Source: Acidobacteriota bacterium
GTDB lineage: Bacteria; Acidobacteriota; Terriglobia; Acidiferrales; UBA7541
Length of the DNA stretch: 64,000 nt
Direction: 5' to 3'
Assembly: GCA_003223245.1 (NCBI GenBank)
Contig: QHYI01000119.1
Coordinates: 62,001-126,000 of the forward strand
The first letter of the stretch is position 1; every line of letters begins with the position of its first letter. A program made the translations under genes and the position numbers. Shown piece by piece: positions 1 to 64,000 of this stretch. Under the pieces are notes generated by a model. That model made no database searches. It was not told the DNA's origin and was given only the letters and a program-made list of their open reading frames with translations.

Positions 1-1
1 T

Positions 2-445
2 TGGCGTTACCTGCTCGCTGGGTGGCAGATCAGCGGAATCCTCACAGCCGAGACTGGACAGCCGTACTCGGCTCTGGTCAACTTCGACCTGAACAACGAC
101 AGCAACAGCCGCACCGATCGCACTCCCGGCATCGGGCGCGACACGTTCTATCTCCCGCGGTTCGTTTCGCTTGATCCGAGAATCACGAAGAGCATCGCCC
201 TTACCGAGCGCGTCAAGGCCCAGTTGATCCTCGAAGCTTACAATTCGCTTAACACGACCAATTTCACGTCGGTAAGTACCACCCAGTTCTCCGCGTCCAG
301 GAGCACCACCGCCTGCGCAGGGACACCGGACCCCAATCTCTGCCTGGTTCAACCAAGGACCGTGTTTCAAACTCCCTTGAGCACGCAACTGAATTTCAAC
401 CCCGGCGCGAGAATCGTCCAGCTCTCCGCCAAAATCTCGTTCTAG
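2..445 (+). CDS. TonB-dependent receptor, Oar-like, C-terminal fragment
   Basis: An open frame runs in from the left edge and stops with TAG at 443-445, so only the last 147 codons are in the window. The visible residues are typical of the final beta-strands of large acidobacterial Oar-like outer-membrane receptors: a Gly-Trp-Gln-Ile-Ser-Gly strand, then Thr-Gly-Gln-Pro-Tyr, an Asn/Asp-rich turn, a Leu-Asp-Pro-Arg-Ile-Thr-Lys strand and a Glu-Ala-Tyr-Asn-Ser-Leu-Asn-Thr-Thr-Asn-Phe segment. It ends in Phe, as outer-membrane barrels usually do. The ligand cannot be told from this fragment. The family call rests on comparison with the two complete receptors later in the window. Confidence 0.8.
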   Translation, partial: WRYLLAGWQISGILTAETGQPYSALVNFDLNNDSNSRTDRTPGIGRDTFYLPRFVSLDPRITKSIALTERVKAQLILEAYNSLNTTNFTSVSTTQFSASRSTTACAGTPDPNLCLVQPRTVFQTPLSTQLNFNPGARIVQLSAKISF

Positions 446-589
446 AAGCGCCAACAAGCTGTGGCCAGCGCGCGGTGAAATGGACGCCACATCGAAAAAG
501 GAGTACAGGTTCGGCGCAACCTTCTCCTGGGAAACTGGCCGATCTCTGATCCATGACCGCACACTTTGTCGCTCGGCTATACTCTCGGA

Positions 590-1279
590 ATGCTCGAAAC
601 CGCCAAAAACATATTGTTGATCCTGAGCGCGCTTTTTCCCATCGTGAACCCGCTCGGCGGCAGCCCTGTCTTCCTTCGACTGACCGAGGACTATCCAGCC
701 ACGGCGCGCCGCGCCCTCGCGCGTCAAGTGGGGGTGAACAGCTTCATCCTGCTTATAGCTTCCTTCCTGGTTGGCACGCACATCTTGAACTTCTTTGGCA
801 TTTCCATTCCAGTGGTGCAGGTCGGCGGCGGCCTGGTGGTCGTTGCGAACGGATGGGCCATGCTGAACCAAAAGCCCGAGCCCGACCGCGGACGCGAAGT
901 ACAGAAAAAGGTGGACCTGCACGATATCTTTCGAAACGCGTTTTATCCTTTGACGCTGCCGCTCACCGTCGGCCCAGGCTCCATCTCTGTCGCCATCACG
1001 CTCGGTGCAAACCTCCCGCACCACCTGGGGCCAAATTTGCGCGCCATTCTTGCCACGGTGATCGGGGCTGCGGTCGTGGCAGTCAGTATTTATCTCTGTT
1101 ATGGCTTTGCCGATCGCCTCGCCGCCGTGGTCGGCGAAAGCGGCATGAGCATCATTCTGCGGCTGTCTTCGTTTCTTCTTCTTTGCATCGGCGTGCAGAT
1201 TATGTGGAATGGGGTCAGCGCGCTCATACGTTCGTTCATGGCAGTGGCTCACGAATATGCCCAATCTCCCGTTCACTGA
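590..1279 (+). CDS. MarC family integral membrane protein
   Basis: About 229 residues with six hydrophobic segments. The first helix carries a Phe-Pro-Ile-Val-Asn-Pro-Leu-Gly motif, and a later helix pair carries Phe-Tyr-Pro-Leu-Thr-Leu-Pro-Leu-Thr-Val-Gly-Pro-Gly. Both are hallmarks of the MarC/UPF0056 family of inner-membrane proteins. Despite the name (multiple antibiotic resistance), no transport substrate is established for the family. I chose the ATG at 590; a TTG at 566 would add eight residues. A TATACT hexamer at 578-583 lies directly before this ATG, so the message may be nearly leaderless. The gene stands alone, about 150 bp before asnB. Confidence 0.88.
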   Translation: MLETAKNILLILSALFPIVNPLGGSPVFLRLTEDYPATARRALARQVGVNSFILLIASFLVGTHILNFFGISIPVVQVGGGLVVVANGWAMLNQKPEPDRGREVQKKVDLHDIFRNAFYPLTLPLTVGPGSISVAITLGANLPHHLGPNLRAILATVIGAAVVAVSIYLCYGFADRLAAVVGESGMSIILRLSSFLLLCIGVQIMWNGVSALIRSFMAVAHEYAQSPVH

Positions 1280-1434
1280 GGCCGCGAGCTCACGCACAGA
1301 AAATTTGCCGGAGTCACTCCAGTCTTACGTTGCGGTTGAGCTGTGACACCAGATACACTTTATGGTCGAATCTTTCTCAAAAGTCTAGGTGATCATGCGC
1401 GAGAGCATCGCGCAGCAGGGAGGGGCGCCGAGCG

Positions 1435-3360
1435 TTGTGCGGAATTGCGGGGTTCACCACTAAAAATTGGAGCGCACCGCCGGAAAGAATCCGGCAGGCA
1501 ACAGCCACACTGATTCACCGCGGGCCCGACCAGCAAGGCGTCTTTCAATCCGAACTTTTTTCGTTGGGCGCGGCGCGGCTGAAAATCATCGACTTGGATC
1601 ATGGCAATCAGCCCATTCTTACCGAAGACGGCGATAGTGGGATCGTCTTCAACGGAGAGATTTACAATCACCTCGAGTTGCGCGCCGAACTGGAAAACCT
1701 GGGACATCACTTCGAATCCCATTCCGATACGGAAACCGTCCTGCGTGCCTTTCTGCAATGGGACAAAGAGTGCTTCGCCAAATTGCGAGGAATGTTCGCT
1801 GTCGCATTGTGGAGCAAATCCAAGCACCGCATCGTCCTTGCACGGGACCGCATGGGGATCAAACCGCTCTACATCACGCGGCAGGACGACGAATTGTTTT
1901 TTGCTTCCGAGTTAAAGGCTCTCTTTGTCCATCCCGAGATTGACCGCCGCCTGAGCCTCGCGGGCCTGGATTGCTACCTCGCTTTGAATTACATCCCCTC
2001 GCCTTGGACGCTCGTCGAAGGCACCGAAAAACTCGCTCCAGGCGGCTGGCTCGAATGGCAGGACGGGGAGGTTTCCACCGGCTCCTATTGGAGGTTGCCC
2101 TTTGGCGTTTCGAACACTTGCACGCTGGAATCTGCCAAAGAAGAGCTCGATGCCCTGCTGCAAGATGCCGTCCGTGAGCACTTAATTTCCGACGTTCCTT
2201 TGGGCGTATGGCTCAGTGGGGGGATTGATTCGACGACTATTCTTCATTACGCGGCGAAAGCCTCGGGCTCCCAGCTAAAAACATTTTCCATTTCTTTTCG
2301 CGGGCGCAGCTTTGATGAGACGCAATACATTCATCGGGCGGTAAGGCAATACGAAACCGACCATGCCGAATTGGATTTGACTCCCGCAGAAGATTTGCGC
2401 GGCGCGATTGAAGAATTCGCCTACTACTCGGACGAGCCAAGCGCCGACGCGGGAGCCCTCCCTGTATGGTTTCTGTCCAGGCTCTGCAAAACAAAAACGA
2501 CGGTAGCCTTGAGCGGAGAGGGCGCCGACGAATTGTTTGGCGGATATTTAACGTACCGCGCCAATCGACTTGCGAACAAGGTCCGCCTCTTGCCGCGCTC
2601 TGTTCTGCGGACGGCTCTAAAGACAGTCCATTATTGGCCCGTTTCTGACGACAAAATCAGTCTCGAGTACAAAGTGAACCGCTTCCTGGAGGGCGCGTTG
2701 ATGCCCCCCGGTCGCGGGCACGTTTACTGGAACGGCACCTTTTCCGATGCTGAGAAAAAGGCGCTCGTCAATGAGCCGCTACCCCCTTCCTTAAAACGAG
2801 TCTTAGCCGAATTAGATGGATTGCCAGCAACTTCCGATGACCTTGCGCCTTACCTCTGGTGGGATCAGAAATACTACCTTGCAGATGACATTCTGACGAA
2901 GAGCGACCGCATGAGTATGGCTCATTCCGTCGAAGTGCGCCCGCCGTTTCTGGATCACCGCATCGTCGAGTTTGCCGCCAAGCTTCCCGCTACCCTCAAA
3001 ATTCGCGGCGCGCAGCAAAAGGTAATTCTGAAGGAATTGATGAAGGACAGACTGCCTCCGGCGATCCTGCAGCGGCCGAAAATCGGCTTCGACATTCCCG
3101 CGCACGAATGGCTGCGCGGGCCTCTGCTCCCGCTCTTGACCGATGCCTTGCATTTCGGCGCGCGCGAGTACGGCGAGGTTTTCCACTCAGAAGTCATGAA
3201 CAGAGTCCTGCAGCTCCACTTGGGGCGGAAAGCCAATCTCGGCTATCACCTGTGGGGGTTATTGATCCTCTTTCTATGGATGAAAAAATGGAGAATCCAG
3301 GCGGCGTCCTCGGAGACGCCGAAGGTTTTATTACAACTCAAAGCTGGCGCGTCTACCTGA
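1435..3360 (+). CDS. asnB: Asparagine synthase (glutamine-hydrolysing) type amidotransferase
   Basis: 641 residues with the two-domain AsnB layout. The N-terminal Ntn glutaminase (about 2-210) shows Cys2 as nucleophile, Arg49, Asn-Gly-Glu at 73-75 and Asp98. The C-terminal synthetase shows the pyrophosphate loop Ser-Gly-Gly-Ile-Asp-Ser at 261-266 and a later Gly-Glu-Gly-Ala-Asp-Glu motif. The start is TTG at 1435: it is the only start that leaves Cys2 next to the initiator Met, and an AGGGAGGGG Shine-Dalgarno lies just upstream. It is longer than E. coli AsnB and resembles amidotransferases found in exopolysaccharide clusters. The gene may amidate a sugar or peptide acid rather than, or as well as, making asparagine. 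It overlaps the next gene by 85 bp. Confidence 0.93.
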   Translation: MCGIAGFTTKNWSAPPERIRQATATLIHRGPDQQGVFQSELFSLGAARLKIIDLDHGNQPILTEDGDSGIVFNGEIYNHLELRAELENLGHHFESHSDTETVLRAFLQWDKECFAKLRGMFAVALWSKSKHRIVLARDRMGIKPLYITRQDDELFFASELKALFVHPEIDRRLSLAGLDCYLALNYIPSPWTLVEGTEKLAPGGWLEWQDGEVSTGSYWRLPFGVSNTCTLESAKEELDALLQDAVREHLISDVPLGVWLSGGIDSTTILHYAAKASGSQLKTFSISFRGRSFDETQYIHRAVRQYETDHAELDLTPAEDLRGAIEEFAYYSDEPSADAGALPVWFLSRLCKTKTTVALSGEGADELFGGYLTYRANRLANKVRLLPRSVLRTALKTVHYWPVSDDKISLEYKVNRFLEGALMPPGRGHVYWNGTFSDAEKKALVNEPLPPSLKRVLAELDGLPATSDDLAPYLWWDQKYYLADDILTKSDRMSMAHSVEVRPPFLDHRIVEFAAKLPATLKIRGAQQKVILKELMKDRLPPAILQRPKIGFDIPAHEWLRGPLLPLLTDALHFGAREYGEVFHSEVMNRVLQLHLGRKANLGYHLWGLLILFLWMKKWRIQAASSETPKVLLQLKAGAST

Positions 3361-5129
3361 CCGTTCTGCTCGCCGCAGGAATCATTTATCTGGGCTGCAT
3401 CGTTTCTCCACCTTCTTTAATGGATGATGTGGACGCCGTGCAGGCGCAGATCGCCCGAAACATGTTGTCTTCCGGCGACTGGGTTACTCCGCGGCTCGAG
3501 GGCATCATCTACCTGGAAAAGCCGCCGCTCATCTATTGGATCATAGCGATTTTCTACAAGCTCTTCGGCGTCCACGACTGGGTCGCCCGCATTCCCATTG
3601 CGCTTTCGGTGATGGTGCTGGCCTGGCTTACCGCCGCCTTTGGGACTTGGGCCTTCGGCAGGCGCGCCGGTCTTTACGCAGGTTTATGCATGGCCACGTG
3701 CGTGGGGTTATTTCTGTTCACGCGCATCCTAATTCCGGATGTGATGCTGACATTTACCATCGCGCTGGCTATGTGGGCGTTTCTGCGCGCCCTAGATGAA
3801 GAAGAAGCGCATCCGCGATGGTGGGCCTTTTTGCTGGCGACAAGCCTTGGCGTCGGGCTGCTGCTGAAGAGTCTTATTGGCGTTGTGTTTCCCATGGTAG
3901 CTGCATGCATGTACCTCTTTTTTACGAAACAGCTCTTCCTCCGGCGCACCTGGCAGCAGCTTCGGCCCATCAGCGGTTTGCTGGTCATCCTGCTCATTGC
4001 TGCGCCCTGGCACATTTTGGCCACCTTGCGCAATCCACCCTATTTCTATTTTTCTCTACACAGCGGGCCGGGACAATACCACGGCTTTCTGTGGTTTTAC
4101 TTCATTAACGAGCAGCTGTTGCGCTTTCTGAATCTGCGTTATCCCCGCGATTACGATACCGTTCCCCGCTCCTTGTTCTGGTTGCTTCATTTCGCCTGGT
4201 TGTTTCCGTGGAGCGTGTACCTGCCCGCCTGCCTCAAGCTCTCTTACAGGCCGCTCGACCGCGCGGGGCGAACCCGATTGCTGGCGCTGTGTTGGACCGC
4301 GTTCATTTTGGTGTTTTTCACCTTCTCGACGACGCAGGAATATTATTCGATGCCCTGTTATCCGGCGCTGGCGCTGCTGCTTGGCTCTGCCATGGTCACG
4401 GGAGGTGCTTGGATCCGCCGCGGAACGCGCGTTCAGTGCGCCATAGCGTCTCTAGCGGCTGTCACTCTGGTCGCAATCTTTATTTCCGTCCGGCACCTGC
4501 CCGCTCCGGGCGACATTTCGCAGGCGCTCAGCCATCACCCCGGAGCTTACAAGCTGTCTCTCGGCCACCTGCTGGACCTCACCTTCCCAGCTTTCGCGTA
4601 CATGCATCTACCGCTGCTGGTGGCCGCGCTTGCGTGTCTTGTGGGCGCCATAGGGACGTTTCGCTGGCTGGGTCAGCGCGCGTTTTTGACAGCCGCCCTG
4701 ATGATGGTGATCTTTTTTCATGCAGCGAAGCTCGCTATGGTGGTATTCGACCCTTACATGTCCTCTCGTCCTATAGCAAATGCTCTCTTGAAATCTCCCC
4801 CTGGCGAACTGATCGTGGATCACCACTACTATACTTTCTCATCGATCTTCTTCTATACTGACCGCACCGCCCTGCTTTTGAACGGCCGTTTTCACAACAT
4901 GGAATATGGCTCTTATGCTCCAGGAGCCCCGCCAGTCTTTATTAGTGATGAGCAATTTAAAAATCTATGGCTGCAAACGGAACGATGCTATGTGGTCGCC
5001 GAGCAAAGCGCTCTTTCGCGCTTTGAGAAGTTGGTGGGCACGGCGAAGCTGTACACCGTCGCCTCGAGCGGCGGTAAGCTTCTGATGTCTAACGAACCGC
5101 TGCAGATAGCGTCTGCTCAAGAACAGTAA
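3276..5129 (+). CDS. ArnT/PMT-like glycosyltransferase (GT39/GT83 type)
   Basis: About 617 residues with roughly a dozen membrane helices. After the first helix comes an acidic Asp-Asp-Val-Asp motif, then a segment reading Ser-Gly-Asp-Trp-Val-Thr-Pro-Arg-Leu and Leu-Glu-Lys-Pro-Pro-Leu, the signature of ArnT-like polyprenyl-phosphate-sugar transferases. Such enzymes move a sugar from a lipid carrier to a lipid or protein on the outer face of the inner membrane. Start choice: ATG 3276 (or ATG 3288) keeps the first helix. A start at 3420 would lose it. The gene begins inside asnB, so translation is probably coupled. The sugar and acceptor are unknown. Confidence 0.85.
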   Translation: MDEKMENPGGVLGDAEGFITTQSWRVYLTVLLAAGIIYLGCIVSPPSLMDDVDAVQAQIARNMLSSGDWVTPRLEGIIYLEKPPLIYWIIAIFYKLFGVHDWVARIPIALSVMVLAWLTAAFGTWAFGRRAGLYAGLCMATCVGLFLFTRILIPDVMLTFTIALAMWAFLRALDEEEAHPRWWAFLLATSLGVGLLLKSLIGVVFPMVAACMYLFFTKQLFLRRTWQQLRPISGLLVILLIAAPWHILATLRNPPYFYFSLHSGPGQYHGFLWFYFINEQLLRFLNLRYPRDYDTVPRSLFWLLHFAWLFPWSVYLPACLKLSYRPLDRAGRTRLLALCWTAFILVFFTFSTTQEYYSMPCYPALALLLGSAMVTGGAWIRRGTRVQCAIASLAAVTLVAIFISVRHLPAPGDISQALSHHPGAYKLSLGHLLDLTFPAFAYMHLPLLVAALACLVGAIGTFRWLGQRAFLTAALMMVIFFHAAKLAMVVFDPYMSSRPIANALLKSPPGELIVDHHYYTFSSIFFYTDRTALLLNGRFHNMEYGSYAPGAPPVFISDEQFKNLWLQTERCYVVAEQSALSRFEKLVGTAKLYTVASSGGKLLMSNEPLQIASAQEQ

Positions 5130-5232
5130 AAAGGACGGGGGAGGATTGATTTTCATTCGCTTCCAGAACGGGCTTTGCATCTTAAGGGTTGGCAACCGCT
5201 TTTGTTTTTGACTGCTTCTAAGGTTCCCATTC

Positions 5233-6315
5233 ATGAGCTTTCTAGCATTTTCCTTGGTCGTTGGATTGATCGTTGGGTTCATTGCGGCGCGTGCCGACCT
5301 CGAGCGGCGCAAACTCTCCGTCGGGCAGGCTATCCGCCGCGGGATATTGTCCGCCTTGGATGTGGCTTGTACCGGGCTCATCGCAGGGACCTTGACTGTG
5401 ATGGTTTTGGCCGCTGCCGGAAAGAGTGTTTTGGTATTTCATTCCCCACTCCCGTGGGCGATTGTCGCATGCGCGATGGCAGCTGTTTTCCTTTGGGGCG
5501 AAGGCCGCCGCCAGATTCAATTCCAGCGGCCTCCAGGCGTCGTTTTAGGAGAGTCGCTTATTTTGGCCGGTACGTACGACATCCTCCAGTCAGCGGTATT
5601 CACGCCCACCGGGATGGCCCACTTGGTGGTTAGCACAGGCAGCATCGTAACCGGCGTAGCGCTGCTTGGTGTAATTGTCCCCCGATTCAAGAAAGTCTTC
5701 GAACGCCACCGCATCCTCGAGCGCTTAGCACAACAGGACGAATTCGAACAGCGAGAGTACGTGGCCGCAACCCCCGAATGCCCGCGTCCGGACCGCTGGC
5801 GCATGGTAGACCCACAAACCTGCGAAGTGGAAATTCTGGAGTTCCTTAGGTCCCTAGTGACCACGGTCAAGCCGCAGCTCATCGTAGAAACGGGGACATT
5901 TATCGGCCACAGTGCGATCAAAATGGCCGAAGGGCTGAAGGCTAATGGTTTTGGACGAATCATTACCATTGAGTTTGATCGAGCGGCCTTTGCTAAGGCA
6001 AAGGAGCGCATTGATGCCTCCGGCCTCGCCGAGTGGATCGAGTATCGCAAAGAGTCGAGCCTGGAAGCCAAGATCGAAGGCACGATTGACCTCTTTTTTA
6101 GCGACAGTCAGCTACTGACACGCGAGCAGGAACTGCGACACTTCTTGCCGCAGATTTCTCCATGCGGACTGATCCTCGTGCATGATGCCAGTTCCGAGAT
6201 CCAGAAGGTCCGCGAAGCGATGCTACAGATGGAACAGGAGGGGCTAATTTCTACGGTTCTATTGTCTACCCCGCGTGGCCTGGCGATTGCTCAAAAGAAG
6301 GAAGGTCGAAAATGA
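5233..6315 (+). CDS. Membrane-anchored class I methyltransferase (fusion)
   Basis: 360 residues in two parts. Residues 1 to about 155 contain several hydrophobic helices, and I recognise no family there. Residues 190-355 form a Rossmann-type SAM-dependent methyltransferase resembling O-methyltransferase or Methyltransf_24 proteins: Val-Glu-Thr-Gly-Thr-Phe-Ile-Gly is motif I, Thr-Ile-Glu-Phe-Asp is the acidic strand-2 end, and a Leu-Val-His-Asp segment follows near the C-terminus. The arrangement suggests methylation of a membrane-borne or membrane-proximal substrate, perhaps a glycolipid given the neighbours. The acceptor is unknown. An AAGG element precedes ATG 5233. The stop overlaps the start of a small downstream frame as ATGA. 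Confidence 0.75.
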   Translation: MSFLAFSLVVGLIVGFIAARADLERRKLSVGQAIRRGILSALDVACTGLIAGTLTVMVLAAAGKSVLVFHSPLPWAIVACAMAAVFLWGEGRRQIQFQRPPGVVLGESLILAGTYDILQSAVFTPTGMAHLVVSTGSIVTGVALLGVIVPRFKKVFERHRILERLAQQDEFEQREYVAATPECPRPDRWRMVDPQTCEVEILEFLRSLVTTVKPQLIVETGTFIGHSAIKMAEGLKANGFGRIITIEFDRAAFAKAKERIDASGLAEWIEYRKESSLEAKIEGTIDLFFSDSQLLTREQELRHFLPQISPCGLILVHDASSEIQKVREAMLQMEQEGLISTVLLSTPRGLAIAQKKEGRK

Positions 6316-6449
6316 AGCCTGAACCCGAGCGGACGCCCAACGCCTACGTCTTTCCCTCCGAGCCGCCGCCGACTTTGACGAACCCCCTAGGCCGCAAGCC
6401 ACTTTTCCTGCAGTTCGGAATTGAGCAGCCTGCGGCGGATTGCACGTGA
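6312..6449 (+). CDS. Possible translationally coupled 45-residue peptide
   Basis: The ATG at 6312 overlaps the TGA of the methyltransferase gene (ATGA), and a strong purine-rich AGGAAGG element lies about seven bases upstream, inside the end of that gene. The peptide is proline-rich in its first half (Ser-Glu-Pro-Pro-Pro near residue 18), with no membrane helix and a single Cys at residue 44. I recognise no family. It could be a genuine small protein or the leftover start of a longer gene that has decayed. Nothing else is evident in the remaining gap to 6647 apart from the sqdB ribosome-binding site. Confidence 0.4.
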   Translation: MKPEPERTPNAYVFPSEPPPTLTNPLGRKPLFLQFGIEQPAADCT

Positions 6450-6608
6450 CGGGGTGATGCCCTTCTATCTGCTGCGATCCAAAAACTCGCTTGCAAAGGG
6501 TTCGGTATACAGGTAAAAACAGAAGTCCCGGTCGAAGTAGTGTTTTCCCACGTCTCTCTGTGCTGGGTGCATGGAATCGTTCGGCGGTCCCAGCACCAAT
6601 AGCGGTAG

Positions 6609-7886
<1,278 letters not shown>

Positions 7887-7889
7887 ATG

Positions 7890-8654
7890 CTAAGCGGGAC
7901 ACCGCGCCTTGTAGGTATTGAGCTGATTCGCAACACGCAAGCCAAAATCCAAGTCGAAAGGAAATGCCGCGCCGTCCAGCGCGGCCTCTACTTTTTTCAG
8001 GAAGTCCTGAATAATCCGCTCGCTGTCCTTTAGAAGGTCGATGGAGGCGATGCGATTTCCGCCTTGCTGCAACGACACTATGCGTTCATCCGGCCGTTCG
8101 TAAGCGCAAGTAATTTCGCAAATCTGCGAAGCAGGCACGGCAAATTCGCGTATGGCCATCAGATGGCAGCCCAGGTTGTCCATGGCGGGAATGCCGATAT
8201 GGTCGGGGCGGCCAAGAAAAAAATACCCGCCAAAACAAAACCCCGCTCCGGGGTAGTAATTCTTCCTCCAGTTTTCGACTTCCTTGTGCACCAAGTATTC
8301 AAAGTGAATGGCAACCAGTCGTCCTCGGGCACGGGCAAGAGCTTCGAAACGTGCAGTGTCCTCCGCCGAACCGTACCACGGCTTCTCCACAATGACGTGC
8401 AGCCCCGCTTCGAGCGCCGCCTCAATCATCAGAGACACATGTTCACCGGGACTCACGCAGAGCCAAGCAGCTTGGGCCCGCCTTGCCTTCATCGCCTCGC
8501 CGAGGCGGGATACATAGCGCGGCAGGCTCTCCGACGCCTGCCGACGAGTTTCTTCAATTGCCGTGACGGTTCTTCCTTCCGCCGCAAGGATGAGCTGCAT
8601 CTTCTTCGCCCACCGGCCACGCCCCAGAATCGCGTACGACGGCGCTTTGGCCAT
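7890..8654 (-). CDS. Short Gfo/Idh/MocA-like oxidoreductase
   Basis: About 254 residues. The N-terminal half matches the NAD(P)-binding domain of the Gfo/Idh/MocA family: a Gly-Arg-Gly-Arg-Trp nucleotide loop near the start and Glu-Lys-Pro-Trp around residue 90, where the family has its conserved Glu-Lys-Pro. The C-terminal half is shorter than the usual 330-390-residue proteins, so the substrate domain is reduced. ATG 8654 is preferred over GTG 8672 because AAAGGA sits at the right distance. It lies 21 bp after the HpnI-like gene and ends 3 bp from sqdB, which runs toward it. A sugar-nucleotide or sugar dehydrogenase role is a guess. Confidence 0.7.
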   Translation of the reverse strand: MAKAPSYAILGRGRWAKKMQLILAAEGRTVTAIEETRRQASESLPRYVSRLGEAMKARRAQAAWLCVSPGEHVSLMIEAALEAGLHVIVEKPWYGSAEDTARFEALARARGRLVAIHFEYLVHKEVENWRKNYYPGAGFCFGGYFFLGRPDHIGIPAMDNLGCHLMAIREFAVPASQICEITCAYERPDERIVSLQQGGNRIASIDLLKDSERIIQDFLKKVEAALDGAAFPFDLDFGLRVANQLNTYKARCPA

Positions 8655-8675
8655 GGAGTGGAGTCCTTTCACTTT

Positions 8676-9857
8676 CTACTGAGGAGCGTTTGCGGTCGGG
8701 CCCGGCGTCATGGGTACGAGCATGCCGTTGCGAATCCGGTAATCCACATTGCGCCAACGAATGCGGCGGCGGCCAAAGGTTAGTAGCCAGATGACGAATC
8801 CAGTGGTATCCCAAACGAAGACGAGCGGCATCCTCTTCCAAAGCCCCGGCTGCTTCAAACCCCATGCGCCGACAAGCCAGGTGATCGCCAGTCGGAATAC
8901 AACATAGGCACTAAAGTAGGCGGCGCCGATTCCGTCGGATGGATGCGTAAGCAGCACCGCCAGACACCACGGCAGACCCTGCGTGAAGGTGAGGCCCACA
9001 TGTCCCCAGGGACGCATGTGCCGCATCACCGTCAGCCAGCGCAGGCGCTTGATGAACAGCCCTTTGAAGGAATCATAATCAGGAACCGTTCTGACAGCAT
9101 ATGGCAGCAACTCAACTTCGTATCCTTGCTGCGCAATATACCGCCCAACCAGCAAATCATCTGCGGGACGGTTCTCGATCGCTTCGTATCCTCCAAAGGA
9201 TTTAAGGCACGATCGAGTGGTAACAATGGTCTGGCCGAACGCAAACTTAATGCCGTCCAGCTGCCGCGCCACGAAAATCCCCGGGAAGAAATCGCAGATC
9301 ATGCCGATCGAGTGGAGGTGTTGTGTGAAAGTTTTATCTTCGGTCGAAACGTATAGGCAAGTTACGCCGCGGACCTTGGGGTCGCGCAGCGGCGCGACCA
9401 CGGTTCGCAAGTAATTCGGTTCGACGCGAACATCGCTATCGTTGATGACCAGGACTTCATGGTGCGCCTCCTGCACCATGCGCACGAGCTTGCCCACCTT
9501 ATCGTTGATGGCTTCGCGCCCGGAGCCAAACAGGATTCGAATTTGCCGCTCCGGAAAATCGCGCTTCAACTTTTCGAGAACCGGCACCGAAGGATCGCTC
9601 TCGTCGCCCACGCAGAAAATCATCTCGTAGTCTGGATAGTCCTGGCGGCAATAACTGGCCAAATTTTCGTAGGCTTCCGGATCGAGCCCACGAAGCGGCT
9701 TGAGGTTGCTGACTGGGGGCGTGAAGGTGGAATCCCGAGATAATCGTTTCTCCGCTCCCCGGAAGAACCGCCAAGTGCTCAACAATACCAGGAAATAATA
9801 GAGCAAGGGTGCCGCTGCGAGGATTAGAAACAGATAACCCGAGGCTTGCAAATTCAT
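8676..9857 (-). CDS. Ceramide glucosyltransferase/HpnI-like glycosyltransferase 2
   Basis: About 393 residues: one N-terminal membrane helix, a GT-A domain, and C-terminal helices. Motifs typical of the GT21-like branch are present: Asn-Asp-Ser-Asp (nucleotide-sugar/metal site), Ala-Asp-Asp-Leu, and Arg-Leu-Arg-Trp, matching the family (Q/R)xxRW. Members glucosylate ceramide or, as HpnI, transfer N-acetylglucosamine to bacteriohopanetetrol. The start is ATG 9857, after AAGGGGTGGG; an upstream in-frame start at 9941 lacks support. With sqdB near by, a lipid acceptor carrying an unusual sugar is plausible, but substrate and donor are not shown by sequence alone. Confidence 0.82.
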   Translation of the reverse strand: MNLQASGYLFLILAAAPLLYYFLVLLSTWRFFRGAEKRLSRDSTFTPPVSNLKPLRGLDPEAYENLASYCRQDYPDYEMIFCVGDESDPSVPVLEKLKRDFPERQIRILFGSGREAINDKVGKLVRMVQEAHHEVLVINDSDVRVEPNYLRTVVAPLRDPKVRGVTCLYVSTEDKTFTQHLHSIGMICDFFPGIFVARQLDGIKFAFGQTIVTTRSCLKSFGGYEAIENRPADDLLVGRYIAQQGYEVELLPYAVRTVPDYDSFKGLFIKRLRWLTVMRHMRPWGHVGLTFTQGLPWCLAVLLTHPSDGIGAAYFSAYVVFRLAITWLVGAWGLKQPGLWKRMPLVFVWDTTGFVIWLLTFGRRRIRWRNVDYRIRNGMLVPMTPGPTANAPQ

Positions 9858-9957
9858 CCCACCCCTTGCGCTGAGAAATTCCCGCGTCTCGTTTTGCTGC
9901 CCCGACCTAACGCTTCTCGCAGCAAGGGAAAAGGATAACAAAAAGTGACTTTTTTCG

Positions 9958-9991
9958 CCCGATTGTGCTTTAGGGCCAACACAACATCGGG
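9958..9991. promoter_or_regulatory. Stem-loop between divergent genes
   Basis: Arms CCCGATTGTG and CACAACATCGGG can pair with a small bulge, in the short gap between the minus-strand glycosyltransferase and the plus-strand transporter half-gene. It could be an operator or a 5'-UTR structure. No matching second copy was seen. Confidence 0.25.
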
Positions 9992-10010
9992 TAAGATAAA
10001 CGAGGATGAA

Positions 10011-10484
10011 ATGGGGCAGTTCAAATCACAAGAGGAGCAGGTGGAGTGGCGGCAAACCTCTAATCGCATGAAACAATTTCCAGGCCTGCGCGTGAAAACC
10101 TATCTTTTCCTGCTTCTCATTGCCTTTTTCGCTCCGCTCGGGAACGTTCTGCTGGGCAAAGGGATGAAAGACGTCGGCACGGCCCGGAATTGGCAGCCGC
10201 GGGAACTCCTTCACATTTTGACCCGCATTTTCACATCCGGATACATTTGGTTTGGTGTCGTCTGCCTGCTGGCCTTTTTCGTCGCTTACACGCTGGTGCT
10301 GACCTGGGCGGATTACAGTTTCGTTCAGCCTGCGTCCGCCTTTTCCTACGCGATTGTGGCCATTCTCGGGTTGTTGGTTCTCGGTGAAAAGGTAAATCTG
10401 TTGCGCTGGTCGGGCATTGCCGTGATTTGCCTTGGCGTGCTGATTGTAAGCGATACCCACCCGCGGGCTCCGGAGAAACAATAA
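10011..10484 (+). CDS. EamA/DMT-type half transporter, first of a pair
   Basis: About 157 residues with four hydrophobic helices after a short charged N-terminus. The second half carries Pro-Ala-Ser-Ala-Phe-Ser-Tyr and a Leu-Gly-Glu-Lys loop before a last helix, the usual end of an EamA unit. Full drug/metabolite transporters hold two such units; this gene encodes one. ATG 10011 follows a GAGG element. The stop is 2 bp before the second half-gene, so a heterodimer like ArnE/ArnF is likely. Those proteins flip a lipid-linked aminosugar, which would suit the neighbouring ArnT-like enzyme, but this link is inference. Confidence 0.75.
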   Translation: MGQFKSQEEQVEWRQTSNRMKQFPGLRVKTYLFLLLIAFFAPLGNVLLGKGMKDVGTARNWQPRELLHILTRIFTSGYIWFGVVCLLAFFVAYTLVLTWADYSFVQPASAFSYAIVAILGLLVLGEKVNLLRWSGIAVICLGVLIVSDTHPRAPEKQ

Positions 10485-10486
10485 AC

Positions 10487-10861
10487 GTGCTCGAACTTAT
10501 TTTCCTATTCCTCGTGATCGGCGCCGGAACCGGCGGGGAGTTGTGCGTTTCGCGCGCTATGAAGGCTCTCGGGGAAGTCCATGATTTCCGCCCCGCAGCC
10601 CTGATGCAATTCGTGTGGCGTGCCGCGCGGGTCGCATGGATGTGGGTCGGGATTGGCCTGATGACCGTGGCGTTTTTCTCCTTGCTCGCCCTGCTCTCCA
10701 TGGAAAACGTCAGCTTCGTCGTGCCTGTCACCGCGATGAGCTATGCCGCTGGAGCTGCAGGCGCAGCACTGTTTCTGCGCGAAAGAGTCACCAAGCAACG
10801 CTGGCTCGGCGTCCTGGTCGTTTGCCTTGGCGTGACGCTTGTCTGGCTCAGCCGGCGCTAG
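10487..10861 (+). CDS. EamA/DMT-type half transporter, second of a pair
   Basis: About 124 residues, four helices, starting at GTG 10487 two bases after the stop of its partner, with CGGAG upstream. The third helix region reads Val-Pro-Val-Thr-Ala-Met-Ser-Tyr and is followed by Leu-Arg-Glu-Arg-Val and a final helix, again one EamA unit. The two products are similar in layout but not near-identical, as in heterodimeric small transporters. A GGCGCTAGCGCC palindrome (10854-10865) spans the stop codon and could form a short hairpin; it lacks a T-tract. Nothing else is evident in the 175 bp that follow. Confidence 0.75.
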   Translation: MLELIFLFLVIGAGTGGELCVSRAMKALGEVHDFRPAALMQFVWRAARVAWMWVGIGLMTVAFFSLLALLSMENVSFVVPVTAMSYAAGAAGAALFLRERVTKQRWLGVLVVCLGVTLVWLSRR

Positions 10862-11037
10862 CGCCAGCCTGCCTTCCAAGGCCAATACTTGGTGTGACGG
10901 AAATCGATCAAGCACAACATCACCCCTCAAATGCATTGGCCGCGTTTCCAGCCTCACAATGAAATTTTCTTCTTACAACTTAAGACTCAGGACCTAAAAC
11001 CCTCGTCTCATGCCGCATGTTCTCTTGTAATGTAGCG

Positions 11038-11952
11038 CTACGGCTTCGGCTGATCGATTTGCGTGGCGTTCCCGATCTTGATGGTTGAGGTGAAACGCTT
11101 GTAATTGGAATAGTGCACAGCAATGCGCACATGCATTTCTTCGCCCGACTTGAAATGCAGGATGTCGTCCGCGCGCGTGTAGGCCGGAAACCAATAATGG
11201 CCTTCGATATTCTCGCGATAGTTCTCAAAATGCGGGAAGGCTTGGTCTTCCTTTTTCTTAAGCAAACCTGTTGACGTTCCCGCAGTCTTCACAATTTGCA
11301 AATCCTTGTCATCTACCCACACGCGCCCTTTGAAATACCTCTGGCCCTTCTCTAGCTTCTTGGGTTCCACGTCAAACACATACGTATCTAGCTCATCCAC
11401 GTGCTCGCGCCCCACGTATTTCACGTCGTACTTGGGAAGTTCCTCTGTCGTCATGACCAAGGGCCACACTCTTTCGATGTCGTCAAAGTCCTGCTGCGTC
11501 ATGATCAGCCGCTTGATGGTGGAAACCGGGGCGTAGGTGACCTTGTCGTAGCGCTTGCCATCCGGCGTGAATAAGATATCGCGTACCTCGCGGAATTCCC
11601 CATCCACCTGGCCATCCTCGTCGATGGTTTGAAAGAGGACATCCTGCGTATAGGTGAAATTGTCGCGCTCCTTCCGGAACGCCTCCTCGTGCTGGGTGAA
11701 TTTCTGGATGATTTCGTCCACCGGCATTGCCGGCGGTGCATTAATAATATGCGAGGCCGGCTCACGTGGCCCGGATGACGATTGAGTAGGAGGCCCTGAA
11801 GGGATTACCGTTCCCGGAGGCGGTGGGGGCAGCGGTCCGCGCTCCTGGGCCGCCAGCGGCAGCGCAAAAACACAAATGGCCGCTACCAGGATGGTGCTAA
11901 GGCCAGCACCGTTCAAGTAACTGTTTGTCGCTTCCGCTGGGCGTCCGGGCAT
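11038..11952 (-). CDS. Secreted LolA-like (outer-membrane lipoprotein-sorting-like) protein
   Basis: About 304 residues. A signal peptide ends near Pro-Leu-Ala-Ala-Gln, followed by a proline-rich linker and a domain rich in beta-strands with a repeated pattern of short Tyr/Val/Phe strands and Val-Trp-Val-Asp. Proteins of this kind are common in Acidobacteriota and are usually labelled lipoprotein-sorting-like; the function is not known. ATG 11952 follows GAGGAGA and places the signal peptide at the true N-terminus, whereas the upstream ATG at 11985 lacks a ribosome-binding site. The gene is divergent from the SDR gene at 12188, with 235 bp between them in which I see nothing firm. Confidence 0.6.
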   Translation of the reverse strand: MPGRPAEATNSYLNGAGLSTILVAAICVFALPLAAQERGPLPPPPPGTVIPSGPPTQSSSGPREPASHIINAPPAMPVDEIIQKFTQHEEAFRKERDNFTYTQDVLFQTIDEDGQVDGEFREVRDILFTPDGKRYDKVTYAPVSTIKRLIMTQQDFDDIERVWPLVMTTEELPKYDVKYVGREHVDELDTYVFDVEPKKLEKGQRYFKGRVWVDDKDLQIVKTAGTSTGLLKKKEDQAFPHFENYRENIEGHYWFPAYTRADDILHFKSGEEMHVRIAVHYSNYKRFTSTIKIGNATQIDQPKP

Positions 11953-12187
11953 TCTCGATCTCTCCTCAGAACACACTGTTTTCATTGTAATGTAAAGTTC
12001 GATGCCAAATGCGGTCCGTTAGTGGCCAGTGTTTGCTTCCTATTATCCGTTTTTTAGACCGAATAAAGGATCCTTTTAACAATCTTCAACACGCAAACCT
12101 GCCCTAGCGCAGTACAATCGATGCCCGCACTGCGGTGCGCCATTCGCGCCGTTGGAGGAAAGTTGAATTCCCGCACGACAAGAATTT

Positions 12188-12964
12188 ATGGGCCATCCGC
12201 TTCTTGATCTCACCAACAAGACCGCCGTCGTCATCGGGGGAACCAGCGGCATCGGTCTTGCCCTCGCCCGCGGCTTGGCGGAAGCTGGCGCCAACCTCGT
12301 CGCCACGGGCCGCCGCGAAGAACTGGTGCGCAAAGTCGCTTCAGAAATTGTCGCGCTCGGCCGCCGCTCGCTCGCCCAGGCCTGCGACGTCACCGACAAC
12401 GCCAGCATCGAGCGCCTGCTGAAGTCCACTTGTGCTGAATTCGGCAGCGTTCAAATCCTGGTCAACTGCGCCGGCCGCACCAAAAAGATGCCCACGCTCG
12501 ATTTCCCCGAATCCGAATGGGACGCCATCTTCGAAACCAATCTCAAAGGAACTCTTCGCGCTTGCCGCATCTTCGGCCGTCACATGATCGAGAGGCGCTA
12601 CGGCCGTATCATCAACATCGGTTCGCTCTCTTCCCTGGTTGGACTTTTCGAAGTCGCCGCCTACGGCGCCAGCAAGGCAGGAGTGGCTTCCCTCTCGAAG
12701 ACGCTCGCCATCGAATGGGCCGCGTCGGGCGTCTGTGTCAACGTGCTCGTTCCGGGCGTGTTGCGCACGGAGTTGAACAGAGCTTTGCTCGACGGCACCG
12801 AGCGGGGCAAGGAATTCTTGCTGCGAACGCCGATGCGGCGCTTCGGCAAACTGGAAGAGCTCGTCGGCGCGGCCGTCTTTCTTGCATCCGATGCCGCAAG
12901 CTTCGTCACCGGCCATCTGCTTGTCGTGGATGGTGGCATCATGGCCAGCGGCGTCAATCAATAG
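12188..12964 (+). CDS. Short-chain dehydrogenase, likely uronate/aldonate oxidoreductase
   Basis: 258 residues of the classical SDR family: nucleotide loop Gly-Gly-Thr-Ser-Gly-Ile-Gly at 17-23 (the usual first Thr is Gly), Asn-Cys-Ala-Gly at 93-96, Ser146 and the Tyr159-Lys163 pair. The sequence is of the gluconate 5-dehydrogenase/KduD/IdnO kind. It faces KDPG aldolase, KDG kinase, a hexuronate transporter and a mannonate dehydratase, so the most likely job is interconversion of fructuronate and mannonate (as SDR-type UxuB in Bacillus) or a keto-deoxy sugar step. This is inferred from context; close SDRs differ widely in substrate. Confidence 0.75.
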   Translation: MGHPLLDLTNKTAVVIGGTSGIGLALARGLAEAGANLVATGRREELVRKVASEIVALGRRSLAQACDVTDNASIERLLKSTCAEFGSVQILVNCAGRTKKMPTLDFPESEWDAIFETNLKGTLRACRIFGRHMIERRYGRIINIGSLSSLVGLFEVAAYGASKAGVASLSKTLAIEWAASGVCVNVLVPGVLRTELNRALLDGTERGKEFLLRTPMRRFGKLEELVGAAVFLASDAASFVTGHLLVVDGGIMASGVNQ

Positions 12965-12987
12965 AACGCAATGCGAACGCTCGCGAG

Positions 12988-13689
12988 TCAGTGGCGCCCC
13001 TTGGCGGCGACAGTTGCTGATGCCATCCTCGCTCGCGCCTCCTTCACAGCCGCGAGAAACTTTCGCGCGTGCTCAACGATAATTTCCGGTTGGCCTGATT
13101 TCAGCGCGTCCGCTTGCACCAACTCCCCGCCGACTCCCAGTGCCGCTGCGCCCGCTTCAATAAACTCTCCCGCCGTGGTGAGGTTCACGCCTCCCGTTGG
13201 CACCAGCGGAACTTGCGGCAGTGGCCCTTTCAACGCCTTGATGTACTTCGCTCCTCCCACCTGCCCGCAGGGAAAAACCTTCACAAAGTCCGAGCCTCCC
13301 TCCCATGCCGTAATCACTTCCGTCGGTGTCAGCGCCCCGGCCATCATGAGTTTCCCTTCGCTCGCGGCAAGCTGAACCACTTGCAGATTAAGCCCCGGGC
13401 TCACCAGGAATTGCGCGCCGGCATCCAGGCAACGCTTCGCAGCTTCCGCATTGAGTACCGTTCCCGCGCCAATCAAAACCTCGCCCGCGCTGCTCTTGGT
13501 CATTTCCCGGATGACCTCCACCGCTCCCGGCACGGTCATGGTGATCTCCACGATCGGAATTCCGCCCTGGCAGACGGCGTCTGCCGCCATCCGCGCTTCC
13601 CGCGGCGATGATGCCCTCACGACCGGCACGACTCCAATCTCAATGATCCGTTCACGAACTTTTTGCTTATCCATTTCCTGAGCACCCAT
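12988..13689 (-). CDS. eda: KDPG/KHG aldolase
   Basis: 233 residues, a class I aldolase TIM barrel. Arg25 (Pro-Val-Val-Arg), Glu48 (Val-Glu-Ile-Thr) and Schiff-base Lys137 (Phe-Val-Lys-Val-Phe-Pro) match the E. coli Eda catalytic residues. It cleaves 2-keto-3-deoxy-6-phosphogluconate to pyruvate and glyceraldehyde 3-phosphate, the final step of the hexuronate route. ATG 13689 has GGGA upstream at suitable spacing; an internal ATG at 13674 has its purines too close. It lies 16 bp after the KDG kinase gene, in the same direction, and is thus probably the last gene of that operon. Confidence 0.93.
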   Translation of the reverse strand: MGAQEMDKQKVRERIIEIGVVPVVRASSPREARMAADAVCQGGIPIVEITMTVPGAVEVIREMTKSSAGEVLIGAGTVLNAEAAKRCLDAGAQFLVSPGLNLQVVQLAASEGKLMMAGALTPTEVITAWEGGSDFVKVFPCGQVGGAKYIKALKGPLPQVPLVPTGGVNLTTAGEFIEAGAAALGVGGELVQADALKSGQPEIIVEHARKFLAAVKEARARMASATVAAKGRH

Positions 13690-13705
13690 GAAATTTCCCG
13701 CTTTC

Positions 13706-14800
13706 TCACCTCGCGATCCGCGCTCCCACTCGCTTCATCACCTGCATCACTTCATTGAACGTAACCATTGACGTGTCCCCCGGAGTCGTCATCGCCAACG
13801 CTCCATGTGCTGCCCCGCACTCCACGCACCATTGCGGCTCCTGCCCCGCCAAAAATCCGTAGATCAATCCCGACGCGAACGAGTCGCCGCCTCCCACGCG
13901 GTCAAAAATCTCCAGATTCTCGCGATTCTTCGCCTGATAAAATTTCCCGTCGCAATAACAAACCGCTCCCCAGTCATTCAGGGTCGCCGTTTTTGCTTTT
14001 CGCAGCGTCGTGGCCACCACCTTGAACGGGTAATCCTTCACCACCTTGCCGATCATCTGCTTGAATCCTTCCACCTCAAACGCAGAAAGATTCTCGTCCA
14101 TTCCCGGCACTTCGTACCCCAGCGCGGCTGAGAAATCTTCTTCATTCCCAAGCATCACGTCCACGTGCGGCGCAATCCGCCGGTTCACTTCTTGCGCCCG
14201 CTTTTTTCCGCCCAACGACTTCCACAGCGAAGCCCGATAATTTAGGTCATAGGAAACAATGGTCCCGTTCTCGCGCGCCGCCTGCATCGCTTCCAGCGCC
14301 ACTTCCGGCGTGGTCTCCGAAAGCGCACAAAAAATCCCCCCAGTGTGAAACCACCGCGCCCGGTGCTTCCCCAAAATCTCGTTCCAGTCGATGTCCCCCG
14401 GTTTCAGTTGCGACGCCGCCGTGTGCCCGCGGTCATAGCTTCCCAGGGCCGCCCGCACCCCAAATCCCCGCTCCGTGAAATTCAATCCATTGCGCGCCGC
14501 GCGGCCTACGCCGTCGTGCTCCACCCATCGCACCAGCGATTGGTCCACGCCGCCCTGATAAATCAAGTCCTGAAGCAATCGCCCCAACGGATCATCCGCA
14601 AACGCCGTCACCACCGCCGTATCCAGCCCGAAGCAACGCTTCAGCCCGCGCGCCACGTTGTATTCACCGCCGCCCTCGCAAACTTCGAAGCTTCGCGCCG
14701 TCGCAATCCGCCGCCCGCCCGGATCGAACCGCACCATGACCTCACCGAGACTCACCAGGTCCCACCGGCATTCCTTTTTCGGCTTAATCGTCAGCGCCAT
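13706..14800 (-). CDS. kdgK: 2-keto-3-deoxygluconate kinase (PfkB family)
   Basis: 364 residues of the ribokinase/PfkB fold. Early Gly-Glu-Val-Met and Gly-Gly-Gly-Glu-Tyr-Asn-Val-Ala at 43-50 form the sugar site. The anion hole and catalytic base are in Gly-Gly-Gly-Asp-Ser-Phe-Ala at 303-309, with Asp306. KDG kinase is the assignment because the product of the next gene uses the phosphorylated sugar. A GAGGGA element precedes ATG 14800. The protein is somewhat longer than the usual 310-340 residues, with an insert around 225-260. Confidence 0.88.
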   Translation of the reverse strand: MALTIKPKKECRWDLVSLGEVMVRFDPGGRRIATARSFEVCEGGGEYNVARGLKRCFGLDTAVVTAFADDPLGRLLQDLIYQGGVDQSLVRWVEHDGVGRAARNGLNFTERGFGVRAALGSYDRGHTAASQLKPGDIDWNEILGKHRARWFHTGGIFCALSETTPEVALEAMQAARENGTIVSYDLNYRASLWKSLGGKKRAQEVNRRIAPHVDVMLGNEEDFSAALGYEVPGMDENLSAFEVEGFKQMIGKVVKDYPFKVVATTLRKAKTATLNDWGAVCYCDGKFYQAKNRENLEIFDRVGGGDSFASGLIYGFLAGQEPQWCVECGAAHGALAMTTPGDTSMVTFNEVMQVMKRVGARIAR

Positions 14801-14942
14801 CTGTATCCCTCAGAACGCAACGCCCCCGGCTCTGGCTGTGCAAGTATCGGAGCCTTTTTGGAGTGCGGTTTACCCTGAGCCCCGAAGGGCGGCTTGCCAC
14901 TTTTCTTGCCTCGCACACCTCGTCCTATGGCGACGCTTGATC

Positions 14943-14958
14943 TTTAGCTATAGCTTAA
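14943..14958. promoter_or_regulatory. Imperfect palindrome with GCTTAA half-site
   Basis: TTTAGC-TATA-GCTTAA lies 143 bp before the kdgK-eda genes. One half-site is identical to the palindrome at 16358-16376 before the transporter gene, but the spacer is one base longer. A shared regulator of the hexuronate genes could bind both; the difference in spacing counts against it. Confidence 0.3.
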
Positions 14959-14979
14959 TCTTTCTCGCTCGTACGCTCC

Positions 14980-16320
14980 TCACGCGATTCTCGCCGGCTC
15001 CAATCTCGGCGACAGGGCGTGAATCACACCCAGCGCTACCAGATACGCGACCCCCGCCATCAGAAAAGGAATCATGTAGCTTCCTGTCCACTGCAGCGCA
15101 TGCCCTACCACGTCCGCAATGAACCAGCCTCCAATCGCGCCTGCCATCCCGCCGATCCCCGTGACCGAGCCCACCGCTGGGGCGGGAAACATATCCGAAG
15201 TTAGCGTATAGAGGTTTGCCGAGAACCCCTGGTGGCACGCCGCCGCAAGTCCAATCAACCATACCGCCGACCATGTGTCTTGCACGCGATACGCGAACAC
15301 CACCGGGATCACGCCCAGCGCGCAAAGCAGCATCGCCATCTTTCGCGCTGCGTTCACGCTATGTCCCCGCTTAATCAACGCCGAGGAAATCCACCCGCCC
15401 GCAACGCTCCCGACGTCCGAAATCACGTAAATCACCATGATCGGAATTCCAATCCCCGTCAGCGCCAATCCATGTTTTTCCTGCAAAAATCCCGGCACCC
15501 AGAACAGATAAAACCACCAAATGGGGTCGGTTAGAAATTTTCCCAACGCAAACGCCCAGGTCTGCCGTACCGGCAGCAGTCGTCTCCATTTGACCTTTCG
15601 GACTGCTTCTTGCGGATCGCTCCGGATATACTCGAGCTCGGCTTTCGAAACGCGTGAATGCTCTTCGGGCTTGCGATAAATCACCAGCCAGAGTGCCAGC
15701 CACGCAAACCCGATCGCTCCGATCCATATAAACGCGCTTCGCCAGCCCCACCGCACGACCATCCACGGCACAATCAGCGGCGTGACAATCGCGCCTATGT
15801 TCGTTCCGGCGTTAAAAATCCCCGTCGCCAGCGCCCGCTCTTTCTTCGGAAACCATTCCGCCACCGCTTTGATGCTCGCGGGGAACACCGCGGCCTCTCC
15901 GAATCCCAGCGCATAGCGGGACATTTTGAACCCGCCGAGCGAATTCGCCAGTGCTGTCCCCATCGACGCTAGGCTCCAGAAAACCATCGCCAGCGCGTAG
16001 CCCAGTCGCGTGCCGAGCCGGTCAATCACCCAGCCCATTACCAACATCCCGACGGCATACGCGGCCTGAAACGCCGAGACCAAATTCCCATACTGAATTT
16101 CGTTCCAGCCAAAATCGTGCTGCAACGTGACCTTGAGAACCCCCAGCACCTGCCGGTCCATGTAGTTTTTCGTGGTTCCCAGGAGCAGCAGCGCGCAAAT
16201 GATCCATCGGAAATAACCTATGCCCGAGGAAACGCTCATTCCGGAGGCTTCCTTGGCCATCACTTCGTCGGCCTTCGGTCCCAAAGTTCCGGATGCTGGT
16301 GTGGATTGTGCTGGTTCCAT
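14980..16320 (-). CDS. MFS transporter, hexuronate (ExuT/ACS) type
   Basis: 446 residues with twelve predicted helices. After helix 1 comes Asn-Tyr-Met-Asp-Arg-Gln, and the helix 2-3 loop has Asp-Arg-Leu-Gly-Thr-Arg, both typical of the anion:cation symporter family that holds ExuT and GarP. Helix 4 contains Arg-Tyr-Ala-Leu-Gly-Phe-Gly-Glu-Ala, another ACS marker. It likely carries glucuronate or galacturonate with protons across the inner membrane. The neighbours on both sides are hexuronate-degrading enzymes. No clear ribosome-binding site decides between ATG 16320 and internal ATGs at 16260 or 16239; the longest is given. Confidence 0.85.
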   Translation of the reverse strand: MEPAQSTPASGTLGPKADEVMAKEASGMSVSSGIGYFRWIICALLLLGTTKNYMDRQVLGVLKVTLQHDFGWNEIQYGNLVSAFQAAYAVGMLVMGWVIDRLGTRLGYALAMVFWSLASMGTALANSLGGFKMSRYALGFGEAAVFPASIKAVAEWFPKKERALATGIFNAGTNIGAIVTPLIVPWMVVRWGWRSAFIWIGAIGFAWLALWLVIYRKPEEHSRVSKAELEYIRSDPQEAVRKVKWRRLLPVRQTWAFALGKFLTDPIWWFYLFWVPGFLQEKHGLALTGIGIPIMVIYVISDVGSVAGGWISSALIKRGHSVNAARKMAMLLCALGVIPVVFAYRVQDTWSAVWLIGLAAACHQGFSANLYTLTSDMFPAPAVGSVTGIGGMAGAIGGWFIADVVGHALQWTGSYMIPFLMAGVAYLVALGVIHALSPRLEPARIA

Positions 16321-16357
16321 ATGCTTCAGCGAAAAGCTGTTCGATTTGTGGCGAGCT

Positions 16358-16376
16358 TATTAAGCCTCGCTTAATA
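16358..16376. promoter_or_regulatory. Perfect palindrome upstream of hexuronate transporter
   Basis: TATTAAGC-CTC-GCTTAATA: 8-base perfect arms and a 3-base centre, 38 bp before the transporter start. This is the form expected of a dimeric repressor site. No regulator gene is adjacent; the LacI and LysR genes later in the window are candidates only by presence. Confidence 0.4.
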
Positions 16377-16393
16377 TAGGCACCCTCGCGGCG

Positions 16394-16420
16394 GTCATCC
16401 CGAGCAAAGCGGGGGGTCTG
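16394..16420. repeat. Dispersed GTCATCC-GAG repeat, copy 1
   Basis: Begins GTCATCCCGAGCAAAGCG and continues into a G-run, matching the left arm of the full hairpin at 19975-20054. Only one arm is evident here. Other copies lie at 18926 and 21411. Confidence 0.5.
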
Positions 16421-16652
16421 CCTCGTTTTTGCATGCCTCTATTTCCCGAGTCTCGATCATCTAAGTTCACTATAAAAATCGCGCACGGGTCAGTCAAACA
16501 GTAAAAACTGGGGAACGCATTCAGCACAACTCAACAACTCGGGTGAGGGACCAGCCGGGTCAGCACTTTCCTTGCACTCTTGCGTCTGTCTTTCTGCCTT
16601 GTGCCTTTCCTCTCGGCTCTTTCTCCTTACGCTTTTTGCTTTCTGCCCTCGG

Positions 16653-17861
16653 CTACCAACTGTGCATCGTCCCGTCGAGCTTTCGATTGATCGGCAAGTA
16701 CGCGCGCTTGTATGGATATTTCGCCGCTAGCTTTTCGTCGACATCCACTCCCAAACCTGGCTTGTCGCTCGGATGCATCATCCCCTCGGAAAAGCCGTAC
16801 GCATGCGGGAACACGCGCTCGGTCTCTTCCGTGTGCCGCATATATTCCTGAATCCCAAAATTGTGCACGCTCAAATCAAAATGCAGCGCCGCTGCGATGC
16901 ACACCGGACTCATATCCGTGGCCCCGTGGCATCCCGTCCGCACGTGATACAGTTCGGCCAGGCTTGCGATCTTTCGCAAATGGGAAATCCCGCCCGCGTG
17001 CACCACGGTCGTCCGAATGTAATCAATCAACTGTTCCTGAATGAGCTGCTGGCAATCGTAAATCGAGTTGAACACTTCGCCGACCGCAATCGGCGTTGTC
17101 GTGTGCTGCCGGATCAGCCGAAAACCTTCCTGCAGCTCCGCTGGCGTCGGATCTTCCAGCCAGAACAGGTGATATGGTTCGAGACTCTTTCCGAGCCTTC
17201 CCGCCTCAATCGGCGTCAGCCGGTGGTGCGCATCGTGCAGCAGCGGAATGTCTTCGCCAAACTCTTTTCGCAGCCGCTGGAATAACTGCGGCACGAAATT
17301 CAGGTACAGGTCGGTGCTCCAGACGTCTTCCTGCGGCGCATTTTCCAAAGCTGGCTCGTAGTACATCTTCCCGCGCCCCACGCCGTACGTGCTCGGCAAT
17401 CCCGGAATCCCGCTTTGCGCGCGAATCGCCTTGTAGCCGAGCTTCTTGTACTCGGCCACCGCCTTGACCGTTTCTTCGATGTCCTTCCCGCTCGCGTGCC
17501 CGTACACCAGCACGCCTTCGCGCGATGCGCCTCCCAACAATTGATAGACCGGCACGTTCAGTGCCTTGCCGCGGATGTCCCACAGCGCCTGGTCCACCGA
17601 CGAGATCGCGCACATCGTCACCGGCCCGCGCCGCCAGTACGCCCCTTTGTAAAGGTATTGCCAGGTGTCCTCGATTCGCCGCGCGTCGCGCCCGACGAGC
17701 AGCGGAATCACATGGTCGGTCAGGTAGCTCGCCACCGCCAGCTCGCGCCCATTCAGCGTCGCGTCTCCCAGCCCGTAAATTCCATCCTCGGTCGCGACCT
17801 TCAGCGTCACGAAGTTCCGCCCCGGGCTGCACACAATTACCTTCGCATCCGTAATCTTCAT
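16653..17861 (-). CDS. manD: D-mannonate dehydratase, ManD (enolase superfamily, RspA type)
   Basis: 402 residues from the ATG at 17861, which follows GGAGG and AGGA elements. The longer frame back to 17924 adds 21 residues without family support. The N-terminal capping domain reads Val-Cys-Ser-Pro-Gly-Arg-Asn-Phe-Val and [10 protein letters not shown], near-diagnostic for ManD. The barrel shows His-Asp-Ala-His-His-Arg, Trp-Leu-Glu-Asp and Val-Gly-Glu-Val, giving the Asp/Glu/Glu Mg2+ ligands and the catalytic His region. It removes water from D-mannonate to give 2-keto-3-deoxygluconate, the substrate of the kinase at 13706. Some relatives have low activity or act on D-gluconate. Confidence 0.9.
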
Positions 17862-17947
17862 CGTCGTTCCTGCCTCGCCTCCTGCCGTCGCGCGAAGCAC
17901 ATATAATACAGGGAAGGCCAACAAAATAGTTTAGTGGAGAAATCTTT

Positions 17948-17967
17948 GCGACGAAGAGCATCGTCGC
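17948..17967. promoter_or_regulatory. Hairpin upstream of manD
   Basis: GCGACGA-AGAGCA-TCGTCGC gives a 7-bp perfect stem 87 bp before the manD start. It may be a 5'-UTR structure or a piece of a dispersed repeat. The rest of the gap to 18098 shows nothing clear. Confidence 0.3.
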
Positions 17968-18098
17968 GAGGGGCCCTTGCTTTCTAGCTTCCGGAAGGTT
18001 TCTTTGTCTTGTTTCAAATCACCTACGGTCCGCGCCGTAGGCGTTCTCCTGCGCTCTTCCGCTCCTTCAGAAAGCCATCGAAGGCAAGGCGAGAGGGT

Positions 18099-18443
18099 TT
18101 ATCTGTTCGCTGCGGTATGACGAAGCCGGTTCACCAGCATATCCAGGCGCAGCCTGTCGTCATCCCCCATGGCGGTGAATTTCAATGCCAACCCACACTT
18201 AGGCTCGGCGCGCCGGACAATCGCGTCCGCGCTAATCTGTCCCTCTTGCACAAGGAAATCAAGCTTCAACGTCGAATCCACTTTTTTCGACACCGGGGTT
18301 TCTAGGAACATACCGCCCAGGCTCAAATTTCGAACCTTCGAAGTGTCTTCACGTCCGTCCGCGCTCCAAAACACCCACACACCGTCAGCCGCCTCGACTC
18401 GCGAAGTGAACCGCCGGGAATGGATCACCGGCTGCTGTGACAT
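18099..18443 (-). CDS. PilZ domain protein
   Basis: About 114 residues, a lone PilZ domain. The c-di-GMP-binding signatures are visible: an Arg-Arg-Phe-Thr-Ser-Arg segment near residue 10 (RxxxR) and Asn-Leu-Ser-Leu-Gly-Gly about 30 residues later ((D/N)xSxxG). ATG 18443 is preferred because GGGAGG lies five to six bases upstream; an earlier in-frame start at 18473 has no such site. It stands alone between the hexuronate and fucose genes, so its target is not indicated. Confidence 0.82.
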   Translation of the reverse strand: MSQQPVIHSRRFTSRVEAADGVWVFWSADGREDTSKVRNLSLGGMFLETPVSKKVDSTLKLDFLVQEGQISADAIVRRAEPKCGLALKFTAMGDDDRLRLDMLVNRLRHTAANR

Positions 18444-19028
18444 TACAACCTCCCTCGGGGCTGGGGCTTCCACAGTGGGAGGGTACTAGGAAGCTTGTGG
18501 GACGTGTTGCCCTCAGGTCCGACAGTCTGCAAAAAGCTACATCAACCACGCAATCCGGTAAACACCCGATTGGTATCGGTGCACGTCCCAGGTTCTCCGA
18601 CCGTTTAGTGTAGGATATTCTCCAAGTTCTTCCTCCCATTTAGCGGCAAGATCCGAAGCGAAGTACTACGCGCGAATTGTCTTATAAAGCTTATACCGCT
18701 AGCCGAACGGCCCGCGAATTTTGTTGCCGCCTTCCTAGGCCGTATACCCCTCTCCCCGCCGCCCTGTTTTCTCTTTCATAGCTACCGCGATCGGAATATC
18801 GGCGCACATTTCTTCCCATTTTTGATTTTCGAATTTCCAACCTCCGCCCTCTGCTTCTCCGTGCCTCTGAGTCTAGCAGGCGTTCTGTCTTGCTTTCTTC
18901 CCTCTTCCCCCCGCTTTCCCCTGTTGTCATCCCGAGCCTAGTTAGCGAGGGAACCTCGGCTGGCTTTCCAACTGCTCAGCCCGATGAGAGTGCCGCAGGA
19001 TTTTCCATTTTCGAATTTCCGCCTCTGT
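18444..19028. other. Long gap without a recognisable gene
   Basis: 585 bp with no supported coding region. It holds a degenerate copy of the GTCATCC-GAG repeat near 18926-18957, and a TTTTCGAATTTCC-like string that occurs twice (about 18823-18838 and 19004-19020), suggesting a small duplicated segment. The remainder is pyrimidine-rich and looks non-coding. Confidence 0.5.
18926..18957. repeat. Dispersed GTCATCC-GAG repeat, copy 2 (degenerate)
   Basis: GTCATCCCGAGCC followed by AGCGAGGGAACCTC matches the consensus left arm with an inserted CTAGTT-like stretch. It lies between the PilZ and VOC genes. Confidence 0.4.
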
Positions 19029-19364
19029 TCACTCCAGGATCTTCCCGATCAGCCACAGATGCCCGAAGGGATCCAGCACCGCCCCTTGCAGCATCCTCCG
19101 GATCGGCTGCGGCCCTTTCGGCACCGCCACCGGATCGTCGACAAGCAGCTCAATCCGCACGGTCGTGAAACCCTCCGATGCCGGCTCCCGCGTCCCGTAC
19201 TTCGGCGCCTCTTCGGCCAAAAAGAACGGCGCGCCATCAATCTCGAGCCCCGCCACTGCGCCGTCCAAGTCCCACAACACCCTCGCCCTAAACGCCGCTT
19301 TGTAGAACTCCATCGCAGCCTTCGCGTCGCTCACCGCCAACATCGGCGCTATCCGCGTCCTCAT
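19029..19364 (-). CDS. VOC family (PhnB/glyoxalase-like) protein, internally shortened
   Basis: About 111 residues. The N-terminal half has the VOC pattern (Pro-Met-Leu-Ala-Val-Ser-Asp-Ala, then Phe-Tyr and Ala-Phe) and the end reads Val-Leu-Asp-Pro-Phe-Gly-His-Leu-Trp, the usual last metal-side strand. Between Val-Asp-Asp-Pro and that strand only about 20 residues remain, where PhnB-like relatives have about 40. A piece containing one helix and part of a strand therefore seems lost, without breaking the frame. It may be non-functional. ATG 19364 has GGAGGG six bases upstream. Substrate unknown. Confidence 0.6.
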   Translation of the reverse strand: MRTRIAPMLAVSDAKAAMEFYKAAFRARVLWDLDGAVAGLEIDGAPFFLAEEAPKYGTREPASEGFTTVRIELLVDDPVAVPKGPQPIRRMLQGAVLDPFGHLWLIGKILE

Positions 19365-19402
19365 CGCCGCCCTCCGCCCCAACTCCTTCATTCAATTTGT
19401 AG

Positions 19403-19422
19403 CTCAGGGCGCTAGCCCTGAG
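19403..19422. repeat. CTCAGGGC palindromic repeat, copy 1
   Basis: Perfect 8-base arms CTCAGGGC and GCCCTGAG around GCTA. A relaxed copy lies at 23254-23279. Both are in gaps on the minus-strand fucose block. Confidence 0.55.
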
Positions 19423-19500
19423 GAATTTTCTTCTCGAAACCCAGCCGGCAATCGGCGACGCAAAAATATCCGCGACGAGTCGCAAGTCACGAATCACCAG

Positions 19501-19842
19501 TCACTGCTTTTCCAATTTGAAGATGCGCTCCATGAGCATCCACTTCTCCCCCGGCTTCGCGCCGGGCAGCGACTTTTGGAACTTCCACATCAGCTCTTCC
19601 CACTCGCGCACCGTGGGATTCGCCGCATCGGCCTTGGCTTTCTTCTCAAACGAAAAAATGTCGTTCACTTCCATGATCATGAACAGGCGCGTGCCGAGGA
19701 GATAAATTTCCATGTCTTCGATACCAGCGTCGCAAATGCTCCGGGTAATTTCCGGCCAGATTCTTTCGTGATACCGGCGGTATTCGGCGATGAGTTTCGG
19801 GTCGTCTTTCAAGTCCAGCGTCTGGCAGTAGCGTTTGGTCAT
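19501..19842 (-). CDS. L-rhamnose/L-fucose mutarotase, RhaM family
   Basis: 113 residues, the usual length of the RhaM (COG3254) dimeric ferredoxin-like fold. Tyr21 and His25 in a Tyr-Arg-Arg-Tyr-His-Glu segment and a Glu-Trp-Glu-Glu-Leu-Met-Trp segment near residue 82 match the sugar-binding and acid-base positions. It interconverts the alpha and beta anomers of a 6-deoxy sugar. The family name is rhamnose mutarotase, but relatives sit in L-fucose operons, and the next gene upstream is a FucP-type transporter, so L-fucose is the likelier substrate. Confidence 0.85.
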   Translation of the reverse strand: MTKRYCQTLDLKDDPKLIAEYRRYHERIWPEITRSICDAGIEDMEIYLLGTRLFMIMEVNDIFSFEKKAKADAANPTVREWEELMWKFQKSLPGAKPGEKWMLMERIFKLEKQ

Positions 19843-19880
19843 AGGTCCTCGGTTTTGGTCCTTGCGGGCCCGTTAGAATT

Positions 19881-19932
19881 TGCAGCGCCGCGTTTACCCT
19901 GCCGTCCGCAGCGGCGTAAAGCTGCTGCTACA
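19881..19932. repeat. TGTAGC-GCCGC hairpin repeat, copy 1
   Basis: Begins TGCAGCGCCGCGTTTACC and ends GGCGTAAAGCTGCTGCTACA. The two ends are complementary, and a second copy lies at 21462-21512. It is in the mutarotase/fucP gap, next to the GTCATCC repeat. Confidence 0.6.
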
Positions 19933-19974
19933 TTCTGCCAAGTGGACGCGCGGAAACGCGCCCCCACAACGACC

Positions 19975-20054
19975 GTCATCCTGAGCGAAGCGAAGGACCG
20001 CTCTTCCTCCGAAGGCCAAACAAAAGAGCGATTCTCCGCTGCGCTCAGAATGAC
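19975..20054. repeat. Full GTCATCC-GAG hairpin repeat, copy 3
   Basis: An 80-bp inverted repeat. The 29-base arms at 19975-20003 and 20026-20054 match at 24 of 29 positions when one is reverse-complemented. Both ends carry the GTCAT(C/T)CTGAGCG core. It begins 10 bp after the fucP stop on the minus strand, so the transcript would fold into a long hairpin between fucP and the mutarotase gene. Confidence 0.75.
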
Positions 20055-20064
20055 ACCCGGCCCT

Positions 20065-21366
20065 TCAGGCCTCGGCGGCGGGCGCGGGTTCCACCGCCAA
20101 AACGGGACTCGGCTTGTAGCCGCGAAGGGCGAAAAACAGAATGTAGGCGTAACAAAGCAGGGGCACGAAGAAGGCCCGCTGGATATTCGACAGGTCGGAA
20201 ATTTTGCCCATGATGGGCGGAACGACCGCGGCCCCGATGATGGCCATGACCAGCAGCGACGAGCCGCGTTTGGTGAACGGGCCAAGATTCTTGATGCCCA
20301 AGGCGAAGATGGTGGGAAACATGATGGAGTGAAAGAAGCCGATCAGCACGACGGCGTAAATGGGGATGGCCCCGGTGGTCGAAGTGGCGACCACCGCGCA
20401 AGCCAGGCAGCCGAAGGCAAAAGCGGCCAGCAGGTGTGCGGCGCGAATGGACTTCATCAACGCGGAGCCGATGAAGCGCCCGATCATGAAGCCCACCGCG
20501 TGAAGCACCAAGTATTTTGCTGCTGCGCGCGGCCCGAGAGACGGTTGCGCATGCATCACAAAGCGAATGACGAAGCTGCCGACGCCCACTTGCGCGCCGA
20601 CATAAAGGAATTGAGCGATTACGCCGCTGACCAGATGCTTGTGAGCGAGAACACCACGCCAGCTCGCGGAAGCTTGGGCTTCCCCGGGCGCCGCCTGCTC
20701 GTGAATTTCCGGCAGATGCGCGAAGTAAATCATGGCCGCGACCAGGAGGAAAATGCCGGCGATCACTAGATAAGGAATGCGAACCGTAGCCGTTTGCGAC
20801 GCGCGATACGCCTGTAAGGCCGCCGGGCTGAGCCGCGCGAGTTCCCGAGCGGTCGGCGCTTTCGCGGAAAGGATCATCGGCCCGACAACATACAGCGCCA
20901 CCACGTAGCCGACACCATTGAACGACTGCGCCAAATTCAGCCGGCGCTCGCTCGATTCCGGCGGGCCGAGAATCGTGGCGTAAGGATTGGACGCGACTTC
21001 GAGGAAGCTCTGGCCGCAAGCCAGCACGAAGGAGCAAAGCAGGAACAGTCCGTAAACGCCAAGCGAGCCGGCGGGAACGAAGAGCAAGGCTCCGGTGGTA
21101 CACAGGAACAGGCCAGTGAGAATGCCCCGCTTGTAGCCGATGCGCTCGATCGCGCGTCCGGCGACGATGGCCGCGAGAAAGTAGCCGCCGAAGAAGGCCA
21201 CTTGGATGAAGGAGGATTGAAAATCACTCAGGCTAAAGGCGGATTTAAACTGCGGAATGAGCACGTCATTCAGGTTGACGCCGAAGGCCCAGAGAAAGAA
21301 CAAGCTGGTGATCAGGATGAATGGCAGAACATATTTTCGTTCCGTGAGAGGAGCGGATTGCGCCAA
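20065..21366 (-). CDS. fucP: L-fucose:H+ symporter, FucP family
   Basis: 433 residues with twelve helices. The first helix region reads Leu-Phe-Phe-Leu-Trp-Ala-Phe-Gly-Val-Asn-Leu-Asn-Asp, with the Asn/Asp positions that bind fucose in FucP. Helix 4 contains Ala-Ser-Asn-Pro-Tyr, and a Phe-His-Ser-Ile-Met-Phe-Pro-Thr motif lies in the second half; all are hallmarks of this MFS branch. It imports L-fucose (some relatives glucose or galactose) with protons. It lies in a co-directional group with mutarotase, SDR and lactonase, separated by repeat-filled gaps rather than by promoters that I can see. Confidence 0.88.
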   Translation of the reverse strand: MAQSAPLTERKYVLPFILITSLFFLWAFGVNLNDVLIPQFKSAFSLSDFQSSFIQVAFFGGYFLAAIVAGRAIERIGYKRGILTGLFLCTTGALLFVPAGSLGVYGLFLLCSFVLACGQSFLEVASNPYATILGPPESSERRLNLAQSFNGVGYVVALYVVGPMILSAKAPTARELARLSPAALQAYRASQTATVRIPYLVIAGIFLLVAAMIYFAHLPEIHEQAAPGEAQASASWRGVLAHKHLVSGVIAQFLYVGAQVGVGSFVIRFVMHAQPSLGPRAAAKYLVLHAVGFMIGRFIGSALMKSIRAAHLLAAFAFGCLACAVVATSTTGAIPIYAVVLIGFFHSIMFPTIFALGIKNLGPFTKRGSSLLVMAIIGAAVVPPIMGKISDLSNIQRAFFVPLLCYAYILFFALRGYKPSPVLAVEPAPAAEA

Positions 21367-21410
21367 GTTGCCTCCGTGCGTTTTTCCAAGACGACCAAAA
21401 TCTACACGCT

Positions 21411-21446
21411 GTCATTCCGAGGGCGTCGTTGGCCCGAGGAATCCGC
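21411..21446. repeat. Dispersed GTCATTCCGAG repeat, copy 4
   Basis: GTCATTCCGAGG followed by CCCGAGGAATCC. Same left-arm core as copies at 16394, 18926 and 19975. It lies upstream of the fucP start, 15 bp before the second TGTAGC repeat. Confidence 0.5.
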
Positions 21447-21461
21447 TTTTCCTGAAGCATT

Positions 21462-21512
21462 TGTAGCGGCGGGTTTACTCCGCCGCTCGCAGCGGCATAC
21501 AGCCGCTGCTAC
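21462..21512. repeat. TGTAGC-GCCGC hairpin repeat, copy 2
   Basis: TGTAGCGGCGGGTTTACTC at the left and CATACAGCCGCTGCTAC at the right, with a CCGCTCGCAGCGG turn. It pairs with itself and matches copy 1 at 19881-19932. Confidence 0.6.
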
Positions 21513-21612
21513 CTCGTAGAGAAGCAGATCCCTCACCCCCGTTCCCGCGACAACCTTCTGCGCCCGCTTGCCGCGGCAACGCGGGACCGGGTTCGCGATG
21601 ACAATCGGCAGA

Positions 21613-22395
21613 TCACGTCAAAGCGCGGTCGAGATGCACGTAACCGCCGTCAACCAGAACATGCTGGCCCGTGACGTGGCTGGCCTGCGGCGAAATCAGG
21701 AACAACGCCATCGCCGCGATTTCTTCGGGCTCGGTCATGCGCTTCCCGAGCGGAATTTTCGAGACAATGTGTTTCAGCTTTTCTTCGGGATTCGGAAACG
21801 TGCTGAGCCACCACTGGTAAAGGGGAGTCATAACTTCCGCAGGAACGATGGCGTTGACGCGCATGCCGTAGGGCAGCAATTCACAGGCCCAATCACGAGT
21901 GAGCGAAAGAATCGCGCCTTTCGCCGAGGTATAGCCGGAGGTTTTGCCCTGGCCGGTCATGGCCACTTTCGAGGCCACGTTCAGGATGCAGCCCTGCGAT
22001 TTTTTCAACGCGGGCAAAGCGTAGTGCGCCATGTTGTAGTAATGGAGCAGATTCAATTGCAGCGACTTGACGTATTTTTCCGGCGAGCCGGTTTCCAGAC
22101 CGACGTTGTCGTTTACGCCGACATTGTTGACCAGCACATCGAGGCGCCCGAAGTCGCGAAGCGTTTGCTCAACGATGGCAGCGCAGTTTTCTGCAGGGAT
22201 TACGTCGGTGACCATCGAGCCGCATTTTGCGCCAGAGTTGCACAGCTCGGCCTTGAGCTTCGTGGCGGCCTCGGCGTCCTTGTCGACGAAAACGGGAATG
22301 GCGCCTTCGCGCGCGCAACCCCGCGCGACGGCCGCGCCGATTCCTTTGGCGCCGCCGGTGATGAGAACCACTTTGTCTTTAAGCTGCAAGTCCAT
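21613..22395 (-). CDS. SDR oxidoreductase, likely L-fucose dehydrogenase
   Basis: 260 residues, classical SDR: Gly-Gly-Ala-Lys-Gly-Ile-Gly at 14-20, Asn-Asn-Val-Gly at 90-93, Ser142, and Tyr155 with Lys159. The gene begins inside the 3' end of the lactonase gene (17-bp overlap), so the two are co-translated. In non-phosphorylative L-fucose pathways an SDR oxidises L-fucose to L-fuconolactone, and a second SDR oxidises 2-keto-3-deoxy-L-fuconate. Only this one SDR is present in the block, so either role is possible, with the first favoured by the adjoining lactonase. Confidence 0.78.
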   Translation of the reverse strand: MDLQLKDKVVLITGGAKGIGAAVARGCAREGAIPVFVDKDAEAATKLKAELCNSGAKCGSMVTDVIPAENCAAIVEQTLRDFGRLDVLVNNVGVNDNVGLETGSPEKYVKSLQLNLLHYYNMAHYALPALKKSQGCILNVASKVAMTGQGKTSGYTSAKGAILSLTRDWACELLPYGMRVNAIVPAEVMTPLYQWWLSTFPNPEEKLKHIVSKIPLGKRMTEPEEIAAMALFLISPQASHVTGQHVLVDGGYVHLDRALT

Positions 22396-23233
22396 GTCGC
22401 GCCATCTTCAAACCATAGAATTCCGCGGCGTTGTCGCCGAAAATTTTTTCTTTCACCTCTGCCGCACAATCTTGAACGTAGTCTTCCACAATCTCCAAAA
22501 CCTGCCGGTAGCTGGCCGCCAGCAGGCAGACCGGCCAGTCCGAGCCGAACATCAGCCGCCCCGGGCCGAACGCGCCAAAGACTACATCCAAATAGGGCCA
22601 AAAATCTTCTTTCTTCCACTGTTGCCAATCGGCTTCGGTCACCATGCCCGAAAGTTTGCAGTACACGTTGGGATGCGCCGCCATCTTTTGCATAAGCGCG
22701 GCCCAGCCCGAGCGGCTTTTCAATTTGATTTCTGGCTTCGCGATGTGGTCGACGACGAAGCGCTGTTCCGGAAATTGCGCGACGAGTTCCAGGGCCGCGG
22801 GCAACTGGCGCGGGTAGATGAGAATGTCGTACGTGAAACCAAATTGATGGAGGTAGGCAATCCCGCGGACGAAGTCGGGACGCACGAGAAAACGATCGTC
22901 GGGCTCATCCTGGGCGATGTGGCGGAATCCACACAGCTTTTCGAATTGCGCGAAAAATTTCATGCGTTTTGCCGCCTGAGGGGAGCACAAATCGATCCAG
23001 CCAACGACTCCAGCGATGCTGGAGTTGTGCGCGGCAAGCTGGAGCAAAAATAGCGTTTCCTGCTCGGACTGGTCCGCTTGCACGGCGATGGTGGCGGCGA
23101 TCCCGTTGGCCTCGCGCTCCGGCTCCAGATCTTCCGGGAGAAAGTCGCGCTTCAGGAGGGACATTTCCTCGGTGACCCAAGAATGCCGGACGGCATTGTA
23201 TTTCCAGAAGTGCTGGTGCGAATCGATTCTCAC
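22379..23233 (-). CDS. L-fuconolactonase-like amidohydrolase (COG3618)
   Basis: 284 residues, an amidohydrolase_2 TIM barrel. Asp-Ser-His-Gln-His-Phe-Trp at the N-terminus, Val-Val-Asp-His-Ile-Ala-Lys-Pro mid-chain and Met-Phe-Gly-Ser-Asp-Trp-Pro near the end are the active-site motifs of the COG3618 lactonase group. Members open L-fucono- or L-rhamnono-lactones. Context (FucP, SDR, mutarotase) supports fuconolactone. ATG 23233 is used. An 80-bp gap upstream of the start holds a CTCAGGG palindrome. Confidence 0.87.
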   Translation of the reverse strand: MRIDSHQHFWKYNAVRHSWVTEEMSLLKRDFLPEDLEPEREANGIAATIAVQADQSEQETLFLLQLAAHNSSIAGVVGWIDLCSPQAAKRMKFFAQFEKLCGFRHIAQDEPDDRFLVRPDFVRGIAYLHQFGFTYDILIYPRQLPAALELVAQFPEQRFVVDHIAKPEIKLKSRSGWAALMQKMAAHPNVYCKLSGMVTEADWQQWKKEDFWPYLDVVFGAFGPGRLMFGSDWPVCLLAASYRQVLEIVEDYVQDCAAEVKEKIFGDNAAEFYGLKMARHGLAA

Positions 23234-23253
23234 TTTTCTCCAAAGAATTGTGT

Positions 23254-23279
23254 CTCAGGGGCTAAAGCCGTGCCCTGAG
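23254..23279. repeat. CTCAGGG palindromic repeat, copy 2
   Basis: CTCAGGG and CCCTGAG arms separated by 12 bases; related to the perfect copy at 19403-19422. It lies between the lactonase and the dehydratase genes. Confidence 0.45.
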
Positions 23280-23313
23280 GTAGCCTTATGTCACTTTCTT
23301 CATTTACACGCGA

Positions 23314-24984
23314 CTAGAGTGAGACGCCTCGCTTCCACGGGATAAAATCGTCTTGCCCCAGAATTTCAGCTGTGGTGCGCGCTTCGCCGCTGGCGACCTG
23401 AATCACGCGGTCCAAAATCGCTTCGCCCGTTTGCTCGATAGTGGTTTCGCCGGAGATGATGCCGCCGGCGTCGATATCAATAATGTCCGACATACGCTCG
23501 GCGAGACTCGAATTGGTCGAGATCTTCAATACCGGAGCGATAGGATTTCCGGTTGGCGTACCAAGACCTGTAGTGAATAGAACCACGTTCGCGCCGGCAC
23601 CGACCTGGGCGGTCACGCACTCGACGTCATTGCCGGGCGTGCATTGCAGATGGAGTCCGGGCTCGCTGGAATATTCGGGGTAGTCGAGAACCGCCGTGAC
23701 GGGCGACGTTCCGCCTTTCTTTGCAGCACCGGCAGATTTCATCGCGTCGGTAAGCAAACCGTCGCGAATGTTTCCCGGAGAAGGATTCATTTCGAAGCCG
23801 GAGCGAACGGCCTTTGCCCGAGCAGCGTAGTCGCGCATGAGCTGGACGAAGCGACCTGCAACCTGCTTCCGAACGCAGCGGTCGATTAGCTCCTGTTCTA
23901 CGCCGCAGAGCTCGGGAAACTCGGAAAGAATTCCCCGGCCGCCCAGCGCCACGAGCAAATCGGCGGTGTGGCCAATGGCCGGGTTCGCGGAGAGGCCGGA
24001 AAAACCGTCCGAGCCGCCGCATTTGAGCCCAAGCGTGAGTTGCGACAAAGGCGCGGGTTTGCGCTCCACTTTGTCGGCTTCGACCAGGCCGAGAAACGTT
24101 TCACGGATGGCCCGCGAAAGCATCGCCGATTCCGAGGGACTTTTTTGCTGCTCGAAAATCAGAAGCGGCTTATGGAAATTTGGGTCGCGAAGCTTGATTT
24201 GCTCCTGAAGGATCGGAATCTGCGCATGCTGGCAACCTAAGCTGAGAACGGTAGCGCCAGCAACATTCGGATGATGAATGTATCCCGCCAGCAACCCGCA
24301 GAGGTTATTGGAATCTTCGCGCGTGCCGCCGCAGCCGCCTTCGTGCACCAGAAATTTGATGCCGTCGACATTGCGGAACACTCTCGGGGAAGGCGTTCCC
24401 GGCGGCATTGCGCTGAAGGAGAATGACTTCAGCTCGTCACTTTTTCCTTCGCGATAGAGGCGAACGAGTTCGCCCACTTCGCGGCGATAGACTTGCGGCG
24501 CGGCGAAGCCGAGTTCTTCCTCGAAGGCTTGCTTCAAAACGGCGAGATTGCGGTTTTCGCAGAAAACGAGCGGCACAACAAGCCAATAATTTCGCGTGCC
24601 GACTTGACCGTCGGCTCTGTGGTAACCAGCGAAGGCCTTCTTCCGCCATGCCGAGACATCAGGCGGAGTCCAAGAACCGCTGACTTTGTCGGCTTCCTGG
24701 AACGCGGCGGCAGCATGGCGGATGTTGCGCGTGGAAAGCAAGTCGCCTGCCCGCAGAGCGCGCGTAGCTTTGCCCACAAGCACACCGTACATGACGATGT
24801 CGCCGCCAGCGGGTAGGTCTTGCGTGACGAATTTGTGTTTGGCGGGAACGTCGGCCGACAGAAGGTAGGCTTTTGCTGAAAAACTGACGTTCTCGCCTTT
24901 GCGCAAATCAGTGAGGGCCACGAGCACGTTATCGCGCGGGTCGAGCTGCAAAACCCGGCTTTGCGTTGTTAGCTTCATGGGCAT
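23314..24984 (-). CDS. UxaA-family dehydratase (altronate/aldonate dehydratase)
   Basis: 556 residues. Residues 10-95 form a SAF domain (Asp-Asn-Val-Leu-Val-Ala-Leu early), and the rest is the UxaA catalytic region: Gly-Tyr-His-Arg-Ala-Asp-Gly-Gln-Val-Gly-Thr-Arg-Asn, His-Glu-Gly-Gly-Cys-Gly-Gly, Gly-Cys-Gln-His-Ala and Leu-Lys-Cys-Gly-Gly-Ser-Asp. Known family members dehydrate D-altronate or galactarate. Here it is the first gene of a fucose-type block that lacks an enolase-type fuconate dehydratase, so L-fuconate may be its substrate. It could instead serve the galacturonate branch of the hexuronate genes 6 kb away. Confidence 0.85.
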   Translation of the reverse strand: MPMKLTTQSRVLQLDPRDNVLVALTDLRKGENVSFSAKAYLLSADVPAKHKFVTQDLPAGGDIVMYGVLVGKATRALRAGDLLSTRNIRHAAAAFQEADKVSGSWTPPDVSAWRKKAFAGYHRADGQVGTRNYWLVVPLVFCENRNLAVLKQAFEEELGFAAPQVYRREVGELVRLYREGKSDELKSFSFSAMPPGTPSPRVFRNVDGIKFLVHEGGCGGTREDSNNLCGLLAGYIHHPNVAGATVLSLGCQHAQIPILQEQIKLRDPNFHKPLLIFEQQKSPSESAMLSRAIRETFLGLVEADKVERKPAPLSQLTLGLKCGGSDGFSGLSANPAIGHTADLLVALGGRGILSEFPELCGVEQELIDRCVRKQVAGRFVQLMRDYAARAKAVRSGFEMNPSPGNIRDGLLTDAMKSAGAAKKGGTSPVTAVLDYPEYSSEPGLHLQCTPGNDVECVTAQVGAGANVVLFTTGLGTPTGNPIAPVLKISTNSSLAERMSDIIDIDAGGIISGETTIEQTGEAILDRVIQVASGEARTTAEILGQDDFIPWKRGVSL

Positions 24985-25011
24985 TTGACCGATAGCCTCT
25001 CGTTGCTCATT

Positions 25012-25038
25012 CTAGCCGTACTGCTTGCTACAGGCTAG
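25012..25038. promoter_or_regulatory. Inverted repeat before the fucose block
   Basis: CTAGCC and GGCTAG arms with 15 bases between them, 28 bp before the dehydratase start. On the minus strand it overlaps a TAGAAT hexamer that could be a -10 element, a position suited to a repressor. The arms are short, so chance is possible. Confidence 0.3.
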
Positions 25039-25189
25039 ACATGGATGCAACTGCCGACTTGTCCGTACCTAATGGCCGCGTGCGTCTAGGTAGCGCGTTG
25101 TGCACTTCCCAAGGAATCGTGGAGTAGGATAAGTTCTTCGCTATCTCTGAGGGCCCGCTAACCATGCTTCCCGAGGAAGGATCTCCCCG

Positions 25190-27538
25190 ATGAAACTTTT
25201 TGCTGCGCTAAGCGTCGCTTCCGTTTTCTTGCCGCTTCCGCTTGTCTTTGCGCCGAACACCATGGCCCAGAACGCAGAGCAAACGCCCAGGATTGCCTTG
25301 CAGCCCCTGGCACAGCAGATTCGCCAGGTTCAAGAGGCACTGAGCTTCTTGGGCCAACCGCTACTGGGGGCGGACGCGCAGCGCATCAATACAGCGATGG
25401 GAGAAGCGGATGAGGCGGCCGCTGTCGCGGAACTGGAGAGAGTGCTGGACCAATATGCGCTGTTCATCGTGACGATCAATGCCGAGAGCCGGGTGAAAGT
25501 AGACGTGGGAGCGGCGAAACCGGAACTGGAGCAGGATGGCACGCGCCTCTTTCTCGTCAAGGTGTTGAACGGTGCGGGAGTGACCGCAAAGTTGCAGGTG
25601 CAAAGTGAAAATAGCGGAGCGGTTTACACCCCATCGGATTCCAGTGCGGAGCCCCCGGCCAAGCTCACGCCGGAGGACATTAAGCAGCGATGGGCCGACA
25701 TTTCTTTGTATGACAAAAATCCCATGTCAGAACGCCTTTCCGGGCTCGGAGTGGAGTACCGGATTCTTTCGATTTCCAGCCGGGACGCGGGAGAGCGTTC
25801 CGCGAAATTAAGCTTTAACGTGGGCCAGGGGACGCAAGACATCGGCTTCCGAAACGAAGCGACGGTGCTCTTTAGGATTCTGCCCGCGAACCAGCTGCGG
25901 CTGGGTGTTCTGGACGAAAACAACCTTCCGACGATTGCCGCATTCACGATTCGGGATGCCCAGGGGCGGATTTACCCCAATCCATCGAAGAGACTTAAAC
26001 CCGATTTCTTCTTTCAGCCACAGGTTTACCGGCACAACGGCGATTCTGTAGCGCTGGCAAAAGGAAGCTACACGGTGACGTGCTCGCTCGGCCCGGAATA
26101 TCTGCCAGAAACCAAGCGCGTGGAAATGACGGAGCGGGATGGAAACCGACTCGAGTTCCAAATGCAGCGATGGATCGATCCCTCCAAGTATGGATGGTAT
26201 TCCGGAGATCACCACGTGCACGCAGCAGGCTGCTCGCACTATCAGGATCCCACACAAGGCGTGGGGCCCGAGGACATGGCCCGGCAAGTCCAGGGAGAAA
26301 AATTGAATGTGAGCTGTGTGCTGACCTGGGGACCCTGCTATTACTACCAGAAGAAATTCTTCACCGGGAAAGACGATCCTCAATCCAGGCCAAATGAGCT
26401 GATGCATTACGACCTGGAGGTTTCGGGCTTCCCCTCGAGCCATGCGGGACATCTGGTGTTGCTTGGCTTGTCCGAACAGGATTATCCGGGGACGAAGCGC
26501 ATCGAAGATTGGCCGACCTGGGACCTGCCCATTCTTCGCTGGGGAAAATCACAAAAAGCCGTGGTGGGATTTGCGCATTCGGGCTGGGGCCTGGAAGTGA
26601 AATCCTCCGAACTGCCGAATTATGAGACCCCGGGGTTCGACGGAATTGGAGCGAACGAGTACATCGTGGATGTCACTTACCCGGATACAGTGGACTTCAT
26701 TTCCACGATGGATACCCCTTATGTTTGGGAGTTGAACATCTGGTATCACACATTGAATGTGGGCTTCCGCACGCGTGTGTCGGGCGAGACCGATTTCCCG
26801 TGCATCACCGACAGCCGCGTCGGGCAGGGACGCGTCTACGCCAAAGTGGACGGCGAGCTTACCTACGCAAAATGGCTCGAGGCCGTGCGCAGCGGGCGGA
26901 GCTACGTTTCCGACGGTCGAAGCCACTTGATGGATTTCCGCGTGAACGGTGTTGAAGTGGGAACTCAAGGGAGTGAAGTGGAAATGCCCGCTAGCGGCAA
27001 TGTCCACGTTACCTTGAAGGCTGGAGCGTACCTTGAGCCTTCGGTGGATCAGCCCTCCGCATCTATGCTGGGGATTTCAAACACGCCCGGTGACGATGTT
27101 TTCCAACCACCGGGTGCGGTTATCCGTGCGCGGCCGTACTCGCAGCGACCTTACTGGCACATTGAACGAGCCCGCATCGGAAATACGCGTGAAGTGGCGG
27201 TGGAAATTGTGGTGGATGGGAAACCCGTGGCGCGGAAAAACCTTGTGGCTGACGGGCAAGTGCGTGAACTCGAATTTGAAGTGCCGATCGAGCGCAGCAG
27301 GTGGATCGCGGCACGAATTCTTCCGTCGTCGCATACCAATCCGATTTTTGTGATTGTAAATGGCCAGCCGATGCGACCGCTAGGTGCCAGCGCGGAGTGG
27401 TGCCTGGCGGCTGTAGACCAATGCTGGACACAAAAGGCGCCTAAAATCTCAGCGCGAGAGCTGCCGGACGCCCGCCAGGCTTATGATCATGCGCGAGCCG
27501 TTTACCGGAAGCTGATCGCTGAGTCCGAAAAACAATAG
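25190..27538 (+). CDS. Secreted CehA/McbA-type metallohydrolase
   Basis: 782 residues. A signal peptide (about 1-27, ending near Ala-Gln) leads to a long beta-rich N-terminal region, then a PHP-like metallohydrolase domain starting with Gly-Asp-His-His-Val-His at 339-344 and including Gly-Phe-Ala-His-Ser-Gly-Trp. The C-terminal third is again beta-rich. CehA/McbA names come from carbaryl hydrolases, but most family members have unknown substrates. A periplasmic phosphoesterase or ester hydrolase is all that can be said. AGGAAGGA precedes ATG 25190. It diverges from the fucose block, with 205 bp between. Confidence 0.72.
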   Translation: MKLFAALSVASVFLPLPLVFAPNTMAQNAEQTPRIALQPLAQQIRQVQEALSFLGQPLLGADAQRINTAMGEADEAAAVAELERVLDQYALFIVTINAESRVKVDVGAAKPELEQDGTRLFLVKVLNGAGVTAKLQVQSENSGAVYTPSDSSAEPPAKLTPEDIKQRWADISLYDKNPMSERLSGLGVEYRILSISSRDAGERSAKLSFNVGQGTQDIGFRNEATVLFRILPANQLRLGVLDENNLPTIAAFTIRDAQGRIYPNPSKRLKPDFFFQPQVYRHNGDSVALAKGSYTVTCSLGPEYLPETKRVEMTERDGNRLEFQMQRWIDPSKYGWYSGDHHVHAAGCSHYQDPTQGVGPEDMARQVQGEKLNVSCVLTWGPCYYYQKKFFTGKDDPQSRPNELMHYDLEVSGFPSSHAGHLVLLGLSEQDYPGTKRIEDWPTWDLPILRWGKSQKAVVGFAHSGWGLEVKSSELPNYETPGFDGIGANEYIVDVTYPDTVDFISTMDTPYVWELNIWYHTLNVGFRTRVSGETDFPCITDSRVGQGRVYAKVDGELTYAKWLEAVRSGRSYVSDGRSHLMDFRVNGVEVGTQGSEVEMPASGNVHVTLKAGAYLEPSVDQPSASMLGISNTPGDDVFQPPGAVIRARPYSQRPYWHIERARIGNTREVAVEIVVDGKPVARKNLVADGQVRELEFEVPIERSRWIAARILPSSHTNPIFVIVNGQPMRPLGASAEWCLAAVDQCWTQKAPKISARELPDARQAYDHARAVYRKLIAESEKQ

Positions 27539-27581
27539 GCGACAAGACAGAGTGCCGCGCGCCGGAGCGCGGGCCATAAGC

Positions 27582-27612
27582 TTGACGGTGGCGCTTCTGA
27601 GCAGTGTAGAAT
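27582..27612 (+). promoter_or_regulatory. Possible promoter of the LysR gene
   Basis: TTGACG at 27582-27587 and TAGAAT at 27607-27612 with 19 bases between, which is long. A TGTAGA at 27605 would give 17. It lies 97 bp before the LysR start. Confidence 0.3.
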
Positions 27613-27708
27613 CGCCACGCCATCAAGGGATTGCGTTTCTCTTGCTCATTTTTGACCCCCGGCGAAAGCGATCGCCGGTGTCCAAGGTAAGTCTTTTGGA
27701 GAGTATCG

Positions 27709-28602
27709 ATGGATGTCCATCAGCTCGAGCTGTTTCTTGCGGTGATGGACTCGCCCAGCATGACGCGCGCGGCCGAGAAAGTTCATTTATCTCCAGGAGC
27801 CGTAAGCCTTCAGCTTCATAACCTGGCCGAAGAGCTGCACACCGAGCTTTTCGTGCGCCGGGGAAAACGGTTGATTCCCACGCCTGCAGCGTTTCGGCTT
27901 GCGGAACGCGCCAAGGAAGTCGTCAAGCTGATGGGTCACATCCAGCAGGAATTCGAGAACGACGTCACCAAGGATAGCCGCCCGTTTCACTTGGCAACCG
28001 GCGTCACAACGCTCATCTACCAGCTCGGCCGGCCCCTCCGGCAATTGCGCAGCCGCTTCCCCAACGCCCAGATCCGCGTCACCGTAGGCGTGACGGAGGA
28101 GATGGTAGCGGGTTTGCACGACCGCCGCTTCGACCTGGCGCTCATTACGCTCCCGGTTCCTGAAGACAACCTCCAAATCATGCCGCTGTTCGACGAAGAA
28201 CTCTTGGTCGTCCGTCCATCGACCAAAAAGACGGCCAGCAGTCATCTCGGCACGTTGCGCGCCGCCGAACTTGCCAACGTGCCGTTCCTGCTTTACCCAA
28301 AGCCCAGCAATGTGAGGCGCGCCATCGATGGATTCTTCAAAGAGATTGGCGTGCTGCCCAACGTCCAGATGGAAGCGGACGATACCGAAGCCATCAAGCG
28401 GCTTGTGGAATCAGGCTTCGGCTATTCCATTCTTCCCGAACACGCTCTGCGCGGACGGTCGCATTTCTTTCAGAAGTTTCGCGTCGAAGGGCATCGGATA
28501 AAACGAAAGGTGGCGCTGGCGATGGTTCACACGGAGAGTCCGCGCAAGCTGACGGAAGCCATTGCGGCTTTTCTCCGCGGGGTCCTGGCCGCGCAAGAAT
28601 GA
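27709..28602 (+). CDS. LysR-family transcriptional regulator
   Basis: 297 residues with an N-terminal winged helix-turn-helix (Ser-Met-Thr-Arg-Ala-Ala-Glu-Lys-Val-His-Leu-Ser-Pro) and a substrate-binding domain of two lobes. The start at 27709 follows TTTTGGAGAG. LysR regulators usually act on a divergent neighbour, but the gene upstream here is co-directional and the one downstream converges on it. Its target could be the CehA-like gene, the fucose block, or elsewhere; the sequence does not decide. Confidence 0.9.
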   Translation: MDVHQLELFLAVMDSPSMTRAAEKVHLSPGAVSLQLHNLAEELHTELFVRRGKRLIPTPAAFRLAERAKEVVKLMGHIQQEFENDVTKDSRPFHLATGVTTLIYQLGRPLRQLRSRFPNAQIRVTVGVTEEMVAGLHDRRFDLALITLPVPEDNLQIMPLFDEELLVVRPSTKKTASSHLGTLRAAELANVPFLLYPKPSNVRRAIDGFFKEIGVLPNVQMEADDTEAIKRLVESGFGYSILPEHALRGRSHFFQKFRVEGHRIKRKVALAMVHTESPRKLTEAIAAFLRGVLAAQE

Positions 28603-28620
28603 TGTTGCCGGGACACAGAT

Positions 28621-29940
28621 TCAGTTGCCGCGCATCCCCGTCCATTTCTCACCGTTAGCGCGGAAGAGGCGGTTCACGTCTCTCTGAATTTTCTGCCGGG
28701 TAATTTCGCCCCCGTCGGCGTTAAGCAATTGATAGGAATTTGCAAGGATAGGCGCAAGCGTGCGCCGCGTGTTGTGCCACTTGTAGATCACCTGCTCCAG
28801 GACGCGCGCGTCGGAATGCTGTGGAATAAAACTGGTTCCCAGCAGTTCGATCCGCTCTCGGGTGATTTCTTCGACGATCGAAGGATTGTTCAGGAACCAC
28901 CAGCAGCCGAACGGCATCAAGTTATTGAATTTTCGCGCGTAAACCGCAAGTTCGTGCTGATTCTCGCGGCTGAGTACGCTCACCAGGAAGCGATTGTCCG
29001 GAAAGCTGCGGCAAAGATTCTCGACAGCACGCATGTCTGCCTTGCCCACGGCGTCACCGGCAAGACGCAGCCTGGGATTGACCTGTCGCCGGACGCCAAT
29101 CATCAAGGACATGGGCAGATCCAACTCGCGACAAGTTGGCAGAACCGCTTCGCTCAACAATTTGCCGGTGATGCTCTCCTCCGGGAATTGAAATGCGTCG
29201 GTGAGGGAGACCGCCATGTACAGGGGGCGCATGCGCTTGTGCCAGTCGGCAAGGAACCGGCGGACTTCCGCAACGGACTTGCCCGAAGCGTCCTCGTCGA
29301 CGGCGTAGCCTTCTCTAGCCAGCTGTTGCCAGTGGTCCGGCCAAGCGCACAGGACGCGGTCGAGCCGCAGAACGGCGTGAAACTGAGGATCGTTCTGGCC
29401 GGCACCCGTCCAAACCGGGCGCTCCTGTGGATCGAGCGGATCGTTGGTCATCACCACATCGCTTACCCCCGCCATCTTCAGAACTTTGCGGATGTGCGAC
29501 TCGATCGATTGCGCCTGAAAAAAACGTCGCGCTTCGGACAACCCTGCAGCGTCGGTCGGCAAACCAAAAGCCTGCAAAACTGCAACTACCCCGCGAGTGG
29601 ATTCAGAAACAGGACTGTTTTCGACGAATAGAGCTTTCCAGATGGCGTCGGCGCGCTGGGCTTTTGAGAGCTTCCAGTATTCCTCCGGCGTAGTGTCCGA
29701 ACTGCGGAAGAACTCGGCTTCCAGATAGTGGTAGGTCAGAAGTTCGTCGATTCCCCACAAACCGATCTTGCCAAACGGGGGCGAGAACAGATGGGTATGA
29801 ATATCGATAACCTGGGTAGACTCGAGCACATCTTGCACTTCGCGGGCAATTTCCGCGGGCTTCAGGCGGCGGTCGGAAAACGAACCATTTTTGCGGCTCG
29901 TTAGTTTGCGATTTGGCGACTTAACGGAAGTGGCTGACAT
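28621..29940 (-). CDS. UxaC-like glucuronate isomerase family protein
   Basis: 439 residues, a divergent member of the uronate isomerase branch of the amidohydrolase superfamily. His-Thr-His near residue 48 is the HxH metal motif, and Gly-Cys-Trp-Trp-Phe-Leu-Asn-Asn-Pro near residue 343 closely resembles the UxaC C-terminal motif. The enzyme would turn glucuronate into fructuronate or galacturonate into tagaturonate, supplying the hexuronate genes 11 kb away, which lack an isomerase. It is a little shorter than E. coli UxaC (470). It converges on the LysR gene with an 18-bp gap. Confidence 0.7.
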   Translation of the reverse strand: MSATSVKSPNRKLTSRKNGSFSDRRLKPAEIAREVQDVLESTQVIDIHTHLFSPPFGKIGLWGIDELLTYHYLEAEFFRSSDTTPEEYWKLSKAQRADAIWKALFVENSPVSESTRGVVAVLQAFGLPTDAAGLSEARRFFQAQSIESHIRKVLKMAGVSDVVMTNDPLDPQERPVWTGAGQNDPQFHAVLRLDRVLCAWPDHWQQLAREGYAVDEDASGKSVAEVRRFLADWHKRMRPLYMAVSLTDAFQFPEESITGKLLSEAVLPTCRELDLPMSLMIGVRRQVNPRLRLAGDAVGKADMRAVENLCRSFPDNRFLVSVLSRENQHELAVYARKFNNLMPFGCWWFLNNPSIVEEITRERIELLGTSFIPQHSDARVLEQVIYKWHNTRRTLAPILANSYQLLNADGGEITRQKIQRDVNRLFRANGEKWTGMRGN

Positions 29941-30182
29941 GGGAGCGCGTTCTTGGCGCGGGGCGGGGCTTCCGCAGCAATCCTTTCGAAACTAAAAATT
30001 AGCACAACGTCAACTCAGAAAAATGCGCAATGCGAATCGTCAGGAGTAACAAAAAAGCGTCAACGTTCGCGAATATAGAAGACGTCTCCTGGGGTGTCAA
30101 ACTCAAAAAAGTGAAATGAGCCTTCAGTTGCGCTCAACGTAGGCGCCATTAGAGAAATAGCGCAGGAGTCGTCAGAGAAATT

Positions 30183-30210
30183 TTGTGCCCGGACGGCGCC
30201 GTGCTTTAAT
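30183..30210 (+). promoter_or_regulatory. Possible promoter for the oxidoreductase gene
   Basis: TTGTGC at 30183-30188 and TTTAAT at 30205-30210 with a 16-base spacer, 12 bp before the start at 30222, which would leave a very short leader. No clear ribosome-binding site is seen for that start. The other 240 bp of the gap to 29940 hold nothing clear. Confidence 0.35.
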
Positions 30211-30221
30211 GCATTCATCCT

Positions 30222-31247
30222 ATGACCATGCATATCGGGCTCATCGGCGGAGGAAATATCACAGAGACGCACATTCGGGCGGCGCGTATGATTCCGGGTG
30301 TTGAGATTGCTGCGGTGTATGGCAGCAACCTGGAAAAAGTGAAGCGGCTGTGCCGCGAACACGGCGGCACGCCGTACGCGGACTTCTCCGCTTTTCTCGC
30401 GCACCGACCCATGGATCTCGTGATCCTCGGGAGCCCTTCGGGCCTCCACGCTACGCAAGGCATCGCGGCGGCCAAGCAAGGTATGCATGTTTTGACGGAA
30501 AAGCCTATTGATATCAGCACGAGCCGCGCCGACGAACTCATCGAAGCGGCGGAGCGAGCCGGCGTGAAGCTCGGAGTGATTTTTCAAGACCGGATGAAGC
30601 CGCACATCCGCAAACTGAAGGATTGGATCGATCGCGGTGTGCTGGGCAAACCGCTGCTGGTGGATGCGCGCGTGAAGTGGTACCGACCGCCGGAATATTA
30701 TGCAAATTCGCGCTGGCGCGGCACGCTGGCGCTCGACGGCGGAGGGGCAGTCGTCAACCAAGGGGTTCACACCCTCGACCTACTTTTGTGGCTGTTGGGC
30801 GACGTGTCACGAGTCCAGGCGCAGACGGCTACGCAGCTCCATAAAATCGAAGCCGAGGACACGGCTACGGCGATTCTGGAATTCGCGAACGGCGCGCTTG
30901 GACTGTTTCACGCGACGACGGCCGCTTATCCTGGATATCCGCGCCGCGTGGAGATTACGGGCACGCAAGGCACGGTTATCCTCGAACACGACCAAATCGT
31001 TGCTGCCGATTTGCGCGAACGCGCCGGTGAAACCGCGGGGATTGCGCCGCGTGACGAGAACCAGAGCGCTTCATCCGCGGTGGTCAATGATTTTCGAGGC
31101 CATCAGGCAGTTATTGAAGATTTTCTTTCCGCCATGCAGAAAAACTCGAGGCCGGCTTGCGACGGCCGTGAAGGGCGCCGCAGTATCGCCTTGGTCGAAG
31201 CCATCTATTGCGCCGCGCGCGGCGGGCAGAAGTCCGCAAACGTGTGA
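30222..31247 (+). CDS. Gfo/Idh/MocA family oxidoreductase
   Basis: 341 residues with the standard two-domain layout: an N-terminal Rossmann fold (Gly-Leu-Ile-Gly-Gly-Gly-Asn-Ile at 5-12), Thr-Glu-Lys-Pro near residue 94, and a C-terminal alpha/beta domain with Gly-Gly-Gly-Ala-Val-Val-Asn-Gln-Gly-Val-His-Thr-Leu-Asp, the family's conserved substrate-side Asp/His motif. Members oxidise sugars, polyols or their derivatives with NAD(P). A second ATG two codons in (30228) is an equally good start. It converges on the LacI gene, which may regulate it, but no operator was seen at its start. Confidence 0.87.
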   Translation: MTMHIGLIGGGNITETHIRAARMIPGVEIAAVYGSNLEKVKRLCREHGGTPYADFSAFLAHRPMDLVILGSPSGLHATQGIAAAKQGMHVLTEKPIDISTSRADELIEAAERAGVKLGVIFQDRMKPHIRKLKDWIDRGVLGKPLLVDARVKWYRPPEYYANSRWRGTLALDGGGAVVNQGVHTLDLLLWLLGDVSRVQAQTATQLHKIEAEDTATAILEFANGALGLFHATTAAYPGYPRRVEITGTQGTVILEHDQIVAADLRERAGETAGIAPRDENQSASSAVVNDFRGHQAVIEDFLSAMQKNSRPACDGREGRRSIALVEAIYCAARGGQKSANV

Positions 31248-31286
31248 GAATCGGTTTTCTGATCTTCGTTCCAAAGAGAAGCCGTT

Positions 31287-32357
31287 TCAGAGTTTACGGA
31301 CGGTTTCACGCACCACAAATTCGGTAGGCAGAATTCGCTGGCTGAAGGCCATTTGTGGATGATGTAAGCGCTCGAGAAGCATTTTCATGCACGTTTCGCC
31401 GATCTCCTCTTTGTGAACGCGAACTGTCGAGAGCGGCGGGTCCATCAGGACGGCTTCTTCGCGGTCGTCGAAACCTACCAAACTGACTTCTTCCGGCACC
31501 TTGAGTCCCTGACGACGCAAAGACAGCCAAAGCCCATAGGCCGTTTCATCGTTTCCGGCTACCACTGCACTGGGCCGCGACGGACGCGACAAGATTCGGC
31601 GCGCGCTCTTTTGGCCGAAATCCACGAAGCCGTCCGAATTTCGAATGGTGATGGAGATAGGCTTGAGCTTGTTCTCCCGCATTGCCTGGCGGTAGCCCTC
31701 GAAGCGGCGTTGAATCCACGGGAAGGACATGTCTCCGGCGAAGTCGATGAGGCGGTGCCCCTGCTCGATCAGGTAGCGCGTGGCCTGCAGCGTTCCATTA
31801 AAGTCGTCGAACCCCACCTGGTCGTACTGTTGGCCTCCGTCCATTCCAACCACATTGTTGCTAAAGGCCACGAAGGGCATACGGATGGATTCGATCCTTC
31901 GGAGAAGATTCGGGTAGATGGTGCCGGCCAGGATGATACCATCAATCAGCCCATGCTCCTGAAGAACCGCAGGCAGATCGATCTTCTCGGGAGTTATTCG
32001 CGGTGAGTAGTGGAGAACGGCAAACAGCACATGATGTTTCAGCGTGCTGGCGTAAGATTCCACTCCCTGGAGAATGCGCGCGTGAAATGGGTGAAGAAAA
32101 TCGCGATTGCTCAAGAGGAAGCAAACAATTTCCGAGCGGCGCTTGAGGATGCGCCGGGCCTGGGCGTTGGGGCGAAACCCCAGACGCCGGATGGCTTCGA
32201 GCACGCGTGCACGAGTTTCGCGGCTGACTTGAGAGCTCGCATTCAGCACGCGCGAGATGGTTCCTATGCCCACTCCCGCAGCCCGCGCTACCTCTCGAAT
32301 TGTCGTTTTCTTTGGAACTGCTTCCACGACGGCGTTTGCATTTTGGGCCTTTGGCAT
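31287..32357 (-). CDS. LacI-family transcriptional regulator
   Basis: 356 residues. The helix-turn-helix begins at about residue 18 (Thr-Ile-Arg-Glu-Val-Ala-Arg-Ala-Ala-Gly-Val) and is followed by the hinge-helix segment (Arg-Pro-Asn-Ala-Gln-Ala-Arg) and a periplasmic-binding-protein-like sugar domain. It is divergent from the TonB receptor at 32902, in front of which lies a perfect LacI-type palindrome (32845-32860). The simplest reading is that it represses the receptor operon until a sugar or its derivative binds. The effector cannot be read from the sequence. Confidence 0.92.
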   Translation of the reverse strand: MPKAQNANAVVEAVPKKTTIREVARAAGVGIGTISRVLNASSQVSRETRARVLEAIRRLGFRPNAQARRILKRRSEIVCFLLSNRDFLHPFHARILQGVESYASTLKHHVLFAVLHYSPRITPEKIDLPAVLQEHGLIDGIILAGTIYPNLLRRIESIRMPFVAFSNNVVGMDGGQQYDQVGFDDFNGTLQATRYLIEQGHRLIDFAGDMSFPWIQRRFEGYRQAMRENKLKPISITIRNSDGFVDFGQKSARRILSRPSRPSAVVAGNDETAYGLWLSLRRQGLKVPEEVSLVGFDDREEAVLMDPPLSTVRVHKEEIGETCMKMLLERLHHPQMAFSQRILPTEFVVRETVRKL

Positions 32358-32814
32358 CGTTCCTCGACTTTGCGGGAATCCCCGGGTTAACTATGCCGGA
32401 GAGTGTAGCACACCTGATGACGGCAAGGCCGTCGACCTCCTTCCCGCACTTCTCTGTACCACGCCACAGCACTTAATTTTGTTTCCCTATTTCCGCGCCG
32501 CGGGGCTAGACCAAACAGGCAAATCGGCCTTCTGGGATGGTACAGTAAGCGCAAATGGCTTCACAACATGTGTAGAATCTGCATGTTAGCCGATGTCGTC
32601 AGCGCTGACAGGACGGCACGCGGGTCCGGCAGGTCAGTCTGCCGCAGCGCCCCTAACCGAAGTGACTCCGGGCTCAGCTCTTGGCTCCAGGGAAACTCAT
32701 CGGCAAGGCACAAGCAAGCGCAAGCCATCATTTTCGCTTGGTTCGCTTAGGAGCACTAGCGCCGATAAATCTCTTCCATTGGCTTTTCTGAGCATGATTC
32801 TTTGAACTTCTGAC

Positions 32815-32844
32815 TTGACACCTAGCGTGACGCGCGGTTATGTT
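32815..32844 (+). promoter_or_regulatory. Sigma-70-type promoter of the TonB receptor
   Basis: TTGACA at 32815-32820 and TATGTT at 32839-32844, spacer 18. Transcription would start near 32851, inside the operator and about 50 bp before the receptor start. Confidence 0.6.
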
Positions 32845-32860
32845 TTGGAACCAGTTCCAA
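32845..32860. promoter_or_regulatory. LacI-type operator
   Basis: TTGGAAC-CA-GTTCCAA, perfect 7-base arms with a 2-base centre. It begins directly after the -10 hexamer and covers the expected transcription start, the classical repressor position. The form is that of LacI-family operators, and a LacI gene is divergent. Confidence 0.65.
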
Positions 32861-32901
32861 GGGTTTTTTGAGGAGAAGTTTTTTGGCGGTGAGTGGGGGG
32901 C

Positions 32902-35900
32902 ATGAGCAACCTTTTTAGCAGGCCCTTATTTGAGGAGAATACAGGGAAATTCCAGAAAGAAAGTCCGGAGTGTCACGCCAACGCCGGAAAGAGCCTGGGT
33001 AGCTTCGGACAGGTCGGGGCGGTAATCGTGCTCGGTCTAATCCTGGCGATGAGCGCCGCTCAGGTCATGGGCCAGGCGGTGAATGGCGCCTTTCTCGGCA
33101 CGATCACTGATTCGACCGGAGCGGCCGTGTCTGGCGCCAAGGTTACCATCACAGAGCAAAATCAAAACGTGAGCCGCTCGGCAACGACCAACGACAGCGG
33201 CTTTTACTCTTTTCCGGATGTGCCGCCGGGCGTTTATAAGGTGACGGCAGAAAAGACCGGCTTCAAGACTGTGGTGCGAGCCAATGTGGAACTTTCGGTG
33301 AGCACTACGGCTCACGTCGATCTCACTCTGCAACCGGGGTCCGTCAACGAGACGATAACTGTGGAAGCTACCCTTCCCCCGCTGCAGACCGATAGCGCGC
33401 AGACCGGGGCAGACCTCGCCGCCACTCAGGCGGAGGACTTGCCGGTGGCTAACGGGCGAAATTTCCAGAATCTTATGGACCTGATTCCCGGTGCGACGAA
33501 GGCTGACTTCAACCATTCCGTCTTCTTCAACCCTCAGGGCAGCCGCAACAGTGAAGTCAACGGCACCTCGAGCTTGAGCAACAATTTCCAAATCGAAGGT
33601 GTGAATGACAACGAGCGCACCGGACTGCTGCAGGTTTACGTTCCACCAATTGAGGCCATTCAAGAGGTGAAGGTCCTCACGAGCAATTACGACGCGGAGC
33701 AAGGAACGGCTCTGGGGGCGGTGGTCAACGTCATCTACAAGTCGGGGACTAACGATTTTCATGGGACCGCCTACGACTTCCATAATGACGATGGGCTCAA
33801 CGCCAAAAGCTTTTTCGATCGCGGCGCCAACGGGGCGCCATTTCACAAGCCTCACTCGGTGTACAACTACTGGGGAGGAAATTTGGGTGGTCCGATTTTC
33901 AAGGGCAAGACTTTCTTCTTCGTGGACTACCTCAGAACAACGAATCATCAGGCGCAATTTCAACAGTTCAGCGTCCCGACGGCTGCCGAGCGCGTCGGGG
34001 ATTTCAGCGATCCGGCGCTGACTGAGATTTTTGACCCAGCGACAGGCGACACTGTGGATTGCCTTCCCGGAGGTAATGCAAAGCTCTGTGGGACCGGGCG
34101 CACGCAGTTCGTCGCTTCCTCCAATCCCTCGAGCCCCAATTACAACGCAGCGTGCACGCCCACTACCCCGGGCTACAACGCTGGCAACTGCCCAAATATC
34201 ATTCCTTTCAACCGCATCGACCCGATCGCCCTCAAGATAACGAACATGCTCCCGCCCGCCAACAACAATCTCACGGCTTCGGGCACTGCCAAGTATTCAA
34301 ACAATTACCTGGAGCACACTGCATTCAGCCAAGATAACAATGACATTGACGTCAAAATCGACCACTACCAGGGCAAGAACGACCATATTTCGGGTCATCT
34401 CGGATACATGAATCCCACTACTTTTCAGGCTCCTGCATACGGCATTGCTGGCGGGCCTGTTGGCGGAGGGTTTCAAGGAAATGGAACGGACAAAACGTAC
34501 TCAGTGGCCATTAACTGGGACCACATTTTCTCCCCCTCGTTTATTGTGCAGAACCGCATCGGGCTGAACCGTTACCGCAACACAGCCCAGCAGATTGACT
34601 ACGGCACCAACGCCTCAACCAATCTCGGCATTCCCGGTGTAAACGTGGGCCCATTTGAAAGCGGACTAACGGGAATTTTCATCAATCAGGGGACCAACGG
34701 ATCATCCGGCGCCACTATTTCCAATCCCATGGTGGGTTACTCAGCGAGTCTTCCCTGGGTTCGCGCGGAAACCGATTTGGATCTTGTCAGTAACTGGAAC
34801 AAGGTGATCGGCAATCACACGATCAAATGGGGCGGCAATCTGATCCGCATCCGTGACGATCTGTTACAAGAGCAGACTTTCAGCCCGCGTGGCGCTTGGA
34901 GCTTTGGTCCTAACACAACGGGATTGAACGGTACGGGCGCACCCAAGGTGGGCTTTGCCAACAGCTTTGCCAGCTTTGTGCTCGGTGTTCCAGGGCAAGT
35001 AGGGCGCGATCTAGCCATCGTCTTTCCCGCCTATCGGGAATGGCAAGTTTTCGCCTACGCCAACGATAAGTGGCAGGTGAGGCCCAAGTTGACCCTGAAT
35101 CTTGGTGTGCGCTGGGAATTTTATCCACCCGGAACGCCTCATTTTCCTGGAGGGTTCTCCAACTACGATCCGACCACCAACAATCTCGTGGTGGCGGGCG
35201 TTGGCGGCAATCCTCTGGATTTGGGCATGCAGAAGAACTACAAGGACTTTGCCCCTCGCCTTGGCTTGGCGTATCAATTCACGAGCAAAGACGTCGTGCG
35301 CGCCGGAGTTGGCATCAGCTATGAGCCCTTCCCGGACAATACCTACGCGTATGATTTCCCGGTGAAGCAGAACAACTCTTTCGGCAGTTTGTCGGGATTT
35401 GGCCCGGCCATCGTCACCCTCCCCGATGGAACGCAAACTGCGTCGACATTTGCCAATGGATTTCCGCCGCCGCTACCGGCTACGATTCCTGCCAGTGGCA
35501 TCATTCCGGCGAACACGGCCCTGCTCATCAACCAGAGCTACGACGTGATTAACCTTCACTATCTCGATCCCTACATCCAGTCCTGGAATCTCACCTATCA
35601 ACGGGCTTTGCCGGGAAAATTCACTCTGGGCGTTGGCTACGTAGGAAACCGCGGAGTGCACGCTCCCATTCAGTACAACCTGAATGCCATCTCGAACCCT
35701 GCTCAGTTTGGCGCGGGACCAGCCGGCCAGCCGCTCCACGGTTTCTGCGTCCCCGGGACAACGACTTGCCGTACGGCAGATACCACGGAACGTTTTGCCG
35801 CCGCAACCTCCGACTACAATGCTCTTCAGGTGACATTCGACCGCCGAGTCGGGAGTGGGTTCATTTTGACTACCTCTTACACGTATGGTAAAGCGCTCGG

Positions 35901-36519
35901 GTACATCGAAGAGAGCGGAGAAAACTCCAACGGCATCGATTACTACATCAACTTCCGCAGGAACTATGCGCGGACCGACTTCGACCGCACACACATGTTT
36001 GTGCAAAGCTACATCTGGGACCTTCCGTTCGGAAAAGGGCGTCGCTGGATTCGCGGCGGGCCGCTGAATGCCGTTTTTGGCGGTTGGCGCTTCAGCAACG
36101 TTGTGACCTTCATGACCGGAACTCCCTTCAATTTTAACTGTACCTGCAAGACCATCAACACCCCGGGAAACCATCAGTCTCCCAATGTGACCGGCCCGAT
36201 TGCCGAGCCAAAGGGAGTCGACACGCAGCTCTGGTTTGATACCTCCGTCTTTCAGGACCCCGGCGGAACCTCCTTCGGCAACGTGGGACGTTACATTCTG
36301 TCGGGTCCCAACTTCTTCAATTTGGACTCCTCCTTGGCCAAGGTCTTCCGGCTTACGGAGCGGTTCAACTTTGAATTTCGGACCGATTGGTTCAGCGCCA
36401 CAAACATGCCGCAATTCAGCAATCCCAACGTGACGTTGGGCGACGCCAACTTCGGGCGCGTGACATCGACCGTCGGCGGCGCCCGCAACATCTATTTTGG
36501 AGGCAGGCTTACCTTCTAA
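32902..36519 (+). CDS. TonB-dependent receptor, Oar-like, with carboxypeptidase-regulatory-like domain
   Basis: About 1205 residues. After an unusually long N-terminal region (hydrophobic segment about 40-55, cleavage near Val-Met-Gly-Gln) comes a carboxypeptidase-regulatory-like beta-sandwich (Thr-Asp-Ser-Thr-Gly-Ala-Ala-Val, then Gly-Val-Tyr-Lys-Val), a plug domain and a long barrel ending in Phe. It imports or binds a large ligand, probably a glycan breakdown product given the LacI control and the sugar-isomerase-like genes downstream. ATG 32902 is used; GTG 32893 is an alternative. A G-run ends near the ATG and AGGAGAAG lies further up, so the start is not settled. It is 104 bp ahead of the next gene and likely co-transcribed. 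Confidence 0.88.
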   Translation: MSNLFSRPLFEENTGKFQKESPECHANAGKSLGSFGQVGAVIVLGLILAMSAAQVMGQAVNGAFLGTITDSTGAAVSGAKVTITEQNQNVSRSATTNDSGFYSFPDVPPGVYKVTAEKTGFKTVVRANVELSVSTTAHVDLTLQPGSVNETITVEATLPPLQTDSAQTGADLAATQAEDLPVANGRNFQNLMDLIPGATKADFNHSVFFNPQGSRNSEVNGTSSLSNNFQIEGVNDNERTGLLQVYVPPIEAIQEVKVLTSNYDAEQGTALGAVVNVIYKSGTNDFHGTAYDFHNDDGLNAKSFFDRGANGAPFHKPHSVYNYWGGNLGGPIFKGKTFFFVDYLRTTNHQAQFQQFSVPTAAERVGDFSDPALTEIFDPATGDTVDCLPGGNAKLCGTGRTQFVASSNPSSPNYNAACTPTTPGYNAGNCPNIIPFNRIDPIALKITNMLPPANNNLTASGTAKYSNNYLEHTAFSQDNNDIDVKIDHYQGKNDHISGHLGYMNPTTFQAPAYGIAGGPVGGGFQGNGTDKTYSVAINWDHIFSPSFIVQNRIGLNRYRNTAQQIDYGTNASTNLGIPGVNVGPFESGLTGIFINQGTNGSSGATISNPMVGYSASLPWVRAETDLDLVSNWNKVIGNHTIKWGGNLIRIRDDLLQEQTFSPRGAWSFGPNTTGLNGTGAPKVGFANSFASFVLGVPGQVGRDLAIVFPAYREWQVFAYANDKWQVRPKLTLNLGVRWEFYPPGTPHFPGGFSNYDPTTNNLVVAGVGGNPLDLGMQKNYKDFAPRLGLAYQFTSKDVVRAGVGISYEPFPDNTYAYDFPVKQNNSFGSLSGFGPAIVTLPDGTQTASTFANGFPPPLPATIPASGIIPANTALLINQSYDVINLHYLDPYIQSWNLTYQRALPGKFTLGVGYVGNRGVHAPIQYNLNAISNPAQFGAGPAGQPLHGFCVPGTTTCRTADTTERFAAATSDYNALQVTFDRRVGSGFILTTSYTYGKALGYIEESGENSNGIDYYINFRRNYARTDFDRTHMFVQSYIWDLPFGKGRRWIRGGPLNAVFGGWRFSNVVTFMTGTPFNFNCTCKTINTPGNHQSPNVTGPIAEPKGVDTQLWFDTSVFQDPGGTSFGNVGRYILSGPNFFNLDSSLAKVFRLTERFNFEFRTDWFSATNMPQFSNPNVTLGDANFGRVTSTVGGARNIYFGGRLTF

Positions 36520-36623
36520 CGCCATGCAGTTCGGCCTAGAAAAATCGTCGGCCAGTAAGTAGAAATCGAAATCGGGATAGACCAGCGTCTTAAAAGTAGG
36601 GAACACCTGAGGGAGAAATAGTC

Positions 36624-37604
36624 ATGCAGCATCGCATGCCGCGTCGTAACTTTTTGTTTGGTATAGGAGCAGCCACGGCGGCAACGACGTTCGCCTCTTT
36701 TCCTTCCTGGCGCGCTCCTCTGCTCGCGGCCGAACCTCTTTACCCACATATAGATTTATCGTACTTCGACACACCGATTTCGCCTGCGCCCGGCGAAATT
36801 CATTTTGGATACGCATCCATCACTTGGAATGGGAATGACCGCCAGGCAATCGACGACATTTCGTCCTTGGGTTTTCCCGGGATTCAGCTGCGCGCCAATG
36901 CTATCGAGGAATTTGCCAGCCCTGCGGAGTTGCGCGGCTTGCTCGAAAAGCATCATTTGAAAATGGTCGCGCTTTCCAGCGGCAGCGTGCGCATTGATCC
37001 TGCAGTCGAGGCCGAGGAAATCGCCAAGCACATTTCCCATGCGAAATTTGTGCAGGATGTGGGAGGGCTCTATCTTCAAGTCACCGACCAGCGTCCCAAG
37101 GACCGCGCGGTCACGCCAGCCGATTACGTGCGTTTGGGTAGATTGATCACGGAAATTGGCAAGCGCACCGCCGACCTGGGAGTCACGGTCGGCTACCACA
37201 ACCACATGGGCACTCTCGGACAAAGTCCTGAAGAAGTGGATCAAATCCTGGAGGCGGCGGACCCGCGCTACGTCAAGCTGGAACTTGACGTGGCGCATTA
37301 CTTCCAAGGCGGCGGCGATCCCGCCAAGGCCGTCGAGAAATACCACGATCGCCTGCTGTTCTTGCATATTAAGGATGTCGAATCGCTGCCCAACGCCGCG
37401 GACCCGAAGCGCAACTATCGTTTCGTCGAACTAGGCCGCGGGCGCGTGGACCTCCCGGCGGTGTTTGACGCCTTACACAAGGTCAATTTTCGCGGCTGGG
37501 CCGTCGTTGAGCTCGATGCCGTACCGGACAAGCGCCGCACGCCCAAAGAATGCGCGGAAATCAGCCAAAAATATCTGGAAGAGAAAATCGGGGTGACCAT
37601 ATGA
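36624..37604 (+). CDS. Tat-exported sugar isomerase/epimerase-like TIM barrel
   Basis: 326 residues. The N-terminus reads Pro-Arg-Arg-Asn-Phe-Leu-Phe-Gly followed by an Ala-rich stretch, a twin-arginine signal, so the folded protein is probably periplasmic. The body is an AP-endonuclease-2/xylose-isomerase-like TIM barrel, with Gly-Tyr-His-Asn-His and Leu-Glu-Leu-Asp-Val and His-Ile-Lys-Asp, the usual metal-ligand strands of IolE-like proteins. The reaction is unknown: inosose dehydratase or 3-keto sugar epimerase types are possible. GAGGGAG precedes ATG 36624. It overlaps the following gene by four bases. Confidence 0.78.
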   Translation: MQHRMPRRNFLFGIGAATAATTFASFPSWRAPLLAAEPLYPHIDLSYFDTPISPAPGEIHFGYASITWNGNDRQAIDDISSLGFPGIQLRANAIEEFASPAELRGLLEKHHLKMVALSSGSVRIDPAVEAEEIAKHISHAKFVQDVGGLYLQVTDQRPKDRAVTPADYVRLGRLITEIGKRTADLGVTVGYHNHMGTLGQSPEEVDQILEAADPRYVKLELDVAHYFQGGGDPAKAVEKYHDRLLFLHIKDVESLPNAADPKRNYRFVELGRGRVDLPAVFDALHKVNFRGWAVVELDAVPDKRRTPKECAEISQKYLEEKIGVTI

Positions 37605-38482
37605 AGTCGCCCTTTCGTGTTGCGGTCATTAACGACGAAATTACCCAGGACTTCGGCAGGGCTTGTGAAATCGCAGCAAAAGAATACGGCATGGACTGGA
37701 TCGAACTGCGCGGCATGTGGAACAAGAACATTTTGAGCCTGGACGCGAAAGAAATTGCCGAGGCGCGGAGTATCCTGGAGAAACACAAGCTGCGCGTCAC
37801 GGATATTGCCAGCCCGCTTTTTAAAGTGGATTGGCCGGATGCACCTAAGTCAAAATTCAGTCCCAAACGCGATCAATTCAACGCGGACTTCACATTCAAA
37901 CAGCAGGGCGAAGTGCTTGAGCGCAGCATCGAGCTGGCCAAAGCCTTCAACACGGATCGCGTGCGGTGCTTCGACTTCTGGCGCCTGGACGACCAAGCCC
38001 CCTACCGTGCGGCGATCAATGAGAAGTTGCTGGACGCCGCCAACACGGCGGGCAAGAAGAACGTGCTGCTTGTCCTCGAAAACGAACCTTCCTGCAACAC
38101 GGCCACAGGGGCCGAGGCAGCCAAAGTTCTCGGCGAAGTTAAATCTCCTTATTTAATGCTGAACTGGGATCCGGGAAATGCCTCAGAGCGCGGCGAAATT
38201 CCGTATCCCGATGGCTATAATCTGCTGCCGAAAGACCGCATCGGCCATTGCCACTGCAAGGATTCTGTAAAGAAGCCGGACGGCAAGTACGCTTGGGCGC
38301 CGATGGGCGGGGGCATGATCGATTGGGTAGGCCAATTCAAAGCGCTGAAGCGCGACGGCTACCATTTCGCCGTGAGCCTGGAAACTCATTGGCGCGGCGC
38401 GGGCACACCGGAGGAATCTACAGGCGAGAGCTGGGCGGGGATGAAAAAGGAGTTACAGGAGGCTGGCGCACTCGAGTCATAG
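37601..38482 (+). CDS. Sugar isomerase/epimerase-like TIM barrel (cytoplasmic)
   Basis: About 293 residues starting at ATG 37601, which overlaps the stop of the previous gene as ATGA. It is a second xylose-isomerase-like TIM barrel without a signal peptide. Visible metal-side motifs are Leu-Glu-Asn-Glu-Pro, Asn-Trp-Asp-Pro-Gly-Asn and His-Cys-His-Cys-Lys-Asp, plus a late Ser-Leu-Glu-Thr-His. Pairing an exported and a cytoplasmic barrel in one translation unit suggests successive steps on the ligand brought in by the upstream receptor; that is inference. No specific reaction is indicated. Confidence 0.78.
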   Translation: MKSPFRVAVINDEITQDFGRACEIAAKEYGMDWIELRGMWNKNILSLDAKEIAEARSILEKHKLRVTDIASPLFKVDWPDAPKSKFSPKRDQFNADFTFKQQGEVLERSIELAKAFNTDRVRCFDFWRLDDQAPYRAAINEKLLDAANTAGKKNVLLVLENEPSCNTATGAEAAKVLGEVKSPYLMLNWDPGNASERGEIPYPDGYNLLPKDRIGHCHCKDSVKKPDGKYAWAPMGGGMIDWVGQFKALKRDGYHFAVSLETHWRGAGTPEESTGESWAGMKKELQEAGALES

Positions 38483-38641
38483 CTCGTGTGACGCTGACTC
38501 GTCCGAACAGAAAAGCCGAAGCAGCGCGCCCATTTACATCGAGCTTGGAATCGATGGCGAAAAGGTTGGAGTGAGAAGAGCAGGCCGCTAAGCATAATTC
38601 CTATCCGTCCCGCTTCCGCCAGCAAACTCAAGGAGGCAAGA

Positions 38642-39079
38642 ATGTCTTTAACGCGCCGCGAAATGTGTTTCCTCCTCCCCTCTACCCTTCTTCCCGTACT
38701 CGTTGCAGGAACTCCATCAGAGCAGGGGAATTCCCTCCCTTCTGCGATGTATCCGTTCGACAAAATGCCTCTTCACACGTCGAGCACCGCAGCCACTCGA
38801 GCGGTGCTGAAGGGGAAGCTGGGCACCGGGGAATCGCTGGAGGTTCACGAAACCACGTTGCCGCCCGGCGCTGCGCCGCACCCGCCGCATCATCATGCTC
38901 ATTCCGAGATGTGGCTCATTCGCGAAGGCACCGTGGATATCACAGTGAACAACACGACCTCCCGCCTGGGCCCGGGATCGGTGGGGTTTGTAAGTTCCAA
39001 CGATGAGCACGGCATCAAGAACGTCGGCCCGACACCCGCCATTTATTTTGTTGTAGCGGTCGGGCCGGGCGCCGCTTAG
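38642..39079 (+). CDS. Secreted cupin-domain protein
   Basis: 145 residues. The first 23 form a signal peptide beginning Thr-Arg-Arg-Glu-Met-Cys-Phe-Leu-Leu, Tat-like. The cupin core has His-Pro-Pro-His-His-His-Ala-His-Ser-Glu (metal motif 1) and Glu-His-Gly (motif 2 region), enough for a bound divalent metal. The substrate is unknown; it may be a sugar isomerase or an oxidative enzyme. An AAGGAGG ribosome-binding site lies before the ATG. It is 159 bp after the TIM-barrel gene and may belong to the same operon. Confidence 0.75.
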   Translation: MSLTRREMCFLLPSTLLPVLVAGTPSEQGNSLPSAMYPFDKMPLHTSSTAATRAVLKGKLGTGESLEVHETTLPPGAAPHPPHHHAHSEMWLIREGTVDITVNNTTSRLGPGSVGFVSSNDEHGIKNVGPTPAIYFVVAVGPGAA

Positions 39080-39143
39080 TCGAACGGGGCTCAAAAAAAA
39101 ACACCCTTTAGCAAAGCTAAACAGACGATTCAGGATTTTCAAT

Positions 39144-39172
39144 TTGACGAGGCTGGCTTTGCCCCCTATTAT
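39144..39172 (+). promoter_or_regulatory. Sigma-70-type promoter of the PaoABC-like operon
   Basis: TTGACG at 39144-39149, 17-base spacer, TATTAT at 39167-39172. Near-consensus, about 190 bp before the first subunit gene. The rest of the 286-bp gap (39080-39365) shows nothing clear. Confidence 0.55.
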
Positions 39173-39365
39173 CTTGAGCGCAGCGCGGAGTAGCTTTGAA
39201 AAAGTGCTGCTGTCCGAGCAAGCCAGACACAAGGAGTGTTTGGCATCTCGGGACACGGTTGTCGTCTAACGTCAGCAGAAGACCGCTGGCGCCTGCGAAA
39301 CGCCCCCACACTCGGCCCCGAATTGTCGTTTCGGCATCTCTTGAAAACACTCGGGAGGTCAGCGC

Positions 39366-40076
39366 ATGGCCAAAGAAAAGGACCCCAATGCCCCTGGGAG
39401 TATCCCGCCAAATGAGAACGGGAACAAACACGCTCTGCGAAGACGTGAATTCGTCAAGCTAGTCGGCGGAACCGGCGTTGCCGCTACGGCTCAGGTCCTT
39501 GCAGGGCGCCAGTTGGCTACCGCCGCAACCACCACGGTGCCAGACGAGGCGGTTGGCTCCGGCAAAGTAATTGGTCCGGGGCCGGTGCCAATGACGCTGC
39601 GCATCAACGGCGAAGCGAAAAGAGTGACTCTGGAACCGCGGGTTACTTTGCTCGATGCCCTGCGCAACCATCTCGACCTAACCGGAGCGAAAAAAGTTTG
39701 CGACCGCGGCACTTGCGGCGCGTGCACGGTCATCGTGAATAAGAAGCCGGTTTATTCCTGCAGCGTCCTGGCGATTGAAGTGGCCGACCGCGATGGAAAA
39801 CCGGGAGCGGAGATTCGCACGATCGAAGGTTTGGCTCCGGAAGGCAAGCTGCACCCTGTTTCGGCGTCGTTTGTTGAAAACGATGCGCAACAGTGCGGCT
39901 TCTGCACCCCGGGTTTCGTCATGTCTTGTACGGCGTATCTTGAGACGCACCACAATCCCACGATTGAAGAAGTAAAGCAGGCGCTTGGCGGCAACCTCTG
40001 CCGCTGCGGAACATATATGGGCGTTCGAAACGCGGTCGTGCAAGCGGCAATGTCTATGAAAGGAGGGCGCGCCTGA
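39366..40076 (+). CDS. Aldehyde/xanthine dehydrogenase family, [2Fe-2S] subunit (PaoA/YagT-like)
   Basis: 236 residues. A twin-arginine signal (Arg-Arg-Arg-Glu-Phe-Val-Lys-Leu-Val) is followed by a plant-type ferredoxin domain (Cys-Asp-Arg-Gly-Thr-Cys-Gly-Ala-Cys plus a later Cys) and an all-helical [2Fe-2S] domain (Cys-Gly-Phe-Cys and Cys-Arg-Cys-Gly). The Tat signal points to a periplasmic enzyme, as for E. coli PaoABC, where only this subunit carries the signal. It passes electrons from the molybdenum centre toward FAD. The stop shares one base with the start of the next gene. Confidence 0.92.
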   Translation: MAKEKDPNAPGSIPPNENGNKHALRRREFVKLVGGTGVAATAQVLAGRQLATAATTTVPDEAVGSGKVIGPGPVPMTLRINGEAKRVTLEPRVTLLDALRNHLDLTGAKKVCDRGTCGACTVIVNKKPVYSCSVLAIEVADRDGKPGAEIRTIEGLAPEGKLHPVSASFVENDAQQCGFCTPGFVMSCTAYLETHHNPTIEEVKQALGGNLCRCGTYMGVRNAVVQAAMSMKGGRA

Positions 40077-42205
40077 TGGCTGACTATCATTGGCCTCCCA
40101 CTGACAAATGCAACTTGATCGGCAGGCGCATCGCGCGCCTGGACGGACCGTGGAAGTCTTCGGGCCGCATCAAGTACAGCTATGACATGAATCGCCCGAA
40201 CATGCTCCACGCCAAGATGGTTTTCTCGCCGTACGCCCACGCCAAAGTCGTGAGCATTGATACCAGCGCAGCAGAAAAAATGCCCGGCGTGAAAGCCATC
40301 GACATTATTACGGAGCCCGGGAAAGAAGTTTTCTGGGCCGGGCACGAAGTCGCCGCTGTGGCCGCGGAAACCGAGGAGCAGGCGCGCGATGCAGCTCGCC
40401 GCGTTCAAGTTCGCTACGAAAAACTTCCTCACCTGGTTTCCGACGTGGAGCCCTCAAAAGCCGGTGAACACACCAAGCAACTCGCTGAACAAACCGACGG
40501 CAATCCCGACCAGGCCTTGCAGCAGGCAGAAGTGACCAGCGAAGGCGAGTACGGAGTCCCTGTTATCACCCACTGCTGCCTGGAAACGCACGGCCAAGTA
40601 GCGGAATGGGATGGCGACAATCTTACAGTTTATGCTTCCACCCAGAATGTAAGCGGCATACCGGGGGAATTTGTGCGCGCCAAGATCGCGGATTCCGCGG
40701 ATAAAGTGCGCGTGCTCACTCCGGTCATGGGCGGCGGCTTTGGCAGCAAATTCGGAGCCGACACTTGGGGGCTCGCGTGCGCACGGCTTGCCAAGAAAAC
40801 TGGGCGCCCCGTGAAGCTGATGCTCGAACGCGATCAGGAATTGATGGCTGCAGGCGCGCGCCCTTCGATGTACGCGAAGGTGAAAGTGGGCGCAAAGAGG
40901 GACGGCACACTGACGGGCTGGCAGTCCGAATCCTGGGGCACGGGAGGCCCGGATGCGCAAGGCGGCGCTCCGAGCATCCCCTACGTCGTTCGCATTCCCG
41001 ACCGCCGAATCCGGCACACTACCGTACTGACCAACATAGGTCCGGCTCGCGCCTGGCGTGCGCCGAATCATCCCCAGATGTGCTTGATTACCATGTCCGC
41101 GCTCGATGACTTGGCCGCGAAGCTTGGCATGGACCCGGTCGAGATGCTGCAGAAAAATATCGACATGACCGGCCAGCTTTCTAAGACGTATTCGGCCGAA
41201 CTGGAAAAAGCTGCCGAATTGATGGATTGGAAAAAGAAGTGGCATCCGCGCGGTGACAAAACCCCGGGCTCCATAAAGAGAGGCTTGGGCGTTTCCATTC
41301 ACACCTGGGGCGGTAGAGGCCACGACAGCAATTGCAACTGCGTTATTCAGCCCGACGGTTCGCTGTCCGCCTCGCTGGGCTCGCAGGATCTAGGGACAGG
41401 AACGCGCACGGTGATTGGCATTGTTACCGCGGAAACCATGGGATTGCCGCTGGAAGCCGTAAAGGTGAACATTGGCGATTCGAAGTATCCCGCCGATGGC
41501 GCGTCGGGCGGTTCCACGACGGTTGGAGGCGTTAGCTCCTCGACGCGGCGTGCCGCCACCGCGGCACTGAATCAGCTCCTTGAAAAGGTTGCTCCCTCAC
41601 TGAATGCCAAACCGGAGGAACTGGAAGCGGTGGATGGAAAGATTCGCGTCATAGGCAACCCCAGCAGAGCCATTTCCTGGAAGCAAGCCTGCGCCAAGCT
41701 CGGCACAACGCCTATCACCGGTGTCGGCCAGCGCAGCAACGACCTGATTTCCAGCGGCGTCGGCGGCGCGCAAATGGCGGAAGTCAGCGTGGATACCGAG
41801 ACCGGTCAAGTGTATGTCGACAAGCTGGTTGCGGTACAGGATTGCGGCCTGATCATTGATTTGAAAACCGCGGAGAGCCAGGTGTATGGCGCCTGCATCA
41901 TGGGCATTACCTACTCGCTCTTCGAACACAAGATCATGGACGAGCAAACGGGCCGTTGCCTCAACGCCGACATGGAGTTCTACAAACTTGCAGGAATCGG
42001 CGACTTCGGCGAGATTGTCGTTCATATGATGACCGGCAGCGGCTTCGACGAGCGCGGCGTCATCGGTCTCGGCGAGCCGCCGGTGATTTCTCCCGGCGCC
42101 GCCATTTCGAACGCTGTAGCCAACGCCATCGGCGTGCGCGTGCCCACGCTCCCGCTCACCCCCGATAAGGTCCTCGGCGCGCTGGAGAAAGGAGCGGTAG
42201 CCTGA
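40076..42205 (+). CDS. Molybdenum-cofactor subunit, xanthine/aldehyde dehydrogenase family (PaoC/YagR-like)
   Basis: 709 residues. Gly-Gly-Gly-Phe-Gly-Ser and Ala-Trp-Arg-Ala-Pro bind the molybdopterin, and the catalytic Glu lies in Gly-Leu-Gly-Glu-Pro-Pro near residue 662. The enzyme oxidises an aldehyde or a heterocycle with water as oxygen source. Family members closest to this arrangement are periplasmic aldehyde oxidoreductases, but substrate range cannot be judged by eye. It has a 1-bp overlap at each end, a strict three-gene translation unit. I see no XdhC/PaoD-type cofactor-insertion chaperone in the window. Confidence 0.92.
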   Translation: MADYHWPPTDKCNLIGRRIARLDGPWKSSGRIKYSYDMNRPNMLHAKMVFSPYAHAKVVSIDTSAAEKMPGVKAIDIITEPGKEVFWAGHEVAAVAAETEEQARDAARRVQVRYEKLPHLVSDVEPSKAGEHTKQLAEQTDGNPDQALQQAEVTSEGEYGVPVITHCCLETHGQVAEWDGDNLTVYASTQNVSGIPGEFVRAKIADSADKVRVLTPVMGGGFGSKFGADTWGLACARLAKKTGRPVKLMLERDQELMAAGARPSMYAKVKVGAKRDGTLTGWQSESWGTGGPDAQGGAPSIPYVVRIPDRRIRHTTVLTNIGPARAWRAPNHPQMCLITMSALDDLAAKLGMDPVEMLQKNIDMTGQLSKTYSAELEKAAELMDWKKKWHPRGDKTPGSIKRGLGVSIHTWGGRGHDSNCNCVIQPDGSLSASLGSQDLGTGTRTVIGIVTAETMGLPLEAVKVNIGDSKYPADGASGGSTTVGGVSSSTRRAATAALNQLLEKVAPSLNAKPEELEAVDGKIRVIGNPSRAISWKQACAKLGTTPITGVGQRSNDLISSGVGGAQMAEVSVDTETGQVYVDKLVAVQDCGLIIDLKTAESQVYGACIMGITYSLFEHKIMDEQTGRCLNADMEFYKLAGIGDFGEIVVHMMTGSGFDERGVIGLGEPPVISPGAAISNAVANAIGVRVPTLPLTPDKVLGALEKGAVA

Positions 42206-43194
42206 TGGAACGCTTTGAATACGCTCATCCAACGACACAGCACGAAGCCATTGGCCTGCTTGGCTCCAGTTGGAATGACGCCGCGGTGCTGGCGGGCGGC
42301 ACAGACTTAATCAGCCTGATGAAAGAGTACGTCGTCACGCCAAAGCGCGTCGTGAATATCAAGAACGTCGAAGGCTTAGACGGCATTCATTCGAATGCCG
42401 AAGGCGTGACCATCGGCGCGCTGGTCACGATGGACGAACTCCTCGCAGATAAAACCATTCGTTCTGAATTCCCTGCCCTTGTGCACGCCGCGGAAGGCAT
42501 CACCAGTCCGCAGATTCGCGCCATGGGCACCGTCGGCGGCGACCTCTGCCAGCGGCCGCGTTGTTGGTACTTCCGCAACGGCTATGGCCTGCTTGCCATG
42601 GACGAAAGCGGGCATTCGTTGGTACGCGATGGCGAAAACCGCTACCACGCCATCCTTGGCAACAGCGGACCCGCCTATTTCGTAAATCCATCGAGCCTGG
42701 CTCCCGCGCTCATCGCACTCGACGCCAAGCTTCAGTTGGAGGGCCGCAAAGGCAAACGCGAAGTGCGCGCTTCGGAATTTTTCATCATCCCCAAATCCGA
42801 CAGCGAGCGCGAGAACGTCCTCGAGCCGCACGAAGTGCTCACTCATATCGTGATTCCAGCTTCCTCCCGCGGTTTTCGCAGCGCTACCTATGAAGTGCGT
42901 CACAAAACCGCGCTCGACTGGCCACTCGCTGCTGCGGCGGTTGCCGTTAAACTGGAAGGCGGCAAAGTTAGGGAAGGACGTATAGTGCTTGGCCACGTTG
43001 CGCCGATTCCTTGGCCAGCGCCCGACGCAGAAAAGGAACTCGAAGGAAAATCCATAACCGAAAGCACGGCAGCAAGCGTTGGCGAAGCGGCCGTGCGCGG
43101 CGCGAAGCCCCTGAGTCAAAACGGTTACAAGATTCAGCTCACCAAGGTGGCCGTCAAACGCGCGTTGCTCGCCGCCGCGAAAGGAGAAGCGTAG
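42205..43194 (+). CDS. FAD-binding subunit, xanthine/aldehyde dehydrogenase family (PaoB/YagS-like)
   Basis: 329 residues. Ala-Gly-Gly-Thr-Asp near residue 31 and Thr-Val-Gly-Gly-Asp-Leu near 110 bind FAD. Cys115 and Cys120 (Leu-Cys-Gln-Arg-Pro-Arg-Cys-Trp-Tyr-Phe-Arg) belong to the PaoB-specific insert that normally holds a [4Fe-4S] cluster with four cysteines. In the following 40 residues no further cysteine is seen, so the cluster may be absent or completed by another protein. A six-cysteine small protein is encoded immediately downstream. Confidence 0.9.
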   Translation: MERFEYAHPTTQHEAIGLLGSSWNDAAVLAGGTDLISLMKEYVVTPKRVVNIKNVEGLDGIHSNAEGVTIGALVTMDELLADKTIRSEFPALVHAAEGITSPQIRAMGTVGGDLCQRPRCWYFRNGYGLLAMDESGHSLVRDGENRYHAILGNSGPAYFVNPSSLAPALIALDAKLQLEGRKGKREVRASEFFIIPKSDSERENVLEPHEVLTHIVIPASSRGFRSATYEVRHKTALDWPLAAAAVAVKLEGGKVREGRIVLGHVAPIPWPAPDAEKELEGKSITESTAASVGEAAVRGAKPLSQNGYKIQLTKVAVKRALLAAAKGEA

Positions 43195-43196
43195 CC

Positions 43197-43445
43197 ATGC
43201 CAACCCTAACCGAGCTCGTTCAGAACGCTACCGTGTGCCATTGCTTGCGCGAGAAGAAAATGTTTTACGAAGGAAGCGACGTTCTCACAAACGGCATGGA
43301 CATCATTACTCCGGAGGAAAAAGCTGCATCGATGCCGACCGGACCTTTCTGGTGCGCACAAACGCAATCGCTAGTCGGGCCCGACGGAGGCTTTGCCAAC
43401 ACGGAGAAATGCCGACCGGGACGTTCCTGTTGCGAAACAACCTAG
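43197..43445 (+). CDS. Six-cysteine small protein linked to the molybdenum hydroxylase
   Basis: 82 residues starting at ATG 43197, two bases after the PaoB-like stop, with AAAGGAGAAG as ribosome-binding site, so it belongs to the operon. Cysteines are at 14, 16, 53, 72, 78 and 79 (a Cys-His-Cys and a late Cys-Cys pair). There is no signal peptide. I recognise no family. The number and spacing of cysteines would suit a metal or Fe-S site. A role in completing or guarding a cluster of the neighbouring enzyme is possible but unproven. Confidence 0.7.
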   Translation: MPTLTELVQNATVCHCLREKKMFYEGSDVLTNGMDIITPEEKAASMPTGPFWCAQTQSLVGPDGGFANTEKCRPGRSCCETT

Positions 43446-43483
43446 GACACTACTTTGCTCGAATCAGCGCGTACCAGTGGATT

Positions 43484-43505
43484 CTGGGTTGGAAGTAACT
43501 CCCAG
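43484..43505. terminator. Hairpin after the PaoABC-like operon
   Basis: CTGGGTT and AACTCCCAG can pair with a one-base bulge about 38 bp after the last stop. There is no T-tract, so if it ends transcription it is not a classical intrinsic terminator. Confidence 0.25.
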
Positions 43506-43561
43506 CAGTGAGAGAATGATTTAAATCGAGTTTATTAGGCCAATCAAGGGAGGTAGTCACA

Positions 43562-44251
43562 ATGAAAGTCATCGGAGCCGTACCGGCAATGCTTCTCGCA
43601 GGAGCTTTGGCCGCTTTGCCCTGTTGCGCGCGGGCGGCGCAGCCGGCAGGACACATGTCGGGTCAATACATCGAGTCGCGAACCGCCGACGTTTATACGG
43701 GTCCGTGCTTCGCGAATTCCGAAGTCAACCTGACCGGCCAGGAAGCAGTCCTCGCCTGGCACGTGGATAAGGGCACGTGGGAGAACGTTCCGTTGGATGG
43801 TTTAAGCGTTGCTGCCGTGGTGCGCGCGAGCGCCACGCTGGGCGATGCCTTCAGCAATCCTCTGCCCGCCAAGGCGGTTCTGATCGTGGACCAGCGGGCC
43901 AACACAGCGCAACGGGATGCGCTCGTAAACTTCGCCCAGGCGCAAGCCGGTAAGCTTCTCAGCACCGTGGTTGCCACCGAAGCACAGCCTATCCGCTTCA
44001 CGGTCGATGCCAGCAAGCACGGAACAGCCTCGCTGCAGGTCGGTAACCTTGCGGAGATCAGCACACGGGCAATCACGGACACGGATGAGATCTGCCACAA
44101 CGAGGCCGTTTATTACCAACCGCTGGTTTCACACTTGACGCACGCGATGCCCGCTGTCGCCACCCGCTCCTCCTATAGTGGCAACCATCTCGGCAGCACC
44201 TGGAACGAATCGAACCGCCGGAGTGCGTTCATCGGGACGTTTGCGGTCTGA
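43562..44251 (+). CDS. Secreted DUF1326-like protein
   Basis: 229 residues with a signal peptide (about 1-26, ending Ala-Arg-Ala-Ala). The mature start reads Tyr-Ile-Glu-Ser-Arg-Thr-Ala-Asp-Val-Tyr-Thr-Gly-Pro-Cys-Phe-Ala-Asn-Ser-Glu, the typical N-terminus of DUF1326 proteins. A Cys-His-Asn segment lies near residue 179. Function is unknown for the family. AGGGAGGT gives a strong ribosome-binding site. It is 116 bp after the six-cysteine gene, in the same direction, and may or may not share its promoter. Confidence 0.72.
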   Translation: MKVIGAVPAMLLAGALAALPCCARAAQPAGHMSGQYIESRTADVYTGPCFANSEVNLTGQEAVLAWHVDKGTWENVPLDGLSVAAVVRASATLGDAFSNPLPAKAVLIVDQRANTAQRDALVNFAQAQAGKLLSTVVATEAQPIRFTVDASKHGTASLQVGNLAEISTRAITDTDEICHNEAVYYQPLVSHLTHAMPAVATRSSYSGNHLGSTWNESNRRSAFIGTFAV

Positions 44252-44419
44252 ATCGGCCTAGTTTGCGAGGCCCGTCTTCGCCAGAAAAATTCGCCCGAGA
44301 GGCCGGCAAAGTTCGCGTCTCTCCGGAAGTGGTGGCTCGGGCGAATGTATTCTCCTAGCCAAGCAGAGTGGGCGCAAATGCAGGCCCCTGGGCCCTGACG
44401 CTAAAGAGGTGCGCACGGA

Positions 44420-45103
44420 ATGAGAACTTTCCCCTCGCGAACTTTTCTCTTCTCACTCTTCCTGAGCCTGTGCCTGTACGCCGCTCGACCCGCCGCCGCC
44501 CAAAACTACAAGGCCGAAGCCCTGAACGAAGCTCCTCCGAACGAATTAGCCGCACCGGTTCGCAATGAGCTTTCGGCCAGCGGCATTCGTGTTACCGGTC
44601 CTAGCGGCACTCTTTGCGACCTCTGGCTGGGCAAAGCAGTTCCTGGAAACGCCAAAGCTCCGCAGTCTTTAGGCGTGGTCTTTCCGCAGTTCGCGCCGGG
44701 CACGCTGATGGGGGCGATTCGCTTCCCCAATCCCGTAAAGGATTATCGCAAGCAAGAGATCAAAGCAGGCGTCTACACGCTCCGCTACGCGCTCCTGCCG
44801 GACAACGGCAATCACATGGGCGTAGCTCCCCAGCGCGATTTCGTCCTGGCTTCACCGGCTTCGGCTGATCAGGACCCGGCAACCCTAACTATCGATCAGA
44901 CCATCCCCCTAAGCCGAAAGGCCACTGGTTCGAATCATCCTTCCGTTTGGAGTCTCGCGCCTCCCGAGGATCATCCGAAATCGTTTCCTTCCGTTTTTCA
45001 TTCAGATGACGGCGACTTGTGGCTGGTGGAATTCCAATTGCCGCTAGCGGGCTCGTCGGCGACCATGGCGCTGGTGGTCCAGGGGTCTGCGCCGGAGGCC
45101 TAG
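44420..45103 (+). CDS. Secreted protein of unknown function
   Basis: 227 residues with a clear signal peptide (hydrophobic 9-22, cleavage near Ala-Ala-Ala-Gln). The mature part is predicted beta-rich, with one Cys in Gly-Thr-Leu-Cys-Asp-Leu-Trp-Leu-Gly, and a Gly-Val-Tyr-Thr-Leu-Arg-Tyr strand. I do not recognise the family; the layout recalls small beta-sandwich periplasmic proteins such as the DUF2911 kind, which I cannot confirm. It converges on the cupin gene that follows. Nothing notable lies in the 168-bp gap before it. Confidence 0.6.
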   Translation: MRTFPSRTFLFSLFLSLCLYAARPAAAQNYKAEALNEAPPNELAAPVRNELSASGIRVTGPSGTLCDLWLGKAVPGNAKAPQSLGVVFPQFAPGTLMGAIRFPNPVKDYRKQEIKAGVYTLRYALLPDNGNHMGVAPQRDFVLASPASADQDPATLTIDQTIPLSRKATGSNHPSVWSLAPPEDHPKSFPSVFHSDDGDLWLVEFQLPLAGSSATMALVVQGSAPEA

Positions 45104-45128
45104 CAAATCACCTGGAGCGAACCCGCAA

Positions 45129-45611
45129 CTAATACCCCTTCACTTTGACCACAAGGTAGGTGAATTCTTTGCCGCCGTCGAGCAAGACTTGATGTGGAAC
45201 TCGCGGGGGAATCCGCACGACGTCTCCCGCGACGAGTTTCTGCCGAACCCCGCCTTGGATGGTTCCGTTGCGCTTCTCATGAGGGGCGGTGATCTCACCG
45301 CCGACGAGCGTGCCCCCGACCAAAAGAGTCCCCGTGCCCGATTCCACAATGAAAATGTCGGCTTCCGTCTCGTGCCACTCCGGCTCTCCGTCGGCGACGC
45401 GGCGCGCAAGGAGAAAATATTCGTTGGGATCAGTGGACAGCTGTCGGACGGCAAAGTGGTGCGGATCGGATGCAGCCTGGGCGTCCAGCGCCTGGCTCAT
45501 GGAAGCAAGCGAACCGGACGTCCAATGATCGAAGCCCTGCGGAACAGGCTCATCGGAATAGGCAGCGAACAGCGGCCAACCCAGTAAAGAGAGCAACCAA
45601 AGTTTCCTCAT
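45129..45611 (-). CDS. Secreted cupin-like protein
   Basis: About 160 residues. A short signal peptide ends near Pro-Leu-Phe-Ala-Ala. The body reads as a cupin: Glu-Trp-His-Glu-Thr-Glu-Ala-Asp-Ile-Phe in motif 1 and Val-Val-Arg-Ile-Pro-Pro-Arg-Val-Pro-His-Gln in motif 2. ATG 45611 is chosen, since the in-frame alternative at 45638 is TTG and would put residues before the signal. The gene is on the opposite strand from the secreted gene at 44420. The gap from 45612 to 45873 holds nothing that I can name. Confidence 0.7.
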   Translation of the reverse strand: MRKLWLLSLLGWPLFAAYSDEPVPQGFDHWTSGSLASMSQALDAQAASDPHHFAVRQLSTDPNEYFLLARRVADGEPEWHETEADIFIVESGTGTLLVGGTLVGGEITAPHEKRNGTIQGGVRQKLVAGDVVRIPPRVPHQVLLDGGKEFTYLVVKVKGY

Positions 45612-45873
45612 GAACAGGTACCTGACATTTTTCTGCAAAATTTAGAGTTGAAGCGAAGTCCCGTTTCGCTCATGACGCGCGGTTTGATCTATTTCACATG
45701 GAAACTGCCGGCGATACCAGCCCGTGCGGATGGCCCGCCCGCGGCAAAGCTGATTTGCCCTGCGGATCAAATTGTCTGTATTCGGGTTGCTCGACGGTGG
45801 ATGGTTGAACACCGTTTCACGGGGGGCGAAGGATTCTCTGGCGCAGCATTGCTTCACACGAATTACGTCCGTG

Positions 45874-48800
45874 CTAAAAGCTTAGCTTTGCCACGAGTTC
45901 GAATTGCCGTGCGTCTCTTCCCCCATCCCTGCCGACATTGGCCAGTCCGTTGACCTGTCCGAAGTTGCTGCGGTTGAGGTCACCCTCCGGATTAGCGAAG
46001 TGTGGCGTGTTGGTGAAATTGAACGTTTGGGCACGCAACTGGAGATTGAAGCGCTCGGTGAGCTTGAAGTTGCGACCGAGCCCGAGATCCACATTGAACA
46101 TGGGGGGCCCGTGCAGCGGGTAGTACGGCGAAGTGCCAAAACGGTTGAGGTCGTTTACAGGTGCAAACGCCAACTTATCAAACCACGTCGTGCCAGGACC
46201 GTATTGGCTCAAAACGGCGATCGAAGGGTTTACAAGGTCCGGGCGCTGGTCGTTCCCTACGGGAGCGTTTAGGTTGGACGCCGAGGGACCGCCAGCATGG
46301 ATCTCGAACAGGCTTCCCGAAACCTTCCTCAAGGTCCCGCTCAGTTGCCACCCGCCCAGGATCTTGGAAGCGGCTCCCTGGTTTGCCCACCGTCTGCCGG
46401 GGCCGAATGGCGGCTGAGCGATAAAGGTCGCCGTGAAATCGTGTGTGCGGTCCTGGGGCGCAAGCCCGCGGTTAAGGTAATAAAACGCGGGCGTTTGGAT
46501 ATACGCGTGTTGTTTCTCGTTGTGAACACCCGCGATCCCAATCGTCTTCGAAAACGTATAACCCAGCTGAAGCTCATAGCCGCTGGCGAACCGGTGCACG
46601 AGGCTGGTTTGCAGCGCATCGTAATGGTTATTGCCTGTGGGTGTGATGAGTGAAGTCGTTCCCTGTCGGCAGCCGAGAAGCGTGGTTGAGGTGCTGTTCG
46701 GGCATGCACTCGAATTGAAGTTTAACGGCTGGCTTGCATGTCCGCCGCATTCCGCAGCCGAACTGCCCGGAACGCATCCGGCTGGTTCGATGGGACTCTC
46801 GGCGTTCAAATCTATATAGCCGAGCTGCCGTGTCGACCGCGTGGCCACATAGCCGACCTGCGCCAGCCAGCCGCCGGGAAACTCTTTTTCGAGCATAGCA
46901 TTCCAGGACTGGATGTATCCACGCTGCAAGTTGGAGGGCGCGGTCACCAAGTTCACGTTTCCAGGAATGGGCACCTCACCTTGCGAGAGGTCAGGCGCCG
47001 GTGGAAGCGGAATGCCTACCGGCAGCGTTGATCCCACTGGACTGTTCTGTTGGCTGGTCGCGTCGAGCACGCCCGCCGCCTGGAAAGGGTTGGCGCTCAC
47101 ATAAAGAGGAATCAGGACCGGGTAGTTTGTCCGTTCAGCGTCTGCCAGGTTGTAGGGCTCGTTAGTAATCCCATAACCGGCGCGCACGACAAAAGTTGGC
47201 CGCAGGCGGTAGGCCAAGCCGAAGCGCGGCGCGAACTCCTTCATGCTGACCGACACGCCGCAGTCGGTTGGAATGCCGCCCTCTCCGCAGATCATCATTT
47301 CGTTTCTAGCGATGTCATAGCGCTCCATGCCCCGGCTCCCGCCCCGCGTGGGCATCGGATAATACTCCCAGCGGAAGCCCAGCGTGGCGGTTAGCTTGCG
47401 TGTAGCCTGCCATTGATCGCCAGCGTAGAGGGCGAACTGATCAGTAATGGTATGAAAGAAGTTCGGCACGAGAATGTTCTTGCCGTAGGCGGTGTCCAGC
47501 CCCAGAAGAAAAGTTGCCAAATTGTTGTAAGAGTTCGTCTTCGATGATTTGCCGGCATTGCAGTTTCGGCACTGCGTTGGACCGGCCAAAAAGTCGAAAC
47601 CGCCTGCGCCGGGCTCGGACGAACCCCCGGCGTTCCATTCCGCCTGCTGCTGATTTAGGTGGAGAATAAACACCGCGCCACCGAAACGTAACATGTGGCT
47701 GCGGTGAATCCAACTGGCGTTGCTACTCCAGTAGAATTGGGGGTCGTTGCGCAGGTAGGGCATGTAGTTGTTGTGCGTCCCGAGGTCGTCGAAGTGGCTC
47801 ACGCCAAACCTGGGCCAGCTGCCTTCGAATCTCCGCGTGCCGTTGGTGCCGGGGATACCCAGAACATCGAGCCCTTCGTTCTTGTTCAGGTCAAGCTGTT
47901 CTGAGTCCGTCACCATCCGTGTCAGGCCAAAGTTGCCATCGATAACCAAATGTGAGCTCGCCACGTAATTGCCGGTAACCGCGAAGGTGATCGTATGCCC
48001 AGACCCGTGCCCCTCGTTCCCACCATAATCGCTGATCGGGTTCCCCCCGACCGCGCCGAACTCCTGAGGATCGAGATCGTTGTAACGCAGGAAACCGATA
48101 TGGCCGTACATGGTGAACTTCTTCGAGACGATCCAATCAATCTTGTCATCGGTTGTGAAGCGATTGAAGGAGAACGGGGTACCCGCAAGGTAATTGTCAG
48201 TCGGCTCCAAGGTACTGGCGCTTGGCAGAAAGCGCCCCGGGGCCTGCTGCAAAAGCGCCAGAAGCTTCTGGGCCACCGGGCTGAGGCGGCTCGTGGGGAT
48301 CATGTTGTTGCAAGTCGCCGCGGCGCATAGAGAATTGTAATGAGCGATGTCGGAAGGGTTATTCGTCGCATAAATCTGGGTGCGGTTGTTGCCCGCGGAA
48401 TCTCCGGTCGTCGGGTCATAAATGATATCGGCGTTGTTGGCGAGGCCGTTAGCCGGGTCGTTCCCTCGCAGATCGCCTGCCATCATCGCGACGGTCGGCA
48501 CGGTGGCAACTCGCGTGGCAAACTGCCGCTGCCGGGTGAACTCCACATTCGAGAAGTAGAACACCTGGTTCTTCTTGATGGGCCCGCCCACGCTCGCGCC
48601 AAACTGGTTGAAAATATCTTTGGGAACACGCGCGATCCCGTTGTTGGGATCGAAGAAGTTATGGGCTTCTAGCGCATTATCGAAATGGTACTCATAAGCA
48701 TCGCCATGAAGCTCGTTGGTCCCGCTCTTGATCTGTACGTTCACGGTGGAGCCCCCGGCTAGCCCCTGCTCCGCATTGAAATTGTTGGTCACCATGTTAA

Positions 48801-49485
48801 CGGTTTGAATCGCATCGGAAGAGGGGATGTAGGCGGCGTTCTCCGGAACCCAGATGTTGAACTGGCTGACGCCGTCAATCCGAACGTCGTTCCCGTATTC
48901 GCTGGTCCCGTTGACATTGAACTGCAAGGCGCGCGAGGGGTTTGTGGGGATCGAGTGGGCCGTCTCAGGCGGGTTGACTCCCGGAATTGTGGCGAACAGA
49001 TACTCGAAGTTGTTTCCGGGGGCGAGCGGAACGTTTTCGAGCGTGGTGGCCGTCAAATCGCTGTGAACGTCGGAGCGGTCGGTTTGAAGCAACTGCGTTG
49101 CCGCCTTAACTTCCACCGTTTGGGCCACGCCGCCAACGCTGAGCGTGGCGTCCACTCGTGCCACCGCGTTGATCTCAACCGGCACGCCGATCTGGGCGAA
49201 CGTTTTGAATCCCTGTGCTGAAATGGCAACGTCGTAGGTTCCTGGCGACAGCGTGGGAATCGTATACCCGCCGCTTTGATTGGTGGTAACTGAGCGGGTC
49301 AGGTGCGTCTGCTCCTGCGTTACGATGACCTTAGCCCCGGCCACGGCGCCACCGGAAGGATCCTTCACGTTTCCGACGAGCGTCCCATAAAGCACTTGCG
49401 TCTCGGAAGCTGGCGGAGTGAGAAACAAGACCAGTGTTGAACCGGTGAAGCATAGAAATCGGAGAAACCATTGGCGATGAGGCAT
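45874..49485 (-). CDS. TonB-dependent receptor, Oar-like, with carboxypeptidase-regulatory-like domain
   Basis: About 1203 residues from ATG 49485, which follows AAGAAGGGAG and starts directly with a signal peptide. The frame extends back to a TTG at 49593, but that start is weaker. A carboxypeptidase-regulatory-like fold (Val-Gly-Asn-Val-Lys-Asp-Pro-Ser-Gly-Gly-Ala-Val-Ala-Gly-Ala) leads to the plug (Asn-Val-Asn-Gly-Thr-Ser-Glu-Tyr-Gly-Asn-Asp-Val-Arg-Ile-Asp-Gly) and a barrel that ends in Phe. It has a Cys-Arg-Asn-Cys-Asn-Ala pair in an extracellular-loop region and another Cys-rich loop later, likely disulfides. Its ligand is unknown, and no enzyme gene is linked to it. Confidence 0.88.
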   Translation of the reverse strand: MPHRQWFLRFLCFTGSTLVLFLTPPASETQVLYGTLVGNVKDPSGGAVAGAKVIVTQEQTHLTRSVTTNQSGGYTIPTLSPGTYDVAISAQGFKTFAQIGVPVEINAVARVDATLSVGGVAQTVEVKAATQLLQTDRSDVHSDLTATTLENVPLAPGNNFEYLFATIPGVNPPETAHSIPTNPSRALQFNVNGTSEYGNDVRIDGVSQFNIWVPENAAYIPSSDAIQTVNMVTNNFNAEQGLAGGSTVNVQIKSGTNELHGDAYEYHFDNALEAHNFFDPNNGIARVPKDIFNQFGASVGGPIKKNQVFYFSNVEFTRQRQFATRVATVPTVAMMAGDLRGNDPANGLANNADIIYDPTTGDSAGNNRTQIYATNNPSDIAHYNSLCAAATCNNMIPTSRLSPVAQKLLALLQQAPGRFLPSASTLEPTDNYLAGTPFSFNRFTTDDKIDWIVSKKFTMYGHIGFLRYNDLDPQEFGAVGGNPISDYGGNEGHGSGHTITFAVTGNYVASSHLVIDGNFGLTRMVTDSEQLDLNKNEGLDVLGIPGTNGTRRFEGSWPRFGVSHFDDLGTHNNYMPYLRNDPQFYWSSNASWIHRSHMLRFGGAVFILHLNQQQAEWNAGGSSEPGAGGFDFLAGPTQCRNCNAGKSSKTNSYNNLATFLLGLDTAYGKNILVPNFFHTITDQFALYAGDQWQATRKLTATLGFRWEYYPMPTRGGSRGMERYDIARNEMMICGEGGIPTDCGVSVSMKEFAPRFGLAYRLRPTFVVRAGYGITNEPYNLADAERTNYPVLIPLYVSANPFQAAGVLDATSQQNSPVGSTLPVGIPLPPAPDLSQGEVPIPGNVNLVTAPSNLQRGYIQSWNAMLEKEFPGGWLAQVGYVATRSTRQLGYIDLNAESPIEPAGCVPGSSAAECGGHASQPLNFNSSACPNSTSTTLLGCRQGTTSLITPTGNNHYDALQTSLVHRFASGYELQLGYTFSKTIGIAGVHNEKQHAYIQTPAFYYLNRGLAPQDRTHDFTATFIAQPPFGPGRRWANQGAASKILGGWQLSGTLRKVSGSLFEIHAGGPSASNLNAPVGNDQRPDLVNPSIAVLSQYGPGTTWFDKLAFAPVNDLNRFGTSPYYPLHGPPMFNVDLGLGRNFKLTERFNLQLRAQTFNFTNTPHFANPEGDLNRSNFGQVNGLANVGRDGGRDARQFELVAKLSF

Positions 49486-49633
49486 GACTCCCTTCTTTCT
49501 GACGAGACCCGGCGCCGACGAGGAACTCAAGAAATCCGCTGACCCTAGGGTGGTGACGAGGTTAGACCCTTCTGAGCAAACCAAACCGTTCAATTCCTAG
49601 ACAAGATGCAGGCTCCACAGAGCGCTGGGATGG

Positions 49634-49662
49634 ACATTAGGTGCGGTGCAAAGTGGTGTCAA
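49634..49662 (-). promoter_or_regulatory. Possible promoter of the second giant receptor
   Basis: On the minus strand TTGACA (49662-49657), 17-base spacer, TAATGT (49639-49634). The -35 is perfect and the -10 weak, the pattern of an activator-dependent promoter. The leader to ATG 49485 would be about 140 bases. Confidence 0.5.
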
Positions 49663-49673
49663 TCCGGAAGATT

Positions 49674-49688
49674 TAAACCAGTGGTTTA
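49674..49688. promoter_or_regulatory. Perfect palindrome upstream of the receptor promoter
   Basis: TAAACCA-G-TGGTTTA, 7-base arms about one centre base. It lies 11 bp upstream of the -35 hexamer, where an activator would bind. It differs from the LacI-type site at 32845. Confidence 0.45.
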
Positions 49689-49788
49689 GGCAGACTAAAA
49701 CCGTGGGGCTTGGAGTTCAGCCATATCCAATGGTTTTTCGGAAGGCTTTCGGTCGGCATTCCCGGCATTTTAAACCTCCAGCGCGACG

Positions 49789-50851
49789 TTAGGGCGTCGG
49801 TGAATTCGGCGGGTACTGTTTTGTCTGCTTCGTGCGCGAATTGAAGACTTCAAAATTTCCGTCCGCCCATGCAGTTAACTTCAAATAGTTGCCGGTGTCG
49901 GGTCCGGCTAGATTTGCGATAAAAGGCTCGGCAGCGTTGTGAGCCGACCGCGTCCCAGGAGGAAGGCGCGCCGCCTTTGGCAGCTCCGTTATCCATAACC
50001 GCGACGCGCGGCGCAATAGAGTCCAAGAACACCGGGCTGTTGCTGGAAGCTGTTCCATGGTGTGACACGACGTAGATGTCTATCTTTCCGAGCCTGTTCT
50101 CCGGACAAACCAGCTGCACTTCTTTGTCGGAGGTCAAGTCGCCCAAATCCAGGATTCGCAATTTTCCGAAGGTAACAAACACGCCGAGCGATCGTGAATT
50201 CTCCGTCTGATCCGCGGGATACTTCTCCGAAGCATTGCACCTCGCATTCCTGCCGCCTCCACCGCTGAGCGGTTTCTTGATCAACGCGCCATCCGAACTG
50301 ATCACTTGAGCTTCGAGGCCCTCGAGCGGCAGCATTTCTCCAGGCTTGGCAATCCGGCGTTTGAGTTTGTCCTTGGCCAATAGCTTCTGGTAGTCCTCCC
50401 AGACTTTTTCTGTCGCAGGCTCTTTGGGCTCGCGGTTTTCTCCATGATCGATCACTGCTCGAATCGGAATTTCCTCGGCAAGCTGCGTGATTCCTCCCGC
50501 ATGATCCATGTGGTAGTGCGTGAGAAGTACAAAATCGAGTTGCTTGATGCCCGCCAGCTTCGCTGCCGCCGCGATGCGATCCGCGTCGCGTCCCTGGCTG
50601 TCGGGCCAGCCCGTATCGATCAGCAGCGACTTCCCTTCCGGCGTCACAAACAACGTTGCTTGACCGCCTTCCACGTCCACAAAGTAAATTTGCAGCGCCT
50701 TTCCGTTTCCAGGTTGTGGTGCGGCCCACAGGAAGGAATAAACAGGAACGCTCATGAAAGCGGCGATGACGCCACGACAAAAATACCTTCGTGTCATATG
50801 CCGCAATCCATTCGCTATATCTTGAATTTTCCCTGCTCGCAGCGTTCGCAT
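49789..50851 (-). pseudogene. Metallo-beta-lactamase-fold hydrolase, frameshifted near its end
   Basis: The first frame (50851 down to about 49940) encodes a signal peptide with an Arg-Arg pair and a metallo-beta-lactamase domain: Thr-His-Tyr-His-Met-Asp-His-Ala-Gly at the metal site, Asp-Leu-Gly-Asp and Ser-His-His-Gly later. This is the ComEC/Rec2-like branch. After Gly-Gly-Ala-Pro-Ser-Ser-Trp the reading frame goes out of register. The expected C-terminal residues (His-Asn-Ala-Ala-Glu-Pro-Phe-Ile-Ala-Asn, then an Asn-Ser-Arg strand) appear in another frame down to 49789. Relatives have about 20 more residues at the junction, so a small deletion probably accompanied the shift. It follows the alpha/beta-hydrolase gene by 11 bp. 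Sequencing error cannot be excluded. Confidence 0.7.
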
Positions 50852-50862
50852 GATTTTCGCCC

Positions 50863-51540
50863 TCAGTTCTTTAACTTGTCAGCCCAATATGCAGTGGTTT
50901 GGGCCAATTCTTTCATCACTTCTGCGTCCGCTTTCCCTGCTTTTTTCAGCATGTGAAACGAGTGATCCGCCTCGGGAATGATGTGCAGCGTCCCTCGCGA
51001 TCCGAGTTTTTCGCAAATCGGGCGGAGCAGCGTCAGATCCGCAAGAGTGTCACGCGTCCCTTGCAAGAAAAGCATGGGTAATGCCACTTTTGCCAGATGC
51101 TCCGCGCGCTTGGTCCCTGGACGATTCGGTGGGTGCAACGGAAAGCCAAAAAATACCAGCCCCTTGACCGGCCCGAGCAATCCCTGCGCCGCGGCTTGCG
51201 ATGTCATTCGTCCGCCCATGGATTTTCCGCCCGCAAGTAGCGGTAAATTGGGCGCCGCTTGCGCTGCGGTGCAGACTGCAGCGGCCACGGTGGCTGCCAG
51301 CAGCTCCGGCTTATCTGGAACGCGCCTGCGATCTTCCATGTAAGGAAACTGATACCGCAAGCTCGCGATGGCCTCTCCGGCCAATTCCGCCGCGAGTTTC
51401 TCCAGGAAAGGATGCGCCATGCCAGCTCCCGCACCGTGGCCCAACACCAGCAGCCACCGCGCGGCTGGAGGACGAACCAGGAGCGACGATACTTCTCCGT
51501 TGCCCGGAACAGCAAATCGCAGCTTTTCCTCGGCGGCCAT
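50863..51540 (-). CDS. Alpha/beta hydrolase (Tex30/KANL3-like dienelactone hydrolase group)
   Basis: 225 residues with Gly-His-Gly-Ala-Gly-Ala-Gly near residue 35 (oxyanion region), nucleophile Ser in Gly-Gly-Lys-Ser-Met-Gly-Gly-Arg, Asp in Gly-Thr-Arg-Asp, and His in Ala-Asp-His-Ser-Phe. The full catalytic triad is thus present. Such small proteins act on esters; no substrate is known for the group. It lacks a signal peptide and appears to be the first gene of a two-gene unit with the frameshifted metallo-beta-lactamase. Confidence 0.82.
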   Translation of the reverse strand: MAAEEKLRFAVPGNGEVSSLLVRPPAARWLLVLGHGAGAGMAHPFLEKLAAELAGEAIASLRYQFPYMEDRRRVPDKPELLAATVAAAVCTAAQAAPNLPLLAGGKSMGGRMTSQAAAQGLLGPVKGLVFFGFPLHPPNRPGTKRAEHLAKVALPMLFLQGTRDTLADLTLLRPICEKLGSRGTLHIIPEADHSFHMLKKAGKADAEVMKELAQTTAYWADKLKN

Positions 51541-51646
51541 GACGCAGCAATTTTAGCAAATCACCATGCCTCCCCAATCACACTTCAAAGCTTGAAAGAC
51601 TACGCCTGACAGGCGGCACCTCGCGTGTTCGTCGATGTCTATCTGA

Positions 51647-51781
51647 GAAATCAAACATGCCAACGTGATAGGTGGCCACCCCATTCTGGTAGACGCAGTG
51701 CTTGAAGCCTTAAAAAAGTGGAAGTATGAACCGGCAAAAGGTGAGACGACGATCACGGTTCAGTACGACTTCCGTCCCTAA
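51647..51781 (+). pseudogene. C-terminal remnant of a TonB energy transducer
   Basis: About 44 codons after an in-frame stop read as the end of a TonB C-terminal domain: Val-Ile-Gly-Gly-His-Pro-Ile-Leu-Val-Asp-Ala, then Ala-Leu-Lys-Lys-Trp-Lys-Tyr-Glu-Pro, and a closing Thr-Thr-Ile-Thr-Val-Gln strand. No start, membrane helix or proline-rich linker precedes it in frame. Neighbouring bases in another frame might be more of the same gene, so it seems to be a decayed tonB-like gene. Its presence beside several receptors suggests a lost receptor/transducer pair. Confidence 0.65.
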
Positions 51782-51845
51782 CCTAATCCACGCCGGCTTT
51801 TGCCTCATCTTGGTCGCGATTTGTCATCCGTTAAAGCTGCTTAGC

Positions 51846-52049
51846 TCAGGCGAAGTGAATGGCTTTACCGTCCGCGCCAACGGTAATTTCAATTAAGCAT
51901 GCCGCGGAGGGACAGCCGCTTTGCAACTTCTGGATAAACGCGGGTTGCTTTAGCAAGGACTCTGCGCGGCTACTGAGCCGCTGCGCCCATACACAGAGCA
52001 CAAAGATAGCTGCAACTATCGCGGTTCTCACCGAACAGCGAAGCCGCAT
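51846..52049 (-). CDS. Possible small secreted protein
   Basis: 67 residues with a hydrophobic stretch (about 9-22) and two Cys in Gly-Cys-Pro-Ser-Ala-Ala-Cys. GGGTGA lies upstream of ATG 52049. No family is recognised. It may be a chance reading frame in a region that also holds a tonB remnant; composition does not decide. Confidence 0.25.
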   Translation of the reverse strand: MRLRCSVRTAIVAAIFVLCVWAQRLSSRAESLLKQPAFIQKLQSGCPSAACLIEITVGADGKAIHFA

Positions 52050-52156
52050 AGATTCACCCGACCATGCCCTGCACTCAAAATCCAACACTGAACAGGTGCG
52101 ATCAATCGATCGTTGGTACTACCGAAGGCTGCAGATTGGCTGATTGGACACAGCGC

Positions 52157-52170
52157 GGAACGTTCGTTCC
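52157..52170. promoter_or_regulatory. Palindrome upstream of the diguanylate cyclase gene
   Basis: GGAACG-TT-CGTTCC, perfect 6-base arms, 36 bp before the start at 52206. It contains GAAC-N4-GTTC, the core of Bacillus-type LexA boxes, but acidobacterial LexA sites are not known to me and the match may be coincidental. Confidence 0.35.
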
Positions 52171-52205
52171 ATTCCCTATTCCACCCCTATGTTCTAAATT
52201 TAGAC

Positions 52206-53210
52206 ATGGCCGTAAGCTCGAAAGGAAAAGAGGCCGTCAAGGCCCCGCCGACACGCATTCTCGTGGCCGAAGACTCAGCAGTCTGCCGCAAAGTCCTTGA
52301 GGATGCTCTGGCGAATCAACCGTATGAGGTCTATCTCGCCAAAAATGGCGAGGAGGCGCTGGCTGGCTTCGAGAAGTTTGCGCCCGACATTATGCTGCTC
52401 GACTGGATGATGCCTGGCCTGTCCGGCGCCGAATTGTGCCGGATCGTCCGCAAATCGCAAAAGACCTACACGTACACCATTCTCATCACCAGCAGCACGG
52501 ACAGAAATCGCGTTGTTGAAGGACTGGATTCCGGCGCGGACGATTATCTGATGAAACCCGTCGATACGCGCGAGCTGCTGGCACGCATTCGCGTCGGCTG
52601 CCGCGTGATTGCCATGAATCGAGAAATAGAAGCACGCAATGCTCAATTGGAGCAAGCCGCGCATACAGACCACCTGACCGGCTTGCCCAACCGCAAAGCT
52701 GTGGAGGAGTTCGGCGTAAGGCAGGTGCATGCCGCGGCCAGGCAAGGCTTTCCCGTTTGGGTCATCGTTGCGGACTTAGACAAATTCAAGTTGGTCAACG
52801 ATGCCCACGGCCACGCTGCGGGAGATGAGGCCATCAAGAGATTCGCCGCCGTTCTCAAAACGCATACACGTTCCGAGGACATGGCGGGCCGCATCGGCGG
52901 AGATGAATTCAGCCTCGTCGTAAGCTATGGAAAACGTGAAGCCATCCTCCATATGGTTGAGCGGCTGCGGGCAGACTTGGCGAAGGCGGTCTTTCTCGTT
53001 AACGGCCACGAAGTTCAGCTCACCGCAAGTTTCGGAATCGCGGGCAATCAACGTGCGACGAAAGGCACATTCCACGAGTTGCTTATTCAAGCAGACAACG
53101 CATTGTACGATGCGAAGGGAGCCGGGGGGAACCAGGTTCGGGTCGCCCTCGAGCCCACAAACTCGCACAACAAAGCCCGCGGTGCAGACGCGCTACTGGA
53201 GCGAAATTAG
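52206..53210 (+). CDS. Response regulator with GGDEF diguanylate cyclase (PleD-like)
   Basis: About 334 residues from ATG 52206. The receiver domain (17-135) has acidic pocket Glu22-Asp23, phospho-acceptor Asp66 and Lys117. After a short helical linker comes a GGDEF domain (about 165-325) with an intact Gly-Gly-Asp-Glu-Phe at 231-235 and an I-site Arg-Ser-Glu-Asp at 222-225 at the classical distance. It should make c-di-GMP on phosphorylation and be inhibited by its product. No kinase is adjacent on this strand; the hybrid kinase at 59285 is a candidate. The ribosome-binding site is weak. Confidence 0.92.
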   Translation: MAVSSKGKEAVKAPPTRILVAEDSAVCRKVLEDALANQPYEVYLAKNGEEALAGFEKFAPDIMLLDWMMPGLSGAELCRIVRKSQKTYTYTILITSSTDRNRVVEGLDSGADDYLMKPVDTRELLARIRVGCRVIAMNREIEARNAQLEQAAHTDHLTGLPNRKAVEEFGVRQVHAAARQGFPVWVIVADLDKFKLVNDAHGHAAGDEAIKRFAAVLKTHTRSEDMAGRIGGDEFSLVVSYGKREAILHMVERLRADLAKAVFLVNGHEVQLTASFGIAGNQRATKGTFHELLIQADNALYDAKGAGGNQVRVALEPTNSHNKARGADALLERN

Positions 53211-53321
53211 ATGGCGGGTCTGAATGGACAATTGGCTTCAGAAGATAGACTCGGCGTACAGCTGGCAGGCACACGGGTCTTGCTCAAACCACTGTCGTCC
53301 GGGTGGATCGAATCCCGTCAC

Positions 53322-53657
53322 TCAGGCGGGGTGAGATTGCGCTTGTTTCCCGGCTGACTCCAACCAACGCCGCAGTACCGCTCGCGATTGCGGATCAACG
53401 TCAAGAAACGTCATACAGGCGCCAACGCCCGGCTGTAAATAGATGATTCGCCCCTTAGATTGAAAAAGTTCCCCTGCAGCAGAAATTTTGACAGTGACGG
53501 GCACGTTCAGCGGTAAGGTGTTCTTTATATTCAGGCGGCACCCCCTAAGGCTCAGTTCACTGACAGTGGCAGTGGCGAAGGGATCGCGATTATCCGTGGC
53601 GATTTCTGCGGTAGCGGCGAACGAATATCTAGGCGTGCGGCGGCGTTCGTTTTCCAC
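53322..53657 (-). CDS. PilZ domain protein
   Basis: About 111 residues starting with GTG at 53657, placed by GGAGG seven bases upstream; the longer in-frame extension to 53774 has no ribosome-binding site. It starts almost directly with the c-di-GMP motif Arg-Arg-Arg-Thr-Pro-Arg-Tyr, and the second motif is Glu-Leu-Ser-Leu-Arg-Gly-Cys. The first position is Glu rather than Asp/Asn and an Arg replaces the first Gly of the usual pair, so binding strength may differ. It converges on the diguanylate cyclase gene and lies beside a c-di-GMP signalling operon. Nothing clear lies between 53658 and 53868. Confidence 0.8.
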   Translation of the reverse strand: MENERRRTPRYSFAATAEIATDNRDPFATATVSELSLRGCRLNIKNTLPLNVPVTVKISAAGELFQSKGRIIYLQPGVGACMTFLDVDPQSRAVLRRWLESAGKQAQSHPA

Positions 53658-53868
53658 GGGTATCCTCCGGATGGTTATCGCCGTTGATAGTATGACGAAT
53701 CCGGGAATCGTCGCCACACAATCGTGTCTTGACGTTTCCCTTTCCGTTACTCTGAGACCTAGGGGCACGGGCAAAAGAGGCTATTCCCGCTTCAAGGCAG
53801 GGTGGTGTCGGAGAGGTTTAAGCGCGGTCTGCGTAAATGGGACGGAGAGATTGTTTGAGAGCCGCGGC

Positions 53869-54985
53869 CTATTTGGGGGGATGAAAAACATTGGAACCGC
53901 TCGACAAAAACTGAACCGTTACTCGAAGCCCGATTGGCAATGGTCGAGAATTGCCCTCAAGATCGACCACTGCCTCCAGGACATCTCGGTCGCTCTTGTC
54001 AGCGGGGTCGCCGGTCGAGATGCTCTTTCTTCCCATCATGTCGGATATCTGTGCCACGGAACCCTTGAGTTTTTTTCCGTCGAGAGCGTCGGATTCAATC
54101 AACACCTTTTGTCCGAGAGACACCCTATCTACGTCTCGCTCGTCGATTTCTGCCCTGATGTGGCGCCGAGAGGTGTCCGCGAGGCTGAATAACGGACGCG
54201 GCGCGACCGTGCTGTAGGATTCCCCGCGTCGCGCGTATACTCGCAAAACAGTCCCATCGATAGGGGCGAAAATAGAACACTTCCCTATCTGCTCCTGAAC
54301 GGTTTTGACGCGGCCGTCTGCTGCCATTACGTCCGCCTCAGCTCGCGCCGTGTCTTCCTGCAACGGAGGCGCGGCAAGCAGCTCCTCGGTTCGAATCGCG
54401 GCCTGCAGGTTCGCATTAGCTACGTCGCGATCGCGCACAGCTTGGTCATAAGCAGCCTTGGAGATCTGCTGCTTCTGGTAGAGAGCTTGTTGCATCTCCA
54501 AGCGGGACTTGGCTTCTTCGAAGGTCGCGCGCGCCGCCGCGGTCTTGTCGCTTGCAATTTTCTTCTCTTCCTCGCGGGCACCGCGAAGAAGCCTGGCCTT
54601 TGCGTCGCGCGCGCCGTCCGCCAGCGCAAGGGCGGTTTGCAGGCTGGCTCGCAGATCATCTCCCGATCTCACCGAGGAGCGTTCCTTTCTTTACGAACTC
54701 GCCCTCCTTCACGTACACACCCTTTAGAATTCCGTCTGCCGCTGCTCCTACCTGCGTAGTCTCGGAGGCGCCCTCAACTCGCCCCGGGGAGGCGAAGATG
54801 ACGGTGGCAGCAGAGGTGTAAGGTGATGCCCCGTGGGCTTCTACGGAATTTTTATTCCTGGAGGTCCCGAAGAAAGCCACCCCTGCGACGATCAACAAGA
54901 TCGCAGAGCCAGCCAGGCCCCATCGGCTGTAGGGCTTCAGCGCCCTCACCGCCTTCAATCTGTCCAAAAGTTCGAACGCCTTCAT
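53869..54985 (-). pseudogene. HlyD/DevB-like membrane-fusion protein, frameshifted
   Basis: The first frame (from ATG 54985) has an N-terminal membrane helix and the first half of the lipoyl-like domain, ending Gly-Thr-Leu-Leu-Gly-Glu-Ile-Gly-Arg and a stop near 54656. The continuation (Asp-Asp-Leu-Arg-Ala-Ser-Leu), a long coiled coil, the second lipoyl half (Ile-Phe-Ala-Pro-Ile-Asp-Gly-Thr-Val) and a beta-barrel follow in another frame to 53869. A one-base change around 54656-54672 would join them into a normal adaptor of about 370 residues. The start overlaps the ATPase stop as ATGA. It would link the ABC transporter to an outer-membrane partner. Either a real mutation, a slippage event or a sequencing error. 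Confidence 0.8.
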
Positions 54986-55674
54986 GGAACAGCAACCTCT
55001 TCTTCGACCCGGCCATCGCAGAGAGTGATTGTGCGGTCCGCGAATCTCTCCCATCGTGGATCGTGGCTGACCACAATAACGGTTCTGCCTTGTTCGTCAA
55101 CTTGCCCTCGAAGGATTTGACAGATGTTTCTTCCGGCTTCGGCGTCCAAGGAAGCCGTCGGCTCGTCTGCGAGAAGGATGGGAGGATTCCCAGCAAGAGC
55201 GCGCGCGATCGCAACGCGCTGTTTTTCACCGGGGCTGAGCGCGTTAGGCTCTTGATGAAGCTTGTCACCAAGGTCGAGTTGAAGGAGCAAGTCTCGCGCC
55301 ATTTCCCTCCGTCGAGAGGCGGCAGGATCGCGAATCTCGAGACCGAGCGCCACATTGTCTAGTGCGCTGAGAGAGTGAAAGAGGCGGAAAGCCTGAAAAA
55401 TGAAGCTGATCTTCTTTTGGCGAACAACGGTTCTTTCCGCTTCGCTAAGACGATTAACGGCGACGCCATCTACAAATACCGATCCGTCATCGGGTGACAG
55501 CAGGCATCCAAGCAAGGACAACAAGGTGGTTTTGCCGCTGCCTGAAGGCCCCATCACCAAGGAAAGAGTGCCGGGTTGGAAAGCTAGGCAAACGTCACGG
55601 AGAGCGCAAACACGTGCTTGTGCTTTTCCGAATGACACGCTCGCGCCTTCCACGGCCAGGAAATCGTTAGGCAC
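54982..55674 (-). CDS. ABC exporter ATPase, DevA/LolD/MacB-like
   Basis: About 230 residues from GTG 55674, supported by GGGAGAG upstream. Walker A Gly-Pro-Ser-Gly-Ser-Gly-Lys-Thr-Thr, signature Leu-Ser-Pro-Gly-Glu (instead of the usual LSGGE/Q), Walker B Ile-Leu-Leu-Ala-Asp-Glu-Pro, and switch His in Val-Ser-His-Asp are all present. It overlaps the permease gene by eight bases and the adaptor gene by four. With them it forms a DevBCA-like exporter, a group that moves glycolipids or other lipids to the outer membrane in cyanobacteria. The substrate here is not shown. Confidence 0.9.
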   Translation of the reverse strand: MPNDFLAVEGASVSFGKAQARVCALRDVCLAFQPGTLSLVMGPSGSGKTTLLSLLGCLLSPDDGSVFVDGVAVNRLSEAERTVVRQKKISFIFQAFRLFHSLSALDNVALGLEIRDPAASRRREMARDLLLQLDLGDKLHQEPNALSPGEKQRVAIARALAGNPPILLADEPTASLDAEAGRNICQILRGQVDEQGRTVIVVSHDPRWERFADRTITLCDGRVEEEVAVP

Positions 55675-56785
55675 GGAACACTCTCCCAGGCTCAACGGCA
55701 AGGGCGCTACGCACCGAAACAATCGACGCCAACGAGCACATGGCCAGGCTCGGAACCACCATGGTGCAGGGCAACCACCACGGGGCCGATATCCAGGGAA
55801 TCAGCGATTTCGCATAACCGATACTCGGGACGACAGCCAGCAAACCGAGGATGCTGCCGAGTAGGCCACAAATCAGAGCCTGTGTAAGAACGATACGGGC
55901 TACGAAAACCTGCGCGGCGCCCATAGCCTTCAATGTCGCGTATTCTTCGATGTTTTCCACCGTGTTCGTATAAATGGTTTGAGAAACGACCACCAGACCT
56001 ATCAAGAAGCCGAGTACGGCAGCAGTCAAAATGGCTCCTCCCGCCCCTGTTTTCATGGTCCAGTACATGCGGGATTTATGCGCGAACTCCTTTTGCGTCA
56101 GGACATCCACTTCGGGAAGCCTTTGCCTGAGGCGCTGCTGCACCTGCGAAAGGGGATAGCTCTTGTCGGTTCGCAAAAGAATGTACATCGCTTCGCCGGA
56201 GTCGAAACCCATATATCGAGTGGCGTTGCGGTACGAAGTGAAGAGAAATGGAACGCCGAGGAATGCCCCATACCCTTGGATTTCGCGCTCGATGATGGCA
56301 CGGTGGCGATTTATCTCCACCTCTGCCGGCAGCGTCTCCACTTCCATCTGCTTGCGGTCACTTACATCATAAAGAACCGCGTCAGGCGACATCTGATCAC
56401 TAGATTCAGGCCTATCGGGAACCGGGAAGCGTTTCCCGACATTGGGATCTGCTCCGACAAGGGCCACAACCTGCTGCTTTCCGACAGGAGTACGGTAAAC
56501 CGCGAACGCCATGCACACCCTACCGGTCTCGATCACGCCGGGCACGCCTGCGGCCATTTCTCTCACACGGCTCTCCAAAGCCGTTCCAAATTCAAAGGCT
56601 TGCACTCCCCGTGCGGTAATCCAGATGTCAGCGTCGCTGGCATCGATCAACCTCGAGGCAGCCTGCAAAAAGCCTGCAAGGAGGCTGCCTTGAAAAACCA
56701 TGAGGAACACCGCAAAAGACACGCCGAGAACCGTCACGGAGAAACGCCCACGATCGTGGAGGATGTTTTGCAGTGCGAGTTTCAT
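55667..56785 (-). CDS. ABC exporter permease, DevC/FtsX-like
   Basis: 372 residues: one N-terminal helix (about 15-37), a long extracytoplasmic domain, then three helices near residues 250-275, 295-325 and 335-360, the FtsX-type arrangement. Asn-Val-Glu-Glu-Ile-Glu-Glu-Tyr-Ala-Thr-Leu-Lys-Ala-Met-Gly precedes the last helices and is a strong marker for DevC/LolC-like permeases. It starts 17 bp after the GGDEF-EAL gene, in the same direction, with no visible promoter. Confidence 0.88.
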   Translation of the reverse strand: MKLALQNILHDRGRFSVTVLGVSFAVFLMVFQGSLLAGFLQAASRLIDASDADIWITARGVQAFEFGTALESRVREMAAGVPGVIETGRVCMAFAVYRTPVGKQQVVALVGADPNVGKRFPVPDRPESSDQMSPDAVLYDVSDRKQMEVETLPAEVEINRHRAIIEREIQGYGAFLGVPFLFTSYRNATRYMGFDSGEAMYILLRTDKSYPLSQVQQRLRQRLPEVDVLTQKEFAHKSRMYWTMKTGAGGAILTAAVLGFLIGLVVVSQTIYTNTVENIEEYATLKAMGAAQVFVARIVLTQALICGLLGSILGLLAVVPSIGYAKSLIPWISAPWWLPCTMVVPSLAMCSLASIVSVRSALAVEPGRVFRA

Positions 56786-56802
56786 ACGATTTCAATCGTG
56801 AG

Positions 56803-58908
56803 CTATCTAACCTGTTCGCACATTTGCCAAGAAGGCTCTACCGCCAACAACGCCGTAGTACCTTCGGCAGACAGCGGCTTGGAAAAGTAATATCCCTGCG
56901 CGTAGTTGCAGTGCAGTTGCCTAAGCAAAGCAACTTGTTCAGCTGTTTCCACGCCTTCAGCAACGACATCCAAGCGCAGGTTATTGGCCAAGGGCAGAAT
57001 CGTCTTTGCGATCTCCAGACCTTCTCCGTCGCTCCGAATGTCGCGGATAAAGGAACGGTCGATCTTCAACGTATCTAACGGAAACCGGTGCAGGTAACTT
57101 AGGGACGAATAGCCGGTGCCGAAGTCGTCGATAGCGAGGCGGATTCCGATGGACTTTATCTGCTGCAACATTTCCACCGCAGCCGATGGGTCCGTCATAA
57201 CCGCACTTTCCGTGATCTCTAGCTTTAGAGCATCGGGAGCAAGAGATAGTTTATGCAAAAGCTTGCGAATGTCTTCGACCAGATTCGCCTGCAGGAATTG
57301 TTTCGCAGAGAGGTTTACACTGATAATCAGGTCGCGACCCTTCGGATCAGTTCTCCACTCAGCCACCTGGCGGCACGCTTCCTGCAGATTCCACCACCCC
57401 AGCTCACGGATCAAACCGGTCTCTTCCGCCACGTGAATGAATTCTTCAGGCCCAACCAGGTCGCGAGTCGGATGTTGCCAGCGGAGCAGGGCTTCGAAGC
57501 CGACAATCCGCCCAGTATCTAAAGATACGATTGGCTGATAGAAATTTCGAAATTCCCCGCGTTCCAGGGCGCCTCGCAGGTCAGTCTCCAACTGCAAACG
57601 TGCCATCACGCTGGCCCGCATATCCGCGTCAAAAACCTCAAAACGCGCCTTGCCCAGGGATTTGGCCCGGTACATAGCCGTGTCGGCGTCGCGCAGCATA
57701 TCCTCCGGCTGTTCGTAAGAGGAGCTGCTTAAAGCGATTCCAATGCTTACCGACGTGAATACTTCTTTGCCCCCCAAAAGGAACGGGGGAGCCAATGCCT
57801 TCATCAACCGGTCCGCAGCGCACTTGGCATCGTTTGGATCCTTGAGATCATCAAGGATTACCGTGAACTCATCTCCGCCGAGGCGCGCCACGGTGAACGA
57901 TTCTCCGAGCCGCGCGACTGTGTCCGTGGAGCGCAGACACTTTTCCAGGCGATTGGCCACTCCAACCAGGAGTTGATCTCCAGTTAGATGGCCCATGCTG
58001 TCGTTAATCATTTTGAAGCCGTCAAGATCCAGAAACAGAATCGCGAACAAAGCCTTTTTACGTCGCCTGGCCTGCTTAATAAGCCGCCCGAGCCTGTCGA
58101 CAAAGAGCAGGCGGTTGGGAAGGCCGGTAAGTGGATCGGACACCTTGCGTTCGGTGATGTCCGTCTGCGACCCTGCCATCCGCAAGGTTCCTCCAGACTC
58201 GTCGAATACCGCCAACCCTCTGTTCAACATCCACCGAAACGTGCCGTCTTTGTGGAGCATCCGATGCTCGCTCTCAAAGTGCGGCGTGGAACCGCTGCGA
58301 TGAGCAGCTATTTCTTCTTGGACCCTTTGTCGATCCGCGTCATGAATTCGGTTGAACCATTCTTCCGGGCCGTCGCCGATCTCGTCTTCCTTCCAACCCA
58401 GCATGGCTTTCCAGCGCGGCGAGTAATACACACGGCCGGTCAAAATGTTCCAATCCCAAAGTCCATCATTGGCCCCGCGGGCAGCCAAGGCGTAGCGTTC
58501 CTCACTCTCTCGTAAAGCTTCTTGGGCTTTCTTATGCGACAACTGTGTCCCAATGCGGGCAAGAGCCACTGGAAGGTCCACCGGTTTCGTCAAATAATCG
58601 TTCGCTCCCAAATTTAGAGCCTTGACGATGTCCTCGCTTTGAGTCTTCGCGGTAACCATAATGATCGGAAGCTGTACGGGCGTGAAGGTTTCCCGCAAAG
58701 TTTTGAGCGCATCCAGGCCGCTCACGTCCGGCATCTCGATATCAAGAAGCACTAGGTCCACACGATTGCGCTTAATGTGACTCATCAATTCCTTGGCGTT
58801 CTCCGCGATGTCGATGAGATAGCCGTTGCGCGTCAGGCGGCGGGCAAGCATATCCCGGTTCATTTCGTTGTCATCCACAATCAGCAGGCGGCTCTGTTGC
58901 GCGCTCAC
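56803..58908 (-). CDS. Receiver-PAS-GGDEF-EAL c-di-GMP regulator
   Basis: 701 residues. Receiver (8-120) with Asp12-Asp13, Asp56 and Lys108. PAS with PAC (135-255). GGDEF (about 258-430) with Gly-Gly-Asp-Glu-Phe at 344-348. EAL (about 436-690) with Glu472 in Phe-Glu-Ala-Leu-Leu-Arg-Trp and Asp-Asp-Phe-Gly-Thr-Gly-Tyr-Ser. The residues before GGDEF contain a nine-residue tandem duplication (330-338 and 339 onward), which moves the Arg-Ser-Thr-Asp I-site (326-329) nine residues further from the active site. It may make or break down c-di-GMP. GTG 58908 overlaps the stop of the preceding receiver gene as GTGA, and GAGGAAAG precedes it. Confidence 0.92.
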   Translation of the reverse strand: MSAQQSRLLIVDDNEMNRDMLARRLTRNGYLIDIAENAKELMSHIKRNRVDLVLLDIEMPDVSGLDALKTLRETFTPVQLPIIMVTAKTQSEDIVKALNLGANDYLTKPVDLPVALARIGTQLSHKKAQEALRESEERYALAARGANDGLWDWNILTGRVYYSPRWKAMLGWKEDEIGDGPEEWFNRIHDADRQRVQEEIAAHRSGSTPHFESEHRMLHKDGTFRWMLNRGLAVFDESGGTLRMAGSQTDITERKVSDPLTGLPNRLLFVDRLGRLIKQARRRKKALFAILFLDLDGFKMINDSMGHLTGDQLLVGVANRLEKCLRSTDTVARLGESFTVARLGGDEFTVILDDLKDPNDAKCAADRLMKALAPPFLLGGKEVFTSVSIGIALSSSSYEQPEDMLRDADTAMYRAKSLGKARFEVFDADMRASVMARLQLETDLRGALERGEFRNFYQPIVSLDTGRIVGFEALLRWQHPTRDLVGPEEFIHVAEETGLIRELGWWNLQEACRQVAEWRTDPKGRDLIISVNLSAKQFLQANLVEDIRKLLHKLSLAPDALKLEITESAVMTDPSAAVEMLQQIKSIGIRLAIDDFGTGYSSLSYLHRFPLDTLKIDRSFIRDIRSDGEGLEIAKTILPLANNLRLDVVAEGVETAEQVALLRQLHCNYAQGYYFSKPLSAEGTTALLAVEPSWQMCEQVR

Positions 58909-59282
58909 GATTCTTTCCTCACTACCAGCAGGTTCTCGATTTTTTCGCTCAGTCGTCCAAATTCAACCGGCTTGGTATCGTAATCATCGCAACCGGCATC
59001 AAATGCTTTTGCGCGGTCGCTGAGCAAAGCGTGGGCCGTCAGCACGATAATGGGAATATGGCTTGTGGACCCATTGCCCTTGAGCAGGCGGGTTACTTCC
59101 CAACCATCCATAACCGGGAGACTGAGGTCCATTAAAATGAGATCGGGTCTTTCGGAATGGGCCAGCAGATATCCTTGCCTGCCGTCTTGCGCCAACACCA
59201 CACGATAGCCCTTTCGCTCCAGGCGCCTGGACAGCATGTCTCTATTCATTTCATTGTCTTCCACGAGCAGGATTTTGGGCAT
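58905..59282 (-). CDS. Single-domain response regulator (DivK/CheY-like)
   Basis: 125 residues, a lone receiver domain: Glu8-Asp9, phospho-acceptor Asp52 in Leu-Met-Asp-Leu-Ser-Leu-Pro, Thr82, and Lys in Thr-Lys-Pro-Val-Glu. There is no output domain. It sits between the hybrid kinase (2 bp gap) and the GGDEF-EAL gene (4 bp overlap), so it probably shuttles phosphate or modulates the kinase. GAGGAG precedes ATG 59282. Confidence 0.92.
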   Translation of the reverse strand: MPKILLVEDNEMNRDMLSRRLERKGYRVVLAQDGRQGYLLAHSERPDLILMDLSLPVMDGWEVTRLLKGNGSTSHIPIIVLTAHALLSDRAKAFDAGCDDYDTKPVEFGRLSEKIENLLVVRKES

Positions 59283-59284
59283 GA

Positions 59285-61339
59285 CTAGTGTCTCCTCGGG
59301 CCAACCACCTCAGGTTTTCGCGAGCTTCTCTGGCTTCTTGATGACCAATTGGCTGGGGGCACACCAGTTTTTGCGACTGTCGAAAAACGCGCGGCGCGAT
59401 GCTTTTCGATAAGAGCCACCAACCGCTCGCGGTCAACTGGCTTGATCAGATAACTGGACGCGCCCAAATCCCGCCCCATGGCCTCGTTGTCCACGATAGT
59501 CACCATGATGACGGGAATTTCTGCCAGGTCGGAATCTGCTTTAAGCTTATTGAGAACCGTCCAGCCGTCCCAATCCGGCATGATGACGTCGAGGGTGATC
59601 ACCAGGGGGCGAAGCTGCTTTGCCAGGCGCAGCCCCTCTTCTCCGCCTGCTGCAGCGACTACGCGGAACCCCATCTTTGTGAGGGAGCGGGACATCAAAT
59701 CACGAACCGCCAGATCGTCGTCGATCACTAGAATCGTATCGGCATTCGCCGTCACCTGCGGCGCAGCTTCCGAACTGACCGTTTGCCCGGAGCGCGAGCT
59801 TTCGGGCTGCTCGGCAGCTGCCTGGACCGGGAGGTGAACTGTAAAGACGGCCCCCTGGCCGGGCGTGCTTTCCACCATGATGCGGCCCTTCATGAGCTGC
59901 ACAAATCGATGGCTGATGGCCAAGCCCAAGCCTGTCCCGCCGTACTTGCGTGAAATAGAGATATCCGCTTGAGTAAATTCCTGAAAAAGATTCTCCTGTT
60001 GCTCGGTGCTTATCCCGATGCCAGTATCGCTAACGCGGAATTGGATCCACTCTTGGCCTGCCGTGGTCATGCGGTCCACGTCCAGTGAAACCGTGCCGTG
60101 ATCGGTAAATTTGCAGGCATTGCTCAGGAGATTTAACAAGATTTGGCGGACTTTTGTGACGTCGCCGCGCATCGTGCCGAGGTTCTCCGGCACGTGGAGC
60201 TGGAATGCATTAGCGTTCTTTGCGATCGCCGGTTTTAGCGTCGTGACCATTTCTTCGATCATGGACGCGATGTCGAACATTTCGATGTGCAGCTGCATCT
60301 TTCCGGCTTCAATCTTGGACAAATCCAGCACATCGTTGATCAAGGCCAAAAGATGTTTGCCGGCCGCCTGAATCTTTTGCAGGTCGCGGACGTTCGATAT
60401 TTTTCCGATGTCCTGTACTTCCTCTTCCAGCATTTCGCTATAGCCGATGATGGCGTTAAGCGGAGTCCGCAATTCATGGCTCATGTTGGCGAGGAAGGCG
60501 CTCTTGGCGCGGTTGGCCTGCTCGGCGGCTTGTTTCGCTGTGAGTAACTCGTCTTGCGTCCGCTTGCGATGGATGATTTCCACTTCCAGCTCGTGCGTGC
60601 TGGTCTGAAGCTCATTATTGGCCCGTTGCAAGGCGGTGTCGCGAAGCTGGATCTCGGAAAGCATGGTATTGAAACCGTCGATAAGCCTTCCGATTTCGTC
60701 CCCATAGAATCGCGTGGCGCGAATCTCGTAGTTTTTGTTCGAAGACACCATTCTCATGGTGTCCTCCAAATGCAAAATGGGCTTGGAGATTAGTTTCTGC
60801 AGCCTGGAAGAAAGCAGCAATGCCAGAGAGCCACAGATCAAAACAACAATAACGATGATGCTCGTATATCGTTTGGCGCGAAGATTCCATTGACGCATGT
60901 CGGAAAGAAGGTAAAGAGTTCCGACGCGCTCACCGTTCATTTTCACTTGCTGGAGCACCCGCAGATAGCCACCTTCAAAACGGTAACCGCTTTGCTGCGA
61001 GCCGGCGTCAAGTGAGGAGGGCAGAGTCTTGTCCGCCTGGAAATAGTGAGCAAACATTTTTCCCTCAGGGCTGTAAAGCGCCGCCGCCACTATATCGTCC
61101 TTGGCCTTTAGCGCCGACAAGGTTGCGGTAGCGGCAGCCTCATCTTTAAAGGCCATCGCGGCTCCGCTGTTGAATCCGATAATCTCGGCCTGGGTCATCA
61201 GGTCCTGGCTGAGCTGGCGCCGGAATGACATTAGGTCGTAGATAAGGAAGCTTACCGAGGACAACACTAGGGCTACGCTGCTGGTCAGCATGGTGATCAG
61301 CATGAGCTTCCGCTTGATGGAAAGATTCTGCAGGTTCAT
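59285..61339 (-). CDS. CHASE8-like hybrid histidine kinase
   Basis: About 684 residues from ATG 61339, which overlaps the YfiR stop as ATGA. Layout: helix 12-35, periplasmic domain about 41-155, helix 159-178, HAMP 180-233, coiled coil, DHp with His288 (Ser-His-Glu-Leu-Arg-Thr-Pro), catalytic ATPase (Asn407, Asp438-Thr-Gly-Ile-Gly, Gly-Thr-Gly-Leu-Gly at 468-472), and a C-terminal receiver with Asp584. The periplasmic domain (Phe-Asn-Ser-Gly-Ala-Ala-Met-Ala-Phe-Lys-Asp) resembles the CHASE8 sensor of YfiN/TpbB, which YfiR represses. Here the sensor is attached to a kinase, not to a diguanylate cyclase. Confidence 0.9.
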   Translation of the reverse strand: MNLQNLSIKRKLMLITMLTSSVALVLSSVSFLIYDLMSFRRQLSQDLMTQAEIIGFNSGAAMAFKDEAAATATLSALKAKDDIVAAALYSPEGKMFAHYFQADKTLPSSLDAGSQQSGYRFEGGYLRVLQQVKMNGERVGTLYLLSDMRQWNLRAKRYTSIIVIVVLICGSLALLLSSRLQKLISKPILHLEDTMRMVSSNKNYEIRATRFYGDEIGRLIDGFNTMLSEIQLRDTALQRANNELQTSTHELEVEIIHRKRTQDELLTAKQAAEQANRAKSAFLANMSHELRTPLNAIIGYSEMLEEEVQDIGKISNVRDLQKIQAAGKHLLALINDVLDLSKIEAGKMQLHIEMFDIASMIEEMVTTLKPAIAKNANAFQLHVPENLGTMRGDVTKVRQILLNLLSNACKFTDHGTVSLDVDRMTTAGQEWIQFRVSDTGIGISTEQQENLFQEFTQADISISRKYGGTGLGLAISHRFVQLMKGRIMVESTPGQGAVFTVHLPVQAAAEQPESSRSGQTVSSEAAPQVTANADTILVIDDDLAVRDLMSRSLTKMGFRVVAAAGGEEGLRLAKQLRPLVITLDVIMPDWDGWTVLNKLKADSDLAEIPVIMVTIVDNEAMGRDLGASSYLIKPVDRERLVALIEKHRAARFSTVAKTGVPPANWSSRSQRSSRKPEVVGPRRH

Positions 61340-61911
61340 TCGGATCTCTTTCCATCCGCGGACTGAGGGACAATTCTTGCGAGCGCGAGCAGCCTTGAAC
61401 TGATGTTTAGGTTTGCCTGCTTGGCTGCCTCGATGTTCACTTCGAAGCGAACTCGGTTTCCTTCCAGGGTTAGATTGATGATCCCACCGCGCACGGCAAA
61501 GCCGGGGATTTCTCCGATCGTCAGAATGGGCAAGCCCTTCGTACTTTGAAGCACTTCCTCGAGATGCGCTGCCTCTGAAGAGCTCACGAACAAGATGCTG
61601 CACTCTTTCAGCGAAGCCCCTCGCTTCAGCCTCTTGACGATTAAGCTCCGCCCATCGAGCTTTTTGTTCTGAACCACTCGATCGATGAGCTCCCCGAACG
61701 GGTCCACTCCGAGAATCCCGATGACGATCGGCGAATCTGGCTGCACGAATGCCGCCGGAGGCCATTGGACCAACTGGGCAAAGTTATAGATGAAGCCGGC
61801 CTTGATCAAATACTCGGACGACTCAGAGGAATCCGCAGATTGAGCGTTGGCTCCTCCCGAGGCCAAGCTCATGCAGAGCAGCGCTGCGATTGTGAGTCGC
61901 AAATATCTCAT
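61336..61911 (-). CDS. YfiR-family periplasmic protein (DUF4154)
   Basis: About 191 residues from ATG 61911, with AGGGG upstream; the longer frame to 61959 would place residues before the signal peptide (about 1-24, ending Ala-Asn-Ala-Gln). The mature part has the YfiR pattern: Tyr-Leu-Ile-Lys-Ala-Gly-Phe-Ile-Tyr-Asn-Phe-Ala near its start, Ile-Gly-Ile-Leu-Gly, Ser-Ile-Leu-Phe-Val-Ser-Ser-Ser, and Leu-Thr-Ile-Gly-Glu. In Pseudomonas YfiR inhibits YfiN and is held by disulfides. Only one mature Cys is seen here, so redox control as in YfiR is unlikely. Confidence 0.87.
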   Translation of the reverse strand: MRYLRLTIAALLCMSLASGGANAQSADSSESSEYLIKAGFIYNFAQLVQWPPAAFVQPDSPIVIGILGVDPFGELIDRVVQNKKLDGRSLIVKRLKRGASLKECSILFVSSSEAAHLEEVLQSTKGLPILTIGEIPGFAVRGGIINLTLEGNRVRFEVNIEAAKQANLNISSRLLALARIVPQSADGKRSE

Positions 61912-61968
61912 CAAACCCCTATCCGCATCGCGGTGATAGTCATTCCGCGCAACCACCAAAAGGCAAAA

Positions 61969-64000
61969 CTAGAATTTCCAGGCAATGCGCCCGCTTACAG
62001 TCCGCTGAACTTCCGTCGGAGTTGTGTTGATGAACTCTGGGATGAACTCCAGATGCCGGCTATTCAACAGGTCATGCCCAACCAGCGAGAACTCCCAGTG
62101 CGTGCCCGGCCGCCACCCCAAATGGAAGTCCAGGGAGTAGTAGCTGGGGATATTCAGACTTGGAAGGCTATCCACGTAGCGAAGGCTGAGATCCTGCTCG
62201 AAGTGCTTGGGCAGATCGATGGAAGATTGCACAAAGAATTGGTGCTTGGGGCTCTGTCCATCAGGATTATCGGCTGTTGGGTCCAGGCTATTTTTGTTCT
62301 TTGCGATATCCATCTGCAGATAGCTGTAGGAACCGAGAAGCCGCCATTTAGGAAGAACTTTCCATTCGACGAACGGCTCGACTCCGTAAGTTCCGCCGCC
62401 CATTTTGTTACTGGCCACGAAAGGATAGACAACGTCGGTTGGAGCCGGACTACCTTCCACAAAAGGCTGGCCAGGTTCTGCCGACCGCAAGTTGGAGTAA
62501 TTGTTATAGAAGGTGGCAATGTCCAGAGACACGGATTTTGCAACCTGGACGCGATAGCCGAATTCATAGGCGAGTAGGTCTTCCGACTTAAACTGCGTAC
62601 TGCCGAAGATGGCTTCGACAACCGGTAAAGGGCTGAAGAATGGAGGCGCTCCTGGCGGAACGACCGCCTCGTTCAGCCGCAGTCCTTCCTCGGTCAAGGC
62701 AGGCGTCCGGACGGCACGTGAAGTCGCCGCCCAAACCGACTGATTCTTACCGATATTTGCCAATACCCGGACATTCGGCTGGAATTCGAACCCCGTGAAA
62801 TCGTTGTGTTCGAACTTCGACCCCAGGGTGACGCGCAACCTTCTGTCAAAGAAGCTGACTTCATCTTGTAAAAAGGAGCTAAATTGATTCAGAGAACTGT
62901 GGTTGGGTTGAAGCGACACGGTAAAGCTGGAGCCATTAGAATCCTGGATCGATCGATAACCCATTCCCCAGACCAGTTCCTGTGACTCGCCCACATGGAT
63001 ATCGTGCTGAAAATCAATGTCGTAAACCGATTCATGATCGGTGAAAAGAGAGTTGTCCAGGACGTTGGTTCGATCAAAGTACACCTGCAGAGTGGTGGAT
63101 GACCTGGAAAAAGAATGGTTCCAGCGGCCTAAGAGATTTCCGCCTGCATAATCCCCGTCATTGGCGAACATGCTCGAATAGGGTGGGTTCAGCGATGGAA
63201 TCGTGAGCGTTTCCTTGTAGTCGCTGTCATACAAATCTCCTTGCACCGTGAGTGCGTTTGGTCCCGAAGATTTCGTGTCGACTCGAAACCCGGCACGGAC
63301 CGCATTCCATCCGTCATGTGCGGCTTTCCCTGTCGCATCAATGGAGGGTTCCCATTCGAAGTACTTCGAATAAATTCTATAGAAAGCGGAATTGCCAAGC
63401 TTTCCGCCGTAGCGGACACTTTCCGCTGTCCGTTCCTCTGTTCCTCCCTCTGCGGTGACGAGGCCTCCCTGGGTAGCCTGAGCAGGTTTAGTTATGATGT
63501 TGATGACGCCGTCGACTGCGTTTGCGCCCCACAAAGTCGCTCCGGGGCCACGGATCACCTCAATCCGATCCACATCTTCCAGCATCACGTCCTGCACATT
63601 CCAGTACACGCCCGAAAACAACGGTGTATAAACGCTCCTGCCGTCGATCAGAACAAGCAATTTGTTGTCGAAGCGGCCGTTGAAGCCTCTCGAACCAATC
63701 GCCCATTTGTTTTCATCGATCCGCACCACTTCGAGCCCGGGAACCATTTGCAAGGCTTCGGGAATACTGGCCGCCCCGGAGCGGCGAATGTCTTCTTGCG
63801 TGATTACAAAAATGGCGGCTGCGGCATCCGCCAGTCTTTGCGGCCGCTTGGCGACCGAGGTCACCTCGACATTCATCAACTCTTCAATGCTCATGTGCGA
63901 GATGTCGGGCACTCCTTGTGGACTTTGAGCGGACGCACCGGTGCCAAGTAAAAGTCCGACGACCGTCAGTGATAAAAACCTTCTCCCGACAGTTGGTGAG
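61969..64000 (-). CDS. TonB-dependent receptor, classical (BtuB/CirA-like) type, 5' end outside the window
   Basis: The frame stays open to the right edge, so the start codon is outside. A signal peptide is visible near the edge (Gly-Leu-Leu-Leu-Gly-Thr-Gly-Ala-Ser-Ala-Gln), and the gene is more than 675 residues. A Met-Ser-Ile-Glu-Glu-Leu-Met-Asn-Val-Glu-Val-Thr-Ser segment precedes a plug with Val-Pro-Gly-Leu-Glu-Val, Asp-Gly-Arg-Ser-Val-Tyr and Ile-Glu-Val-Ile-Arg-Gly-Pro-Gly-Ala. The barrel ends in Trp-Lys-Phe. There is no carboxypeptidase-like domain, unlike the giant receptors elsewhere in the window. It lies 57 bp upstream of YfiR and is the first visible gene of the signalling operon. 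Confidence 0.9.
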   Translation of the reverse strand, partial: SPTVGRRFLSLTVVGLLLGTGASAQSPQGVPDISHMSIEELMNVEVTSVAKRPQRLADAAAAIFVITQEDIRRSGAASIPEALQMVPGLEVVRIDENKWAIGSRGFNGRFDNKLLVLIDGRSVYTPLFSGVYWNVQDVMLEDVDRIEVIRGPGATLWGANAVDGVINIITKPAQATQGGLVTAEGGTEERTAESVRYGGKLGNSAFYRIYSKYFEWEPSIDATGKAAHDGWNAVRAGFRVDTKSSGPNALTVQGDLYDSDYKETLTIPSLNPPYSSMFANDGDYAGGNLLGRWNHSFSRSSTTLQVYFDRTNVLDNSLFTDHESVYDIDFQHDIHVGESQELVWGMGYRSIQDSNGSSFTVSLQPNHSSLNQFSSFLQDEVSFFDRRLRVTLGSKFEHNDFTGFEFQPNVRVLANIGKNQSVWAATSRAVRTPALTEEGLRLNEAVVPPGAPPFFSPLPVVEAIFGSTQFKSEDLLAYEFGYRVQVAKSVSLDIATFYNNYSNLRSAEPGQPFVEGSPAPTDVVYPFVASNKMGGGTYGVEPFVEWKVLPKWRLLGSYSYLQMDIAKNKNSLDPTADNPDGQSPKHQFFVQSSIDLPKHFEQDLSLRYVDSLPSLNIPSYYSLDFHLGWRPGTHWEFSLVGHDLLNSRHLEFIPEFINTTPTEVQRTVSGRIAWKF

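Follow-up and report, generated by a model that had tools for sequence, protein, structure and literature searches.

A conserved predicted LacI-type operator and a probably exchanged outer-membrane receptor gene in subdivision-2 type Acidobacteria

We predict with high confidence that the receptor promoter in a 64-kb stretch of acidobacterial DNA (the window) is controlled by a local LacI repression switch. The repressor and its predicted operator have changed very little among a group of soil Acidobacteria; the receptor behind them appears to have been swapped among very different versions. This exchanged receptor is the part of the locus that deserves specialist attention.

The LacI gene (31287-32357, minus strand) and the receptor gene, whose ATG is at 32902 on the plus strand, diverge from a common intergenic region of 544 bp. 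Within it, a -35 hexamer TTGACA (32815-32820, plus strand) and a -10 hexamer TATGTT (32839-32844, plus strand) are separated by an 18-bp spacer, and together they are the sole sigma-70-like match between 32250 and 32950, where 0.3 would be expected. The -10 hexamer is directly abutted by the palindrome TTGGAACCAGTTCCAA, TTGGAAC-CA-GTTCCAA (32845-32860; hereafter O1), which lies over the inferred transcription start. The first-pass annotation had described just this arrangement, a promoter running straight into a palindrome with a divergent LacI gene, and the description was accurate. Its figure of 16 bp for the palindrome holds as far as the repeat is perfect in the window, but the outermost pair is not conserved. 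The conserved core measures 14 bp (32846-32859), because the preceding base is G in 14 of 15 orthologous loci and T only in the window.

Palindromicity by itself is weak evidence for O1, and conservation decides. Perfect 7-2-7 palindromes are not rare per se, as there are six in the 64-kb window; the LacI-receptor intergenic region contains one, against 0.03 expected. The genome scan that had been proposed for the palindrome was run, and the 16-mer has a single perfect match in the 6.3-Mb genome of origin. With up to two mismatches it is found at 17 places, compared with 19 for a backward control.

Orthologues of the LacI protein (approximately 80% identity or more) were present in 14 of the 36 genomes of the genus, the window's own included. 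A fifteenth, which also has the core, was found later in Acidobacteriaceae bacterium BP_10. All 15 orthologues found are in subdivision-2 type Acidobacteria, and they are 79-88% identical to the window's LacI. An even palindromic operator in the promoter is a trait of the LacI family, and TGGAAC[C/T]AGTTCCA stands at one and the same promoter position in 15 of 15 loci, these sites being related by descent rather than independent. TTGACA lies 30-31 bp upstream of the core in 14 loci, and G007 is the exception, with no recognisable -35 box before the core. The only other LacI matches in an 89-genome family set were three proteins from another genus at 38-39% identity, and a search of their loci for the 16-mer, allowing up to two mismatches, gave no match.

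Three relatives lack this LacI but have a receptor of the same subfamily: G010 and G015 within the genus, and G087 in another genus of the family. The core was found before the receptor in none of the three (in G087, an 18-kb stretch was searched), and TTGACA nonetheless persists before the receptor genes of G010 and G015. Absence of LacI from these draft genomes may reflect an assembly gap (G010 is 84% and G015 86% complete); in G010 and G087 the flanks of the receptor lie on one contig. In G015 a match to the core with three mismatches, which we take for chance, lies about 210 bp upstream of TTGACA. Conservation upstream of orthologous receptors had been named as a possible refutation, and checking it did not refute the operator. 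Together, the phylogenetic footprint (15/15) and the absence of the core from three LacI-less relatives strongly support the proposed LacI operator on the receptor promoter. G010 and G087, both without the LacI core before the receptor, have an IclR-family gene just after it, which suggests that different lineages have put the receptor under the control of different regulators. Upstream of the G010 receptor (L127, approximately 6840-6860), where the LacI operator is absent, the inverted repeat TTGACAATGAATGTCAA sits on the -35 box and is a candidate site for the IclR-family regulator.

The regulator itself is a 356-residue protein with clear matches to both LacI-family models (PF00356, 62 bits, cut-off 27; PF13377, 125.6 bits, cut-off 26.5). 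The recognition-region segment GTISRVLN and the hinge segment RPNAQARRIL are the same in all 15 orthologues, with small changes beside them. LacI-family operators typically, though not obligatorily, have CG at their centre; here the centre is CA in 13 loci and TA in two. When the protein is aligned to chain 5ysz, the hinge Leu position, which we take to be the residue inserted into the middle of the operator, is occupied by Ile, and this substitution may go with the unusual C-A or T-A centre.

A one-mismatch copy of the core, O2 (32313-32326), falls within the first codons of the LacI frame, and in all 15 orthologues (14 of 14, then BP_10) such a copy lies on or close to the LacI start codon. 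Its first triplet is ATG, a possible start codon, in 8 of 14 rows; in the window and several other loci an alternative ATG about ten codons upstream could also serve. The spacing between O2 and O1 is 219-271 bp in ten loci and 499-551 bp in four. Within O2, Val is encoded by GTT and Pro by CCA in 14 of the 14 rows tested, and the middle codon varies. Only five of 65 conserved four-fold columns are codon-invariant, two of which are these GTT and CCA codons, and third bases elsewhere in such columns are mostly C or G. O2 is thus a probable operator, putatively autoregulatory or used for looping, and a preference for A/T-rich codons near start codons could partly explain it. Both sites are somewhat unusual for the family, since the centre of O1 is not CG and fewer than 1% of the LacI-family sites catalogued in a published survey lie in coding regions (PMC4052901). 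Elsewhere in the genome of origin, two other LacI-family genes lie within approximately 2.5 kb of receptor barrels (contigs C191 and C76), and LacI-receptor pairing may recur there.

In the mechanism that we propose, a LacI-family dimer would bind the 14-bp core on the receptor transcription start and block RNA polymerase until a sugar-type effector is bound. Effector binding would then permit expression of the receptor and probably of two isomerase-like genes. The same protein probably also binds O2 at the start of its own gene, which would limit its own synthesis. DNA binding, repression rather than activation, autoregulation and the identity of the effector are all inferred here from sequence comparison.

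It is very improbable that another regulator uses the palindrome, or that the inverted repeat arose by chance, with the adjacent LacI acting elsewhere. Such an explanation would fit the six perfect palindromes of the window, the near-matches that are no more numerous than those of the backward control, and the C-A or T-A centred cores of G022 and G028, two genomes without this LacI. However, it does not account for the co-occurrence of core and LacI at one promoter position in 15 of 15 loci, nor for the absence of the core in all three relatives that have the receptor and lack this LacI. Some members of the LacI family act as activators or as co-repressor-type regulators. The protein described here could work in one of these ways, as PurR does (PMC4052901), but we give this reading marginally less credence still: a site downstream of the -10 hexamer, over the inferred start, suits steric repression. 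The position of O1 is compatible with a ligand that either releases or recruits LacI. We therefore favor a local switch in which LacI represses the receptor promoter.

The first-pass annotation had also looked to the operator as a route to a wider regulon and so to the ligand, an expectation that was not borne out. In the 36 genus genomes, exact TGGAACNNGTTCCA occurs at 30 places, 14 of which are LacI loci, and a backward control pattern at 10 places. All 16 other exact 14-mers were fetched and assigned by reading gene frames: 12 fall in plausible genes, one in a short gap between two genes and one beside a gene (G022), and two are unclear. No receptor or sugar-gene promoter is evident among these 16 sites (0/16 clearly of this kind), and a regulon sharing the operator across the 36 genomes was rejected. 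A C-A or T-A centre is found in only two of the 16, those in G022 and G028; the G028 copy is inside a gene frame. The G022 copy (L121, 3003) has the same 14-bp core beside a gene that we take to be MerR-type, and is probably an unrelated site. The scan covered exact cores across the genus and mismatched sites in the genome of origin, where the single one-mismatch 16-mer (contig C96) lies inside gene frames; of the two-mismatch places in that genome, the two within the window were examined further. The regulator looks like a local one with a single locus, and in the published survey nearly 90% of LacI-family regulators are of the local kind (PMC4052901). We also scanned 30 receptor loci of the same genome for 7-0-7 and 6-2-6 palindromes and obtained 9 matches, with two sequences counted under both spacings and one match being O1 itself. 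Because 6.2 matches were expected, palindromes follow no common rule before receptors.

The receptor gene (32902-36519, plus strand) encodes 1205 residues with a carboxypeptidase-regulatory-like N-terminal domain (CarboxypepD_reg, PF13620, 76.1 bits) and a large beta barrel (OMP_b-brl_4, PF25183, 694.5 bits), and is presumably of the Oar type. The classical TonB barrel model PF00593 scored 24.3, below its cut-off of 27, and no plug model was listed at E 0.001. The receptor had been called giant, which is a misnomer because most receptor frames listed in the same genome are approximately 1050-1430 residues long. This genome yields 72 receptor model matches, with some genes counted in pieces.

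Two genes for isomerase-like proteins of the AP_endonuc_2 family lie downstream on the plus strand, at 36624-37604 and 37550-38482, the true start of the second being probably near 37601. A PDB search with the second protein returned nothing at E 1e-4. Isomerase-like genes follow the receptor in eight of the nine LacI-bearing loci whose contig shows the downstream part; the exception is G035, which has none within approximately 7 kb. G019 has a single such gene (L064, 14466-15524), which reads as a fusion of the TAT-signal start of the first protein with the second protein, as though a deletion had joined the two. The switch had been said to cover the receptor and both isomerase-like genes. 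The two genes are real, and a single operon is plausible because no promoter-like site was found between receptor and isomerase-like genes, terminator-like matches there are only at chance level, and the genes follow the receptor in eight of nine loci.

The receptors in the slot behind the LacI switch fall into four classes. Class A comprises the receptors of G006, G011, G035, G003, G018 and BP_10, class B those of G007, G012, G002, G019, G001 and G008 (the last assigned from a receptor fragment on another contig), class C those of G017 and G009, and class D that of the window only. The receptors of G001, G002, G007 and BP_10 are cut by contig ends. Identity is 65-99% within classes and 44-62% between them. 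All belong to one subfamily, to which the other receptors listed in the genus are at most 38% identical, and the 16 genus genomes that have any slot receptor have one each (best 19 candidates scored per genome). Among the receptors listed from 95 genomes of the order (E 1e-200), none outside the window is closer than 52% to the class D protein. Divergence alone is not special in this genus. A second receptor in the window (45874-49593), used as a control, likewise has no genus relative above 48%, and therefore the case for exchange rests on disagreement among trees rather than on divergence.

LacI DNA sequences form two clades in the tree (100/99 each), and each clade includes receptor classes A, B and C, the presence of class C in both resting on G017. 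By the AU test, the LacI data reject monophyly of class A (p = 4e-9), class B (p = 9e-38) and class C (p = 2e-4), and the receptor data reject that of LacI clade 1 (p = 4e-59). Receptor classes are also cut across by the tree of the downstream isomerase-like gene (8 rows) and by the rpoB tree (18 rows, without G001, G003 and BP_10, and with rpoB from at most 13 of the 15 LacI-bearing genomes); a MocA tree of 6 rows was weakly supported. Because the receptor classes are not matched by the LacI, flanking-gene and rpoB trees, receptors were probably exchanged in place, with recombination as the presumed cause of the classes. G017 belongs to clade 1 by LacI but to clade 2 by rpoB and the isomerase-like gene; part of its locus may have moved too, because its LacI conflicts with rpoB, and the moved tracts may have differed in length. 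When G007 is compared with G011, the promoter region also differs (43-65%) while LacI is approximately 87-96% identical, and the tract exchanged there therefore probably includes the promoter.

We tentatively propose a fixed regulatory socket, in which LacI, the operator and mostly the isomerase-like genes stay and recombination swaps at least four ancient receptor alleles, each working under the same switch; we hold this general picture at somewhat less than even confidence. Selection for ligand variants, or phage and toxin pressure on the receptor, may maintain the alleles in the population. The classes could instead be ancient tandem paralogues lost differently in each lineage, which we consider unlikely. 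The classes are indeed old: class B receptors, and in part those of class A, split in their own tree along the two LacI clades. However, none of the 16 genus genomes has two receptors of the subfamily among the best 19 candidates scored in each, and every class lies directly across from LacI, with isomerase-like genes behind it in all but one of the loci that show this part. The same neighborhoods bear on the ligand, for which our best guess is a sugar containing uronic acid, because uronate isomerase-like, ManD, KDPG aldolase and KdgK-like genes lie near the loci. A Gfo/Idh/MocA oxidoreductase gene (30222-31247, plus strand) is conserved beside LacI in five relatives, and beside the locus in the window is a gene for a uronate isomerase-like protein of the BH0493 type (28621-29940, minus strand; 457 bits to 2q08). 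Clade 1 loci adjoin this gene, with four relatives at 83-87%; it is absent from the stretches of G008 and G017. The ligand might instead be sought among xylosides, fucose-type sugars or other glycosides, a possibility that we rate only slightly below even. A GH3 xylosidase-like gene (below its NCBIfam cut-off) lies behind LacI in L068 and, by eye, also in L069; a FucP-type transporter (over its cut-off) is encoded approximately 13 kb from LacI in G007; L057 contains a TAT protein weakly like glycoside 3-dehydrogenase; and a fuconolactonase-like gene in the window scores below its cut-off. The uronate-type sugar is favored by the isomerase-like gene that flanks the locus in the window and four relatives, by ManD and KDPG aldolase genes over their cut-offs in the G008 stretch (together with a KdgK-like kinase below its cut-off), which lacks the isomerase gene beside LacI, and, in G087, by genes for an aldolase and a KdgK-like kinase that share a gene row with the receptor.

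Two further gene groups lie in the window. A row at 21613-24984, near the uronate isomerase-like gene, has the look of an acid-sugar or L-fucose pathway: it contains the fuconolactonase-like gene (299.8 bits, cut-off 400), a galactarate-dehydratase-like gene (261.1 bits, cut-off 730.85) and a further gene that we take to be SDR-like. Three genes at 39366-43194 presumably encode molybdenum hydroxylase subunits, and the first two of them also accompany the locus in G011 and G008.

Acidobacteria of this group have dozens of such receptors per genome, and we know of no ligand for any of them. Because the predicted switch is readable and well bounded for one receptor, its LacI could be used in vitro to sense the ligand. 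Should receptor alleles indeed be exchanged behind an unchanging regulator, natural variants would be comparable under identical regulation, and whether a sugar or an outside attacker drives receptor diversity could then be tested. Pseudomonas fpvA provides a precedent for divergent siderophore receptor alleles that differ far more than their flanks. The receptor alleles described here share this property; in contrast to fpvA, they belong to a carbohydrate-type locus under a LacI switch and are spread across species of a soil genus.

Our literature search, which leaves most subscription journals outside, yielded no description of receptors controlled by LacI in Acidobacteria, and the main text of the LacI-family survey mentions neither "Acidobacteri" nor "TonB" (PMC4052901). 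According to that survey, 72% of the regulators covered are autoregulated and 1173 of 1303 TFs have operators with a CG centre (PMC4052901). The predicted switch shares with the local regulons described there an even palindrome in the promoter of the neighboring operon and control of a single pathway; it differs in its C-A or T-A centre and in having O2 within coding sequence. In the sucrose locus of Xanthomonas campestris, a LacI/GalR-family repressor gene, suxR, adjoins the gene for a TonB-dependent receptor, SuxA; suxR is over-expressed in a suxR mutant, and control is negative and effector-dependent (PMC1790865). A LacI-family repressor gene adjoining a receptor gene is common to both systems, with regulation predicted in the one described here. 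This locus has a CarboxypepD_reg/OMP_b-brl_4 receptor and isomerase-like genes, whereas SuxR/SuxA, as described in that report, has an amylosucrase; moreover, the receptor classes here differ among relatives. A CUT-type locus combines a receptor, a repressor, an inner-membrane sugar transporter and a glycoside enzyme; of these parts, receptor and repressor are adjacent here, and MFS transporter genes were seen only near the loci of some relatives. SuxR/SuxA is nevertheless the nearest studied case, and by analogy the predicted switch is an ordinary local LacI switch of a known kind.
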